From Betaproteobacteria bacterium Ga0077532 (GTDB lineage Bacteria > Pseudomonadota > Gammaproteobacteria > Burkholderiales > Ga0077523): a stretch of DNA of 64,000 nt. Positions within the stretch are counted from its first letter, which is position 1, and every line of letters begins with the position of its first letter. The notes under the pieces were generated by a model that was given only the letters and a program-made list of their open reading frames with translations, was not told where the DNA came from and searched no databases. A program made the position numbers and the translations under genes. Positions 1 through 64,000 of the stretch are shown here, in pieces. The stretch is taken from positions 26,360 through 90,359 of the forward strand of contig LNEE01000006.1 of assembly GCA_001464895.1 (NCBI GenBank), written 5' to 3'.

Positions 1-2
1 CG

Positions 3-1391
3 AGCGGCGCTGCAGGCAGCATGAGGATCACCGTCACCGGCGACACCGCACTTCAGGACCTGCTTGCCAACGATCCCGCGGGCGTCCAAGCCTTGACGCA
101 GACCGCGGCGGCCCAGGATGCGGAGCTGACGGTGAACGGGCTGTCGGTCACCAGCAAGTCGAACTCGCTGGCCGATGTCATTCAGGGCGTCACCTTGAAC
201 ATCGTGAAGGCCGGGACCGCATCGATCGCCGTGGGCCGCGATACCAGCGCGGCGCAGAAGGGCGTCCAGGACTTCGTGAAGGCGTTCAACGATCTGAACT
301 CTCTCCTCGTCAACGCAAGCGCCGCCAGCCCGGCGACGAGCTCGGGTCAGACCGGGACGAGTGGCCCACTCAACGGTGATGCGGCGGTACGGTCCATCCA
401 GACGCAACTGCGCAGCGTGCTGGCCGAATCTCTGGGCCAGGGATTCTCCCTCCGGACGCTGTCGCAGGTTGGCATCACCTTCCAGCGGAACGGGAGTCTT
501 GCTCTCGATGCAGGCCAGCTTTCGACGGCGGCGACCACCAATCCGGATGGGCTCGCCGCCCTCTTTGCGACCTCGGGAACTGCCACTGACAGCCTCATGA
601 CCGTCCGGCGCCAGTCTGCGGCCACGAAGGCCGGCAACTACGCGGTCGACATCACCCAGCTCGCCACGCAGGGGCGCCTCACGGGCTCGGCCGCAGCCAA
701 TCTGACCATCACCAGCGGTGTGAACGATCGGCTCACCCTGACCGTCGACGGCACCTCCGCCTCGGTGAACATTCCTGCGGGGACGTACACGGCGGACTCC
801 CTGTCGGCGGTGGTCCAGTCCGCAGTGAACGGCAACGCCACGCTGAGCGCAGCAGGAAAGGGTGTTGTCATCGAGAACACTGGCGGAATCCTGTCCATCG
901 TTTCCAGGCGTTTCGGCAGCGATTCCGCTGTCGCAATCGCCGGCATCGGTGCGGCGGATCTGCTCGGTTCATCCCCGACCGCATCCAGCGGAGTCGACGT
1001 CGCCGGTACCATCAACGGATTGGCGGCAACAGGCTCCGGACAGGTGCTCACCGGCGCGGACAGCAGCGTCACGGAGGGACTCGAAGTGGAAGTGACCGGA
1101 GGCAGTACCGGTTCGCGCGGAAGCGTGACCGTGGGCAAGGGCTTTGCATCTCGCATCAGTGAGGTGGTGGAGGGCTTTCTATCGAGCACCGGGCCGCTGT
1201 CGAGTCGGACCGCTGGCATCAACCGATCGATCGACGATATCTCCAAGCAGCGGGAGACGCTCGAACGGCGGTTGACGGGCGTACAGGCCCGCTACCTGGC
1301 GCAGTTCACCGCCCTCGACGTGATGCTGTCCGGTATGCGGCAGACGAGTTCGTTCCTCACCCAGCAACTCGAGACACTCAACCGGGCTTGA
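3..1391 (+). CDS. fliD: Flagellar filament capping protein FliD (5' truncated by window edge)
   Basis: Ser/Thr/Ala-rich FliD C-terminal domain ending in a coiled coil (ISKQRETLERRLTGVQARYLAQFTALDVMLSGMRQTSSFLTQQLETL), immediately upstream of fliS; frame open from window start. Confidence 0.93.
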   Translation, partial: SGAAGSMRITVTGDTALQDLLANDPAGVQALTQTAAAQDAELTVNGLSVTSKSNSLADVIQGVTLNIVKAGTASIAVGRDTSAAQKGVQDFVKAFNDLNSLLVNASAASPATSSGQTGTSGPLNGDAAVRSIQTQLRSVLAESLGQGFSLRTLSQVGITFQRNGSLALDAGQLSTAATTNPDGLAALFATSGTATDSLMTVRRQSAATKAGNYAVDITQLATQGRLTGSAAANLTITSGVNDRLTLTVDGTSASVNIPAGTYTADSLSAVVQSAVNGNATLSAAGKGVVIENTGGILSIVSRRFGSDSAVAIAGIGAADLLGSSPTASSGVDVAGTINGLAATGSGQVLTGADSSVTEGLEVEVTGGSTGSRGSVTVGKGFASRISEVVEGFLSSTGPLSSRTAGINRSIDDISKQRETLERRLTGVQARYLAQFTALDVMLSGMRQTSSFLTQQLETLNRA

Positions 1392-1460
1392 TTTCCGCCT
1401 GAGAGACATGTCCGCCGGCAATGGGCGTCCCGCCCGTGTCGGAGAACGAAGACTTAGAAG

Positions 1461-1922
1461 ATGACCAACGTGATCGATCATGCTCTGAAGACCTACGCTC
1501 GCATGGACGTCGAAACCGGTGTGGCCGGCGCGACGCCCGAGATGCTGATCGTGATGCTCTACGACGGAGCGCTCCGTTCGATCGCAACCGCCAGGGTCCG
1601 CATGGAGGAAGGCGATCAGCAGGCCAAGGGACAAGCGATCTCCAAGGCGATCGGCATCATCGAGGAAGGCCTTCGCGGATCTCTAGATGCCGCTGCCGGC
1701 GGCGAACTCGGTTCGAACCTGAGCGATCTCTACGAGTACATGAGTCACCGCCTGATGCTCGCGAATCTGCGCAACGATCCGTCCATGCTCGACGAGGTAT
1801 CGGATCTCCTGCGCGCGCTCAAGACCGCGTGGGATGGCCTCATCAACCCGCAGGGCGCGAACGTCGCCGAGGTTCGGGACGCGCCGCCTGCGCGATCTTC
1901 CACCAGCTACGGCAGGGTCTGA
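1461..1922 (+). CDS. fliS: Flagellar export chaperone FliS
   Basis: MLIVMLYDGALRSI...EEGLRGSLD...LSDLYEYMSHRLMLANLRND is the FliS signature; downstream of fliD. Confidence 0.95.
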   Translation: MTNVIDHALKTYARMDVETGVAGATPEMLIVMLYDGALRSIATARVRMEEGDQQAKGQAISKAIGIIEEGLRGSLDAAAGGELGSNLSDLYEYMSHRLMLANLRNDPSMLDEVSDLLRALKTAWDGLINPQGANVAEVRDAPPARSSTSYGRV

Positions 1923-1926
1923 CCAC

Positions 1927-2253
1927 GTGTCATCCGAAGCGGTCGTTGCAGCCTATGCGGAAGTCCTGGCGCTTACCGAACGAATGCTCGAGGCGGCTCG
2001 TGGGAACGATTGGGATGCCCTGGTCCGGATCGAGCAGGAGCGTGATCGACAGGTCGCGTTGCTGCGGCAGCAGGATGTCGACCCCGGGCGGGTTCCGGCG
2101 CTCCGCGCACGCAAGCGCGAGCTGATCGAAGCGATCATGGCCCGCGATGCCGATGTCCGCAGCCTCACGGAGGACTGGATGCACGAGTTGCGCGAGATTC
2201 TCGAAAGCGCCGGCAACGTCCAGAAGCTGCACAAGACCTACGACCAGGGCTGA
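1927..2253 (+). CDS. FliT-like flagellar protein
   Basis: Small helical protein directly after fliS, GTG start 5 bp after the fliS stop; positional and compositional match to FliT. Confidence 0.65.
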   Translation: MSSEAVVAAYAEVLALTERMLEAARGNDWDALVRIEQERDRQVALLRQQDVDPGRVPALRARKRELIEAIMARDADVRSLTEDWMHELREILESAGNVQKLHKTYDQG

Positions 2254-2328
2254 GCACCCGAGGTCGATTGACGGTGTCTCCTGGCACCTGCACACTCTCC
2301 CGCATCGAAGAAACCTCATGCGCGGCCC

Positions 2329-2766
2329 GTGGATCCGATCGTCATCACCTGGCGTGAACTGCTGATCGCCGTCATTGCCGTGCTGGCCGTGTACGCGGCC
2401 GAGCTCCTGCTCCTGCTGCGCTTCGGCCGTCAGCCGCGCCTTCCGTTTCGCACGCGCTCGCGCCCCGATCCCGCTTCACAACCTCAGCAAGCGTATGCGC
2501 TTGGTCACCTCCGGGAAGAGGTCACCGAGCTGCGCCGTACAGTGGCGACGCTTCGGATGGAACTCGAGGCATTGCAGAAGAATTCCGCGCGTGTCGCGCC
2601 ATCTTCATCGACGCTGTCTTCTCCGGCACCGTCGTCCCAGACACCCTACGCCCAGGCGATTCAGCTTGCCCGCGAAGGCGGCGATGCTGTGGCGCTGGCG
2701 CGGGACTGCGGGATCTCCCGGGGTGAGGCCGAACTGATCGTGGCGCTCCACAGCACGCGGCACTGA
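2329..2766 (+). CDS. DUF2802 domain-containing protein
   Basis: N-terminal TM segment, coiled coil, C-terminal YAQAIQLAREGGDAVALARDCGISRGEAELIVAL motif typical of DUF2802. Confidence 0.75.
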   Translation: MDPIVITWRELLIAVIAVLAVYAAELLLLLRFGRQPRLPFRTRSRPDPASQPQQAYALGHLREEVTELRRTVATLRMELEALQKNSARVAPSSSTLSSPAPSSQTPYAQAIQLAREGGDAVALARDCGISRGEAELIVALHSTRH

Positions 2767-2979
2767 GCAGGGTGCTGAGCGCTTTGTCAGGCCGCAACCT
2801 GCCTCGCGAATAGGTTGCGAATTTTCCTCCTGGGATGATCTGCATGGAGCATCCACCAGTCGGACCGAGTGGAGCGTGCTGGTAGGAGTTGTGTTCCGTT
2901 TTGCATCGGTCCGTTGCGGGCGAGCGTCCGCAGGCGCGGGCGGGTGCCCAGTCTCACCCGATAGCGAGAGGACACCCGC

Positions 2980-4050
2980 TTGGAGAGCATCACACCGCTG
3001 CGCGCACCCGTTGCACTGGCTGGCTCCCCGAGACCAGTCCTCGAGGGCAGGCCCGAGATCGCAGGGCAGGTGCTCGCCCTTCCCGCCGGTGCCTCCGTGG
3101 ACGCCGTCATCGTCGGGCGGCCGACACGGGATGTGGTGCTGCTGGACGTTGCCGGCCAGCTCTTCCAGACGACGCTTCCCGACGGCGCGGTGCAGGACGG
3201 GGCCAGCAAGCTTCCGCTGGTGGTGCTGCGTGGAGGGGAGAGACCAGCCTTCCTGCTTGACCGAGGTGCAGCCGAGCCGGCGGCAACGCCCTCTGCGCGC
3301 GTCGACCTCAGCACAGCAGGTAGCAGGCTGGGCGCCGCGGTTGCTGCGGCGACCAAGGGGCAGGAGGGTGCCCAGCCGGCCGTCTCGGCGACACCGTTGC
3401 TGCCAGGGCCCCCTGCGGATGCCGACGGTCTGGTGCCCCCCCTCAGGCAGGCTGTGGAGGGAAGTGGACTCTTCTACGAGTCCCATCAGGCGGAATGGGT
3501 CGCCGGCCGCCGCCCGCTCGAGGCTATCCGGAGTGAGCCGCAGGCGATGGCGGGCCGGCAACTCGCGCAAGGCGAGGGCGAGCCCACCGGGGCGGTCGCG
3601 CCAAGATCCGAGGGCACCGCGGCAACGGCATCGCCGATGTCTGCTGCGGAGGCCCGGTCGTCCGTGGATGCAAACTCCCCACCGGCGCCCGCAATCGCGC
3701 AACTGGTCGACCGACAGTTGCAGACCCTCGCCGGCCAGCCGATCGCGTGGAGCGGGCAGGTGTGGCCCGGGCAGACGATGGAATGGCAGATCGAAGAGGA
3801 TCAGTCGGATGAGGCGCAGGACATGCCGAACCAGGCATGGACCTCGAAGCTGCGCCTGACGTTGCCGAATCTGGGCGAGGTCGAACTGCGCGTCGGGCTG
3901 CGGGACGAGCGCTTGTCCGTGCGAGTGACCTCGGGCGTCGAGCATGTGCCCGCGTTCAGGGAATCTGCGGACGTGCTGCGGAGCGCGCTGGCCGCGCGCG
4001 GCCTGTCGCTCACCGCCCTCGAGGTTGGGCCCGATGGCGACGACGCCTGA
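2980..4050 (+). CDS. Flagellar hook-length control protein FliK-like
   Basis: Ala/Pro-rich N-terminus with a C-terminal domain SKLRLTLPNLGEVELRVGLRDERLSVRVT; followed by FlhB-like protein. Confidence 0.75.
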   Translation: MESITPLRAPVALAGSPRPVLEGRPEIAGQVLALPAGASVDAVIVGRPTRDVVLLDVAGQLFQTTLPDGAVQDGASKLPLVVLRGGERPAFLLDRGAAEPAATPSARVDLSTAGSRLGAAVAAATKGQEGAQPAVSATPLLPGPPADADGLVPPLRQAVEGSGLFYESHQAEWVAGRRPLEAIRSEPQAMAGRQLAQGEGEPTGAVAPRSEGTAATASPMSAAEARSSVDANSPPAPAIAQLVDRQLQTLAGQPIAWSGQVWPGQTMEWQIEEDQSDEAQDMPNQAWTSKLRLTLPNLGEVELRVGLRDERLSVRVTSGVEHVPAFRESADVLRSALAARGLSLTALEVGPDGDDA

Positions 4051-4369
4051 CCCGCGATCGGCGGCGGTTGCCCTCGCCTACGAGGCGTCCGAGGGCGCTC
4101 CGCGCGTGGTGGCCAGAGGGCGTGGTGTTCTCGCGCAGGCGATCATCGAGAAGGCGCGCGACGCTGGCGTCTTCGTGCATGAGTCACCGGAGCTGGTGGC
4201 GCTGCTCATGCAGGTGGATCTCGATGCGCGCATCCCGCCGCAGCTCTATGTCGCGATCGCGGAACTGCTCGCCTGGGTGTATCGCCTGGAGCGCGGCGAT
4301 GTCACGGAGAGCGAGGGGCCGCTCCTCACCCTTCCAACTGGTGAATCAGGTCCGCTTCCAGGCGAATGA
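4034..4369 (+). CDS. EscU/YscU/HrcU-type export apparatus switch (FlhB C-terminal-like) protein
   Basis: AVALAYEASEGAPRVVARGRGVLAQAIIEKARDAGVFVHESPELVALLMQVDLDARIPPQLYVAIAELLAWVYRL matches FlhB C-terminal domain. Confidence 0.85.
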   Translation: MATTPDPRSAAVALAYEASEGAPRVVARGRGVLAQAIIEKARDAGVFVHESPELVALLMQVDLDARIPPQLYVAIAELLAWVYRLERGDVTESEGPLLTLPTGESGPLPGE

Positions 4370-6920
4370 CCTTCTTCGAATCCCGCAAGGCCTCGCCCTT
4401 CAACAGGAAGACATCCTCTGCACGTGCGCCAAGCGTGTTGATCTTGGCATTCTGGACGTGGATACCGTACTCGGCCAGTGTCCTAGCCACCCGGGACAGC
4501 AGTCCTGGCCGGTCGCCCGCGATCAGCGATAGGTAGTGATAGGTGCCTCTCTCGTCGGGGCGGATGGTCACCTCGGGCGTCAGCGGGAACGCCTTCAGCT
4601 GACGCGAAACCCGACCTCGCGTGGGTGGTTCGGGTGGTGCCGCGGAGCGCAGTCGTTCGCTCAACTCGTGCTCGACGTAGCTGATGACATCGCGATAGTG
4701 TGATCTGGTCTGTGCGGGATCCATCACCAGAAAATGGTCGAGCGCATAGCCGTCGCGCGTCGTGTAGATCCGTGCCTCGACAATGCTGTACGAGAGGCGT
4801 TCGAAAAAGCTGCACATGCGCGCGAACATCAGCGGTTGATCGGGTGAGTAGATCAGCAGCTCGAGACCCTCGCCGATCGGGGACAGACGGGCTTTCACCA
4901 CGGGTTCGCGCGTATCTGCGCGATAGAACAGATGGCGCGTGTGCCATGCGATGTCGCCCGGTTCGTGCCTCAGGAAGTAGCTGTCGCCGAGACGCGCCCA
5001 GAGCTTCTCTTCCGCACCCTCCGGCAGCGCGTAGGCCCGCAGGCGGACGCGTACGCGCTCCTTTCGATCCTGCACCGATCCCTCGATCGGCGCTTCCGAG
5101 CCTCCGATGGCCCGTTGGGCTGCGCGGAACAGATCTTCGAGGAGCTTGCCTTTCCAGGCATTCCACACCTTTGGGCTCGTCCCGCGGATGTCCGCGACGG
5201 TGAGCAGATAGAGTCCGACGAGGCGTCGCTCGGTCGAGACCATGTCGGCGAATCGACGGATCACGGCCGGATCGGACAGGTCCTGCTTCTGCGCCGTGGA
5301 GGACATCTTGAGGTGGTGTTCCACCAGCCACGCCACCAGGTCGGCGTCCTCGGCGGCGAGGCCGTGCGCGCGGCAGAACCGCAAGGCATCGGCCCGTCCC
5401 AGTGTGGAGTGGTCGCCGCCACGACCCTTGGCGATGTCGTGGAAGAGGCCCGCCAGATACAGCACCTCCGGACGCGCGAAGTCCGCCATCAGCCGTGAGC
5501 ACATCGGGTACTCGTGGGCCATGTCCGGGATCGCGAACCGGCGCAGGTTCCGCACCACGAGCAGGATGTGCTCGTCGACCGTGTAGACGTGGAAGAGATC
5601 GTGTTGCATGCGTCCGACGATCCTGCCGAAGGCGGGCAGATAAAGCCCGAGCATCCCGAAGCGGTTCATACGTCGGAGTGTGCGGGCCACGCCGGATGGC
5701 TCTCGCATCATCAGCATGAACAGCTCGCGGTGCCGTGGTTCCTGGCGGAACGCCGCGTTCACGTGCCTGCGCGCATGCCAGAGTGCCCGCTGCGTCGATG
5801 CTGCGAGGCCCTTCACCTCGGGGTGCTGCTGCCAGAGGAGGAACGTTTCCAGAACAGCGGAAGGTTCCCGGTCGAACAGGTCCGGCTGCGCAAGCTCGAG
5901 CAACTCGTTGCTGATGCGGAAGCGCTCGTTGATCGCCACTGGCGCGGCATCGGGCGGGGGGAAGAGACGGATCCGCAGATTTGCCAGCACGATGCTCGAC
6001 AACTGCAGCACTGCCTTCGCGGTGCGATAGAAGCGTTGCATGAGCTGTTCGCTGGCTCGCCGCGCCACGGATTCCTTCATGCCCATGCGTTCTGCTATGC
6101 GCGTCTGCAGGTCGAACAGCAGGCGGTCCTCGCGGCGCCCGACGAGATGGTGCAGCTGGATCCTGAGCGATTGCAGCACGGCTTCGTGGCGGGACAGACG
6201 GGTGGCTTCGGCCATCGTGAGGATGCCGTGGGCGGTGAGGTCGCGCCACGACGCGCCCATGCCGCTCGCGCGTGCCACCCACAGAATCACCTGAAGGTCG
6301 CGGAGGCCGCCCGGATTCTCCTTGAGGTTGGGTTCGAGGCTGTACGCGATGTCATTGAACCGCGTGTGGCGCTGGTGCTGTTCGAGCAGCTTGGCTTCGC
6401 AGAAGGCGCGAGGGTCCAGGGACTGCTGGTAGGCCGCGCGGAAGCGATCGAACAGGAGCGGGTCTCCGGCGAGCAATCTCGCTTCGAGCAGGTTCGTCTG
6501 GATAGTGATGTCCTGTTTCGCCTGGAGGATGCACTCGGAGATCGTGCGTGTGCTCTGGCCGATCTCCAGCCCGAGATCCCATAGTGTCCCGACGAACTTT
6601 TCGATCGCAGGCTGCTGGGCGCCGATTGCGCCGTCGCCCAGGAGAATCAGGAGGTCCACATCGGAGTGAGGAAACAGCTGACCGCGCCCGTAGCCGCCCA
6701 CCGCAACGAGCGCCGCGCCCGCAGGCATCAGTCCGCCCCACGCTTCACGCAGCAGTCCGTCCACGAGGTCGGCCATGCGTGAGAGCAGGACGGCCGGTTG
6801 CCCCGTCTCGTCGAACCGTCGGGCGAGACGCTCCCTTCCTTCCTTCAGGGCTGTCCGGCTGCGGGCGACGAACTCGCGGGTGTCGAACGCGTCGGGATTC
6901 ACGCGCGGTGCGAGATTCAT
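4326..6920 (-). CDS. glnD: [Protein-PII] uridylyltransferase/uridylyl-removing enzyme
   Basis: 864 aa; nucleotidyltransferase GGYGRGQLFPHSDVDLLIL, HD domain LFHDIAKGRGGDHS, C-terminal ACT repeats; adjacent to map. Confidence 0.97.
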   Translation of the reverse strand: MNLAPRVNPDAFDTREFVARSRTALKEGRERLARRFDETGQPAVLLSRMADLVDGLLREAWGGLMPAGAALVAVGGYGRGQLFPHSDVDLLILLGDGAIGAQQPAIEKFVGTLWDLGLEIGQSTRTISECILQAKQDITIQTNLLEARLLAGDPLLFDRFRAAYQQSLDPRAFCEAKLLEQHQRHTRFNDIAYSLEPNLKENPGGLRDLQVILWVARASGMGASWRDLTAHGILTMAEATRLSRHEAVLQSLRIQLHHLVGRREDRLLFDLQTRIAERMGMKESVARRASEQLMQRFYRTAKAVLQLSSIVLANLRIRLFPPPDAAPVAINERFRISNELLELAQPDLFDREPSAVLETFLLWQQHPEVKGLAASTQRALWHARRHVNAAFRQEPRHRELFMLMMREPSGVARTLRRMNRFGMLGLYLPAFGRIVGRMQHDLFHVYTVDEHILLVVRNLRRFAIPDMAHEYPMCSRLMADFARPEVLYLAGLFHDIAKGRGGDHSTLGRADALRFCRAHGLAAEDADLVAWLVEHHLKMSSTAQKQDLSDPAVIRRFADMVSTERRLVGLYLLTVADIRGTSPKVWNAWKGKLLEDLFRAAQRAIGGSEAPIEGSVQDRKERVRVRLRAYALPEGAEEKLWARLGDSYFLRHEPGDIAWHTRHLFYRADTREPVVKARLSPIGEGLELLIYSPDQPLMFARMCSFFERLSYSIVEARIYTTRDGYALDHFLVMDPAQTRSHYRDVISYVEHELSERLRSAAPPEPPTRGRVSRQLKAFPLTPEVTIRPDERGTYHYLSLIAGDRPGLLSRVARTLAEYGIHVQNAKINTLGARAEDVFLLKGEALRDSKKVIRLEADLIHQLEG

Positions 6921-6926
6921 GACGGT

Positions 6927-7736
6927 TCAGGCCGCTGGCGCAGGCGGTGCACCATCCGAAAGCGTCAACACCTCGAATCCGTCATCGGTCACGAGAACGG
7001 TGTGTTCCCACTGGGCCGAGAGGCTGTGGTCCTTCGTGACCACGGTCCAGCCATCCCCGAGCTGTCGGATACCAGCCTTACCGGCGTTGATCATCGGCTC
7101 GATCGTGAAGGTCATGCCGGCCTGGAGCTTGAGCCCCGTTGCAGGCTTTCCGTAGTGGAGCACCTGCGGTTCCTCGTGGAACCGCCGGCCGATGCCATGG
7201 CCGCAGAACTCGCGCACGATGCTGAAACCGTTGGCCTCGGCGTGCGTCTGGATCACGTGTCCGACGTCACCCAGGTGCACACCCGGACGCACCATGCGGA
7301 TACCGCGCCACATGCACTCGTAGGTGATGTCGCAGAGCCGCCTCGCCTGGATGGAAGGTTCTCCCACATGGAACATGCGACTCGTGTCCCCATGAAAGCC
7401 GTCCTTGATCACCGTGATGTCGATGTTCACGACGTCGCCGTTCTTGAGCGCTTTCGCACCGGGAACCCCGTGACAAACGACGTGATTCACGGAGGTGCAG
7501 ATGCTCTTGGGGTAGGGCTTGTAGCCGGGCGGGGCGTAGTTCAGGGGCGCGGGGACGCAGCCCTGAACGTTCACCATGTAGTCATGGCAGAGTCGGTCGA
7601 GTTCGTCGGTGGTGACTCCGGCCTTCACGTGGGGGCCGATGAAGTCGAGGACTTCGGCAGCAAGGCGCCCCGCGACGCGCATTCTCTGGATATCTTCTGG
7701 AGACTTTATGTTGACCGACATGCTGGGCGACATCAC
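6927..7736 (-). CDS. map: Type I methionine aminopeptidase
   Basis: VNHVVCHGVPGAKALKNGDVVNIDITV, GHGIGRRFHEEPQVLHYG, MTFTIEPMIN signatures. Confidence 0.97.
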   Translation of the reverse strand: MMSPSMSVNIKSPEDIQRMRVAGRLAAEVLDFIGPHVKAGVTTDELDRLCHDYMVNVQGCVPAPLNYAPPGYKPYPKSICTSVNHVVCHGVPGAKALKNGDVVNIDITVIKDGFHGDTSRMFHVGEPSIQARRLCDITYECMWRGIRMVRPGVHLGDVGHVIQTHAEANGFSIVREFCGHGIGRRFHEEPQVLHYGKPATGLKLQAGMTFTIEPMINAGKAGIRQLGDGWTVVTKDHSLSAQWEHTVLVTDDGFEVLTLSDGAPPAPAA

Positions 7737-8162
7737 CTAGGACGCCCCGCGCGAACCTTCTCCGGCGCTACGAAGCCGTCGGGAGTCCGAAACCACGGGA
7801 CAGGTTGCACCCGATTCGGGTGCTTGATCGGAAGACCGGGAATTGCAGTGGGGAGCATCGGATCGACGCCTGCCCGACACCAGTTTCCAGCCAGCGTGAC
7901 TCGACTTTCTCGGGAAACTCGAGCGCCGTGATTATAGCGACGCAGTCGTTGCCCGGAAGCCTTGACATGGCCCCGCCTGCAGCCTTCCATGGATCGTCCA
8001 GGTGGGATCATGGAGTTCGGTCCGACCCCGCCATCCCTGGACACGCTACGATGGCCTCCGCGAAAGGGCGCCCGAGTGCGTTCTAACGCGACGTTCACTA
8101 CGTCTGCATTTTCTTCGATGCAACAGTCTGTTAACATGCCGCCCCTGTGCGAATTCGGGGAA

Positions 8163-8190
8163 ATGGGCTGAGGGCCCATTTTTGTTTTTG
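8163..8190 (+). terminator. Intrinsic terminator/attenuator-like hairpin just upstream of rimP
   Basis: ATGGGC-TGAGG-GCCCAT followed by TTTTTGTTTTT, ending 7 nt before the rimP GTG. Confidence 0.7.
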
Positions 8191-8196
8191 GGCGGC

Positions 8197-8631
8197 GTGG
8201 ACGCAGAATCAATCACAAAACGGGCAATCGAGGTTCACGGGTACGAACTCGTGGACTTTCAGGTGGGCAGCGGCCAGCAACGGCTGCTGCGTGTCTTCAT
8301 TGACAAGCCTGCGGGAATCACGGTCGAGGACTGCGCCACCGTGAGTCACCAGCTGACCCGCGTCTATGCGGTTGAGGGTGTCGACTACGACCGGCTGGAA
8401 GTTTCTTCCCCCGGGCTGGACCGCCCGCTCAAGCGAATCGAAGATTTCATGCGTTTCACCGGCGCGCAGGCGTCGGTGTCGATGCGGTTGCCGATAGAGG
8501 GCCGCAAACGCTTCACGGGCACGATTCTGGGTGCCGACGAGCAGGGTCGCGTGCGTCTCGACTGCGAGGCCGGCGAACTTGTTTTTGACCTGTCCGAAAT
8601 GGACAAGGCCCGGCTCAAGCCCGATATCTGA
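8197..8631 (+). CDS. rimP: Ribosome maturation factor RimP
   Basis: GYELVDFQVGSGQQRLLRVFIDKPAGITVEDC...VEGVDYDRLEVSSPGLDRPLK; upstream of nusA. Confidence 0.95.
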   Translation: MDAESITKRAIEVHGYELVDFQVGSGQQRLLRVFIDKPAGITVEDCATVSHQLTRVYAVEGVDYDRLEVSSPGLDRPLKRIEDFMRFTGAQASVSMRLPIEGRKRFTGTILGADEQGRVRLDCEAGELVFDLSEMDKARLKPDI

Positions 8632-8643
8632 ATGGAGGTTGTC

Positions 8644-12949
<4,306 letters not shown>

Positions 12950-12980
12950 CGTCCGGCTCGAGACAACGGTTCAGACCGAT

Positions 12981-13355
12981 ATGGCGCAACGGCCTCCATC
13001 GCCGAGAACTGCCAGGCTGGCGGATCAGATCCAGCGAGACCTCGCGGAGCTGATCCGCCTCGAGGTGAAAGATCCCCGCGTCGGCCTCGTCACCGTCACG
13101 GGTGTCGACCTCAGCTCGGACCACACTCACGCCAAGATTCATTTCACCGTGATGGGCGACGAGGCCCGCATCGCCGAGGCGACGTACGGCCTGCAACGGG
13201 CGGGCGGCTTCCTTCGGTCGGCCCTCGCCCACGGCCTGAAGACGCGGACGGTTCCGGAGTTGCACTTCCACTACGACGAATCGGTGGCGCACGGCAGCCG
13301 GCTGTCGCAACTCATCGACGATGCTGTTCGTTCGGATCCCGGACACGAGTCGTGA
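12981..13355 (+). CDS. rbfA: Ribosome-binding factor A
   Basis: RLADQIQRDLAELIRLEVKDPRVGLVTVTGVDLSSDHTHAKIHFTV. Confidence 0.95.
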   Translation: MAQRPPSPRTARLADQIQRDLAELIRLEVKDPRVGLVTVTGVDLSSDHTHAKIHFTVMGDEARIAEATYGLQRAGGFLRSALAHGLKTRTVPELHFHYDESVAHGSRLSQLIDDAVRSDPGHES

Positions 13356-14314
13356 CGGATGTGGTGGGTGGGGCGCCAGCGGATCCTGGCGTTCGTCGGC
13401 GTCGTCGTGACATCGACGGAGTCCTGCTGGTCGACAAGCCCCGCGGAGGTTCGTCGAACACCATTCTCCAGCACGTTCGGTACCTGCTGAATGCCAGCAA
13501 GGCCGGGCACGGTGGAACCCTCGATCCGCTTGCCACCGGCCTGCTGGTCGTCTGTTTCGGGGAGGCCACGAAGTTTTCGGCGCAACTCCTCGAAGGCGGT
13601 AAGACCTACACCGGTGAGATCCAGTTGGGCACCCGCACCGACACCGGGGATGCCGAAGGGGCGGTCATCGAGTCCGCTGTTGTGCCCCCCTTTCCTTCCG
13701 AGTTCGATCCACTTGCCAGGCGTTTCACCGGCGAGATCACCCAGCAACCCCCGAATTACAGTGCACTGAAGCACCAGGGCAAGCCGCTGTACGAATATGC
13801 CCGTGCCGGTACGCCGGTTTCGGCGAAACCCCGGTCCATCACAATTCACGCGCTGTCCATCGTACCGATCGGCCACGACAGACTCGGATTCGAGGTCACC
13901 TGCAGCAGCGGAACCTACGTCCGCAGCCTCGCCGAGGATCTTTCGGTGGCGCTCGGCACCGTCGGACATCTCGCGACGCTGCGACGCACGGCTTCGGGTG
14001 GTTTTCGGGTCGAGGAAGCCATCTCGCCGGAAGCTCTGGAACGGTTCTCCATGACGGAACGGGAGGCGCGTCTGCTTCCGCCGGATGCTCTGCTGCGGGA
14101 CGTGCCCGCGTGGGATGTCGATGCGGCGACGACAGCGTCGATCCGGCAGGGAAGGGTGGTACCTGCGGCGCCAGGATTGGCTGCCGGACGGGTTCGTTTG
14201 TACGGACCGAGCCGCACATTTCTCGGCTTGGGGGAGGTCGATGATGCCGGACAGGTCCAGCCCGTGCGGTTGCTCGCGACCGGGGGCGGACAGGTCGGCA
14301 GAAAAGCTGGCTAA
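13352..14314 (+). CDS. truB: tRNA pseudouridine(55) synthase TruB
   Basis: DGVLLVDKPRGGSSN...KAGHGGTLDPLATGLLVVCFGEATKF signature. Confidence 0.97.
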   Translation: MTDVVGGAPADPGVRRRRRDIDGVLLVDKPRGGSSNTILQHVRYLLNASKAGHGGTLDPLATGLLVVCFGEATKFSAQLLEGGKTYTGEIQLGTRTDTGDAEGAVIESAVVPPFPSEFDPLARRFTGEITQQPPNYSALKHQGKPLYEYARAGTPVSAKPRSITIHALSIVPIGHDRLGFEVTCSSGTYVRSLAEDLSVALGTVGHLATLRRTASGGFRVEEAISPEALERFSMTEREARLLPPDALLRDVPAWDVDAATTASIRQGRVVPAAPGLAAGRVRLYGPSRTFLGLGEVDDAGQVQPVRLLATGGGQVGRKAG

Positions 14315-14388
14315 CTCGCTAAATTGGCTTGGATTCCGGGCGTGACCTCGATACAATCGCGCGCTTCGAAGAAGGAGAGATGACTGAC

Positions 14389-14658
14389 ATGGCTGTGACC
14401 ACTGCCGCCAAGGCCCAACTCGTGAGCGAGTATCAGCGCGCGACGGGCGATACGGGCTCCCCCGAAGTGCAGGTTGCACTTCTGACCGCTCGCATCAACG
14501 GACTTACCGATCACTTCAAAGCGCACATGAAGGATCACCATTCCCGTCGCGGCCTGCTCAAGATGGTGAGCCGCCGTCGCAAGCTTCTGGATTACCTCCG
14601 GTCGAACGACAGCGAAGGTTATCGAAAGCTGATCGCCCGGCTCGGACTGCGCAAGTAA
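14389..14658 (+). CDS. rpsO: 30S ribosomal protein S15
   Basis: [51 protein letters not shown]. Confidence 0.98.
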
Positions 14659-14805
14659 TTGCTCGATGCCCGGATCGTTCGTCTGCAATCGTGGACGTCC
14701 GCTCCGCCTCCCGCTACGCCCGCGCCTGCTGTTCGCCCGTCGAACATCGTGCGCCCCGCATTCGCATACGTTGTGCGCTCAGTGTGATTCCAGCGTGATC
14801 AACCG

Positions 14806-14836
14806 ACGCCGCTGCCCCAACAGGCAGCGGCGTTGT
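14806..14836 (+). terminator. Terminator-like hairpin between rpsO and pnp
   Basis: ACGCCGCTGCC-CCAACA-GGCAGCGGCGT followed by TGTTG. Confidence 0.55.
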
Positions 14837-14907
14837 TGCGTCTATGGTGGCCTGAGAAAGGTTGCCGGGCTGCGGATGACCGCCTCATTCGTCGAAAGGT
14901 AGACACC

Positions 14908-17013
14908 TTGAACATCTCCAAGAGAACACTCCCGTACGGGAAACACACGCTGACGATCGAAACCGGCGAGATCGCCCGGCAGGCGTCGGGTGCCGTGATG
15001 GTCACCATGGACGACACCGTCGTGCTCGTCTCCGCCGTGGGCAAGAAGAACGCGACCCCCGGCCAGGACTTCTTTCCCCTGACGGTCGACTATCAGGAAC
15101 GCACGTATGCCGCGGGCCGCATCCCCGGCGGCTTCTTCAAGCGCGAAGGTCGTCCGTCGGAGAAGGAGACGCTGACTTCCCGTCTCATCGATCGTCCGAT
15201 CCGCCCGCTGTTCCCCGAGGGCTTCTACAACGAAGTGCAGATCGTCGCGACGGTGATGTCGTCGAATCCGGAAGTGGATTCCGACATCCCCGCGCTCATC
15301 GGCGCCTCTGCGGCGCTCGCGCTGTCCGGCATCCCGTTCGATGGCCCCATCGGCGCCGCGCGCGTGGGCTATGCCAACGGTGAGTACATCCTGAACCCGA
15401 CGCTGACCGAGCTGAAGACGACCGAGCTGAACCTGGTCGTCGCCGGCACCCAGGCTGCCGTGCTGATGGTGGAGTCGGAAGCGAAGGAACTGTCGGAAGA
15501 CATCATGCTGGGCGCCGTTGTGTACGGCCATCAGCAGATGCAGGCCGTGATCGACGCCATCAATTCGTTGGTGGAAGAGGCCGGAAAGCCTCTGTGGGAC
15601 TGGGTCCCGCCCGCTCGGAACGAAGCGCTGATCGCGGCAGTCGAGGCGATCGCGGGTGCCGATCTTCGCGAGGCTTACCGCATCAAGCAGAAGCAGGCTC
15701 GCTCGCAGCGCGTGGACGAACTCCAGGCCCGTGTCGTGGCCGACCTCGTGAAGAATGCCGCCGAGCCTGCCGACGAGCGCACGGTCAAGAACATCTTCAG
15801 CGACATGGAAGCCAAGATCGTCCGCGGTCAGATCCTCGATGGCGAAGCACGCATCGACGGTCGTGACACCCGGACGGTCCGTCCGATCTCGATCCGCACC
15901 GGCATCCTCCCGCGTGCCCACGGTTCGGCACTCTTCACCCGCGGCGAGACGCAGGCCCTCGTGGTCGCGACCCTCGGTACCGCCCGCGACGAACAGATCA
16001 TCGACGCGCTGCAGGGCGAGTACCACGAGCGCTTCATGCTCCACTACAACATGCCTCCCTACGCCACCGGCGAGACCGGTCGCGTCGGTACGCCGAAGCG
16101 TCGCGAAATCGGCCATGGCCGCCTGGCGAAGCGCGCACTGCTCGCCGTGCTCCCGACTCCGGAAGAGTTCGGATACTCGTTCCGCGTCGTGTCGGAAGTC
16201 ACCGAATCCAACGGCTCCAGTTCCATGGCTTCCGTCTGCGGCGGCTGTCTCGCCATGATGGATGCCGGCGTCCCGATGAAGGCCCACGTGGCCGGCATCG
16301 CGATGGGTCTGATCAAGGACGGCAATCGCTTCGCCGTGCTGACCGACATCCTCGGTGACGAGGATCACCTCGGAGACATGGACTTCAAGGTGGCGGGCAC
16401 GGAAGCCGGTGTGACGGCCCTGCAGATGGACATCAAGATTCAGGGCATCACGAAGGAGATCATGCACGCCGCGCTGCTCCAGGCACGTGAAGGCCGCATG
16501 CACATCCTCGGCTTCATGAAGGGTGCGCTCGATGCGCCGCGCGAAGAACTATCCACGTTCGCGCCTCGGATGATGGTCATCAAGATCAAGCCAGAGAAGA
16601 TCCGCGACGTCATCGGCAAGGGCGGTGCGGTCATCCGCAGCATCACGGAAGAGACGGGCACGACCATCGACATCCAGGACGACGGCACGGTCACGATCGC
16701 CTGCGTTTCCACCGAAGGCGGCGAGGCAGCCAAGCGTCGCATCGAGGAGATCACGGCGGAAGTCGAAGTGGGCCGTATCTACGAAGGCACCGTGCTGCGA
16801 CTGCTCGACTTCGGTGCGGTCGTGAGCCTGCTGCCGGGGAAGGATGGTCTCGTGCACATCTCGCAGATCGCCAACGAGCGTGTGAACAGCGTGGCCGACT
16901 ACCTCAAGGAAGGTCAGGCGGTGCGGGTCAAGGTCATCGAGGTGAACGAGAAAGGCCAGGTGCGCCTCTCGATGAAGGCGCTGCTGGAAGGCGCGGAGAC
17001 ACCCGCCTCCTGA
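14908..17013 (+). CDS. pnp: Polyribonucleotide nucleotidyltransferase
   Basis: RNase PH domains, KH ([15 protein letters not shown]) and S1 domains; downstream of rpsO; TTG start inferred. Confidence 0.97.
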
Positions 17014-17065
17014 TGATCGGTTTCGGATCGCCTTCGATTCCACGATCGAAGGATCAGTAGCTCCC

Positions 17066-17093
17066 AACGAAGCCCGCTCCAGCGGGCTTCGTT
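17066..17093 (+). terminator. Stem-loop downstream of pnp
   Basis: Perfect 13-bp stem AACGAAGCCCGCT-CC-AGCGGGCTTCGTT. Confidence 0.6.
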
Positions 17094-17243
17094 GCATCCA
17101 CGGGGATGCACTCCGGCACCCCTGACCGTAATCGACTGCTGACCGGGTGGTTCTGAGCGACTAGAATTCGCCGCCTCACTCCGACCCTGTCAGAGTGAGG
17201 GCTGGGCAGCGCAACGAAAGATAACGAGAACGAGGAGAGCACC

Positions 17244-18950
17244 GTGGGAGATGGCGTACTGGCATTGCTGGCATTCGCCCCGATTCTGATTGCCGGGGTG
17301 TTGCTCGTGGGGTTCCGCATGCCCGCCAAGGTCGCGATGCCCATCGTGTTCGCGCTGACCTGCGCCATCGCGATGTGGGCGTGGGGCATGACCTTCAACC
17401 GCATTGCTGCGTCGACTCTCCAGGGTCTGGTTCTGACAGCCGGTCTGCTCTGGATCATCTTCGGCGCCATCATGCTATTGAACACGCTGAAGTACTCGGG
17501 TGCGATTTCCACGATCCGTGCAGGCTTCTCCAACATCAGCCCCGACCGTCGCATCCAGGTGATCCTGATCGCATGGTTGTTCGGCTGCTTCATCGAAGGG
17601 GCTTCCGGTTTCGGCACGCCGGCGGCCGTGGCTGCGCCGCTCATGGTGGCAGTGGGTTTCCCTGCGCTGGCCGCCGTCGTCTTCGGCATGATGATCCAAT
17701 CGACACCGGTCTCCTTCGGCGCCGTCGGCACGCCGCTCATCGTGGGAGTGCAGGGTGGTCTGGACCGGGTGGCGCTCACCGAGCAACTGGTGTCACGCGG
17801 GCTCGAGTGGGATGCGTTCTTCCGCGTCATCGTGTCCGAGGTGGCGGTGATTCACGCGATCTGCGGAACACTCATCCCGCTGTTTCTCGTCACCTTCATG
17901 ACGCGTTACTTCGGCCGCAATCGATCCTGGACCGAGGGGCTGTCGATCCTTCCCTTCGCGATCTTCGCAGCCTTCAGCTTCACGATTCCGTATGTGCTGG
18001 CAGGCGTCTTTCTCGGCCCGGAGTTCCCTTCGATCATTGGTGGCCTGCTCGGTCTAGGCATCGTCACCGCGGCCGTGAAGCTGGGTTTTCTCGTGCCGAA
18101 GGACACCTGGGATTTCCCGCCCCCCGCAGAATGGCCCGCCACCTGGGTGGGGAACATCCAGATCTCGCTCGACAGCCTCTCGCAGCGACAGATCGGTCGG
18201 TTCATGGCGTGGCTGCCTTACGTGCTGCTTGCGCTCGTGCTCGTGCTCTCACGCACCATCAAGCCGTTCGGCGATGCGCTGAAGTCGATCGATCTGAAGT
18301 TCGCAAACATCCTCGGCGAGCAGGGGATCAACGGAAACTTCCAGGTGCTCTATCTGCCCGGTGGCCTGCTGATCCTGGTGTGCGTTGCCACCTTCTTCCT
18401 GCACCGCATGCGCGTGGCCGATCTCGCGCGGGCGGTTGGCGATTCGAGCGGGACCATCGTCGGCGCAGGCTTCGTGCTGATCTTCACCGTGCCCATGGTG
18501 CGCGTGATGATCAATTCCGGCGTGAACACACTGGAACTGGCAAGCATGCCCATCGCCATGGCGCGCGGCGTGGCGGATCTTATGGGGCAGGTTTACCCGC
18601 TCTTCGCGCCATCGGTCGGCGCGCTCGGCGCCTTTCTGGCGGGTTCGAACACCGTCAGCAATCTGATGCTGAGCCAGTTCCAGTACGAGACGGCGTCCCT
18701 GCTCGGACTTTCAGGCGCGTTGCTCGTGGCGACCCAGAGCGTGGGCGCGGCAGCCGGGAACATGATCGCGATCCACAACGTGGTGGCGGCCTCGGCCACG
18801 GTGGGACTGCTCGGGCGCGAAGGCATCACATTGCGGATCACGGTCCTGCCGACGATCTACTACGTGCTGCTCGCCGGCACGATCGGCATGATTGCGTTGC
18901 ACGTCGTGGGTGTCACGGATCCACTGCTCGGCATCCGCCCGGGCCAGTAG
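17244..18950 (+). CDS. L-lactate permease (LldP/LctP family)
   Basis: Multi-TM protein with [54 protein letters not shown] typical of LctP. Confidence 0.9.
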
Positions 18951-19050
18951 TGCGAACAGGCCCTAGCCAGGCTCGTATGCAATCACTGCCAAGCCTGCCG
19001 GTGCGCGGTGCCGCAGGTGCCAGCAGATCCCCTTCGGAGGAACAGCAACG

Positions 19051-20751
19051 ATGACGCAGGCCCCGGAACTGCCGCACGGCGGAAAGATCCTCGTGGACGC
19101 CCTCGTGACCCACGGCGTCGACACTGCCTTCTGCGTGCCCGGCGAGAGTTATCTCGCAGTGCTCGATGCGCTGCACGACGTGCAGGACAAGGTGCGGCTC
19201 ATCGTCTGCCGGCAGGAAGGCGGCGCCTCGTTCATGGCCGAGGCCTACGGCAAGCTGACCGGTCGCCCCGGCATCTGTTTCGTCACGCGCGGACCCGGCG
19301 CGACGAATGCCTCCATCGGGGTGCACACGGCCCAGCAGGATTCCACACCGATGATTCTCTTCGTCGGTCAGATCGGCGGCGATGTCGTCGAGCGCGAGGC
19401 CTTCCAGGAGGTCGACTATCGGCGGATGTTCGGCGGCATGGTGAAGTGGGTCGCGCAGATCGATCGCGCCGAGCGGATCCCGGAACTCGTCAGCCATGCC
19501 TTCCACGTCGCGGTGTCCGGTCGGCCCGGTCCGGTGGTGCTCGCGTTGCCTGAAGACATGCTCACCACCCGCACCACCGCTCCGGAGACGCAGCGTTACC
19601 AGCGCGTCGCCGCGAGCCCGAACATGCGCGACATGGCGAAGCTCCGGCACCTGCTGCAGAGCTGTCGCAAGCCGATGATGATCCTCGGCGGCGGAGACTG
19701 GACGCCCGCGGCCTGCGCCCACATGCAGCGGTTCGCGGAGCGCAACCACCTGCCCGTCGCCTGCACGTTTCGACGTCAGGACCTCTTCGACAACCTCCAC
19801 GAGTTGTACGCGGGGGATGTCGGTCTCGGCATCGCGCCGAAACTTCAGAAGCGCTTGAAGGAATCGGATCTCGTCATCTGCGTGGGCGCGCGTCTGGGTG
19901 AATCGACGACGGGCGGTTACACGCTCTTCGACGTGCCGCGACTGCAGCAGCGCTTCGTCCATGTGCATCCTGGCGCGGAGGAACTGGGCCGCGTGTATCA
20001 GGCCGAGTTGATGATCAACGCCGGCATGCCCGAGTTCTGCGAAGCCGCTGCCGTCCTCGGGCCTGCCGAATGGGAGAACTGGGCCGACTGGAGTGCCGCT
20101 GCGCACGCCGACTACATCGAGACCCTGGCGCCGGTGACCGTGCCTGGCCCGGTCAACCCGAGCGAGATCGTCCACTGGCTCTCGAAGCGGTTGCCCCGTG
20201 ATTCGATCCTGACCAACGGCGCCGGGAATTTCGCGGGGTGGTTGCACCGGTTCTATCCGTACGCGCCGATGCGCACCCAGCTCGGGCCCACCAACGGCGC
20301 GATGGGCTACGGAGTACCGGCGGGCATCGCGGCCAAGGCCGTGCATCCGGATCGCGTGGTTGTCACCTTCTCCGGCGACGGCGACTTCCTGATGAACGGG
20401 CAGGAGTTCGCCACGGCGGCCCAGTACGGCATCGCGGTGATCGTCGTCGTTGTCAACAACGGGATGTACGGCACGATCCGTATGCACCAGGAGCGCGAGT
20501 ACCCGGCACGGGTGCACGGCACGGCGCTATCGAATCCGGACTTCGCAGCGTTGGCGCGGGCGTACGGCGGACACGGCGAGACGGTCACTGCCACCGCCGA
20601 TTTCCCTGCGGCATTCGAGCGTGCTGTGGCCTCGGGCAAGCCGTCGCTGATCGAAGTGCAGATCGACCCGGAAGTGATCACCACGCGGATGACGCTTTCC
20701 GCCATCCGCACGAAGGCGCAGCAGGCGGCGGGTCAGAACCCCACGGCCTGA
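19051..20751 (+). CDS. Thiamine pyrophosphate-dependent enzyme (acetolactate synthase large-subunit-like)
   Basis: GESYLAVLDAL...RQEGGASFMAEAYGKLTGRPGICFVTRGPGATNA; TPP motif SGDGDFLMNGQEFATAAQYGIAVIVVVVNNGMYGTI. Confidence 0.88.
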   Translation: MTQAPELPHGGKILVDALVTHGVDTAFCVPGESYLAVLDALHDVQDKVRLIVCRQEGGASFMAEAYGKLTGRPGICFVTRGPGATNASIGVHTAQQDSTPMILFVGQIGGDVVEREAFQEVDYRRMFGGMVKWVAQIDRAERIPELVSHAFHVAVSGRPGPVVLALPEDMLTTRTTAPETQRYQRVAASPNMRDMAKLRHLLQSCRKPMMILGGGDWTPAACAHMQRFAERNHLPVACTFRRQDLFDNLHELYAGDVGLGIAPKLQKRLKESDLVICVGARLGESTTGGYTLFDVPRLQQRFVHVHPGAEELGRVYQAELMINAGMPEFCEAAAVLGPAEWENWADWSAAAHADYIETLAPVTVPGPVNPSEIVHWLSKRLPRDSILTNGAGNFAGWLHRFYPYAPMRTQLGPTNGAMGYGVPAGIAAKAVHPDRVVVTFSGDGDFLMNGQEFATAAQYGIAVIVVVVNNGMYGTIRMHQEREYPARVHGTALSNPDFAALARAYGGHGETVTATADFPAAFERAVASGKPSLIEVQIDPEVITTRMTLSAIRTKAQQAAGQNPTA

Positions 20752-22331
20752 CCGTCGCGCCGCGGCTCGGAGGCTGCGAGGTAGCCACGGGGGAGGCGAT
20801 GGATGAGCTGCGCCGCACCGAACTCGAGGTTGCCGCGCGGCATCACGCGGACGCGATGGCCGAGGCGCTCGAGGCCGGAGACCGTCTCGGCGGGCATGTG
20901 GTGCTCCACCTGCAACGAGCCGTCCTTCGACACCTTCCAGCGCGGCGCATCCGCTGCCGCCTGCGGGTTCTGCCGGTGATCGGCGAGACGGACCATCATC
21001 TGCACGTGGCCCTGCGCCTGCATGTCGCCACCCATCACGCCGAAACTCATGACCGCCTCGCCACCGCGAGTGACGAACGCCGGAATGATCGTGTGGAAGG
21101 GGCGCTTGCCCGGAGCTGCTTCATTGGGGTGTCCGGGTTGCAGGCTGAAGCACGCGCCGCGGTTCTGCAGACTGATGCCGGTGCCGGGCACCACCACGCC
21201 CGACCCGAACCCCATGTAGTTCGACTGGATGTACGAGATCATCATCCCGCCCGCGTCGGCGGCGGTGAGGTAGACGGTCCCGGAGTCGGGCGGTGATCCG
21301 GCGCCGAAGTCCTGGGCGCGTCGTCGATCGACGCGCTGCATGCGCTTGGCGAGGTAGTCCGGATTCAGCAGATCGGACGAATGCACCAGCATCGACGCGT
21401 GATCGGCCACGTGCGCGTAGGCATCCGCGAACGCGAGCTTCATGGCCTCGGCCTGCAGGTGCACGCTTTCTGCCGACTCCGGCGGCAGGGCGGCCATGTC
21501 GAAGTGCTGGAGGATGCCGAGCGCGATGAGGGCGGCGATCCCCTGGCCGTTCGGCGGGATCTCATGGAGTTCGTAGTCGCGGTAGGCCTGGCGGATCGGC
21601 TCCACCCAGTCGGCGTGGTGCGCCGCGAGATCGTCGATGGTCATCGCGCCACCCGTGGCGGCCGCGTGATCGGCAATGCGACGGGCGAGCGCACCGCGAT
21701 AGAACGATTCGCCATCGGTGGCGGCGATCTCGCGCAGCGTGCGCGCCTGGTCGGGGAACGTGAACCACTCGCCGACCTGCGGAGCGCGGCCATGCCTGAG
21801 GAAGGCCTCCACGAACCCCGGCTGCTCGCGAAGCGCGTCCGCTTGCGCCGCCCACTGGCCGGCGATCGTGGGCGAGACGGCGAATCCGTGCTCCGCGTAG
21901 TGGATGGCGGGTTCGAACAGCTTCGCGAACGGGAGGCGCCCATGCGCTTTCGACAGCGTCGTCCACGCCGACACGGCACCGGGGACAGTGACGGTGTCCC
22001 AGCCACGCGTCGGCATCGTCGTCCGATCTCCGAAGCGGTCCCGGGTCCACGTCGCAGGCGCCCGGCCGGACGCGTTCAAGCCATGCAATCGGCCATTGAC
22101 CCAGAGCAGCGCGAAAGCATCCGAGCCGATGCCGTTCATGACCGGCTCCACGACCGTCAGCGTGATGGCCGTGGCGACGATGGCATCGACTGCATTCCCG
22201 CCCGCCTGGAGCATCTGAAGCCCCGCCTGCGCTGCGAGGGGCTGCGACGTTGCCACGGCGTTCTCCGCCAGCACGGGCATGCGACGGGACGCGTAAGGGA
22301 AATCCCACGTAAAGTCGGTCACGGATGTCAT
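20733..22331 (-). CDS. Gamma-glutamyltransferase family protein
   Basis: ATSQPLAAQAGLQMLQAGGNAVDAIVATAITLTVVEPVMNGIGSDAF...ASGRAP; start trimmed to the ATGA overlap with tctA. Confidence 0.92.
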   Translation of the reverse strand: MTSVTDFTWDFPYASRRMPVLAENAVATSQPLAAQAGLQMLQAGGNAVDAIVATAITLTVVEPVMNGIGSDAFALLWVNGRLHGLNASGRAPATWTRDRFGDRTTMPTRGWDTVTVPGAVSAWTTLSKAHGRLPFAKLFEPAIHYAEHGFAVSPTIAGQWAAQADALREQPGFVEAFLRHGRAPQVGEWFTFPDQARTLREIAATDGESFYRGALARRIADHAAATGGAMTIDDLAAHHADWVEPIRQAYRDYELHEIPPNGQGIAALIALGILQHFDMAALPPESAESVHLQAEAMKLAFADAYAHVADHASMLVHSSDLLNPDYLAKRMQRVDRRRAQDFGAGSPPDSGTVYLTAADAGGMMISYIQSNYMGFGSGVVVPGTGISLQNRGACFSLQPGHPNEAAPGKRPFHTIIPAFVTRGGEAVMSFGVMGGDMQAQGHVQMMVRLADHRQNPQAAADAPRWKVSKDGSLQVEHHMPAETVSGLERLGHRVRVMPRGNLEFGAAQLIHRLPRGYLAASEPRRDGQAVGF

Positions 22332-23827
22332 TCCTGGAATGCCTTGTCCCGCGCCTTGCGAATATTTGGCGCGACGACGGCGAGCAGCAGCAGGATCGCT
22401 GCAACCAGCAGCCCGGCGGAGAGCGGGCGGGTGAAGAAAACCGTCGGATCGCCCCGTGCGATGGTGAGCGCCCGACGGAAGTTGTCCTCGAGGAGAGGGC
22501 CCAGCACGAGCCCGAGCAGCAGCGGCGCCGGTTCGCAGCCGAGCCGGATGAGCACATAGCCGAGAAGGCCGAACCCGGCGGCGATGAAGACCTCGACGAC
22601 GCTGGAGTTCAGGCTGTACACGCCCACGACGGAGAACAGCAGGATGGCGGGGTAGAGCAGCCGATACCGCACCGACAGCAGTTTCACCCAGAGCCCGATC
22701 ATCGGGAGATTGAGAAGCACCAGCATCAGGTTGCCCACCCACATGCTCGCGATCATTCCCCAGAACAGGTCGGGCTGACTCGACATCACCTGCGGGCCGG
22801 GCTGGATTCCCTGGATCATCATCGCGCCCACCATCAGCGCCATCACCGGGTTGGTGGGCAGGCCCAGGGTCAGCATCGGGATGAACGAGGTCTGCGCACC
22901 GGCGTTGTTCGCCGACTCCGGACCCGCGACGCCCTCGATCGCGCCCTTGCCGAATCGTGACGGATCCTTCGCGATGCGCTTCTCCAGCATGTACGACGCG
23001 AACGATCCGAGCATCGCGCCACCTCCCGGCAACACGCCGAGCAGGGATCCGATGCCTGTGCCGCGCAGGATCGCGCCGCTCGCCTGCTTGAGTTCCTTCC
23101 ATCCCGGGAGCAGGCGGCCGAGCGGTCGCGAGAGGATCTCGCGGTCCTCAGGGCGATCGAAGCTGGCGATGATCCCTGCGAAGCCGAAGAGGCCCATGGC
23201 GACCACCACGAATCCGAGTCCATCGGAAAGCTCCGGGAGCCCGAACGTGTAGCGCTGGTCGCCCGTGGTGGTGTCCATGCCCACGAGCCCGAGCAGTACG
23301 CCGAGGACGACCATCGCGACGGCCTTCAGCAGCGACCCCTGCGCGAGGACCACGGCCGCCACGAGGCCGAGCACCATCAGCGAGAAGTACTCCGGTGCAC
23401 CGAACTTCACGGCGAACTCGGCGAGCGGTGGCGCGGCAGCGGCGAGCAGCAGAGTTGCCACGCAACCGGCGAAGAACGACCCGATTGCGGCGATCGCCAA
23501 TGCATGTCCGGCGCGCCCATCGCGGGCCATGGCGTATCCGTCGAGACACGTCACGACGGAAGACGCCTCGCCGGGAAGGTTGACGAGGATGGCAGAGGTG
23601 GAGCCGCCGTACTGCGCACCGTAGTAGATGCCGGCCAGCATGATGAGCGCCGACGTCGGTGGCAGGTGGAAGGTGAAAGGCAGGAGCATCGAGATCGTCG
23701 CGACCGGACCGATGCCTGGCAGCACACCGATCAGCGTGCCGAGCACGACGCCAACGAAACAGTAGAGCAGGTTGGCCGGCGTGAGGGCGACCTCCAGGCC
23801 GAGACCCAGGTGTTCGATGAGTTCCAT
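22328..23827 (-). CDS. Tripartite tricarboxylate transporter TctA-family permease
   Basis: IGVLPGIGPVATISMLLPFTFHLPPTSALIMLAGIYYGAQYGGSTSAILVNLPGEASSVVTCLDGYAMARDGRAGHAL. Confidence 0.95.
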   Translation of the reverse strand: MELIEHLGLGLEVALTPANLLYCFVGVVLGTLIGVLPGIGPVATISMLLPFTFHLPPTSALIMLAGIYYGAQYGGSTSAILVNLPGEASSVVTCLDGYAMARDGRAGHALAIAAIGSFFAGCVATLLLAAAAPPLAEFAVKFGAPEYFSLMVLGLVAAVVLAQGSLLKAVAMVVLGVLLGLVGMDTTTGDQRYTFGLPELSDGLGFVVVAMGLFGFAGIIASFDRPEDREILSRPLGRLLPGWKELKQASGAILRGTGIGSLLGVLPGGGAMLGSFASYMLEKRIAKDPSRFGKGAIEGVAGPESANNAGAQTSFIPMLTLGLPTNPVMALMVGAMMIQGIQPGPQVMSSQPDLFWGMIASMWVGNLMLVLLNLPMIGLWVKLLSVRYRLLYPAILLFSVVGVYSLNSSVVEVFIAAGFGLLGYVLIRLGCEPAPLLLGLVLGPLLEDNFRRALTIARGDPTVFFTRPLSAGLLVAAILLLLAVVAPNIRKARDKAFQE

Positions 23828-23953
23828 CTAGTGTCTCGACACGGAAGTTGGCGAACATTGGTCGGTGTCGCGGAGACCGATAGCGGAGCGCACTGGCCGT
23901 CGATTGCGCGCGGCGCGTTCCGACGTTGCGATACTTCCGTGTCGAGACACTAG
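23828..23953. repeat. 126-bp element bounded by 21-bp perfect inverted repeats (MITE-like)
   Basis: 23828-23848 ctagtgtctcgacacggaagt and 23933-23953 acttccgtgtcgagacactag are exact reverse complements. Confidence 0.85.
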
Positions 23954-24420
23954 GAGCCCCCTGCTTCGGGCCACAGTGCGAGCGGCATGCCCAGCCCGAG
24001 TACGAAGACCAGCCACGCGATCACGTTCATCGACACCGCGAGCACGAGGGCTTCGATCACGCCACGCTTGCGTTCAGCGTACGCCGACACGAGGGTGAGT
24101 GCGGTGATCGAGGCGACCAGTCCGAAACGCTCCAGACCGAATCCGAACAGCACGATGCCGCCCAGCACCGTGACGATCGCACGCCATGACCATGGTGGCG
24201 CCGCCTCCGAGATGGACCGACGATGGCGCAGACCCAGGATCGCGACGACGGCACCGAGGAAGAGCAGGAGCGCACTCATCATCCGCGGGAAGTAACCGGG
24301 CCCCATGTGGAGGAGGGTGCCCGTCCGGTAATCCGCCCCGATCGCCAGCGCGCCTGCGCCCACGACCATGAACAGCACACCGGCGGCCGTGTCCTTCGGC
24401 ACACCCAGGATGTTCGACAC
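23950..24420 (-). CDS. Tripartite tricarboxylate transporter TctB-family small permease
   Basis: GVLFMVVGAGALAIGADYRTGTLLHMGPGYFPRMMSALLLFLGAVVAI; upstream of tctA. Confidence 0.88.
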   Translation of the reverse strand: MSNILGVPKDTAAGVLFMVVGAGALAIGADYRTGTLLHMGPGYFPRMMSALLLFLGAVVAILGLRHRRSISEAAPPWSWRAIVTVLGGIVLFGFGLERFGLVASITALTLVSAYAERKRGVIEALVLAVSMNVIAWLVFVLGLGMPLALWPEAGGS

Positions 24421-24643
24421 GCCTCCCGCCCCCAGTCATTCTTGGAATGGGCCTATTCTTTCACACGCCTGCCGAAATTCGCAGCGGTCATGCGGATTGG
24501 GCGGTTTGCTATCATCCGGCCCTCGCGCACCCACGGGATTCTTCGACGTGGGGACGACGATGCGTCGATGTCGTCCGGCCGCGCCGGCCTTGCCATCCGC
24601 CTCATCTGCGCGATCACCTCGCACCTGGACCCGACCCCCGCGC

Positions 24644-25279
24644 ATGGCGCAACTCTTTTCCATCCACCCCGTGAACCCGCAGCCGAGACTCGTCGAGCGG
24701 GCAGCGGCGATGGTGCGCAGCGGCGGCGTCATCGCGTATCCGACCGACTCCTGCTATGCGCTCGGTTGCCAGCTCGGCAACAAGGACGCGATCGAACGCA
24801 TCCGCACGATCCGACAGTTCGACGACCGTCACCACCTCACGCTCGTCTGCCGAGACCTCAGCGAGGTCGCGCAGTACGCGCAGGTCGGCAACCAGCAGTA
24901 CCGCCTCATGAAGAGTGCGACTCCGGGAAGCTTCACGTTCATCCTCCGCGCGTCGCGGGAAGTGCCGCGTCGGTTGCAGCATCCGAAGCGGTCCACCATC
25001 GGTCTGCGCATTCCCGATCAGCTGGTGGCGCTCGCGCTCCTCGATGCGTTGGGTGAGCCGATGGTGTCCGCCACCCTGATGCTTCGCGACGACCCGATCC
25101 CGCCGACCGATCCCGCCGAGATCCGGGCGCAGCTGGAGCACGACATCGATCTGGTGATCGACGGGGGGCCGTGCGGCGTCGAGCCGACGACGGTCGTCGA
25201 TCTCACCGGGGACGCCCCGGAACTGATCCGGCGCGGTCGTGGTGACCCGGCCCGTGTCGGGATCGAAGACCCGGCATGA
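24644..25279 (+). CDS. L-threonylcarbamoyladenylate synthase (Sua5/YciO/YrdC family)
   Basis: GGVIAYPTDSCYALGCQLGNKDAIERI...KSATPGSFTFILRASREVPRRLQHPKRSTIGLRIPD. Confidence 0.92.
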   Translation: MAQLFSIHPVNPQPRLVERAAAMVRSGGVIAYPTDSCYALGCQLGNKDAIERIRTIRQFDDRHHLTLVCRDLSEVAQYAQVGNQQYRLMKSATPGSFTFILRASREVPRRLQHPKRSTIGLRIPDQLVALALLDALGEPMVSATLMLRDDPIPPTDPAEIRAQLEHDIDLVIDGGPCGVEPTTVVDLTGDAPELIRRGRGDPARVGIEDPA

Positions 25280-25333
25280 TCTCCGCACCGTTCCATACGC
25301 AATCCAAGACCTCCATCCAGGAATAGACATCCA

Positions 25334-26536
25334 ATGTTCGTCGATCGCGTCCTCTCGGGAATGCGCCCCACCGGCAGCCTGCACCTCGGCCACTACCATG
25401 GCGTGCTGAAGAACTGGGTCCGGTTGCAGCACGAGTTCGAGTGCTATTTCTTCGTGGCCGACTGGCATGCGCTGACAACGCACTACGACACGCCCGAGGT
25501 CATCGAGCGCAACGTCTGGGACATGGTGATCGACTGGCTCGCGGCCGGCGTCGATCCGTCGCAGGCCACGCTCTTCATCCAGTCGCAACTGCCCGAGCAC
25601 GCCGAGCTGCATCTGCTGCTTTCGATGATCACGCCGCTCGGCTGGCTGGAACGCGTGCCGACGTACAAGGATCAGCAGGAAAAGCTCGCCGAGAAGGATC
25701 TCTCGACCTACGGCTTCCTGGGCTACCCCCTGCTGCAGAGCGCGGACATCCTCATCTATCGCGCGAACCAGGTACCCGTGGGCGAGGATCAGGTCCCGCA
25801 CATCGAGTTCACCCGCGAGATCGCCCGCCGCTTCAACCACATCTACGGCCGGGAGCCGGGCTTCGAGGAGAAGGCCGAGGCGGCGATCAAGAAGCTCGGT
25901 TCGAAGCGCGCCAAGGTGTACGTCGAGGCGCGCACGCGATATCAGGAACAGGGTGACGCCGAGGCGCTGGAGGCGGCCCGCACGCTCATCGAAGAGGCGC
26001 AGAACCTGTCGATGGGAGACCGCGAGCGCCTCTTCGGATACATCGAGGGTGGCGGCAAGATGATCCTCTCGGAGCCCCGCGCCCTCCTGACCGCCGCATC
26101 GCGGATGCCCGGTCTCGACGGCCAGAAGATGTCGAAGTCGTACAACAACACGATCACGCTGCGAGAAGACGCCGACAGCGTATCGAAGAAGATCCGCACG
26201 ATGCCGACCGATCCGGCGCGGGTCCGGCGGACGGATCCTGGCGAACCCGAGAAGTGCCCGGTGTGGCAACTGCATCAGGTGTATTCGAACGACGCGACGC
26301 GCGAGTGGGTGCAGAAGGGCTGTCGCAGTGCGGGCATCGGTTGCCTGGAGTGCAAGCAGCCCGTGATCGACTCGGTGCTGGAGGAGCAGCGTCCGATGCG
26401 CGAACGCGCCCAGGCCTACCTGCAAGACCCGACGCTGGTGCGCAACATCATTGCGGAAGGTAACGAGAAGGCCCGTGAACTTGCGCAGGAGACCATGCGC
26501 GAGGTCCGCGAGGCGATGGGATTGCGCTACACCTGA
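25334..26536 (+). CDS. trpS: Tryptophan--tRNA ligase
   Basis: LSGMRPTGSLHLGHYHGVLKNW (HIGH-like) and KMSKSYNNTI (KMSKS). Confidence 0.96.
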   Translation: MFVDRVLSGMRPTGSLHLGHYHGVLKNWVRLQHEFECYFFVADWHALTTHYDTPEVIERNVWDMVIDWLAAGVDPSQATLFIQSQLPEHAELHLLLSMITPLGWLERVPTYKDQQEKLAEKDLSTYGFLGYPLLQSADILIYRANQVPVGEDQVPHIEFTREIARRFNHIYGREPGFEEKAEAAIKKLGSKRAKVYVEARTRYQEQGDAEALEAARTLIEEAQNLSMGDRERLFGYIEGGGKMILSEPRALLTAASRMPGLDGQKMSKSYNNTITLREDADSVSKKIRTMPTDPARVRRTDPGEPEKCPVWQLHQVYSNDATREWVQKGCRSAGIGCLECKQPVIDSVLEEQRPMRERAQAYLQDPTLVRNIIAEGNEKARELAQETMREVREAMGLRYT

Positions 26537-26567
26537 TCGCGCCGGCTACCGGCGACCGGGGTGTCCC

Positions 26568-27020
26568 TCAGCCCCGGTTGTTGTTCCTCAGAATGCGCTG
26601 CTGTTCAACCTTCCACTCGCGTTCCTTCTCGGCCTCGCGCTTGTCGTGCTGCTTCTTGCCCTTGGCCAGGCCGATCGACAGCTTGATTCGGCCGCGCGTC
26701 AGATGGAGGTCCAGCGGAACGAGCGTGTAACCCGCGCGCTCCACCTGACCGATGAGCTTGCTGATCTCCTCCGCGTGCAGCAGGAGCTTGCGTGACCGGA
26801 TGGGCGCGGGGATCACGTGGGTGGAGGCCGTCGGCAGTGCGCTCACGTGGGCGCCGACGAGATACACCTCGCCGTGTCGGAGGATCACGTAGGCCTCCTG
26901 CAACTGCACCCGACCGGCCCGGATGGACTTGACCTCCCACCCTTCGAGGGCGATGCCGGCCTCGAATCGCTCTTCGATGAAGTAGTCGTGGAAGGCCTTC
27001 TTGTTCTGGGCGAGACTCAT
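26568..27020 (-). CDS. smpB: SsrA-binding protein SmpB
   Basis: [40 protein letters not shown]...[30 protein letters not shown]. Confidence 0.97.
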
Positions 27021-27113
27021 GGGGCCGTGGCAGACGGGAAATGGAGCGGTATTCTATCGCCCGCGCCCGTCTCCACGGGTTTCGTCTGCCACTTTCTGCA
27101 ACCGCGTCTCATC

Positions 27114-27551
27114 TTGGCCAACATCGATCGTTCCGTTCTCGTCCCTTTCACGCCCGAGCAGCTGTACGCGCTGGTGGACCGCGTCGAGGACTATCCGCGA
27201 TTCCTTCCGTGGTGCGGCGGCACCGTCGTGCACGGACGGGACGACCGCAGCACCCGGGCTGCCATCACCATCGACTTCAAGGGAATCCGCCAGAGTTTCT
27301 CGACCGAGAATCTGAACGCGCCGCCGAATCGCATCGACATGCGGCTCGTCGAGGGCCCGTTCAAGAAGCTGGACGGGACCTGGCAGTTCCATGCGCTCGG
27401 CGACGATGCCTGCAAGGTGGAGTTCCGCCTGCATTACGAGTTCAGCAGCCGTCTGCTGGAGAAGCTTGTGGGCCCCGTGTTCGATCACATCGCCGGGACC
27501 TTCGTCGATGCGTTCGTGACGCGGGCCGAACAGGTGTACCGACGGCCGTGA
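27114..27551 (+). CDS. RatA/COQ10-START family ubiquinone-binding protein
   Basis: VEDYPRFLPWCGGTVVHGRDDRSTRAAITIDFKGIRQSFSTENLN; conserved position opposite smpB. Confidence 0.9.
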   Translation: MANIDRSVLVPFTPEQLYALVDRVEDYPRFLPWCGGTVVHGRDDRSTRAAITIDFKGIRQSFSTENLNAPPNRIDMRLVEGPFKKLDGTWQFHALGDDACKVEFRLHYEFSSRLLEKLVGPVFDHIAGTFVDAFVTRAEQVYRRP

Positions 27552-27847
27552 AGCCCACGGCGATCACCGTCGAGCTGGTCTACGCCACCCGAACGCGCCA
27601 GTGGATGAGCGAGATTTCTCTGCCGATCGGTGCCACCGTCGCAGAGGCCATCTCCGCTGCGGAGGCAGTGCTCGGTGTCGATGCGATGAACGAGGTCGAT
27701 CGAAACGATATCGGTGTCTGGGGCAGGCTGGTCGGCCCCGAGACCGGACTCCAGGACGGCGACCGCGTGGAGTTCCTGCGTCGCCTCACGGCCGACCCGA
27801 AGGACGCGCGCAGGCGACGCGAACAGGTACGGCGCCGAAAGGGATGA
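27548..27847 (+). CDS. RnfH family ubiquitin-like protein
   Basis: ITVELVYATRTRQWMSEISLPIGATVAEAI...IGVWGRLVGPETGLQDGDRVEFLRRLTADPKDARRRR; follows ratA-like gene. Confidence 0.9.
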   Translation: MKPTAITVELVYATRTRQWMSEISLPIGATVAEAISAAEAVLGVDAMNEVDRNDIGVWGRLVGPETGLQDGDRVEFLRRLTADPKDARRRREQVRRRKG

Positions 27848-27887
27848 AGCCTGGCGGCTCCGCGGTTCGTGGGCCGCAGCCCACGGA

Positions 27888-28361
27888 CTATCGGCAGGCC
27901 TGCTCCGCGGTTCGCTGGGCGTCGGCCAGTTCTCGGGCGATGTCGGCTTCGTCCAGGAACATGATCTCGCCCTTCGAATCGTACTTTGCCACGCGCCCGC
28001 CGAACTGCAGCCCGGCCACACGGTTGCGCGCGCTTTCGCAAGTGGCCTTCTTGGCGGCCGCCTGTTCTTTCTCCTGTTGAGCCTTCTTTGCCGCTTCCTG
28101 CTGGTCGAGGCGACGTTTCCGAAACTCCATTTCCTTTTCCTGGTAGGTCTTCGGGCCCGCCGCCGCATCGCTGCCACCCGCAGGCCCGGCGGCCGGGGGC
28201 GAGGACGGCCGGCTGATCGTTCCTTCGCACTTGACCCCAGGCGGCGGGGTGTCGGAGTACTGCGTCCGACCGTTCGCATCCTTCCAGCGGCAGATCTCCG
28301 CTGAGGCGGCCCCCGTCGTCAGCGCGAGTACCGCGCCCATGCACCATGCAATCCGTCTCAT
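27888..28361 (-). CDS. DUF4124 domain-containing protein (secreted)
   Basis: Signal peptide then AEICRWKDANGRTQYSDTPPPGVKCEG. Confidence 0.85.
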   Translation of the reverse strand: MRRIAWCMGAVLALTTGAASAEICRWKDANGRTQYSDTPPPGVKCEGTISRPSSPPAAGPAGGSDAAAGPKTYQEKEMEFRKRRLDQQEAAKKAQQEKEQAAAKKATCESARNRVAGLQFGGRVAKYDSKGEIMFLDEADIARELADAQRTAEQACR

Positions 28362-28666
28362 CGATCTCTCCTGGTATGGGAAGCGGCCGGACCGGTTCCC
28401 CCTTCCCGCTGCAGCATCCCGAGTTCCGACAGCTCGATAGCCCGTCGGCTGTAGCGAACGCTTTCGTCGGTGTCCCCACGGGCCAGCGCCGCCCGAGCAG
28501 CGGCAAGGGCGCGCGCGCTCTCCAGCCACAGGGCTTGTTTCGAACGGGCTTCGGCCACAGCCATCTCGGCCTGACCCAGAAGATCCTCCGGCGCTTCCGA
28601 TGCCTGAACATCGGCAATCGCGAGGGCGACTGCAGCCGTGAAGACGACGACGGTTCGAAGCGGCAT
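28358..28666 (-). CDS. Hypothetical exported protein
   Basis: Signal-peptide-like N-terminus, Ala-rich helical body, overlaps the downstream DUF4124 start. Confidence 0.5.
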   Translation of the reverse strand: MPLRTVVVFTAAVALAIADVQASEAPEDLLGQAEMAVAEARSKQALWLESARALAAARAALARGDTDESVRYSRRAIELSELGMLQREGGTGPAASHTRRDR

Positions 28667-28764
28667 GGGAGCAGGGGGGCGGATCGACAGCGGGCGTCGA
28701 GTTGGCGAGTGGCCCCGGGGCAACGCCCAGCGCGGCATCCCGCTTACGTGCGCCGAGGGGTGTG

Positions 28765-30259
<1,495 letters not shown>

Positions 30260-30408
30260 GTCCCGCCGGGTGACTGATCCCGGGTCTTCCGGGCCTGGTT
30301 CTCCCGGGCGATCTCCGCCAGCGTCGTGTGGTGCCCGCAGTCCACCTCTCTCGAACTTCGCGCGGCGTTCGCCTTGAGCGTCCGCCGCGCCTTCCGCCAG
30401 GCCCCGCC

Positions 30409-31971
30409 ATGCACGACAAGATCCTCATCCTCGATTTCGGTGCCCAGTACACGCAGCTCATCGCCCGGCGCGTGCGCGAGGCTGGCGTGTACTGCGAGAT
30501 CCATCCGTTCGACGTCTCCGACGAGTTCGTGGAGGCCTTCGGTGCCCGCGGCGTCATCCTTTCCGGTGGGCCGTCGTCCGTGACCGAAGACGACACGCCG
30601 CGCGCGCCGCAGAAGGTCTTCTCGCTCGGCGTACCGGTGTTGGGAATCTGCTACGGCATGCAGACCATGGCGGCGCAGCTGGGCGGTGCCGTCGAGAACG
30701 GCAAGACCCGCGAGTTCGGGTATGCCGAGATCCGCGCGCGCGGCCATTCGCTTCTGTTCCGCGAGATCCAGGACCGCGTCAATGAAGAAGGTCACGGGCT
30801 CCTCGACGTCTGGATGAGCCACGGCGACAAGGTGACCGAGTTGCCACCGGGCTTCAAGGTGATCGCGTCGAACGCCGCGACACCCATCGCCGGCATGGCC
30901 GACGAATCGCGGCATCTCTACGCCGTGCAGTTCCACCCCGAAGTGACGCATACGCGCCAGGGCAAGGCGATCCTCTCGCGCTTCGTGCACGAGATCTGCG
31001 GGATCGGCGTCGACTGGACCATGCCCGCCTATGTGGACGAAGCCGTGGGCCGGATCCGCGCGCAAGTGGGTGACGACGAAGTGCTGCTCGGCCTGTCGGG
31101 TGGTGTCGATTCCTCCGTGGCCGCGGCGCTCATCCACAAGGCCATCGGGCAGAAGCTCACCTGCGTCTTCGTCGACAACGGCCTGCTGCGCCTGAACGAG
31201 GCGGAGCAGGTGATGGAGACCTTCGGTCGTCACCTCGGCGTGAAGGTCATTCATGTGGATGCCTCCAACGAGTTCCTCGGCGCGCTCGCGGGGGTGACCG
31301 ATCCGGAAGCGAAGCGCAAGATCATCGGCCGCATCTTCATCGACGTCTTCCAGCGCGAATCCGCGAAGCTCGTGAACGTGAAGTGGCTGGCGCAGGGCAC
31401 CATCTACCCGGACGTCATCGAGTCCGCTGGCGCCAAGACCAAGAAGGCCCACAACATCAAGTCGCACCACAACGTGGGCGGACTGCCCGACACGCTCCAC
31501 CTGCAGTTGCTCGAACCGCTCCGCGAACTCTTCAAGGACGAAGTCCGCGAACTCGGCGTGGCACTCGGTCTCCCGCGCGAGATGGTCTACCGGCACCCAT
31601 TCCCCGGCCCCGGCCTCGGCGTGCGCATCCTCGGCGAGGTCAAGCGCGAGTACGCCGATCTGCTGCGCCGCGCCGACGCCATCTTCATCGAAGAACTGCG
31701 TGCGAGCGGCTGGTACGACCGCACGTCACAGGCATTCGCCGTGTTCCTGCCGGTGCGGTCCGTGGGCGTGATGGGCGACGGCCGCACCTACGAGCACGTC
31801 GTCGCTCTGCGCGCCGTGCAGACCGAGGACTTCATGACCGCGCACTGGGCGGAACTACCGCACAGCCTGCTCGCGAAGGTATCCAACCGGATCATCAATG
31901 AAGTCCGAGGTTTCAATCGAGTGGTGTACGACATCTCGGGGAAGCCGCCGGCGACGATCGAGTGGGAATGA
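30409..31971 (+). CDS. guaA: GMP synthase (glutamine-hydrolysing)
   Basis: [47 protein letters not shown]-terminus KPPATIEWE. Confidence 0.98.
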
Positions 31972-32087
31972 ATCGGCGCCTTTCGAGGTGTATCGATGGC
32001 TTTTGAAAAATACACCAAGTAATTGTTTACGAGGAAAATCGTCTATCGAGATCTATCGGCATCTATCGAGGGGGTGCCTTCCAAGTT

Positions 32088-32243
32088 GACGGTAAAACGG
32101 ACGGTAAAAAGCAGGCGCCACCACCGTCCGAAAATTTTACCGTCAGCAATGCTTGGGGTGTGACGGTAAAAAAAGACCGATAAATTGTTTGTGGATCAGT
32201 ATCTTATATTTTGTGTAGCGGCTGAAAAATCGTGACGGTAAAA
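32088..32243. repeat. Five copies of gacggtaaaa (four direct, one inverted), putative integrase arm sites
   Basis: Copies at 32088-32097, 32100-32109, 32135-32144 (inverted), 32162-32171, 32234-32243, between guaA and int. Confidence 0.75.
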
Positions 32244-32267
32244 TTTCTCCAATAGGAGGAACCACCG

Positions 32268-33527
32268 ATGCTGTCCGATGGCACGCTCAGAGGCATCAGG
32301 CCCCAGGCCACCACCTTCAAGATTGCGGATCGGGACGGGATGTACGTGACCGTCTCCCCGCGAGGCACGATCACTTTTCGTCTCGACTATCGGCTTAACG
32401 GCCGGAGGGAGACGTTGACGATCGGTCGCTATGGACCGAAGGGTGGTATTTCTCTGCTGATGGCACGGGAGCGCTGTACCGAAGCGCGCGCGGCGATCGC
32501 CGCGGGCCGATCCCCCAGCCAGGAGAAGCAGCGCGAGAAGCGCAGGGTGGCCACGGCGAAGACCTTCGGAGAGTTCGTCGGTCGCTGGCTAGAAGAGGCC
32601 ACGATGGCGGAAAGCACGAAGTCGATGCGCAAGAGCATCATCGATCGGGACATCCTGCCGGTGTTCCGAAACCGGTTAATGGCCGAGATCTCGCCGGAGG
32701 ATCTGCGCAACGTGTGTGCAAAGGTCAAGGCGCGCGGCGCACCAGCGACGGCCGTGCATGTCCGCGACATCGTAAAGCTGGTGTTCGGATTCGCGGCCCT
32801 TCATGGCGACAAGGCGTCGAACCCTGCGGACGAGGTTGGCCCATCGTCGATCGCCACCTTCGTGCCGAAGGATCGCGCACTGTCGCCGTCCGAGATTCGC
32901 ATCATGCATCGGGTGCTGGACACCACAGCCACGCTCCCGACCATCCGTTTGGCATTGCGTCTGATCTTGCTGACGCTCGTTCGCAAGAGCGAGTTGATCG
33001 AGGCAACATGGGATGAAGTCGATTTCGCGAACGCCCTGTGGACCATTCCGAAAAGCCGGATGAAGGGGGCCAAGGCTCACAACGTGTACCTCTCTCAGCA
33101 GGCGCTGGACATCATGGTTGCATTGCGAACCTGTGCCAGCGGTTCGAGGTATCTGCTGCCTTCGCGCTACGATGCTGACCGCTGTATGTCGAAGGCCACA
33201 CTGAACCGCGTCACTCAAGTCGTTGCCGAGAAGGCTAAGGAAGCGAAACTTCCCCTGGAACCGTTCACTGTGCACGACCTGCGCCGTACGGGCTCCACCA
33301 TCCTGAACGAACTGGGTTTCAACAGCGACTGGATCGAGAAGTGCCTGGCTCACGAAGACGGACGGTCATCGCGTGGCGTCTACAACAAGGCCGAGTACGG
33401 TGAGCAGCGGCGTCACATGCTGCAGGAATGGGCAGACATGATTGACGCCTGGGTGGCGGGGAAGTCGCACACGTTGACGTTGATGCCGTCGGTCATGAAG
33501 GCGGTGACAACTTCCGCGCCAATCTGA
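32268..33527 (+). CDS. P4-type tyrosine integrase (DUF4102 N-terminal domain)
   Basis: FRLDYRLNGRRETLTIGRYGPKGGISLLMARERC arm-binding domain; catalytic LTLVRKSELIEATWDEVD and FTVHDLRRTGSTILNELG. Confidence 0.93.
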   Translation: MLSDGTLRGIRPQATTFKIADRDGMYVTVSPRGTITFRLDYRLNGRRETLTIGRYGPKGGISLLMARERCTEARAAIAAGRSPSQEKQREKRRVATAKTFGEFVGRWLEEATMAESTKSMRKSIIDRDILPVFRNRLMAEISPEDLRNVCAKVKARGAPATAVHVRDIVKLVFGFAALHGDKASNPADEVGPSSIATFVPKDRALSPSEIRIMHRVLDTTATLPTIRLALRLILLTLVRKSELIEATWDEVDFANALWTIPKSRMKGAKAHNVYLSQQALDIMVALRTCASGSRYLLPSRYDADRCMSKATLNRVTQVVAEKAKEAKLPLEPFTVHDLRRTGSTILNELGFNSDWIEKCLAHEDGRSSRGVYNKAEYGEQRRHMLQEWADMIDAWVAGKSHTLTLMPSVMKAVTTSAPI

Positions 33528-33689
33528 GCATTGCTGCTGGGGCCTCAGCGCGCATCTCGATGGAAGCGCGAACGACCCGCGCGTTCGGCAGACCCGCAGG
33601 CGCGACCACGCGGCAACGCAATCGCGTCACGAGCAGGATTCTGAGGCCTCACTTCCACCGACACGATGTCTTGCGGGCATTGTCACTCG

Positions 33690-34169
33690 CTATGAAGCCG
33701 GTGAACCTCTTACCTGCCGGCGCTTGCGCTGACGCACATCGGGCACTGGCGCGCATTTCCTCGGCGCCGCGCTTGATTCCCTCTTGCGCTCCTCGACCCA
33801 GGCCAGGATTTCTCGCAAGTCCCAAACCACGCAGCGCGCGGTAAGGAAGAACCTCTTCGGGAATGCTCCACGGCGTTCCAATTCGTAGATGGTTGAATCG
33901 GCTAGCGGGACGATCTGGCGTAGCTGGCTGCGGCGGATCGTACGCCGCAGCCCGTTGATGTTTGCGGGGGCTGCCTGGTACAACTCCCTGACCGCTCGCG
34001 CATCGAAGGCGCCGAGCGGCTCTTCTGCTCGGACCGCCTCGCGAAAGACGGCTGCATCCGACGCAGTTGCGACGATCTTCGTCTTCGTGACGAAGGCCTC
34101 CCTGGCTGGCTGAGTGATCTGAGCTCCGCGCTTCATCTGTACCCTCGCATTCAGTTCGACAATTGGCAT
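33690..34169 (-). CDS. AlpA-family transcriptional regulator/excisionase-like
   Basis: IVPLADSTIYELERRGAFPKRFFLTARCVVWDLREILAWVEERKRES. Confidence 0.75.
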   Translation of the reverse strand: MPIVELNARVQMKRGAQITQPAREAFVTKTKIVATASDAAVFREAVRAEEPLGAFDARAVRELYQAAPANINGLRRTIRRSQLRQIVPLADSTIYELERRGAFPKRFFLTARCVVWDLREILAWVEERKRESSAAPRKCAPVPDVRQRKRRQVRGSPAS

Positions 34170-34277
34170 GGGCTCTCATTGCAGGGGCAGCACGTGACTC
34201 CTGTCCCTATCGAGCCGGTGCAATCCCTCCGACCTCATGCGGCAGCCGACACTGCGGCGCCGCGCGACCGTGGGGAC

Positions 34278-34514
34278 TCAGGGCTGGACATCCTGGCCCA
34301 TCAGTTCTTCGCTGGACTGTGCTGTGACGATCGCCTGGGCTGCCGGCGGTGCCACGCTGTATTTCGCGAGATCGTCGTGCCGCCATCTCACGCAGCGTTC
34401 GCTAAGGAGTACCGGTGCCGGAAACCGATCCGTGTGCCTGAGTTCATGAAACAGACGCTCGGAGATTCCGAGCGCCTGGGCGGCCTCGATGGCGGAGAGG
34501 AGCATTCTGGTCAT
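34278..34514 (-). CDS. AlpA-family small HTH protein
   Basis: LLSAIEAAQALGISERLFHELRHTDRFPAPVLLSERCVRWRHDDLAKY. Confidence 0.75.
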   Translation of the reverse strand: MTRMLLSAIEAAQALGISERLFHELRHTDRFPAPVLLSERCVRWRHDDLAKYSVAPPAAQAIVTAQSSEELMGQDVQP

Positions 34515-35031
34515 GGTCTTATCCCGTCTGAAGATCGGTCATTCGATTCGCGGAACAATATCTGTGGTCGTCCTTGCACTACGGATGGATGCAGGCAGTT
34601 CACCTCGTCTGATTGCACGCCCGATTCGTCCGGCGTGCTTTCGCATGCGGTCAACGAGGTGCCGCAGCATGTAGATACGTAATCCAGCAGTCGTTTGTCC
34701 GCTGCTTCGAAATTCGAGCAACGAGACGAGCCCTGGGTCTCGCCCGCTTCTACCGGCTGTGCGGTGTACCGGGATCGAGCTCAGACAGCCGGATGCGGTT
34801 GGGGATGGCTGCTTCCCCACCGCCGCGCGTTGCGTGCGTGAGAGGCGCCGCCCGCACGGCCGTGGATAAGTCTGAGCGCAGGGTCTCGACGTGGGTCGCG
34901 CCTTCTGCTCGATTGATCGACGGACGCGAAGTCCTGACGATGAAGGGCCCGGCATCTGTCGGGGCGTCCTATAAGCCGCCCGGGGTCTGGGCGACTGGCG
35001 ATCCTTCCGAAGGTCTCGCCGCCCCATCGGT

Positions 35032-35048
35032 TGTTAGCAGTGCTAACA
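35032..35048. promoter_or_regulatory. Palindrome TGTTAGCAGTGCTAACA upstream of abiE (operator candidate, copy 1)
   Basis: Perfect 8-1-8 palindrome 122 bp upstream of the AbiEi-like start. Confidence 0.6.
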
Positions 35049-35169
35049 GCATTCGCTTCATCGGTACGCGGTCGCCTGCGACGAGACCAAATGGCACAAG
35101 GCGTCGGGATGTTGTAAATGCACGCTATTTATGAATAAATGGAAAGTATTAGAAACATCCGATCGATAC

Positions 35170-35775
35170 ATGGACACCACAACCCAAACCGAACGCGTCC
35201 TGGGGCTCGTGCAGAGCAGAGGCATGGTGCGCCCGAAGGATCTCGCGGATCTAGGCATTCCCAGCGTCGTTCTGACGAGACTCGCAGCGGATGGAAGGGT
35301 CGAGCGCGTCGGCCGAGGTCTCTACCGAGCGTCTGGTCGACTGCCGACGGAAGTGGATAGTCTGGAGCTGCTTGCGATCAAGGTTCCGCGAGCGGTGTTC
35401 TGCCTCCTGACGGCTCTCCAGGTTCACGAACTGACGACCCAGCTGCCGAGGCAGGTATGGATCGCGATGCCGCGCGGCAGCCATGCCCCGAAGATCGAGT
35501 ACCCGCCCATCAGAATGATTCAGTTCAGTGGCGACGCGTATGTCGAAGGTGTCGAGATCATCGAACGAGACAGCGTCTCCCTGCGTGTGTATGGCGTCGC
35601 GAAGACCGTGGCCGATTGCTTCAAGTATCGGAACAAGATCGGACTGGACGTGGCGCTGGAGGCACTCAAGGCGGCTCGTTCGACAGGCAAGGCGACGGCC
35701 GATGATCTGTGGCGATTTGCGAAGATCTGCAGGGTCGCCAACGTGATGCGTCCGTATCTCGAGGCACTCGGATGA
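35170..35775 (+). CDS. Type IV toxin-antitoxin system AbiEi-family antitoxin
   Basis: N-terminal winged-helix (VLGLVQSRGMVRPKDLADLGIPSVVLTRLAADGRVERVGRGLYR), stop overlaps AbiEii-like start (ATGA). Confidence 0.88.
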   Translation: MDTTTQTERVLGLVQSRGMVRPKDLADLGIPSVVLTRLAADGRVERVGRGLYRASGRLPTEVDSLELLAIKVPRAVFCLLTALQVHELTTQLPRQVWIAMPRGSHAPKIEYPPIRMIQFSGDAYVEGVEIIERDSVSLRVYGVAKTVADCFKYRNKIGLDVALEALKAARSTGKATADDLWRFAKICRVANVMRPYLEALG

Positions 35776-36632
35776 GCAAGGATCTCGGCGCCTCGGTCCG
35801 TGCGCGTCTGCTCAACATCGCCAAGGAACAGGGCGCGGACTTCAACCAGGTGCTGGTGCGTTTCGCTCTGGAGCGGCTCTTGTACCGGCTGAGCCAGTCG
35901 GAGCACGCCGACCGGTTCCTGCTCAAGGGCGCGTTGCTGTTCACGCTCTGGTACGACATGCCGCACCGGTCGACCCGGGACGATCTCGATTCCATCCTGC
36001 AGACGTTTCGGCAGATCGCCTCCGTCACCGTCGACGATGCCATCGTCTTCGATTCAGAGAGCGTCACCGTCGAGCCGATTCGGAGGGACGCGCGGTACTC
36101 GGGCGTCAGAGTCATGATCAGCAGCGAACTGGCGAATGCGCGGTGCCGGACCCAGGTGGACGTCGGCTTTGGCGATGCCGTCACGCCGGGGCCTGTTCAC
36201 GCGACGTACCCGGTCCTGCTCAGCGATTTCCCGGCGCCGCGGCTGCGGACGTATCCGGTCTACACGGTCATCGCGGAGAAGCTTCATGCGATCGCGTCGA
36301 TCGGGATGGCCAACACCAGGATGAAGGACTACCTCGACCTCTGGGTGCTCCTGGAACGGGAGAAGTTGAATCGTCGAACGTTGGCGAGGGCCATCGCGGC
36401 AACGTTCACCCGCCGCTCGACGGTTGTCCCGGTGGTTGTGCCAGTCGGCCTGTCCGACGAGTTCGGATCCGACCCTTCGCGTCAGGCCCTCTGGAAGGGG
36501 TTCCTGGCCAAGAACGAGCTGGCTGTCGTGTCCCTCATGGACGTCGTGGTCGCGATCCGGTCGGCGCTTCAACCTGCGATGGAGCAGGCCGTACTCGTTG
36601 CTGCGGAACGTGGGACGACATCCGGGGGGTGA
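35772..36632 (+). CDS. AbiEii/AbiGii nucleotidyltransferase-type toxin
   Basis: NQVLVRFALERLLYRLSQSEHADRFLLKGALLFTLWYDMPHRSTRDDLDSI. Confidence 0.9.
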   Translation: MSKDLGASVRARLLNIAKEQGADFNQVLVRFALERLLYRLSQSEHADRFLLKGALLFTLWYDMPHRSTRDDLDSILQTFRQIASVTVDDAIVFDSESVTVEPIRRDARYSGVRVMISSELANARCRTQVDVGFGDAVTPGPVHATYPVLLSDFPAPRLRTYPVYTVIAEKLHAIASIGMANTRMKDYLDLWVLLEREKLNRRTLARAIAATFTRRSTVVPVVVPVGLSDEFGSDPSRQALWKGFLAKNELAVVSLMDVVVAIRSALQPAMEQAVLVAAERGTTSGG

Positions 36633-36868
36633 TGTCTCTGCAGGTCGGGGCGCGTTCGCCTGACGCTGCGGCGGACTCGCGCGGCCGTGAGGTCAATGGA
36701 GGGCGTCACCGGTGAGTGTGGGGGGGAGGGGGTGGTATCCCCCGGCGCAACGCTGCAACAGTGCAACACCCACCGGGTCGCAGACCGAGGGCCTGCCGGT
36801 GATTCGCATCCCCGCAGTTGGCTGACCTGGCCGTACTCACGCTGCAGACCTGCCGCTCGGCGGACCGT

Positions 36869-36883
36869 GTTAGCACTGCTAAC
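36869..36883. promoter_or_regulatory. Palindrome GTTAGCACTGCTAAC (operator candidate, copy 2)
   Basis: Same GTTAGCA-N-TGCTAAC as at 35032-35048, downstream of abiEii. Confidence 0.55.
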
Positions 36884-37200
36884 GGCTTTCGGCTGATGGG
36901 TGCAGAAACGGCTTCGGCATGCGAGTTGGTGAAGTAGCGGAATGACAAAGACATGAATTCTGGTGCACTCACTTCGAGCCCCTGTGTCGTAGCGCGGCTT
37001 GGATTCGAGGCCCCGGAAAGTTGCATCTGACGCTACTTCTCGGTGCTCCGGGTTGCTCAATTGGTGATGGCGGCGTCATGGCTCATCCGTTCTGAGAACT
37101 TGAACGCCGGCATCCCAATACCCGATGCCAGCGCAGCGCCACCGGCACCCGCTCCAGCCACAAGAACAACCGTCCGGAGGCGCATTCGAGGGAGAGCCGC

Positions 37201-37791
37201 ATGGCTTTCGACAAGAAGAAGGGTCTCCACAAGTGGGAGATGGTGGTCGTGCGCAAGGTGGTTATGCAGCATCGCCGCCGCGCACGGAGTCTGATGCGGG
37301 ACGACATCGACGATCTCTGCCAGGAGTGCATGACGCACTGGGTCGAGGTCCGGGAGCAGTTCCGACCGCACGCCGGGCGCCCGCCCATCGCCTATCTGGC
37401 GCAGGTCGTACGCAACCGTCTCGGTGATCTCATCCGCGAATACGAGACCGCGAATCGCGCGGGTGACCTCGACGCCATCTCGCTCGATGCGCCTCTGGCA
37501 GACGGCGAGAACGCGGCGACGCTCCACGACCTGATCGACGATCGGTCCCATTGCACGCATGACGTCAGGCGCACCCGTGGCATCCAGGATATGCGGATCG
37601 ACCTGCGGCGCGCGATGGCACGGCTGGCACCGCATCAGATCTACCTTTGCGGGCTTCTCGCCGAGGCCGATCTGTCCGCGGCGGATGTCGCCTTGAAGCT
37701 AGGGATTCCCCGCGGCGTGCTCTACAGGGAACTGCAGCGAATCCGTGCGGTGTTCGCCGAGGTCGGCCTCGGCGACTACCTGGACGAGTAG
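37201..37791 (+). CDS. Sigma-70-like (ECF-type) DNA-binding protein
   Basis: DIDDLCQECMTHWVEVREQF...YLAQVVRNRLGDLIREYETANR (sigma2-like) and AMARLAPHQIYLCGLLAEADLSAADVALKLGIPRGVLYRELQRIR (sigma4-like HTH). Confidence 0.6.
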   Translation: MAFDKKKGLHKWEMVVVRKVVMQHRRRARSLMRDDIDDLCQECMTHWVEVREQFRPHAGRPPIAYLAQVVRNRLGDLIREYETANRAGDLDAISLDAPLADGENAATLHDLIDDRSHCTHDVRRTRGIQDMRIDLRRAMARLAPHQIYLCGLLAEADLSAADVALKLGIPRGVLYRELQRIRAVFAEVGLGDYLDE

Positions 37792-37879
37792 GTCGACGGA
37801 CGGCGTTTTTTGGCCGACCGGACAACTCACCGCTGGATTACGTATCACGCACTGTGTACTCCACTGCGCGGATCCGTCG

Positions 37880-38725
37880 ATGATCAAGTTCACCGTGACG
37901 AGCACCAAGGGCGGTGTCGGCAAGACGACACTGACGGCCAACCTCGGCGGACTTCTGGCCGACCTCGGGCTGCGGGTGCTGCTCGTCGATGCCGACGTGC
38001 AGCCGTCGCTCTCGAAGTACTTCCCCCTCGCGGCGCTTCGTCCCGACGCGGGACTGACCGAAGTCATCGTGCGCGGCGAGGTGACGCCGGCGTGCATCAC
38101 GCCGACTATGTATCGGAACCTCGACATCGTCGTCTCCGACGATCCGGAGGGGCGTCTGCCCCACTGGCTGCTCAACCGGATCGATCGAGGTGTCCGCCTG
38201 CGAATGGCGCTGAAGGCGCCGGCCGTGGTCGATGCCTACGACTGCGTGCTGATCGACACGCCTGGCGCCGTGGGGCCGCTGCAGGATGCGGCGGTGCTTG
38301 CCGCCGATGTTCTGATCTCGCCGATCACTCCGGAGATCCTGTCCGCGCGCGAGTTCCGGGATGGGACGATGGAACTGCTCGAGCGACTGGCACCCGGCGC
38401 GGCACTGGGTGCGATGCCCGCACCGCTCAGGGCTTTGATCTACCGGCAGGATCGCACGGTCGATGCACGCATGATCGCCTGCAGCATCTACGAGGACCTT
38501 TCCCGCTGCGATAGCAGGGTGTCCGTGCTGGACACGGTGGTCCCCCAGGCCAAGGCGTACAAGGAAGCCGCCACATCCCGAATGCCGGTGCACAGGTACG
38601 AGCGGCGGCGAGACGGTGTCATGCCCTCGGCCTACAGCGTCATGCATCGGCTGGCCTGGGAGCTCATCCCGAGTCTGCAGGGCATTCTCGTCGATGGTGA
38701 TCGCGACGCGGCGGGGGCGGCGTGA
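37880..38725 (+). CDS. ParA family ATPase (ICE-type)
   Basis: Deviant Walker A VTSTKGGVGKTTLTANLGGLLADLGLRVLLVDADVQPSLSKYF. Confidence 0.95.
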   Translation: MIKFTVTSTKGGVGKTTLTANLGGLLADLGLRVLLVDADVQPSLSKYFPLAALRPDAGLTEVIVRGEVTPACITPTMYRNLDIVVSDDPEGRLPHWLLNRIDRGVRLRMALKAPAVVDAYDCVLIDTPGAVGPLQDAAVLAADVLISPITPEILSAREFRDGTMELLERLAPGAALGAMPAPLRALIYRQDRTVDARMIACSIYEDLSRCDSRVSVLDTVVPQAKAYKEAATSRMPVHRYERRRDGVMPSAYSVMHRLAWELIPSLQGILVDGDRDAAGAA

Positions 38726-40224
38726 GCGTTCGCCTCCCTGACGACTCGGACAACGCGGACAACGCCGAGGGCGTGATGCGGCCGCCACGGCGCGTCCCTG
38801 TCGACGAACGACGGCGACTGGTGGTGGCAGCGCTCGATGTCGGCAATCCCGCCCCCCGCTCGCGTGCGCTTCCGGATCATGCCGATCCCCGCGTCGAATG
38901 CCCGATCGAGATCGACGTCGAGGAGATTCGCCCCTTTGAGGGCAATCCACGCCGATCCGCGAACGCGAAGTTCGAGGAGATCAAGGCGTCCATCCGGACG
39001 AGCGGCATCCGCAGTCCGCTCTCCGTCACGCGCCGTCCCGGCGAGAAGCACTTCATCGTGGAGGCGGGCGGCAACACCCGGCTGGAGGCGATCCGCCAGC
39101 TCTGGGCCGAGACGGGGGACGTACGCTTCCGTCGCATGACAGTGCTCTTCCGGCCGTGGGTCTCCGAGACGCATGTGCTGGCGGCCCATCTCTCCGAGAA
39201 CGAGCAGCGCGGTGGCATGACCTTCTGGGACAAGGCCTGCGGCGTCATGCGGCTCGAGGCCCATCTCGAGGAGCAGCGTGGTCACGCCCTCACCGTTCGG
39301 GATCTCGACGAAGCGATCCGGGCGCTCGGACTGCCCGTGAACATCGCGACGCTCGCGCACTACCGGTTCGCGACGGCCCGGCTTCAGACGCTGGGGGAAG
39401 GCATTCCGGAACTGACGGGACTCCACGTCAAGACGATCCAGCCCCGCCTGAACCAGATTCGGCGCTACGCGCGGACCCATGCCGGCATGGATCGAGACGC
39501 CTTCTACGAAGAGATCGCTGAGCCGGTGTTCGTCGGTACCGTGATCCGGACCCGCGGGAGGACGATAGCGTTCAGCGCGGAGGAGCTTCTGCGATCGTGC
39601 GAAGTGGCGCTTGCGCGGCGGCTCGGCGTCCCGGCCAACGCGCTGGCCCGCGCGCTCCGGTCGATGGATGCGCCGGCCGATGCCGAGGAGGCGCCGGAAC
39701 CGGTGCCGGATGCCGAGAACTCGAACGAGGTGGCGCACGACGCCCAGGTGTCCGTCTTCGATGGCAACCCACCTGGGGCTTCGAGCACTGCCGCCACCGA
39801 CAGCACGCCCGCTGCTCCACCGGCCCACGTTTTGGCGGGACTGTCGGTACTGCGGTCACGCGTGACGAACCTGGTCGAAGTCGCCGGTCTCGCGACCCGG
39901 TTGTGCGTCTCCGAGGGCAACGGGCTCACCGTCACCTGGTTGGGCGGAAGCGATGGCAGCGCATCCGAGACGGAAGGTGCGAGCAGGAATGTCCGGGAGA
40001 TTCTCCAGTTGGTGGCCGAGGTTGTCAGCCACGTCGATGGCCGCCCCAACGAGGCAGGGTCGCCTCCCACGCTTGAATTCGTCGAGCAGGCTTCCAGTGC
40101 GCAGCTCCTGCGATGGCTTGTGGACGCTAACGATCCCGTCTCGGAGGCGGGCTGGCAGGTGCTGCTGGCCGCCCGCGATATCGCGCTTGCCAGGCGCACG
40201 TCAGAGACGTCGGGGGACGACTGA
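38722..40224 (+). CDS. ParB/Srx-domain ICE protein
   Basis: RPFEGNPRRSANAKFEEIKASIRTSGIRSPLSVTRRPGEKHFIVEAGGNTRLEAIRQLW; GTGA overlap with parA. Confidence 0.9.
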   Translation: MSVRLPDDSDNADNAEGVMRPPRRVPVDERRRLVVAALDVGNPAPRSRALPDHADPRVECPIEIDVEEIRPFEGNPRRSANAKFEEIKASIRTSGIRSPLSVTRRPGEKHFIVEAGGNTRLEAIRQLWAETGDVRFRRMTVLFRPWVSETHVLAAHLSENEQRGGMTFWDKACGVMRLEAHLEEQRGHALTVRDLDEAIRALGLPVNIATLAHYRFATARLQTLGEGIPELTGLHVKTIQPRLNQIRRYARTHAGMDRDAFYEEIAEPVFVGTVIRTRGRTIAFSAEELLRSCEVALARRLGVPANALARALRSMDAPADAEEAPEPVPDAENSNEVAHDAQVSVFDGNPPGASSTAATDSTPAAPPAHVLAGLSVLRSRVTNLVEVAGLATRLCVSEGNGLTVTWLGGSDGSASETEGASRNVREILQLVAEVVSHVDGRPNEAGSPPTLEFVEQASSAQLLRWLVDANDPVSEAGWQVLLAARDIALARRTSETSGDD

Positions 40225-40766
40225 TGCTCCCGCTCTACGACCCTCACATCCGCATGCTCCTGCTCCAGCACGTGGCCATGCGCCTCACGCACAGTCCGGG
40301 GTGGGAGGTGCACGCTGCGGGACTGAAGCTCGATCAGGTGTCGATCCTGCGGGACTTGTCCGCGGTGGATCTCGGGGCGCTCGCCGCCATGCGCCATCTC
40401 ACCATCGGCGTGGAGGTGGATGGTCCATCGCTGGATGCCGATCTGCGCGCCGCGCTGCTCGCGCGGGATGCGCGGTGGATGGAGGCGTACTTCCTCCGGC
40501 ACGGTGCGTCGTGGCAGATGATGCGCGCGCTCTTCAAGGTGCACCGGCGATTGACGCACGCGCGTCGCCACGAAAGCGGTGTGGCCCGGCAGTCGGGACG
40601 AATCACCATGCCCGCCCCGGCGCTGAGGGAGTGCATCTACCAGACGTGGTGCGGCATCGACGAGCCGATGCAGCGGATGCGGTACTACCGGTTGCACCAG
40701 CGCTATCCGCAGTGGCCGATCGAAGCGCTCGAACTGATCGTTCGCCAGTACGAGGTCGATCGTTGA
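40224..40766 (+). CDS. DUF2857 family ICE protein
   Basis: Position after parB; TYRS-like C-terminus YQTWCGIDEPMQRMRYYRLHQRYPQWPIEALELIVRQYE. Confidence 0.75.
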   Translation: MLPLYDPHIRMLLLQHVAMRLTHSPGWEVHAAGLKLDQVSILRDLSAVDLGALAAMRHLTIGVEVDGPSLDADLRAALLARDARWMEAYFLRHGASWQMMRALFKVHRRLTHARRHESGVARQSGRITMPAPALRECIYQTWCGIDEPMQRMRYYRLHQRYPQWPIEALELIVRQYEVDR

Positions 40767-41152
40767 AGCACGACGCCCTCGAACGGCCATCGATCACGAA
40801 CGAACTGCTCCTGCAGGTCTTCGATCTGCCGGTGAGCTTCCATCGCTGCCTCGTGCCCATCACCGGTGGTGTCACCTCGGCACTCATGCTGTCGCAGGCG
40901 ATCTGGATCTCGCAGGGTGTCGAGCAGACCGCCGAAGGCTGGTTCGCGCGATCCCAGGACCAGTGGACCGAGGAGACCGGGCTCTCGCGATGGGAGCAGG
41001 AGACCGCCCGGCGGGCGCTGCGTGGCGCCGGCTTCCTGGAGGAGCGCCGCGCCGGCATGCCGGCCAAGCTCTGGTTCCGGGTGCGGGCGGAGTCGGTCTG
41101 GCAGGCGCTGCGCGCCAATGCGGAACGTCCGATGAACGAGGGCGGACGATGA
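40763..41152 (+). CDS. STY4528-like N-terminal module protein (single module)
   Basis: SFHRCLVPITGGVTSALMLSQAIWISQGVEQTAEGWFARSQDQWTEETGLSRWEQETARRALRGAGFLEERRAGMPAKLWFRV; TTG start overlapping DUF2857 stop. Confidence 0.6.
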   Translation: MKHDALERPSITNELLLQVFDLPVSFHRCLVPITGGVTSALMLSQAIWISQGVEQTAEGWFARSQDQWTEETGLSRWEQETARRALRGAGFLEERRAGMPAKLWFRVRAESVWQALRANAERPMNEGGR

Positions 41153-42576
41153 ATCCGCAGAGCCCTCGTCCTCTCAACGCCACAGGACTCACCGCGGTGC
41201 GGGATGCGGACCGCGAACTTGCCATTGTCTGGCCTCTGCTGGGCCGGCACATCGCCTTCCACCGCCGGCTGGTGGACGTGACCGAGAGCGTGAAGGCGGC
41301 GCTGCTGCTGTCCCAGGCGATCTACTGGACGCGACACGGTCGGGACATCGCGGCTGCGGCCGGCTGGTTCTCGAAGACGAGCGACCAGTGGGCGCGAGAG
41401 ACCGGCATGTCCATCAAGGAACAGGCGAGCGCCCGTGCGGCGCTCCGCGACCTCGCCATCCTCGAGGAGCGTCGCGAGGGTCTGCCCGCGAAGCTGCACT
41501 TCCGATTGCGGGCCGAGCGCCTGGCGGATCTGCTCCTCGACGGGATGGGATCCGTCGAGGCCGAGTCCCGAGTCTGGACCGATGCGACGCTGGCGACTGA
41601 ACTGCTGGGGCCGTCGCTCGCCTATCACCGCGTCCTCGCGGGTATCGGCGGCGGCGTGCATGCGGGCCTGATGCTCTCCCGCGCGCTGCATCTCACGCGC
41701 CTCCGTGCGCACCGCGATGCTGAGGCGTGGATCGGCAGCTCGGTCGATTTCTGGCAACGGGAACTCGGGCTCAACCGGCGCGAGCAGGAGACCACCCGAC
41801 GCGATCTCGCCCGGGCGGGAATCTGGGAGGAGTCCCTGGTCGGCGCACCGCCGCGACTGGTGGCGCGGGTCCGGCTGGAGGTGCTTCTGCGCATCCTCGC
41901 GTCGCCGATGGCGTTGCCAACCGGCCCCGAAATGCAGTCGACCGGGCCTGCACATTTCGGCGAATCAGGAATGTGGGAATCCCGCAGTCTTGTTTTGCCG
42001 AAAGCGCCGAAACAGATTTGCCGAAACCGCCGTCACAGATTTGCCGAAAGCGCCGTTCCTAATATACGAATTACAAGAACTTCTACTACAACTACAACAC
42101 CACCACGTTACGAATCCGGCACACCACGTTACGAATCCACCGCTGGTGGTGCCCGCGGAGTCGGTCAGTCGAACGCTGCGCTCGTGCTCCCAGCCGGCCT
42201 GACCGCTGACGAAAGCGCCGCGATCCTGCGTCTCGTCGAACCGTGGCCCGCGCAGGCGCAGGCCCTTCTCGACGAACTCGATGCGCGCCTGCGGGTTGGC
42301 GCAGTCCGTACGAATCCCGTCGCGTACCTGCACGGCATGGTGAAGCGCGCAGCCGAAGGCCGCTTCGTCCCGGAGGCGGGTCTCGCCGCCAGCGCCGATC
42401 GTCGTCGGCGTCGCGATCTTCAAGCGATCCGGTCTCGCCGTGACGACCAACGGCGCGGTCAGCAGGGTACGCGCAGTGCCATCGATCGCGACGCTGAACG
42501 AGCTGCAGGTCGTGCCGTCCTCCGACAACTGCTCGCAACGCTTGGCAGTGAGCGTGCGCGCAAGGACGAATCGTGA
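41149..42576 (+). CDS. STY4528-like ICE protein with two repeated modules
   Basis: Two further copies of the module seen in 40763-41152; ICE position between DUF2857 and TIGR03761. Confidence 0.7.
   Translation: MNPQSPRPLNATGLTAVRDADRELAIVWPLLGRHIAFHRRLVDVTESVKAALLLSQAIYWTRHGRDIAAAAGWFSKTSDQWARETGMSIKEQASARAALRDLAILEERREGLPAKLHFRLRAERLADLLLDGMGSVEAESRVWTDATLATELLGPSLAYHRVLAGIGGGVHAGLMLSRALHLTRLRAHRDAEAWIGSSVDFWQRELGLNRREQETTRRDLARAGIWEESLVGAPPRLVARVRLEVLLRILASPMALPTGPEMQSTGPAHFGESGMWESRSLVLPKAPKQICRNRRHRFAESAVPNIRITRTSTTTTTPPRYESGTPRYESTAGGARGVGQSNAALVLPAGLTADESAAILRLVEPWPAQAQALLDELDARLRVGAVRTNPVAYLHGMVKRAAEGRFVPEAGLAASADRRRRRDLQAIRSRRDDQRRGQQGTRSAIDRDAERAAGRAVLRQLLATLGSERARKDES
41994..42062 (+). 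repeat. About three tandem copies of a 23-bp unit (tttgccgaaa[g/c]cgccg-n7)
   Basis: Units start at 41994, 42017 and 42040; period 23 bp. Confidence 0.85.
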
Positions 42577-43595
42577 CCCAGCGCCCGAACACTTCCAGAT
42601 CCTCCGCCCGTCGTTCCGGTCGTCTGCCTGTCATCGCCGTGAATACGCCCGGATCGTTCGATGCGTCGAAGTCCCACCCGAAGGAGTGCCCCATGCCTGA
42701 TCCTCACGAGATCCATTCCGAAGTGGCGGTCGATGAAGCGCCGCGAGCTGCAGCGTCAGGCCGTTCGTCAGAACAGCCAGGCAACACCTTTCACGCACCT
42801 CACGAGCGCGAGGTCCCCGATCCCGGGTACCTCACCGATGCGGTACCGGACAGGATGACCCTGCACACGCGGGAGGCCTGGCAGCTCTTCACCGGCCGGC
42901 GCGCGGACCCTGCGCGACGAACCACACCGATTCCCGGCGGCCGCCGGTTCGCATCGGTCATGAAGATGCTCTGGCTCCTCTCCGCGAATGACAACCCCTA
43001 CGCCGACTGGATCCTGCAGCGTGTCTACGAGCGGCTCGCTCGTGTCCGCCGACGTCTCGATCGATCGATTCGGGTCCGCGAGGCCGAGATGCAGGAGCTC
43101 GTGACGCGCGGGATGTCGCTGGCGGTCATGGCGTCGAGCGAGCCGATGCACGTGGAGATCGGCTTCGGGAGCCCTTACGGCTACGCGGCTGCGGAGGCGA
43201 TCCTCGAGTTCGACCGGTTCGTGCGCGTCGTGCGGACGCTGATGCACAAGGACCGCCTCGGCGAGAACGAGGGGCGGGCGGCCATCCGGGAGATCGGTCG
43301 CGAGTTTCGCGCGCTCTTCGTGGAGCCGATCCGCTGGGAGCGGTACCTCGTGACCGACGAGCTGCGTGCGCTGTCCCGCCGCGACTATCTCCCAGACGCG
43401 GACGAAGCCGCCTGCGAGCGGGTGAGGGCAGCGGCACGGCTGTTCGGCGCGGTACCCCGGGACATCTTCACCGGCAACCTGCAGCCACGGCACACGCGCC
43501 GGCGCATCCGGCTGACCGAGGCGGAGCGCCGTCTGCTTCTGGACGTGGATCTGGGCGCGGTGGCGGCATCTGCGGTTGGTGGAGCGTCTGCATGA
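42573..43595 (+). CDS. TIGR03761-family integrating conjugative element protein
   Basis: LHTREAWQLFTGRRADPARRTTPIPGGRRFASVMKMLWLLSANDNPYADWILQRVYERL. Confidence 0.88.
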   Translation: MTQRPNTSRSSARRSGRLPVIAVNTPGSFDASKSHPKECPMPDPHEIHSEVAVDEAPRAAASGRSSEQPGNTFHAPHEREVPDPGYLTDAVPDRMTLHTREAWQLFTGRRADPARRTTPIPGGRRFASVMKMLWLLSANDNPYADWILQRVYERLARVRRRLDRSIRVREAEMQELVTRGMSLAVMASSEPMHVEIGFGSPYGYAAAEAILEFDRFVRVVRTLMHKDRLGENEGRAAIREIGREFRALFVEPIRWERYLVTDELRALSRRDYLPDADEAACERVRAAARLFGAVPRDIFTGNLQPRHTRRRIRLTEAERRLLLDVDLGAVAASAVGGASA

Positions 43596-43768
43596 GTTGG
43601 GGCCGATCGGCACCGCGCGGATCGAGCGCGGGACGGCGCTGGTGTGTTGCGTGGCAGCGCGCACGGAGCGGCGGCGTCGCTGCCGCCGTGCCGTGCGGTT
43701 GCCGGAGATCGCGTCCGGCAATGTCGCCGGACGCGGAACGGGATGCCCTGGACGGGCAGGGAGGCAGC

Positions 43769-44164
43769 ATGACGAACGAGTTCCGAGGTACTGGCAATGT
43801 CGGCGAGGAGCCGCTCCTGAGGACCGTGGTGGTGGGGGAGACCGAGCGACAGCTCGCCCAGTTGCGCGTCTTCTTCGACGAGTACCACAAGGATGTGGGC
43901 GGGCAGTGGGTCCAGAGCGGAGGCTTCTGGCTGGAGGTGAACGTCTGGGGTGGCCGGCATCCCGCCGAGGTGGCGCAGCTCATCCGCAAGGGCGCGCGGA
44001 TCCACGTCATCGGTCGGCTCGCCGAGCACCAGTGGCGGGTCACGGGCACCGGCGAGGAACGTCGCGCCATGCAGGTCGAGGCCGAGCAGGTTTTCCTGGG
44101 GCTCGCGCGGGTGGAGGAGGTGCGCTTCCGGCCGCGGCGAGAGACAGCCACGGAGGAGGGTTGA
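43769..44164 (+). CDS. ICE single-stranded DNA-binding-protein-like
   Basis: FRGTGNVGEEPLLRTVVVGETERQLAQLRVFFDEY...GGFWLEVNVWGGRHPAEVAQLIRKGARIHVIGRL. Confidence 0.75.
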   Translation: MTNEFRGTGNVGEEPLLRTVVVGETERQLAQLRVFFDEYHKDVGGQWVQSGGFWLEVNVWGGRHPAEVAQLIRKGARIHVIGRLAEHQWRVTGTGEERRAMQVEAEQVFLGLARVEEVRFRPRRETATEEG

Positions 44165-44166
44165 TC

Positions 44167-44667
44167 ATGCGCGCCTGCCAGCGTCACGCGCGTGCGGAGG
44201 AGTGCCGGATGGTGCGTGCGATCGCGCTCGATGCCGTACTCGATGCAGCCCGTGGCGGAAGCTGGACCGGCCGCTTCGGCGCCTTCCGGATCGTCGCCTG
44301 TCGACGGATGCTGTATCTGCGTGACCGCCATCGCGTGAGCGTCGATCTGTACGTGTGGTTCGACGGTCTCCTCGTGGAGTGCGGTGTGCAGAGCATCCGC
44401 TTCACGGCGCGCGCCGGAGATGACATACGCGCGAAGTCAGCGGAGATTCACGTGGAACCAGCGCCCATGCCGACGGTCTCTCCCAGGAGCAAAGTGCAGT
44501 CCCCGTGGCCACGTCATCGGCATGGCGGCCAATCGGGGCAGGGTGTACCGCGGTCACCGATTTCTTCGTGGGCGCGACGGAGGCACTTCACGCATGCACC
44601 GCGTCCGCAAGGACGCACAAACCGGCATCACCTCCCGCAAGCCGGCGACCGCAAGGTCCGGAGGTAG
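44167..44667 (+). CDS. Hypothetical ICE protein
   Basis: Open frame after the ssb-like gene; N-terminal ~100 aa look coding, C-terminal part may be read-through of non-coding sequence. Confidence 0.4.
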   Translation: MRACQRHARAEECRMVRAIALDAVLDAARGGSWTGRFGAFRIVACRRMLYLRDRHRVSVDLYVWFDGLLVECGVQSIRFTARAGDDIRAKSAEIHVEPAPMPTVSPRSKVQSPWPRHRHGGQSGQGVPRSPISSWARRRHFTHAPRPQGRTNRHHLPQAGDRKVRR

Positions 44668-44686
44668 TCGTCGTAGTCGCAACCCG

Positions 44687-44756
44687 CCTGGGGAATCCAC
44701 TCCCCGGCAGGGGCATGGTTCCCCGTCCTTCCTGTCCATGTGTAAAGGAGACGAGC
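44687..44756 (+). promoter_or_regulatory. Structured 5' leader 1 (radC-RNA-motif-like) upstream of DUF3577
   Basis: cctGGGGAatccacTCCCCggcaGGGGcatggttCCCCgtcc ... aaggagacgagcATG. Confidence 0.6.
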
Positions 44757-45197
44757 ATGTCCCAGCAGAGCGGTCAGTCCACCAAGTCGGCGTTCTTCGA
44801 TCTCACGGTCGATGGTGTCGGCTATCTCAACCGTGTCCGGGCCGTGAAGCCCAAGAAAGGGGCCGAGTTCCTGGCCTGCACGGTCGCCGCCATGCGCGGC
44901 AACGTCGGGGATCTCGGTTACACCAAGTTCGACTGCCGGGTCAGCGGCGCGGATGCGAAGAAGATCGTGCAATTGCTCGAGGCCGACGTCACGGCCGAGC
45001 GCACGGTCCTCGTCGGATTCCGCATTGCCGACATCTATCCCGAAACCTTCGTCTTCGAGAAGGGCGAGAAGAAGGGACAGACCGGCGTGAGTCTCAAGGG
45101 TCGGCTGCTGCGCATCAAGTTCGCCAGGGTCAATGGCGAGCCGGTGAGCCTGCCGACGCCCACCAGCGTCAACGGCGAGGACGACACCGACGCCTGA
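44757..45197 (+). CDS. DUF3577 / STY4534-family ICE replication-associated protein
   Basis: FFDLTVDGVGYLNRVRAVKPKKGAEFLACTVAAMRGNVGDLGYTKFDCRVSGADAKKIV. Confidence 0.9.
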   Translation: MSQQSGQSTKSAFFDLTVDGVGYLNRVRAVKPKKGAEFLACTVAAMRGNVGDLGYTKFDCRVSGADAKKIVQLLEADVTAERTVLVGFRIADIYPETFVFEKGEKKGQTGVSLKGRLLRIKFARVNGEPVSLPTPTSVNGEDDTDA

Positions 45198-45260
45198 GTG
45201 TCGTGCCGTTGCAGGTTTCCGTCACACGTTCGCGTCACGCTTTTCCGTGACACACGTCCA

Positions 45261-45324
45261 CCACCCCGAGGGGAGTCTCTCCCTCCCGGGGCGAGGTCTC
45301 CCTGTTTGCATCTCAGGAGGCCTC
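45261..45324 (+). promoter_or_regulatory. Structured 5' leader 2 (radC-RNA-motif-like)
   Basis: acCCCgaGGGGagtctctcCCTCccGGGGcgaggtctccctgtttgcatctcaggaggcctcATG. Confidence 0.6.
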
Positions 45325-45571
45325 ATGCGTACCGCTCTCTTCAACGTCATCCGCGATCCGAAGCTCGTGGTCCTGATGATCGTCCTGTCGCAGGTCGTGG
45401 CAATCGCTTCGCGGGTGTGGTCCCTGTGCATCCGCGGATCTCGTGCGCCAGGCAGTCGCTGCCGACGTCGGTGTTCGTGATCTGCAGTCGTTCTTCTTTC
45501 ATCTCGCGCCGGACGTCCGCTCAGCAGGGGCGGTCCGGCTCACTCGTTCAACCCTCGGGGAATCTCGTTCC
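45325..45571 (+). pseudogene. Small ICE membrane protein, apparently frameshifted
   Basis: [38 protein letters not shown] in one frame, continued by [27 protein letters not shown] in another, shift near 45437. Confidence 0.45.
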
Positions 45572-45616
45572 CCTGGGGGCGCGGTGTTCCCCGCATCGTC
45601 CATGCAGGAGAACACC
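45551..45616 (+). promoter_or_regulatory. Structured 5' leader 3 (radC-RNA-motif-like) upstream of radC
   Basis: accctcGGGGAatctcgTTCCCCtGGGGgcgcggtgttCCCCgcatcgtccatgcaggagaacaccATG. Confidence 0.65.
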
Positions 45617-46210
45617 ATGAGTAGAACCATCGAAGGCATGTCGGATGTGGAAGTCCTGGGACTCATCGTCGGGAGTGCCGTGGCCGACTGGTATCTCCAG
45701 GAGGCCGGCGGGAGTCTCTCGGCGCTGCTCGACGAGGCGACCGACACTGGACCCACGAGGCAGTGGGTGCAGTCTCGTGTACGGGCCGCGGCCGAACTGA
45801 TGCGGCGCTCGCTGCTGCAGACGCTCGGGACCCGGGATGTCCTGACGGAACCGGACCGCGTTCGGGAGTTCCTCCTCCTGACGCTGTCGGGTCGGACGCG
45901 GGAGGTCTTCGTCGTGATCTTCATGGATGCGCAGAACCGGGTCATCGCGTCCGAGGAGTTGTTCCAGGGAACCTTGACCCAGACGAGCGTGTATCCCCGG
46001 GAAGTCGTGCGGCGGGTGCTCGCGCTCAATGCGGCATCGGTGATCTTCGCCCACAACCATCCGTCGGGTGTCGCAGAGCCCAGTCACGCCGATCAGGCGC
46101 TGACGAAGGCACTGAAGTTGGCGCTGGCGCTGGTGGATGTGGCGGTCCTGGATCACTTCGTCGTGGCGGGTACAGGCGCGGTGTCGTTCGCAGAACGCGG
46201 TCTGCTGTAG
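45617..46210 (+). CDS. radC: RadC-family JAB/MPN-domain protein
   Basis: [44 protein letters not shown]. Confidence 0.95.
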
Positions 46211-46312
46211 CTGTCGTGGTGCCGTCGCCGGTGTTGTCGACCGGCGGCGATTCGTGAGGGCGTGATCATCGTCGCGCCTGGAATGCGGTCCGGATCACCG
46301 GACCGCTTCCTT

Positions 46313-46378
46313 CACCCTGGCGGGGATGCGTCATCCCGTCGGGGGATGCCGTCTCCGCCAATTCTCGGAGACACAGTC
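46313..46378 (+). promoter_or_regulatory. Structured 5' leader 4 (radC-RNA-motif-like) upstream of DUF932
   Basis: caccctggcGGGGATgcgtcATCCCgtcgGGGGATgccgtctcc...ctcggagacacagtcATG. Confidence 0.6.
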
Positions 46379-47458
46379 ATGAAGAACGGACGTTCCCTGT
46401 CGGACCTGGCCCTCGAACTGGAGCGGCAGCTCGGCTCCAAGCAGGATTTCGTGGTGCCGTCGTCGCTTCTCCGGTGCAGCACGGCCGAGGACGGCGTCCT
46501 CTCGATGTGGATCACCGGTGGTGGTGTCGGTGGCGAGTTCGGTGTCACGGAACTCGCCCGCCGGCAACTCGCCGACAAGTTGAGGATCCCGTTCGCGTAC
46601 TTCGAACGGATGCGCACCGAGCGGCCGGAACTGCTCGATCGCAACGTCAACACCTGGCTGGGGGCCGATGGTGACCGGCGCATGATCCGGACACTGGACG
46701 GTCAGGTTCGCGCGGTGCTGTCCGACCGCTATCGTCGCCTCGACAATCACGACCTCGCGGAAGCGGTGCTGCCGATCCTGCAGCGGCTGCCGGGTGCCAC
46801 CTTCGAGTCGGTCGAACTCACCCAGACGCGGATGTACCTGAAGGTGGTGACATCGCGGATCCAAGAGGAGATCGTTCCCGGGGATGTGGTGCAGGCCGGT
46901 GTGATGATCACCAACTCGGAAGTGGGCGAGGGCACGTTGTCGGTGCAGCCGCTGGTGTTTCGACTAGTGTGTCGGAACGGTCTGATCGTTCCCGATCGTG
47001 GCCTGCGCAAGACACATATGGGTCGAAGCCTGGCGACCGATTCACAGCCGGTGGCCGTCTTTCGGGATGACACGCTCGCCGCCGATGACCGGGCCTTCTT
47101 CATGAAGGTGCGGGACGTGGTGGAGTCGGCCGTCTCGGAGGCCGCAGGCTCGGCAAGCTCGTTCCGGCAGGTGGCGGACAGGATGCGTCGGGCTCGCGGG
47201 ATCCCGCTGTCGGGGGATCCGGTAATGGCGGTTGCTGTGCTGGCGAATCGTCACGGGTTGAACGACACCGAGCGTGGTGGCGTGCTGCGGCATCTGATCC
47301 GGGAAGGGGATCTCTCGGGTTACGGGGTCGTGAACGCCGTGACGCACTACTCGCAGGAGGTCGAGGACTACGACCGCGCGACGGAACTCGAAGCGCTGGG
47401 CGGCAAGCTGATCGAACTCGGCTCCGGTGAGTGGCAGGAGATCGCGGAAGCGGCGTGA
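46379..47458 (+). CDS. DUF932 domain-containing protein
   Basis: FGVTELARRQLADKLRIPFAYFERMRTERPELLDRNVNTWL...RAVLSDRYRRLDNHDLAEAVLPIL. Confidence 0.92.
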   Translation: MKNGRSLSDLALELERQLGSKQDFVVPSSLLRCSTAEDGVLSMWITGGGVGGEFGVTELARRQLADKLRIPFAYFERMRTERPELLDRNVNTWLGADGDRRMIRTLDGQVRAVLSDRYRRLDNHDLAEAVLPILQRLPGATFESVELTQTRMYLKVVTSRIQEEIVPGDVVQAGVMITNSEVGEGTLSVQPLVFRLVCRNGLIVPDRGLRKTHMGRSLATDSQPVAVFRDDTLAADDRAFFMKVRDVVESAVSEAAGSASSFRQVADRMRRARGIPLSGDPVMAVAVLANRHGLNDTERGGVLRHLIREGDLSGYGVVNAVTHYSQEVEDYDRATELEALGGKLIELGSGEWQEIAEAA

Positions 47459-47804
47459 ACGAGTGGATGCTCCCTGTCGGGGTGTCTTCGGTTCGAAGTA
47501 CTTGATGTACTGCCATTGGCCCGGTGCGACCTCACGGTTGCCCGGGCTGTTTTTCTTTTCGGTCTGTCGGTTCCGAAGCGACGAGTGCGACGCGGCGAAT
47601 GGCGCTCCGGCGTAACCGAATCAAGCGAACTTCGCGACCGAGCGCTCGCTCGGTCGACACGCGCAGCGAAGGGATCTCTTCGCAGCACAAGAAAGCTCAG
47701 GTGCACCGAGCGAGGCGCCCACCCTGATACGCCGCTGGCGGGGAAGGACAGTGAATTGCAGCGATCCACTAGTCCTGCGTCGAGCTCGTGTGGCCCACAA
47801 TGAC

Positions 47805-47883
47805 GTCCAACGATGAGCTTCAGAGGGCGCCAGCGCGCGGGCGAAGCACGCTTCTGGCGGTTCCCTGGAAGAATGGGTTGGAC
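47805..47883 (-). repeat. attC-like site A
   Basis: GTCCAAC ... GTTGGAC (RYYYAAC...GTTRRRY) with imperfect internal palindrome and central gaagc-ac-gcttc hairpin; outer 11 bp tgacgtccaac/gttggacgtca. Confidence 0.75.
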
Positions 47884-47884
47884 G

Positions 47885-48856
47885 TCATGCTTGCGCCACA
47901 GGACCAACAGGAATGAAACGGTGTATCTGCAAGAACTCCTTGCCGGCATCGATATCGTCGTGGCGGAAGCCGGCGAAGACTCTTGAGTTCATCTGAGCAA
48001 GAGTGGACGCACTTTGCGGTGATTCTCCCGTGTAGATGTATTCCCGCGCCATGACAACCGTTCTTCTGTTGAACTCCTCAACCTCAGCGCAGGTTGCGAC
48101 ACGTTCAGAGTGTGGCTGAGCTACATGGTCAAGCATGACAAGGACGCGACTGGACAGAGGGAAGCTTACTTCGACACCGGGTGTGCCTGGCCCCGCGCCG
48201 CAGGCGCTCTTCCAAAGAGTGGGGTGGTAGAGAGCGACTGGCTGATCTGACGTGACAAAGCAACTGCCAGCGGGGACGCGAAAGAGAGTGGCCCGCATGC
48301 GGGCAAATATTTGCAGCACCTTGTCGCTCGATCCCATTCTGAACATCACCTCGAGACACTTCCAGTTCAGGACTTTTATATCAAGGTTCTCCACGCGCAG
48401 TTTATCTTCTAGCCCCTTCGGTGGCAGTGGTAGGCGGCCAGCTCTTTGAAGTGCGAGTGCTGTGGCTCGCACTGTCGAACCGTATGAACGATCGATGTGC
48501 TGTTTCACGGCCGGAACCCGCATTCGCATGATTGCTAGTAGTTCAAGCAGACTTAGCCGCCTGTGTTCCAGTCCAATTCCTTCAGCTAGGGTTCTTTGAA
48601 GTTGATCGGCTTGCTGGCTCTCTGCCTCGGCCAGATTCTTTTCGAAGAGGTAGGGATCGTCAGTGCCTTCTCCATCCAGCTCGTGGTAATCGCGGATCGC
48701 TGCAATGTCTTTGATCTGACACCCATAGTGACGGCCTGTCGACTTCTCGACCTGAAAGATGCCGCGTCGGTCGACAGAGAACCCTCGCAGATAGAACTGC
48801 GGTAGGAAGTGATGCTTGCGTGGCTCCGAAGCGGCTTTCATGACGCCCCAGGGCAA
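47885..48856 (-). CDS. DUF4238 domain-containing protein (cassette ORF)
   Basis: PRKHHFLPQFYLRGFSVDRRG...GSCFVTSDQPVALYHP. Confidence 0.85.
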   Translation of the reverse strand: MPWGVMKAASEPRKHHFLPQFYLRGFSVDRRGIFQVEKSTGRHYGCQIKDIAAIRDYHELDGEGTDDPYLFEKNLAEAESQQADQLQRTLAEGIGLEHRRLSLLELLAIMRMRVPAVKQHIDRSYGSTVRATALALQRAGRLPLPPKGLEDKLRVENLDIKVLNWKCLEVMFRMGSSDKVLQIFARMRATLFRVPAGSCFVTSDQPVALYHPTLWKSACGAGPGTPGVEVSFPLSSRVLVMLDHVAQPHSERVATCAEVEEFNRRTVVMAREYIYTGESPQSASTLAQMNSRVFAGFRHDDIDAGKEFLQIHRFIPVGPVAQA

Positions 48857-48930
48857 GCATCACCTGACGGTGCCGCGGTGCGAAGCACGCCGTTGACGAT
48901 CAAGCGCATACGTGCGGTGGCCGTCATCGG

Positions 48931-49359
48931 TCACATCCACTGGTGCTCATAGATGGTCCTTCGAAGCGCTCGTGCAGCAAAGAACGCCATCTGCTCGAGC
49001 TCGTATGCGGTCTCTCGGGGCTGATCAAGAAGACTCTCGTCATTCCATGGATCATCAACGTGTACCCACTTGTTGCGGTACTTTCGCAACCTGTGAAGGT
49101 CCTCCTTCAGTCCGTTGTCGAGTGAAGCGCGGTCTATCAAATCGATGAGGCGCGCCCTCCCGGGTTCCGAACACGCAGACCGAAGGTAAGTCTCTATTCC
49201 AGAGACAGCCGTGAGGATTGACGCGAGATGCGCGCCCCCCACGTACGCAATATCCGCCTCGCGAACAATGAAGCAGCACCATTCGGACAGGATCACCCCG
49301 CCCTTCAGCAGTTCTTCGTCAAGGGCAGTCAGTGCCGCCCATCGCTCATCGCCATTCAT
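48931..49359 (-). CDS. Hypothetical protein (cassette ORF)
   Basis: ORF MNGDERWAALTALDEELLKGG...LHRLRKYRNKWVHVDDPWND; same strand, ends at attC C. Confidence 0.6.
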   Translation of the reverse strand: MNGDERWAALTALDEELLKGGVILSEWCCFIVREADIAYVGGAHLASILTAVSGIETYLRSACSEPGRARLIDLIDRASLDNGLKEDLHRLRKYRNKWVHVDDPWNDESLLDQPRETAYELEQMAFFAARALRRTIYEHQWM

Positions 49360-49362
49360 GAC

Positions 49363-49441
49363 GGCCAACGTTTGGCATGAGCGGCGTGTGGAGGCGGGTG
49401 AAGCCCGCTGTAACACGTCCGCTCGGTGGAGGGGTTATGCC
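49363..49441 (-). repeat. attC-like site C
   Basis: Minus strand GGCATAACCCCTCCACCGAGCGGAC...GCCGCTCATGCCAAACGTTGGCC; strong match to the conserved L''/L' regions. Confidence 0.8.
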
Positions 49442-50352
49442 CCACCGAACCCATAGTAGGCGCTGATCGCGCTGCCTAGAAGTCCGCCTGCGGCCGCAAC
49501 CCCTACGTCCCAGGCTCCTTCGGCCGCCTTCTTTACCATTGCGGCTATCCAACCTCTGACAGCCGGTCCGAGCATTCTAGTTCGAACATCGTCAGTGTTT
49601 GCGTCGGCTACGATCGCCTGGCGCAGCTCATGAATGTCCTCGTCTCTAACGTGTTGCGCCCGCAGCACCTTCGCAAGACTCTCCAGATCGTTGACTGCGA
49701 TGCTGTTGGTCACGCCCTGAATTGAGCCACTACCAACAACTATGGTCGTGTTGCTGCCAAACACCGCATTCCTGAACACTTCTGACACTAAGACCTCCTG
49801 CGAGACTTGTTTCATCCGGTCTGGCTCCGGTTCAAGGGGGATTCGATCTGACACCTCGAGAGCCAGCTCAAGGAGTCGCGACCTTACCTCCACCACCACC
49901 TGGAGCATCGCTCCAACGGAATGCTTACCCCAGGCACGCTCGATCTTGAAGCTTCTATCGATGCCATTCTTGATGTGCGGGTAGTACTCCGGTGCAAGTA
50001 CAACTGACAGATCTGAATCACGCTTCGACCATTCCTCGATAACTGCGATGCTCTGTGTCAGGTGCGTTGTTTCCAGCTTTTCTCGGAGGCGCTTCTCAAC
50101 ACTCATGAGAGGAAGAGGTTGATCGGTGTACCTGACCACGCCATTGCTGAGGTTTGCCATTACCGTGACCGGGATGATGCGGTAGGGTGGAAGGAGCGCA
50201 CGATCGGGATAGCCCTTCAGCTCACTTGCCACCCATTGCTTAAGTTCTTGCTCTCCCAGTTGATGAGCGAGAACCTGCGCTTTGAACAGCGCATTCTCAA
50301 GGCTTGGTGCACTTGCACTGAGCAGGTCGATGATTTCTTGCAGCAACCGCAC
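49435..50352 (-). CDS. AbiTii-domain protein (cassette ORF)
   Basis: MRLLQEIIDLLSASAPSLENALFKAQVLAHQLGEQELKQWVASELKGYPDRALLPPYRIIP. Confidence 0.85.
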   Translation of the reverse strand: MRLLQEIIDLLSASAPSLENALFKAQVLAHQLGEQELKQWVASELKGYPDRALLPPYRIIPVTVMANLSNGVVRYTDQPLPLMSVEKRLREKLETTHLTQSIAVIEEWSKRDSDLSVVLAPEYYPHIKNGIDRSFKIERAWGKHSVGAMLQVVVEVRSRLLELALEVSDRIPLEPEPDRMKQVSQEVLVSEVFRNAVFGSNTTIVVGSGSIQGVTNSIAVNDLESLAKVLRAQHVRDEDIHELRQAIVADANTDDVRTRMLGPAVRGWIAAMVKKAAEGAWDVGVAAAGGLLGSAISAYYGFGGA

Positions 50353-50369
50353 GGGGCTACCTCAGTGGG

Positions 50370-50495
50370 GTATATCGTTTGAGATGAGCGGACGCCTCCA
50401 GTGTGGTACTTGGTCCGCGAAGCGGACGACGGCACCGGTCGGTGCGCACGCCGAGTGCCACGACGTTGGAGGTCCGAGCGAGCGAAGGGTTAGTC
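50370..50495 (-). repeat. attC-like site D (126 bp)
   Basis: Minus strand GACTAACCCTTCGCTCGCTCGGACCTCCAAC...GTCCGCTTCGCGGAC...GGCGTCCGCTCATCTCAAACGATATAC. Confidence 0.8.
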
Positions 50496-50975
50496 GGCTT
50501 CACGGTAGATGCGCAGCCACTCACTTGGCGTGACAACGGTTGCGGCGCAGGCGGCTCGCAACTCATCTCGCTTGTCTAGGATTCTGCGATCCGTGGTGAT
50601 GAAGTAGCCAACATACTTGCCCGCTTCAAAGACGTGAGAAGCGTCGGCAGCATACTTTTCAGGGTTGCCATTCCCTGTGAGTACAGCGTGGATCTGCGCC
50701 TTCCGCGCCTGTTCTTCTGCGGTGAGATCGGTCTCGATCGTAAAGATCATCGCTCTGGCCTCGCGCTTTACGTCTTCCGGGGTGTTGGGATGCTCAAGCT
50801 CTTTCTGGTTTGAGTGGGCGAGAAGAACGCTGATTCTTCCGGCATCGGCTATTCCTCGAATCTCCCGCGCAGCCGCGTCTTCTGGCGCGTACTTGGGGTC
50901 GAAGGCACACGTATCGAGGAAACTATTCGCGCGCCTCGGGTCTTGGAGGGGGCGACTGACGGGGACTCGTGCCAT
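50490..50975 (-). CDS. PIN-like nuclease domain protein (cassette ORF)
   Basis: NSFLDTCAFDPKYAPEDAAAREI...AADASHVFEAGKYVGYFITTDRRILDKRDEL. Confidence 0.7.
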   Translation of the reverse strand: MARVPVSRPLQDPRRANSFLDTCAFDPKYAPEDAAAREIRGIADAGRISVLLAHSNQKELEHPNTPEDVKREARAMIFTIETDLTAEEQARKAQIHAVLTGNGNPEKYAADASHVFEAGKYVGYFITTDRRILDKRDELRAACAATVVTPSEWLRIYREAD

Positions 50976-50986
50976 GGTGTTCAGGC

Positions 50987-51053
50987 GCTTAAGGTTTGAG
51001 TTCACAGGCCTGCGCTGCTTTTCACGCAGATCCAGTGCAATGATGGGTTGGGC
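50987..51053 (-). repeat. attC-like site E (67 bp)
   Basis: Minus strand GCCCAAC ... CTGTGAACTCAAACCTTAAGC; R'' perfect, R' with one deviation. Confidence 0.65.
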
Positions 51054-51634
51054 TAATCGGCAAGTACATATACTGGCGGTTCGATCGGAGTGGGTGGCAA
51101 ATTGCTTTCCGTCGATAACTGGTCCAATTGTGTAGCACCCGATTGGAGTTCTGCATCCTGAACTCCTGTCAGTTTGAGGACTCGCTTGACGCTGTACCCG
51201 GAGATTTGGGTCTCGACCCACGCAGTACTCCCGCGCCAACGCTTCCGAAACGTAGCTAGAGATTTATGTTCGAGACCGGCGGATGACAGAAGACGATGCG
51301 TCGCCGCTAGCGAAGATTGGTTATCAAGCAGGTTTGTTAGCGCTTGAATTAGCCCCTTGGCGTCCGCCATCCCATGAAGGTTCTTTTCCGCCGCGTAGAC
51401 TTTCTTCAATTTGTCTTCAATCGTTGCCAATTCGACCTTGGAAACGAGGTGGAACGCTTTACCAAACTGTTGGAGTTCATAGGTCGCACGACAAGTGGGA
51501 CACGAGATGCTCGCTTCGTACCATTCAGGTGTAGAGACGCTCCAGCCGTGGTCGGGTGTGCAATAGTCGATCTCGAAACTTCCCTTGCCGCAGGCGCATG
51601 GCCCCGAGAACTCACTCCTTCGGTCAGTCCCCAT
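51053..51634 (-). CDS. Hypothetical protein with zinc-ribbon-like cysteines (cassette ORF)
   Basis: CACGKGSFEIDYC ... CPTC pattern; ends at attC E. Confidence 0.6.
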   Translation of the reverse strand: MGTDRRSEFSGPCACGKGSFEIDYCTPDHGWSVSTPEWYEASISCPTCRATYELQQFGKAFHLVSKVELATIEDKLKKVYAAEKNLHGMADAKGLIQALTNLLDNQSSLAATHRLLSSAGLEHKSLATFRKRWRGSTAWVETQISGYSVKRVLKLTGVQDAELQSGATQLDQLSTESNLPPTPIEPPVYVLAD

Positions 51635-52155
51635 TCAAAATTCTCCGAAAGTAAGTTGCCCAACAAAATATGGACAGGGATTTGACGTCCAACACGCGGC
51701 GCTCCTTTCCTGTGAGGTGATGAGACACGCAAATTGACATCTATGACGCAGCACACGGACTGACTTGCCGTACCGCACCTGGAGCCTCCCGATGCTGCTG
51801 GCTTCCCCACCTGGCGACGTTGTCACGCCGCGATCACGCTTGCTCGACCGGGTACGCCACGATGTCCGCCTGAGGCATTGAGCATCCGCACCGGGACGGC
51901 CGCGCCCCGAGGGGTTGCGCGGCTTGGGGTCTTTCGAACTGCTACCGCTGGTGGTGCTACTCGGCCTGCCAATATTCGGATATCGACCACGGATCGCGCC
52001 TCGCGCCTCGCCAACGGTCGCTGTTGCCTCGATCTTCTTCCGATAGCGTCGCTATCCAGAAAACCTACGCAGAGGCGCCTGCACCTTCGCGAACGTGAGA
52101 ATTGCTGACGTTATCCTAGCACTCGGCGGAACACGGTTCCTACGTCCTGACGCAG

Positions 52156-52458
52156 TCAGTCGGTCACCTCCTGCTCCATCACCTGCAGCCGCCCGAACAC
52201 CTCCGCGATATCCCCCACCCCGTGCAACTTGAGCACCACTCGCGCCGCCTGGAAGTCCAACCGCAGCGGTTCCCCACTCATGGGGTCGCAGATCCATTGA
52301 GCCTGCAGGCGCATGACGATCGGTACGGTCTCCCAGTTCTCAGGCCAGACGTCGAAGTACCCGCATTCGCTGGCGGCTTCCGTTGCTTGAACAAGTGCAT
52401 GGGCGGTGGCAGTGTTACCGCCGAAGGCTTGGATGTCGTCGAGGGCGCCGGGTTCGCC
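52156..52458 (-). pseudogene. DUF1799-like phage-type protein, remnant without a clear start
   Basis: Minus-frame translation DDIQAFGGNTATAHALVQATEAASECGYFDVWPENWETVPIVMRLQAQW...DFQAARVVLKLHGVGDIAEVFGRLQVMEQEVTD*. Confidence 0.45.
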
Positions 52459-52477
52459 GGGTGAAGATGCAGGGCCG

Positions 52478-52914
52478 CTAGGCGCAGGGCGCGAACCCTG
52501 GCGCGGGCGGGAGCTGCCAGTTCTTTCGGGCGCCCTGCCCGCTCATTGCTTCGAAGTACGCCACGGCAATGGCGTAGGCCTTACCGGTGACCTCAAGGAG
52601 TTGGTCGCGGTACACTGGCGTAGGCACGCAGCAGCGGCCCGTAGGCTGGCGCGGTACCGGCGGCAACGGGCGCTGGCCAGTTCGCACTCGAACCCGACTG
52701 ACGCGCGTATGGCGACGGGGATCTGCTCGGAGTTGCCGAAGTACGGGCGGATCAGATTCCGGCTCACCAGTACGCTGTCCTGGTGGCGCCTCCGCATGGT
52801 GCTGACCAGGATGGCGGGCTCCGTTCCCGAAGGTGCGGGGTAGGTGACGTACGTCGACTCGATTTTCCCGAGCAGGATGCGGTTACTAGGCCGGAGCCTG
52901 GCGGAGCAGTTCAT
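52478..52914 (-). pseudogene. Frameshifted remnant upstream of the DUF1799-like sequence
   Basis: MNCSARLRPSNRILLGKIESTYVTYPAPSG...AAACLRQ in one frame continues as VYRDQLLEVTGKAYAIAVAYFEAMSGQGARKNWQLPPAPGFAPCA* in another. Confidence 0.4.
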
Positions 52915-53022
52915 CGTTCACGGCGGTGCTTCAGCGAGTTGTCGGGCACGCGCAGGCGTGAGCCCAGCCCGGGCGAGCGGTGGCGTGTGATCACGTGGTG
53001 CACCACGTATGCACACAACAAC

Positions 53023-53889
53023 TTACCGACCTAAATAAATCCCGGCGACCTGTTCTCTGTTATGCCCGAGTTCTCGGCTGATGGCGAGCCGTGCCTCGCG
53101 GTCGATCTGCTTCTGTTCCGGAGTAAGGGCTCTCGACCGCGGTCCGCCCGCGGCAGGCGCAGCCCATCCCGTGAGTTCGCGATAGCGCGCCTGCGCGTAC
53201 TGGTGCCGGAGACCGTGTACGCGATGAATGCCTGCGGCGGCGCACTGGTGTTCGAAGCGATGTAGCTGCTGCACGTAGTTCCGGTCGGCCGGAATGAGGC
53301 TGCCCCGGCCGGCGAGGTGCTTCGCTTCCTGGAGGATCTGGCGCTGGGCCTCCGTCCGGATCGGGATCTCGCGTGCGCGGCCGCCCTTGGTCCAGTTGCT
53401 CTTCAGCGCGAGCTGGTCACCACGGTCAGCCCAGGCTGGTTGGATCTTGATGGACTCGGCTCGACGCAGACCGAATGCGGCAGCGAGCTTCAGGGATATC
53501 TGGGTGTACGGATCCGTGATCTTCGACAGGTCCGCGGCCGTCACCTCGCGCGCCTTGCTGGTGTTGGTGACGAACTGGCGTTGGCCAACGCCGTAGTGGG
53601 CGTTGTCGCGGGCGACGACCTTGGGCTTGCCGATCTTCTCTGCCCACCAGCGCAGTTCCGCCAAGCGGTTCTTGATCGTGCCGACAGCCAGGTCGGCAGC
53701 CTTCCAGCTCGCGACAAGGCGCTCGACGTGCTTGGATCTCAGGCTATCCGCGCTCATGTGGCGATACCCCAACTCTCGAAGTTGGCTGGCCACCAAGTCC
53801 AGCACGCGCTCGCGATCCCGCTGCGTGGCGAAACTGCCGTCGCGATTCCGATGGCACAACTGCTTCAGTTGAAAGTTCAGGTCCTGCAT
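53023..53889 (-). CDS. Tyrosine recombinase, Phage_integr_N/Integrase_1-like
   Basis: Catalytic residues visible: AFGLRRAESIKIQPAW (R), RVHGLRHQYAQARY (HxxR), ISRELGHNREQVAGIYL (H/Y). Confidence 0.85.
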   Translation of the reverse strand: MQDLNFQLKQLCHRNRDGSFATQRDRERVLDLVASQLRELGYRHMSADSLRSKHVERLVASWKAADLAVGTIKNRLAELRWWAEKIGKPKVVARDNAHYGVGQRQFVTNTSKAREVTAADLSKITDPYTQISLKLAAAFGLRRAESIKIQPAWADRGDQLALKSNWTKGGRAREIPIRTEAQRQILQEAKHLAGRGSLIPADRNYVQQLHRFEHQCAAAGIHRVHGLRHQYAQARYRELTGWAAPAAGGPRSRALTPEQKQIDREARLAISRELGHNREQVAGIYLGR

Positions 53890-54314
53890 TGGTGTTCGTC
53901 AGATGGCTCTGATTCCCCTTCGCCGATGATTCTGTCCTGCCCCGTGTTCTGCTGCTGGTGTGAGTAACCTGTCCGGTTAGTGTTTCTGTCCGTCCCGCAC
54001 GCTCTGCGTGTCGGGATCTACGAGGGACTCGGGACACCACGCCCATGTTGTGCCGTTGCTTTGCTGCTTGCCACCGCGGCACGCGGTATTGGCGTCGATG
54101 GCGGTCCGTGTGGATGCCATCGAGTCGAGCCGTTGACCCGGGCTCGAAGTGGGGGGCGCCGTCTCGGCGCGGTAGTGCACGGATCCCGCGGAGAGCGGGG
54201 GAGGAGAGCGACCGCATTGCGCGGTCGAGGGTGACGACGGGTCTGGAGGACCGTCACTTGGGGTGGTCACTTGCGCCAGCTACCGGTAAGCCGTTGGTGG
54301 CTGGGGCAATTTGC

Positions 54315-54354
54315 GCGTCGTCACTACCGGCTGGCGCCGGGGTAGTGACGACGC
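54315..54354. repeat. 14-bp perfect stem-loop
   Basis: gcgtcgtcactacc-ggctggcgccgg-ggtagtgacgacgc. Confidence 0.9.
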
Positions 54355-54515
54355 TTCTGGCGCAGGGTTTCCGGCTGGAAGGGGGCTGACGATTGCCGCT
54401 GCTGAGAGACGGCTGGGGATGACGGTATCTCCGGGCTTTTCAGCCGTCGGCTTTCGAGAGATAGGGCCGAGGTGTACTACCAATACGCGCAACCAGTTAA
54501 CTTGAATCTGACTAG

Positions 54516-54989
54516 GTGTGGAATGCACGGGTTCCGTATTGCTCTGCGACTTCGCCCCGTTTGACGGGAGCGTCGCTCCGAGGCGAATCCGAGTTCGCCT
54601 ATTGCGCAGAGCGACGGGTAGCCCTTGGGAAAGCCGCCGAAATCGAACTGGCAAGACGAGCGTGGGTCTCGATCGAGGCTGCTCGGCGAATCGACGCTGA
54701 CCTGGTGCTCCGATCTGATCTTCCGCTCCGAATTGTGGATGGACGTCGTGCGCGCTTTCGCCTCTCCCGCGAGGTCTTCGCAGCGAACAAATTTGACCAG
54801 ATCGACGGGATTGTGTCCCGAGTTCTATACGATCGACGCTGGCATCACATCCCCCTAGTTGAATTCGAACACGCAATGTCCAACTGGCCAGAACCCATCG
54901 GGCCAGTCCCCAGGTTGCCGAGGGTGCACCGTAAGTGGTACGTTCAACTTGGTGAGGCTCGTCGACCTAATGGTGATCTACGACTCTAG
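54516..54989 (+). CDS. Hypothetical protein (start uncertain)
   Basis: Protein-like segment LGKAAEIELARRAWVSIEAARRIDADLVLRSDLPLRIVDGRRARFRLSREVFAANKFDQIDGIVSRVLYDRRWHHIPLVEFEHAMSN. Confidence 0.4.
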   Translation: MWNARVPYCSATSPRLTGASLRGESEFAYCAERRVALGKAAEIELARRAWVSIEAARRIDADLVLRSDLPLRIVDGRRARFRLSREVFAANKFDQIDGIVSRVLYDRRWHHIPLVEFEHAMSNWPEPIGPVPRLPRVHRKWYVQLGEARRPNGDLRL

Positions 54990-55352
54990 TGTCGGCCGGA
55001 CATGGCACCAGGAGGCGAGTCCGACGCATCAGCCTCCCTCAAGTCGTCAACTGCCGGATGCAAGTTCGTGGTGTGTCGATTCGCGGTGCTGATTCGTTAC
55101 TTGTCGACGGCTTCGCACCATGGGTGTGAGCCGGTACAAGCCCACGGGAGAATGAACGATCCCGCTCATTCAGCAAGGGATGGTCGACATCGTGCGGAGG
55201 ACTCCTACTGGAAATCATCGCGCAAATCTGGTTCCCGTCAGAAGACGCTCGATTGTTGGCGACAGTTCGCGCGAGCATGCACTGAGGGGACGGTTCCGAA
55301 GCGACGTCACTGATTCTCTTGGGACGCGATGCACTTGAGGGAGGGGATAGCG

Positions 55353-55574
55353 ATGAGGCGACCCGAAGGACAAGCAGTTAAGGAAGCAATTTCCTGGCAA
55401 CTCGCCGCTGCGATGAAGGAAAAATCAATATCCAAGGCGCGAATGGCCGTCCTACTCAATACCAGTAGATCCCAAATTGATCGATTGCTTGACCCAGACA
55501 GAGACGTCACGCTTTCAACTCTGCAGCGAGCAGCAGCCTTGGTCGGGAGAACGCTGCAAGTCCAACTCGTTTAG
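55353..55574 (+). CDS. XRE/HigA-like helix-turn-helix protein
   Basis: GQAVKEAISWQLAAAMKEKSISKARMAVLLNTSRSQIDRLLDPDRDVTLSTLQRAAALVGRTLQVQLV. Confidence 0.8.
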   Translation: MRRPEGQAVKEAISWQLAAAMKEKSISKARMAVLLNTSRSQIDRLLDPDRDVTLSTLQRAAALVGRTLQVQLV

Positions 55575-55755
55575 TTCCAAGCCGCACCGAGGGGCGCCCT
55601 AGGAACAGCGGACCAACGCGAATCCAAGATATTGAAGTAGGGAACCATCACATAGTGACAATACAACTGCCTATACATCCATGATTTCGCGCGCGTCCCT
55701 CAATGCCAATTGAGGCCAACTGAGCTCCACGTACGCAACTGCTGTCACTTCCCTT

Positions 55756-58700
55756 GTGCAAGAGATACTCGAGTTAACAATTGCCAGAGACGCTGCCGCG
55801 GAAGAGATCGCCGCAGATGATGACTGGCGCCTCTTTAGGCCTGACGTCGGAGACGATGGCGCCTCCTACGGGAAGCTTCGCAGCATAGCGAAGCTACCTC
55901 ATGATGAGTCTGTGAGCCGACTTACCGAATTTGCCGCAACGCTCGACGTCTCCTCCCCACAAGGTCTGCGCGCGCGAGTAGCTGCAATGCTGCTGCGTGA
56001 TCTTCTTCAGATCGGTTGGGATGTTCGAATCACCGGCCACCATATCTATGTTCGACCCCAGTCATCGCGTCAGCCCCAAGAGCGGAAGGAGCAGATACGT
56101 AAGCAGTTGCTGTACGGGCGCGACAACCAACTAGCCGAGGATTCCCACAAGCGCTTCATCTACGGCGTTGAGCGACCAAACCGCTACTCCTCATGCAAGC
56201 CAATCTCGGACTTGATCGCCGACGGTAGAAGGCTTCACCAGCAACTGATTGTCATTCAGTCATTGCCTGAAGCCGAACGGATTGGTGCTCTGTCGTCGAT
56301 CTGCAGACCGTACCTCCAACTCGTTAGCGATGAGCGAGACCAGTTCACCAATATTCGACTCATCGACATCTGGAGGTACTTTCGCCACAGTTGGAGCATG
56401 AGGTATCGAAGTTCGCCAGGGCGGAACCTCTTCTACTTGGTTCGCGATGCCGCACAGCCCAACCATCCCGTAATCGGGATCTCCGCGCTTGGAAACACAG
56501 TGATGCAACTCACCCCGCGTGACGAGATGCTGGGGTGGACGATCGCCGGGCTATTGAAGAGGCACCGCGACGGAGTTGTCCGAAATGACGAGTTGCTCAG
56601 TGCATTTCTTCATCGCTTACGCGAGGACTATGAGCAAGTCTACCGAGATGACCTGCCGTTGATCGGGGTCATCGAAGCCGACGCTAACGACGAGACGCTG
56701 AGTCGCTTAGCCGTCATTGAGCACGATGAAGCGAGGAACCGGGAAGACACGTTGCGCTCGGACGACGATACCTACGTCCCCAAGAAAGATGAGTTACTGA
56801 CGCTTGAGGATCTGCTGGCAGCAACCACAACACCACTGTTTCGCTCCAAGCGGGCGCGCGCCCTTCGTGAGGTCCTCCGGGCCTATCGGATTATCGCCTC
56901 AGGGACTGTGGTTGGGATTGAGGGACTAGCTAGCACCGAGGACGGAGTGTGGGCGCTCAGTACAGTTCTCAAGCAATTGAAGAAACGTCACTCCGCCACG
57001 AGCATGATGGAGATAACGGTGTGCGGGGCTATCGCACCGTACAACCATCTGCTCGGTGGAAAGTTGGTCTGTCTGATGATGATGAGCCCGAAGGTTGTCC
57101 TTGACTACAAGCAGCGGTATGGAGGGACTGTCAGCATTATTGCAAGCAAGATGGCCGGCCGACCAATCGTCAAGGATCCAGGCCTCGTGTTCTTGGGTAC
57201 GACAAGCCTCTACACCGACAACTCCTCTCAGTACAACCGCGTCAAGGTTCCCGATGGCTCGATGCAGGGCCAGGTTGGAGAACTTCGGTATGAGAAGTTG
57301 GGAAGGACGATCGGTTTCGGCTCACCGAACCTCTCTGCGGATACCGAGCGCGGCTTGGCTGCGATATCTGTCATGGCAAGCGGCTACCGCAATGTCAACT
57401 TCGTCTTCGGCGAAGGACAGAGCCCAAAATTGAGACTCCTTCGCGAGGGGTTTGCAGCGCTCGGTCTAAATCAATCGAACCTACTCCAGCACGGCAGTCC
57501 GCGGATCGTCTATGGCGTTCACCTTGCGCGGAACGCTGTGCGTGTATTGTTGGGAGTCGACGATCGACCGGAGTATCTGCTGCCTCTTGACAACCCGGAG
57601 GCGGAGACGGCAATCGTCACCTATTGGATCAAGAGATGGCTGGCAAGCAGGCTAAATCATCAGCCAGCGATGCAGAAGGTGGCGGAATCTGTGCCACTTG
57701 CCGAGCGCGTTAGTCGCTTGATTCCAACGCGACGTGACAAAGATGAAATGCAGCGATCGCTGCTTTTCAATGTGATGGGGAGGAACGACAAAATGTCGCT
57801 TGATGTCCGCGAGGATGACCGGATCCGATTCATCAGACTCCTCTACAGAAATGAGACCGCGTTTGCTGACCACGTTTTGGTTGGTCGACTCCGTGAACTG
57901 AACATCAAGACCAACCTTGAGGACGTAGTCCGCAAGGTAGTGCGAGCGGGTGGCTCAATTGTCATTACTGGGAACGCGGGGGATGGAAAGACCCATGCAA
58001 TCCGCCTGATGGAAAAGGAACTCAAGGGAGCTGATGTCGTTACCGATGCCAGTGAGCTGACATACCAAGAAATTCTGCAGCGTTGGCAGGCCGCGCGGGA
58101 TTCCAAACGTCCATTCTGCATTGCCATCAATGAAGGTCCGCTTGTCGATCTTGTACGGCAGTACCGGGTCGAACACCCTTGGCTTGAGTCAGTTCGCGAG
58201 CAACTGCTGAAGTTGGTTTCATATCAACCACTGGAGCACGAGTTCGACGAGGATGGCGAGAAGTTTTCTGCGACGCCAGGCGAGACCGTGATCATCGACC
58301 TTAGCCACCGGCAGGTGCTGTCCGAGCAACTGGTCGGGAGCATGATCGAGAAACTCACCGACGATAGTTGGTACGAATCATGTGCCTCGTGCCCAGCAAA
58401 TCGCGAATGTGCAGTTACATACAACCGCAAGATGCTCCGCCAAGAGCGTCCGAAATCAAGGATGACAAAGCTCTTGACGAGCGCGGGAAGGAAGGGGCGG
58501 AAGGTAACGTTTCGTGAAGCATTGGCCTTTCTTTCCTATTGCTTGTTCTCTGGAAAATCCTGTGACGAGTTGCGCCAAGCGGGGACCAGCGAAGAGGTTC
58601 GCTACTACTGGAATGCCTTCGAGGGTGAAGGTGCCGTTTTCGAATTGCTTGATGCAGGCCTTGACCCGATTAAGCAAACCAACGCTCGGATAGATGAAGA

Positions 58701-59415
58701 TCTTTGGCGGGGCCGGTTCATGCCAGAAGAGTTCCTCGGCCACATTTGGTTGCCAGTCGAGCAGCGGAATCTTGATGAGATCAGCGAGCAAGAGAATCGA
58801 GAAGCGACTGAGGAGTTTGGTCAGTTGAAACGTCGCTGGTACTTTGAACATCCGGAGGGACACCTCCTAGACTTCTCAGAGGCGAATGCTCGATTCGAGA
58901 AGTTGCAGGACACGCAGGCGCCCATGGCGATTCGCCTCGGGATGTTGATCAAGTTAATCAATGCCTGGTGGAACCGTTCTTCCGAGCCGAAGGACGACGC
59001 CTTGCGATTGTGGACGAAGTTGACTTATCAGCCGCGTGGACGAACGCTTGCCATGGTGTCGGGGCTTAACGTCAACCGCATGAGACTGCGGCTATATCGG
59101 CCGCAACTCGCGCCAGTACTGCGCCGTGCATTTGGACGGCAACCTGTCACCCACCTACTGCTTGCTTCTGCCGACGACCCTCGCTACGCCCGCTTGGTGG
59201 TCGATCCGGAACTGATCGACGGCTTGATTCACGGTGCATTTTCAGACGGACAGACCCCCACAGTTAGGCGGCTTATTCAGTTCAACGACGCACTATCACA
59301 GTATGGTGATCGTAGTCCTGATGTACGCACTATCGAGGTGCTCGATCCTCAGAGTGAGATGCGAGCCGCCGTGGTGGTCGATCTAGTCAATCGTCGTTAC
59401 GACTCTGCCAACTAA
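55756..59415 (+). CDS. DUF4338 (DruA-like) - DptF-like P-loop ATPase fusion protein
   Basis: N-terminal half: EITVCGAIAPYNHLLGGKLVCLMMMSPKVVLDYKQRYGG...LVFLGTTSLYTDNSSQYNRVKVP (DUF4338-like). C-terminal half: Walker A ITGNAGDGKTHAIRLM (aa 739-746), CIAINEGPLVDLVRQYR, Cys cluster YESCASCPANRECAVTYNRKM (DptF-like). Confidence 0.75.
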   Translation: MQEILELTIARDAAAEEIAADDDWRLFRPDVGDDGASYGKLRSIAKLPHDESVSRLTEFAATLDVSSPQGLRARVAAMLLRDLLQIGWDVRITGHHIYVRPQSSRQPQERKEQIRKQLLYGRDNQLAEDSHKRFIYGVERPNRYSSCKPISDLIADGRRLHQQLIVIQSLPEAERIGALSSICRPYLQLVSDERDQFTNIRLIDIWRYFRHSWSMRYRSSPGRNLFYLVRDAAQPNHPVIGISALGNTVMQLTPRDEMLGWTIAGLLKRHRDGVVRNDELLSAFLHRLREDYEQVYRDDLPLIGVIEADANDETLSRLAVIEHDEARNREDTLRSDDDTYVPKKDELLTLEDLLAATTTPLFRSKRARALREVLRAYRIIASGTVVGIEGLASTEDGVWALSTVLKQLKKRHSATSMMEITVCGAIAPYNHLLGGKLVCLMMMSPKVVLDYKQRYGGTVSIIASKMAGRPIVKDPGLVFLGTTSLYTDNSSQYNRVKVPDGSMQGQVGELRYEKLGRTIGFGSPNLSADTERGLAAISVMASGYRNVNFVFGEGQSPKLRLLREGFAALGLNQSNLLQHGSPRIVYGVHLARNAVRVLLGVDDRPEYLLPLDNPEAETAIVTYWIKRWLASRLNHQPAMQKVAESVPLAERVSRLIPTRRDKDEMQRSLLFNVMGRNDKMSLDVREDDRIRFIRLLYRNETAFADHVLVGRLRELNIKTNLEDVVRKVVRAGGSIVITGNAGDGKTHAIRLMEKELKGADVVTDASELTYQEILQRWQAARDSKRPFCIAINEGPLVDLVRQYRVEHPWLESVREQLLKLVSYQPLEHEFDEDGEKFSATPGETVIIDLSHRQVLSEQLVGSMIEKLTDDSWYESCASCPANRECAVTYNRKMLRQERPKSRMTKLLTSAGRKGRKVTFREALAFLSYCLFSGKSCDELRQAGTSEEVRYYWNAFEGEGAVFELLDAGLDPIKQTNARIDEDLWRGRFMPEEFLGHIWLPVEQRNLDEISEQENREATEEFGQLKRRWYFEHPEGHLLDFSEANARFEKLQDTQAPMAIRLGMLIKLINAWWNRSSEPKDDALRLWTKLTYQPRGRTLAMVSGLNVNRMRLRLYRPQLAPVLRRAFGRQPVTHLLLASADDPRYARLVVDPELIDGLIHGAFSDGQTPTVRRLIQFNDALSQYGDRSPDVRTIEVLDPQSEMRAAVVVDLVNRRYDSAN

Positions 59416-59422
59416 GCATGCC

Positions 59423-60910
59423 ATGAGCCAAACACTCCGCAAGATTCTTAGTGATGAACTTCACGGACGGCACGGCTACCGCACCATGGAATCCAAGATT
59501 AAGCCCGTTCACATCGCCAACGCGTTAATGCGCGTTGAGCATCAGTGCGTTGGCCGGATGGGTGTCTTGGAGCAACTCTTTGTGGCCACGCACAAGAAAA
59601 ACAGCACCGAGCAGCGCGTTACTGCCGTGGAAGAGATGATCGCCTCTCAGAAGGAGCGGTGGGGAGCTCTCGGGCAAATAACGGACGTTCGTACGTCCCC
59701 GCTGATGACTAAGGTGTTGCCTCTCATTCGGACTTTGCTTGGTGCAGACGGGGCTGCATTCGGAAACTCGCCAGATATGTCCTCATTCTCCTCGCCGACT
59801 GCGCTTACGGTCACCGGCGATCCGTCGGACGATGGCGCAGGTGCATTCATACATCGACTCTGGGGAGGTAGAGGCGTCTATCGACAGGACATTCTTGGTC
59901 TCTTGGCAGAACTGACTGATCCAAACAAGAATGCGGCCGACATGGACGATCTGTCTGCGCTACTTTCTCCGCTGGTCGACAACATTCGCGAGAAGAAGGC
60001 GGCGGCCGACCCGGCCTCGGGCGATCTTTCGACAGGCTTTTCTCGAGTAGAACTCGAACTGCGCGCTGCCGCCGACCGCTTGGCGAACTACGAGCGAAAG
60101 CTCAAGCCGAACCCTATCGCGACGCTGCAGCGCATCGTTCTGTTGGCAAGCCTCTCGGTGTTCACGCACGCAGCGACACGGGCGCAAGAGCGAGGGGGGC
60201 TGGAACGTCGCTTCTTGTTGCTTGACGCTTCTGGCGACCATGATTCTGTTGTCGCTCAGGCTAGTACCTGGTGCGTTGCACAACTTATCAAGGACGCATC
60301 TGATTACCTTTGCATTGTAATTGGAGACTTGCTTGAGGAAGGGGTGCCTAACTGGCCGAGCGATCCCTTGGGTGCGATCAATGCCTTGTTGGAATCGCGT
60401 GGCCAGGCTCCTATCGACGGTCGCTCCAAACTGGCTCGTCGAATCCTCGAATCGATTGTCGATATCGACGACTTCGACGAAGTACGAAGGGAAGTGTGCG
60501 AGGAACTCATACGTGAGATAGAGGGCAATCAACGGCGCGGACTAGACGGCTACCTACGAATGCTAGGCATCCGTAGCGGATTTCTCTACCCGGTCCAGAA
60601 GAACCCCAACAAGCGCCTAAATCCATCCGACCGCACTCTTGAGGTGTTGGTGACGTCGACGATCGACATCGAGGCGCCACCGCTTGAGTATCGGGACTTC
60701 CTAGAGCAATTGAGTGAGCGCTGGTCAATAATTGTGGGAGGTCGAGTGGGGGATGCCGATTTGCTAGCGGGCGGCGGCGTGAGCGTCCCCGGAAGAGCGC
60801 TTCGCGACAATAGCGAACGATTCCTGGATCGCCTTGAGTCGTTGGGACTTGCAAGAAGACTTGCAGATAGCGTGGCGGTCGTGGGTCTCTTGGAGATGGC
60901 CCATGGCTAA
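59423..60910 (+). CDS. Uncharacterised second gene of the operon (DptG position)
   Basis: 495 aa, 7 bp after the fusion gene; C-terminal module NPNKRLNPSDRTLEVLVTSTIDIEAPPLEYRDFLEQLSERWSIIVGG. Confidence 0.6.
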   Translation: MSQTLRKILSDELHGRHGYRTMESKIKPVHIANALMRVEHQCVGRMGVLEQLFVATHKKNSTEQRVTAVEEMIASQKERWGALGQITDVRTSPLMTKVLPLIRTLLGADGAAFGNSPDMSSFSSPTALTVTGDPSDDGAGAFIHRLWGGRGVYRQDILGLLAELTDPNKNAADMDDLSALLSPLVDNIREKKAAADPASGDLSTGFSRVELELRAAADRLANYERKLKPNPIATLQRIVLLASLSVFTHAATRAQERGGLERRFLLLDASGDHDSVVAQASTWCVAQLIKDASDYLCIVIGDLLEEGVPNWPSDPLGAINALLESRGQAPIDGRSKLARRILESIVDIDDFDEVRREVCEELIREIEGNQRRGLDGYLRMLGIRSGFLYPVQKNPNKRLNPSDRTLEVLVTSTIDIEAPPLEYRDFLEQLSERWSIIVGGRVGDADLLAGGGVSVPGRALRDNSERFLDRLESLGLARRLADSVAVVGLLEMAHG

Positions 60911-63900
60911 CGATCTGAATGCGGCCATCCAGAGGAGGACCGCTCAGCTCATCCTCCTAGAGATTGAGGCTGCATATCTGCGCAATGAGTTTGGCGTCGT
61001 TGTCCAAGACATCGGTGCCGTCGATCGCGGGTATCTGGTTGCTCAGCTGGCAGATCTGTTTTCGAGTGCAAAGAAGCGTGTACGGGTCGCCCTCATTGGG
61101 GAATCGGCGGCCGTCGAGTCGTTTGCCGCGGCGTTTCCCAGGTACAAGGACTTCATCACCGCAGATGAGGAGGTGGTCGTCCAGTGGCGCAATCAGTTGC
61201 TGAAGACGATATTCGTAGTCGCCAATGGCCAACTGAATAAGCATGGCTCTCTTAAGGAGTTCTCTCGGCTTTCGGAGCAGCACCTCATTGCGAGAATGTG
61301 TGCCGAGGCTCGAGATAAGGCAGAGGTCCTGTGGCTCCGAACGCTATGGGATGCGTTGAGTTCTCCGCGGGGGCCTAGCCTCTCCTTGAAGTCGCTCGCA
61401 ACCTTCGCGCAAACGTTAGACCAATTCGACGCTTCCGAGCGATCTGTAAAGGCTTCTGCGTCGCTTTACGCGCTGGGACTCTTTCCCGATACGCATCTTG
61501 CAGAGGAGAGCACCGAGAGTCGAATCATCAAGCGTCTAAAGCAAAATGCGATTGTTTTGGCTCAGGTGTACAACGCGGCGCCGGAAGACTTGGACCGAAT
61601 GGCCAACTTCTGTCGCAGTTTGACCGGCCCGGACAAGGTCAAGTTCAACTCAATTCGTAAGCGAATTCGTAGAGTAAATCAGCGTAGTACCGATGATCTT
61701 GCGGGGATCGAACTTGCAGATGTGCAGACACTTTGGCGCGGCAAGATTGCAAGGAGCGACGACCGGGAAAATGGTGGAGGCGAACCAAGGGGCCCTGGAA
61801 AGGTAGCAGTGGAGTCCCTTGCTGCGGAGTTTCTGCTCGACGGGAAGACAGACAAACTTAAGGATCTTGCGGAAGCTGTTCACCAGTTGGCGGACCATGC
61901 GGAGGACGAGCAATTCTCCGGAGACGCCGAGTCTTTGGTGATTCCCGGCAACGATGGTAGCACTGGCGATGCTCTGCCCGTGGTCGACGTTAGTTCACCA
62001 ATCATTCAACTAGCCAAGTCTCGATCGACGGAGTCGGAGTGGGGCGGTGTGATCGATATTGAGTCCGACCGTTTGGAGGCACTGACGGAGGTCAGTTCAT
62101 TTAAGGCTTGGCAGCCCTTCAGTTTTGATGTGTTTCGTAGATTGCTTCTGCAGTTCACTGAAGCTGAACTCGCGCCCAGCACAGTAGTGGACTTGGCGGA
62201 CTCGCTAGCAGCTGCACGGCTCGATCTCTTGAAGCATTTGGGAGAACTGGCCACATCTCCTGTGACTGTTCTTGCCGGCCGAGAGGCGGTGTTGGCTGCT
62301 GCTGAGAGGTATCTGAATGGCTACGACCAACTTCTGAAGCAGGTAGAGGCGGCCTACTCTCAGATGTATGCGGACGCAGGCGATGAGGCTGAGACTCTCG
62401 TTCACTGGTTGCTCTCTATCGAGTTGTACGTCTATCGGCGCGAGGGGGACGTCACTGAGGTCTTGTTGTCACCGCTTCATCCGCTCAACCTGTGGCGTAG
62501 CGTAGCCATAGTCAAGGATCTCCAACTTCTCGGAGGGAAGTTGGGCCGATCAGAGCAGAAGACGCTGATCGCTGCTTCTGCCGAGGACTTGCAACTTCTC
62601 AATGTTCTGGTCTTGCCTCGCATTCCGGGCGTCGCGGAAAGCCCTTCACTGCTGGGGCAGGCGGGAACTGTCCATCACCTACCGCTTTTCAAGGAGTCGC
62701 CACGTGGCGTCTTGGAACCCGATGGAATTCACACGGTAGCGTATCTCTCATCACTCCTGGCGCAACTGCGGCCATTTGTCAGGTCTGGACTCCAAGTATT
62801 GTTTGTCAATGCACCGAGGCCAGGAAAGTTGCTCGAAGCAGTATTGAACGAGTTGGACTTCGACAATCCGTCGACCGAGGACTCCTTTTGGGGAGTTCAC
62901 TTTCGCTTTCGCTACACCTTGGCGGACACCAAGGGATGGAGTAGCGAGTTGGAAGAACTGGACGATCAATTGAAGGATCAACTGAAGGCGGGTCAAGATA
63001 GAGGATTAGTCAGTCTTTCCGTTCGGTCGGAACTGACGGGCTGGGGTGACCTCGTTCACGAGATGAAGAGTGTTCCTAGTCACCTCACCGTGGTTTTCGA
63101 TCCCTTTGAAGTTCGTACTACGTTGGTAGCGCGGGCAGGCTTGCATGATATGAGCCCGTGGATGCCAAGTTGCGAGTACCGTTACAACAAGCTCAAGAAG
63201 CAGATCGTCATCGTTCCGATTGCTGAGGAGCAAGTATTTGCGACCTATTTCTCGACAGCGAAGCTTGTGCATCGCGAACTGAAGCAGAGTACGGCTACTC
63301 ATCAGCCCCAGGTTGCGCAAGTTCGCTCTTGGCTTGATCAACTATCAGCGGCAAGTACTTGGACCGTGATTGCGGATCCGCACCGAGTTCTGATTCCGCG
63401 ACTCACAGATGCGGAGGTCATCGATCGTCGCACAGAGCGCGGGAGGCAGTTGACGACGTTCGGGCGCGATCTCAGTCCGTTCGTGAGAAAGCTCGACCGC
63501 CAGTTGCGAGGGACTCACTTTATCGCAGAGAACTCGACGCTTGAGGATCTCATTCGTGATCTAGTCGCGATGGAACCCAACGGCATCCTTGGCCTTGTGG
63601 GCGGAGATAAGGGCAAGCATGTGAAGGGTGCGTTGGGAAAGCTGATCGCAATGCGCTGGTACCGACGCATGGAACCGAGCGGCCTGTCGGTAAGTCTCGA
63701 TACGCAGAACGCGACGCGGTGGCTATCAGCGGGCGCGCTGTCGGGTGAACGTGCAGACCTTATTGGTATCCGTGAGGAGGGCGGGGAGCTCAGTATCGAT
63801 GTCATTGAGGTCAAGACGCATGATGAGGGTGTTCCCTATGTTGTCAGCAACGGAGTGGCGTCGGGGCATGCGGTTGACCAGATCCTCGCTACGTTGCACG

Positions 63901-63914
63901 CACTAGTACATTGA
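60903..63914 (+). CDS. DptH-like protein with C-terminal PD-(D/E)XK-like nuclease motif
   Basis: RNQLLKTIFVVANGQLNKHGSLKEFSRL; SPLHPLNLWRS; RADLIGIREEGGELSIDVIEVKTH near the C-terminus; 8-nt overlap with the preceding gene. Confidence 0.65.
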   Translation: MANDLNAAIQRRTAQLILLEIEAAYLRNEFGVVVQDIGAVDRGYLVAQLADLFSSAKKRVRVALIGESAAVESFAAAFPRYKDFITADEEVVVQWRNQLLKTIFVVANGQLNKHGSLKEFSRLSEQHLIARMCAEARDKAEVLWLRTLWDALSSPRGPSLSLKSLATFAQTLDQFDASERSVKASASLYALGLFPDTHLAEESTESRIIKRLKQNAIVLAQVYNAAPEDLDRMANFCRSLTGPDKVKFNSIRKRIRRVNQRSTDDLAGIELADVQTLWRGKIARSDDRENGGGEPRGPGKVAVESLAAEFLLDGKTDKLKDLAEAVHQLADHAEDEQFSGDAESLVIPGNDGSTGDALPVVDVSSPIIQLAKSRSTESEWGGVIDIESDRLEALTEVSSFKAWQPFSFDVFRRLLLQFTEAELAPSTVVDLADSLAAARLDLLKHLGELATSPVTVLAGREAVLAAAERYLNGYDQLLKQVEAAYSQMYADAGDEAETLVHWLLSIELYVYRREGDVTEVLLSPLHPLNLWRSVAIVKDLQLLGGKLGRSEQKTLIAASAEDLQLLNVLVLPRIPGVAESPSLLGQAGTVHHLPLFKESPRGVLEPDGIHTVAYLSSLLAQLRPFVRSGLQVLFVNAPRPGKLLEAVLNELDFDNPSTEDSFWGVHFRFRYTLADTKGWSSELEELDDQLKDQLKAGQDRGLVSLSVRSELTGWGDLVHEMKSVPSHLTVVFDPFEVRTTLVARAGLHDMSPWMPSCEYRYNKLKKQIVIVPIAEEQVFATYFSTAKLVHRELKQSTATHQPQVAQVRSWLDQLSAASTWTVIADPHRVLIPRLTDAEVIDRRTERGRQLTTFGRDLSPFVRKLDRQLRGTHFIAENSTLEDLIRDLVAMEPNGILGLVGGDKGKHVKGALGKLIAMRWYRRMEPSGLSVSLDTQNATRWLSAGALSGERADLIGIREEGGELSIDVIEVKTHDEGVPYVVSNGVASGHAVDQILATLHALVH

Positions 63915-64000
63915 ACCAATGAATATGCACCCAGTCGAAGGTGCATGAACAAAATGAATCTGAGTGCTTCCGAGCGGCAGGAACTGATGGCGATGCAACG

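Follow-up and report, generated by a model that had tools for sequence, protein, structure and literature searches.

A probable degraded integron in the cargo slot of a guaA-linked element of the PFGI-1 class in a betaproteobacterium

A run of short minus-strand genes in the draft genome of Betaproteobacteria bacterium Ga0077532 raises the question of whether these genes form an ordinary operon or an array of integron cassettes and, if the latter, how such an array came to lie within another element. The run is found in a 64,000-nucleotide stretch of contig LNEE01000006.1, referred to here as the window, which was analyzed at its full length. The original prediction, made from the sequence alone, described an integron cassette array without integrase (CALIN) embedded in a guaA-type ICE. 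The analysis described here confirms the array, revises its origin, and qualifies its carrier: the locus is very probably a degraded integron carried as cargo in an element of the PFGI-1 ICE class that is integrated at guaA.

The cassette array and its attC sites

The array is composed of five one-gene cassettes, bounded by attC sites and running in one direction on the minus strand. Cassette 1 (50993-51663, 671 bp) contains ORF1 (51634-51053, 193 aa) and is followed by attC 1 (50987-51053, GCCCAAC/CTTAAGC). Cassette 2 (50376-50992, 617 bp) holds ORF2 (50975-50490, 161 aa) between attC 1 and attC 2, the latter (50370-50495, GACTAAC/GATATAC) being a site of 126 nt with a long loop. Cassette 3 (49369-50375, 1007 bp) carries ORF3 (50352-49435) and is followed by attC 3 (49363-49440, GCATAAC/GTTGGCC). 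Cassette 4 (48851-49368), with ORF4 (49359-48931, 142 aa), lies between attC 3 and a decayed attC (48845-48922), and cassette 5 (47811-48850), with ORF5 (48841-47885), is closed by the terminal attC (47805-47883, GTCCAAC/GTTGGAC), the R boxes of which are perfectly complementary. The first bases of cassette 1 are TTGGGC, and the R' box at this start, GTTGGGC, and the cassette's own R'' box, GCCCAAC, are perfect reverse complements of each other. The GC content of the array is 56.4%, compared with 65% in its surroundings.

The four R''/R' pairs of the scoring sites lie on the minus strand with exactly the positions and letters of the original prediction, which had read them as true cassette boundaries between the five ORFs. 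They were scored with a covariance model whose 33 training attCs came from named public integrons and not from the window. To obtain these sites, integron integrases were taken from 80 public-genome loci, and the attCs next to them were collected and aligned, with the R and L helices modelled; both helices covary within the training set. In a cmsearch of the 64-kb window, the top three matches were attC 1, attC 3, and the terminal attC, with 35.9, 29.8, and 29.3 bits (E of 1.8e-6, 5e-5, and 6.5e-5, respectively, over 64 kb), while the runner-up reached 14.5 bits; three of the four proposed sites thus come first in a check of the kind that the original prediction had asked for. The model was trained on sites of up to 81 nt, and the 126-nt attC 2 is beyond its reach. 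A second test used a profile of both attC ends in which the length of the middle is free, so that longer loops are allowed. The four sites scored 40.2, 32.7, 30.0, and 25.7, attC 2 being the one with 30.0, and were the top four on both strands of the window; the next best score in the window was 19.3, and the highest score reached in a set of 20 simulated sequences of 64 kb each (1.28 Mb) was 20.9. In the model alignments, R''/R' and L''/L' pairing is present together with unpaired spacers and an extrahelical base. Each of ORFs 1-3 has a stop codon overlapping its own R'' box, and the stop codon of ORF5 ends 2 nt ahead of its R'' box, as had been noted from the sequence. An Rfam scan of the window gave nothing at gathering thresholds, and a strict attC pattern applied to the window recovered the terminal attC only.

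Single-stranded folding of the recombining (bottom) strand, which had also been proposed as a check, was compared with that of shuffled sequences and gave a divided outcome: it was clear for attC 3 (z -4.37) and for the terminal attC (z -3.02), which folds into an R/L double hairpin, but weak for attC 2 (z -1.12) and no better than the shuffles for attC 1 (z 0.20). All four sites resemble attCs of other integrons. The identity of attC 1 with attCs of the loci L052, L042, and L018 is 84-86%, and attC 2 has 69% identity, over 116 nt, with an attC (L174) of G002, a genome of the same genus. For attC 3, the identity with an attC of the genus is 77%, and for the terminal attC, it is 67-73% with attCs of other integrons. 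Because L042 and L018, as well as L025 and L012, which gave further matches, supplied attCs to the training of the model, identity to the attCs of these loci adds no independent test of it.

The original prediction counted four sites between the ORFs; all of these are real, but there are five attCs in total, the fifth being the decayed one between ORF4 and ORF5. This gap has 75% identity over 68 nt (E 5e-8) with a predicted attC of G002 (L175:6469-6546) and 85% over 53 nt with a predicted attC of G009 of the same genus (L158:1229-1306), while the best E among 200 shuffles used as a control was 0.001. The covariance model did not detect this site, and neither of its R boxes (GGCCACC and CTGGGGC) is intact. 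The array is read as five one-gene cassettes, the fourth and fifth of which are now fused, because a decayed attC with broken R boxes lies between ORF4 and ORF5. A single two-gene cassette comprising these two ORFs had also been considered and was dropped when this site was found.

The GTT triplet at the crossover is kept in attI, attC 3, and the terminal attC and is missing from attC 1 (CTT), attC 2 (GAT), and the decayed site. Of the 68 distinct attC matches in the genus and the window, 58 keep this triplet and four more have it one base earlier. Judging from the established knowledge of integron recombination, attC 1 and attC 2 are probably impaired and, as both are without the GTT triplet, their recombination activity may be nil.

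The attI site and the remnant of intI

The statement that the window contains no intI is correct for a functional or detectable integrase gene, but an intI pseudogene stub, comprising the N-terminal 29 codons, with codon 30 being an in-frame stop, is located on the plus strand at 51792-51881. When the full IntI of the same genome was used as a tblastn query, residues 4-29 were matched at 51801-51878 with 65% identity (E 5e-6), so that 26 IntI residues are readable on the plus strand, and no further parts of IntI were found in the 64-kb window. The functional integrase gene of a complete integron is thus represented at the array by this stub only. A full-length IntI is encoded elsewhere in the same genome, on contig C45, where it scores 471.6 bits against a cut-off of 265.

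The resemblance to the integron on C45 is also seen in the DNA sequence. By blastn, window positions 51924-51658 (minus strand) align with the region upstream of the C45 intI (locus L001; 292 columns, 70% identity, E 7e-39). The aligned region ends precisely at GTTGGGC, the point from which the cassettes run. This motif, at 51664-51658, is the crossover box of an attI located at 51658-51693 on the minus strand. The GTTGGAC at 51693, which the original prediction took for the end of an attC, is instead the first repeat of this attI. At 29 of 36 positions, the site is identical to the attI common to five other integrons of the genus (those on C45 and C39 of the same genome and three in G006), and the next-best 36-mer of the window reaches 22 of 36. 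The five genus attIs have the same sequence up to GTTRGGC and diverge from the next base, as is expected of first cassettes, and the shared sequence ending at GTTRGGC therefore marks the crossover.

The attI adjoins the remnant of intI and lies upstream of the first cassette. Since both are found immediately upstream of the array, the locus is a degraded integron and not one that was integrase-less by origin. The locus would be classed as a CALIN under the working definition and by the software, as it has four scoring attCs, where at least two are required, and no detectable integrase nearby.

The guaA-linked element and the rival explanations

The carrier of the array lies next to guaA (30328-31971), which has guaB (28781-30259) upstream of it and precedes the tyrosine integrase gene of the element. 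The backbone (32268-47458, plus strand) encodes this tyrosine integrase, ParA, the ICE_PFGI_1 ParB, PFL_4669, STY4534, RadC, and DUF932. Family matches were obtained for ParB (TIGR03764, 178 bits), PFL_4669 (TIGR03761, 134 bits), and the STY4534-family ICE replication protein (146 bits). The position of the tyrosine integrase gene directly downstream of guaA and the presence of these backbone genes are as in a guaA-type ICE of the PFGI-1 class. The same order, guaB-guaA-integrase-parA-parB-PFL_4669-STY4534-RadC-DUF932 followed by a second integrase gene, is found in G002. In the window, the interval from the DUF932 gene to the PF12834 integrase gene (47459-53022) is a cargo slot, which is empty in G002 (~115 bp), holds 2.26 kb of other, unrelated cargo in G016, and measures 5.6 kb here. 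As the genes that flank the array are neighbors without an array in the G002 element, the array lies inside the element, in its cargo slot.

Farther along, the G002 copy encodes TraD (811 bits), TraC of the F type (783 bits), and a TraG-like protein, and it also gives a weak match to a relaxase. In the window's own draft genome, which is 89.8% complete, TraD (the T4SS coupling protein), TraC-F (a VirB4-type ATPase), and the TIGR03760 relaxase gave no match, and the contig stops where the window stops, short of the far end of the element. The guaA-type ICE of the original prediction is therefore supported by the location at guaA and by the PFGI-1-class backbone. Since the conjugation genes were not seen in a draft of this completeness, which may reflect either a degraded element or a missing contig, "ICE-class element" is the safe wording; the carrier is a guaA-linked element of the PFGI-1 class, and an ICE by kinship, that is, by backbone homology and its location at guaA.

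Closely spaced genes on the same strand, including AbiTii and DUF4238 genes of a kind found outside integrons as well, could in principle form an ordinary defence operon with intergenic hairpins that merely look like attCs. An independently trained attC model with null controls nevertheless scores the sites, stop codons lie within R'' boxes, the sites are 69-86% identical to attCs of other integrons, and an attI stands at the correct end; on the sequence evidence, we assign an operon next to no probability. A fragment of a chromosomal integron might also have been wrongly assembled into the element at a repeat, as the genome is a draft of 62 contigs and two other contigs break inside a shared cassette. 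Such a mis-join is very improbable, however: the slot is well within a 90-kb contig, a relative has different cargo in the same slot, and the attI and attCs have diverged from the other copies, which leaves no near-identical repeat to mis-join on.

It is also improbable that the array is a true CALIN, in which intI was never there and a trans-acting IntI inserted the cassettes singly at a secondary site in the element. The window is indeed without a functional intI, and CALINs away from intI are common (PMC12444791, PMC9024848), but the 5' remnant of intI, the upstream region, and the attI are all present and collinear with their counterparts in the genome's complete integron; this remnant contradicts such an origin unless it arrived separately.

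If the locus is a degraded integron carried as cargo of the ICE-class element, the integron would have been assembled by IntI, would then have moved into the element together with a piece of flanking DNA, and would afterwards have lost its own integrase. Its remaining mobility would be provided in trans, by the other IntI of the genome acting on the sites with an intact GTT, namely attI, attC 3, and the terminal attC. From the state of these sites, the dead attC between cassettes 4 and 5 would make these two leave as a unit, and cassettes 1-3 would be locked or else lost as a block.

Cassette genes, genus context, and significance

The suggestion that the cassettes serve in defence is partly supported, for ORF3 and weakly for ORF5; the other three ORFs are without a family. 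ORF3 is an AbiTii protein (Pfam PF18864, 126.6 bits against a cut-off of 27.6, E 1.8e-36; PADLOC AbiTii, E 1.8e-35) and ORF5 is a DUF4238 protein (Pfam PF14022, 101.7 bits against a cut-off of 27, E 6.2e-29; PADLOC DUF4238-Pers, a candidate family, E 7.7e-13). These two family assignments make anti-phage or toxin-like functions the probable contribution of the cassettes. ORFs 1, 2, and 4 matched no Pfam or PHROG family at the thresholds used, and tblastn in plasmids found no relatives of them, while it found AbiTii relatives of at most 41% identity and DUF4238 relatives of 24-27%. ORF1 has two CxxC-like cysteine pairs close to its N terminus. By eye, PIN-like motifs in ORF2 and a HEPN-like RNxxxH motif in ORF4 can be noted as leads. 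The single-sequence structure models of these two proteins have a mean pLDDT of 50 (ORF2) and 44 (ORF4), too poor to back either; a fold search started from the poor ORF2 model found nothing at E 0.001 or better, and comparison of both sequences with solved structures gave nothing meaningful. The family searches that were run found no resistance gene among the cassettes.

In a search of 399 genomes of the order, DUF4238 was matched in eight, the window's own and seven others, most of them weakly, and AbiTii was present in two of 150 relatives, one of which is the window's own genome. The homologue loci of both genes that were tested elsewhere have no detectable attC nearby, and AbiTii and DUF4238 genes are thus able to enter integrons but are not specific to them. 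Four cassette proteins were concatenated and searched against 369 genomes, where few candidates were scored, so that the negatives are weak. The searches of genomes and plasmids turned up no second copy of the array or of its cassettes.

Integrons are widespread in the genus, with intI matches above the cut-off in 11 of 12 genomes and attC matches in nine of the 12. The window's own genome has two contigs, C45 and C39, that terminate within one cassette, sharing the same 98 bp of it and the same orientation, which points to one cassette present in two arrays. At three loci in two genomes, intI is truncated at the same point, and each locus has the shared attI with a differing first cassette, which makes it conceivable that one IntI serves in trans. 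A still broader picture, which we regard as rather unlikely, is that one working IntI serves several scattered, non-autonomous platforms of attI plus cassettes with a truncated intI across the genus, and that one of these rides the guaA-linked element as a transferable outpost of the chromosomal integron system.

Integrons ride ICEs such as SXT, usually with resistance cassettes and a full integrase. The array described here is similar to those of SXT-type ICEs in that a cassette array is carried on an element of this kind, but its intI is dead and no resistance gene was found in it. CALINs, as defined for IntegronFinder, are described as being probably degraded integrons, and their number is close to that of complete integrons (PMC9024848). 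Like these, the present array has several attC sites and is missing a functional integrase, whereas its attI and intI stub are still recognizable and make its origin as a degraded integron visible. In Xanthomonas, inactivated integrons have lost intI through stop codons or deletions while retaining their cassettes, and CALINs occur at sites off the main locus, one of them on a conjugative plasmid (PMC12444791); the platform there is at ilvD, whereas the present one occupies the cargo slot of an element linked to guaA. The Shewanella prophage M16-3 carries an integron plus a CALIN, and the latter array has its own attI and no integrase (PMC9892861). This is likewise a mobile element with an attI-bearing, integrase-less array, but it is a prophage that has a complete integron within it, in contrast to the ICE-class element described here.

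The array thus joins a known and common kind, that of degraded integrons and CALINs, with a history that is unusually legible. It is a well-anchored case of a chromosomal-type integron as cargo of an ICE-class element, in which the attI and the intI stub still show the origin. It also shows non-resistance cassettes, an AbiTii gene included, entering a vehicle that is movable in principle between hosts, and an array riding such an element might let defence cassettes spread between hosts, as the original prediction proposed. The genus may be suited to testing whether a single IntI acts in trans on several platforms.

Truncated intI platforms in the genus

In three integrons of two genomes of the genus, one on contig C39 of the genome that holds the window (locus L177) and two in the same-genus genome G006 (L164 on contig C14 and L165 on contig C46), the intI gene is cut at a common point, at approximately codon 88. 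These integrons have a short flank and a 36-bp attI in common, and their first cassettes differ. The three loci represent a dispersed platform carrying an intI stub. A further intI-promoter-attI remnant is found on contig C22 of G006 (L167), with an attI core that has decayed.

A cassette at two contig ends

Contigs C45 (end of locus L001) and C39 (start of L005) of the window's genome terminate in an identical 98-bp segment from a single cassette, oriented alike in both and adjoining two distinct attI sites. The assembly break falls within this common cassette.

A lone attC-like site (L108:9881-9971, 30.6 bits) lies close to the end of contig C24 and is adjoined by a transposase-like ORF.

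Cargo of the guaA-linked element

An AbiEi/AbiEii pair (35131-36632) is located close to the integrase end of the element. At 55756-63914, a DruA1-like protein (PADLOC, 487 bits) that has an SspF-like match at its C terminus is followed by an SspG-like protein and by an ORF of 1003 aa without a match; this set is possibly a defence system in the same element as the integron array.

The cargo slot (47459-53022) is a mosaic, since a phage tail family remnant (phrog_680, 52158-52460, minus strand, E 2.8e-12) sits in the interval that separates the intI stub from the second integrase gene. In the relative G016 (L105 and L106), two copies of this slot contain approximately 2.3 kb of cargo unlike that of the window, and in the same-genus genome G002 the slot is without cargo. 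The slot is a cargo hotspot of this element family.

Follow-up and report, generated by a model that had tools for sequence, protein, structure and literature searches.

Does the joining of a DruA-type (DUF4338) region and a DptF-like P-loop domain on one polypeptide reflect a lasting partnership, and what could the DruA part contribute to it? DruA is known as an antiviral protein of bacteria, and DptF as the nucleotide-binding subunit of a defence complex that cuts DNA. The question is raised by a forward-strand open reading frame (ORF) at positions 55756–59415 of the window, which denotes here the entire 64,000-nucleotide stretch analyzed from contig LNEE01000006.1 of Betaproteobacteria bacterium Ga0077532. 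The initial annotation had read the ORF as a fusion of DUF4338 to a DptF-type motor, both otherwise stand-alone proteins, and had argued, in the manner of a Rosetta stone, that both parts interact physically.

Domain architecture of the fusion ORF

The ORF starts with GTG, encodes 1219 aa and is uninterrupted, and profile searches of the protein recovered the roughly 650 aa of DUF4338-type sequence and the P-loop domain that had been proposed (best models DruA1 and SspF, respectively). The long-form DruA part (aa 48–663, nt 55897–57744) matched the PADLOC DruA1 model with E = 1.8e-146, and the Pfam DruA profile matched aa 409–599 (E = 1.7e-27). The ATPase part (aa 711–947, nt 57886–58596) matched the PADLOC model of SspF (E = 2.9e-18) better than that of DndF/DptF (E = 1.7e-3). 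This domain content is far beyond chance. Both parts are connected by a predicted disordered linker (aa 653–690, nt 57712–57825; pLDDT <50). The Walker A motif GNAGDGKT lies at nt 57970–57993, exactly where it had been placed before, followed by AINEGP in a Walker-B-like strand with Asn (nt 58123–58140) and by the Cys cluster CASCPANREC (nt 58381–58410), which had also been noted and is likely a Zn-binding insert of the lid. The betaproteobacterial and Sphingomonas fusions share the cluster; those of three more distant genomes (G013, G048 and G473) lack it. An expected DruA size of about 400 aa holds for the short class of these proteins and not for the long class, a known size class of ~650–700 aa (the PADLOC long DruA model has 675 aa), which the DruA part of the fusion matches; its length is thus ordinary.

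As such, the fusion is a described architecture. Rakesh, Aravind and Krishnan (NAR 2024; PMC10853773) named a “GNAT domain (annotated as DUF4338 in Pfam)” in a list of N-terminal additions to DndF. In their account, the DndF core is a derived form of P-loop kinase in which Asn takes the Walker B position, and the lid of some versions bears a Zn-chelating insert. The window protein fits this description with AINEGP and the Cys cluster, and it carries DUF4338 N-terminally of the DndF/DptF core on one polypeptide (nt 55756–59415), as do the published variants. From this P-loop-kinase description it follows that DptF, previously taken for a motor, is better named a nucleotide switch or sensor, and that the role of motor falls to DptH with its HerA/FtsK domain. 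The main text, as searched here, mentions the fusion in the list only and contains no split operons, no DruA name and no link to Druantia or NurA-HerA; our literature search found no assignment of DruA beyond “GNAT, DUF4338”. Less described than the fusion itself, and added here, are the split operons, the co-inheritance of both parts and the DruA-NurA-HerA operons.

The fusion gene is followed on the same strand by a DptG/SspG-like gene of 495 aa (59423–60910; SspG, E = 2.9e-14) and a DptH-like gene (60903–63914), whose probable ATG at 60903 overlaps the end of the former. The DptH-like product shares 79% identity with aa 1–1001 of the 1570-aa homologue in the most closely related locus (L003) and contains a PD-(D/E)xK-type nuclease motif (ERAD...EVK; 63747–63815) that is kept in bacterial and haloarchaeal DptH. 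The similarity to this homologue is lost entirely at 63905. From 63903 (CTAG) to 64000, where both the window and its host contig stop, lies the end of an insertion element; contig C32 ends in the identical 98 bp, and contig C10 contains a 94% copy with the start of a transposase-like ORF. The element was named IS630-like based on this transposase start and the TA-type junction. The nuclease motif lies upstream of the break and the HerA/FtsK half is cut off; save for one weak 56-residue match, this half was not found elsewhere in the assembly (62 contigs, 89.8% complete); intact relatives such as that of L003 contain both domains. The lineage hence qualifies as DptFGH-type, with the window copy as a damaged member. 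Because the element interrupts dptH before the motor domain, the window copy of the system is probably inactive, with the fragmented assembly as a reservation.

Fused and split DruA-DptF loci

The same fusion was found in nine other loci from Betaproteobacteria, Sphingomonas, other Pseudomonadota and Hymenobacter. In five of these, from other genomes (L003–L007), a continuous fusion of 1211–1238 aa with 50–79% identity stands before DptG and a full-length DptH (1561–1581 aa) with HerA. The F, G and H genes form one operon; the window holds F and G and, behind them, the H-like ORF. Hymenobacter canadensis (L010) and G013, G048 and G473 (L034, L035 and L051) carry more distant fusions; in L034 and L051, the contig stops before the G and H stretch would be visible. 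A survey for split versions, as had been suggested, revealed six loci in which DruA and DptF are encoded by two neighboring genes, in the order DruA-DptF-DptG-DptH (five haloarchaeal plasmids and Hymenobacter sp. HDW8), so that fused and split states exist even within the genus Hymenobacter (H. canadensis versus HDW8).

The initial annotation had named two outcomes that would speak against the idea of a genuine fusion, a sequencing frameshift joining two genes and homologues that never contain both domains. The latter is contradicted by the nine fused loci. A frameshift or misassembly would be compatible with the fragmented assembly (62 contigs) and with the two separate genes in haloarchaea; it was rejected because independent assemblies (50–79% identity) and distant loci show the same continuous ORF, and we consider its probability negligible.

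A plasmid search with the DptF half alone gave DruA-linked loci for all seven top matches, and protein-kinase-fused and canonical DptF scored far lower. Trees of the DruA and DptF parts gave the same groups (Beta/Sphingomonas, haloarchaea, G013/G048/G473 and Hymenobacter), although neither tree settles the deep forks and, for DptF, two joins may be due to long-branch effects. These data show co-inheritance of the two parts. DruA is fused or adjacent in all 16 loci of this DptF lineage, which were partly found with a DruA-containing query, and appears to be its constant partner. The Rosetta-stone argument is hence well supported by the fused homologues and the adjacent operon genes in haloarchaea, and suggests that DruA and DptF interact physically. 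On a Phocaeicola plasmid (L041, 5607–9758), a DptF-like region is fused behind PglW/MAD6-type kinase domains and followed by a G-like gene. No phage-borne version of the fusion was detected in a phage collection or among viral contigs.

Among known systems, SspFGH and DndFGH share with these loci the F-G-H gene order, an F protein with Walker A, a G-like C-terminal region and, in intact H homologues, the nuclease and HerA/FtsK domains. The similarity is partial, covering the C-terminal third of G and the HerA part of H, and here, unlike in these systems, DruA is fused to F, and the genome harboring the window (89.8% complete) yielded no gene for DndC (phosphorothioation). The methylation-associated defence system MADS is also similar in that the G-like protein weakly matches MAD7 and the HerA domain of an intact DptH homologue matches MAD8, but both scores fall far short of the curated cut-offs (25.5 of 410 and 18.8 of 175 bits, respectively). 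Druantia type I (DruABCDE) shares a DruA homologue, and a DruE1 operon lies divergently beside the split Haloplanus system; it differs in that the fused DruA belongs to the long class, DruB, DruC and DruD were not found beside the fusion, and the genome has no DruE of family-level score.

Possible functions of the DruA part

An AlphaFold2 model of the DruA part reached a pLDDT of 81 and a pTM of 0.79. Of the 50 PDB matches listed for it, 28 were GNAT or MYST acyltransferases as counted from their descriptions, none of the matches being significant; the modeled fold weakly resembles these enzymes, which agrees with the assignment to GNAT in the literature. The loop PYNxLLGGKL (YNHLLGGK in the window, nt 57040–57063) consists of conserved columns that are near-invariant across long and short DruA. 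This putative acyl-CoA-binding loop would be located where a GNAT holds acyl-CoA, and it resembles the corresponding MYST loop. The DruA profile did not match any of the 12 GNATs of the same genome, and neither the DruA sequence searched against solved structures nor the full-length fusion model (pTM 0.44) searched against the PDB gave a significant match. The initial annotation had proposed structure prediction as a check of the interface between the domains; the full-length model was too poor to show one. In the BFVD, the DruA model matched giant-virus proteins with a probability of 1.0 (Faunusvirus, E = 2e-7; Yasminevirus, E = 5e-6) and a phage fragment (A0A6J5SK47, E = 0.011).

We consider it reasonably probable that the ORF encodes one subunit, DruA-DptF, of a DptFGH-type restriction system with four modules (DruA, DptF, DptG and DptH) that damages invading DNA, with DruA as a permanent partner. 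We favor this reading because DruA, SspF and SspG domains occur in one operon, the fusion is conserved, split operons exist and the two trees recover matching groups, and also because the nuclease motif is conserved, DruA weakly resembles GNAT/MYST enzymes and SspFGH damages DNA elsewhere. Against it stand the lack of a significant structural match for DruA, the negative GNAT profiles, a full-length model with no usable interface and the occurrence of long DruA outside DptFGH. In such a complex, the DNA-binding DptG together with DptH, which would provide target recognition, nuclease and HerA translocase, would recognize, cut and track along DNA, and the P-loop domain of DptF would serve as a nucleotide-dependent switch. 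DruA may be a GNAT-like module that is kept on DptF to license or direct the complex; the chemistry would most likely depend on acyl-CoA. We infer complex formation and a DruA activity, and the division of labor would follow, by analogy, SspFGH (PMC8092258), whose three genes are all required, and PMC10853773.

Rakesh et al. (PMC10853773) proposed a role as backup effector for all N-terminal additions to DndF, including DUF4338. DruA would then be a variable GNAT toxin on DptF that suicidally acylates host proteins only if the main nuclease is blocked, and other DptF proteins indeed have kinase domains at the same place. We regard this as rather unlikely for the lineage studied here: an effector that is dispensable would be expected to be gained and lost repeatedly, whereas DruA was present in 16 of 16 loci, even if these were partly found with a DruA-containing query, and DruA also recurs in NurA-HerA operons. 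Still far less probable, in our view, is that DruA is a Mom-like nucleobase acyltransferase that marks DNA, so that its product would replace phosphorothioation as the self-mark for the FGH nuclease, with the same role in DruA-NurA-HerA operons and Druantia. This idea draws on the finding that SspFGH without its phosphorothioate mark damages the host's own DNA (PMC8092258), yet the genome harboring the window lacks a detectable DndC; on Mom being a DNA-modifying enzyme and a GNAT (PMC7824862); and on the association of DruA with DNA nuclease-translocases in two systems. However, published work argues that DndFGH frequently lacks an accompanying modification module. A single-sequence alignment of DruA with phage Mu Mom covered mostly the N-terminal part of Mom, which most aligned Mom relatives lack or have in divergent form. 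When nine Mom proteins were aligned for the comparison, the match shifted to 20 columns (E = 0.11), with 5 of 150 shuffles performing as well or better; it does not count as evidence of homology. If DruA did mark DNA, phosphorothioation would be just one of several self-marks readable by such complexes, and a Mom-like DruA would represent a new class of DNA restriction-modification, one based on acyl groups.

DruA in other operons and genomic surroundings

DruA was surveyed in randomly drawn genomes, 399 in one sample and 369 in another. Long DruA was found in four cases outside the genome of the window, three of them fused to DptF and one alone (G082). Six of the eight complete short DruA genes, from randomly sampled Pseudomonadota, belong to DruA-NurA-HerA operons (L024, L026, L043/L052, L045/L054, L046 and L047, the last of which stops before HerA), and our literature search retrieved no paper tying DruA to NurA and HerA. 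The other two (L025/L055, 3447–5501; L044/L053, 1–2310) are followed by a protein of ~700 aa with no Pfam or PADLOC match. In Paracoccus, a long DruA is located next to a GHKL ATPase and a DruE1 helicase, with the same annotated layout in Leisingera. Because long DruA also occurs alone (G082) or with GHKL ATPase and DruE, it is not exclusive to DptFGH.

DUF4338 thus recurs next to HerA translocases in two systems. As a constant partner of one DptFGH lineage, often joined to it covalently, that also occurs in DruA-NurA-HerA operons, DruA would be tied to HerA-powered nuclease machines, and this link poses the concrete question of whether it licenses, marks or inhibits the translocase-nuclease.

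In Haloplanus (L008, 2878–11592), a DruE1 helicase operon, whose next gene is a weak DruD match, is divergent to and adjoins the split DruA-DptF-DptG-DptH operon, and by annotation the same layout occurs in Halalkaliarchaeum and Natrialbaceae (L009 and L036). Large DruE-like helicases are encoded outside the stretches read in G473, G013 and G760 (the genome of L004). The genome of the window yielded only generic helicase matches near E = 5e-6 when searched for DruE, and DruE was rejected as an obligate partner of the fusion.

A gene for a WYL-domain regulator, likely the operon regulator, is located directly upstream of the fusion in L004 (8597–9682) and in L005 and L006 (8957–9865; in L006 by a matching ORF). 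In the window, an AbiTii abortive-infection gene (49435–50352) and a phage-type integrase gene (53023–53889), both on the reverse strand, precede the system, which is consistent with a mobile defence island. In the closest relative, a phage-type integrase and a D5-type primase-helicase are encoded upstream (L003, 1009–5629), as in a P4-like integrative element.
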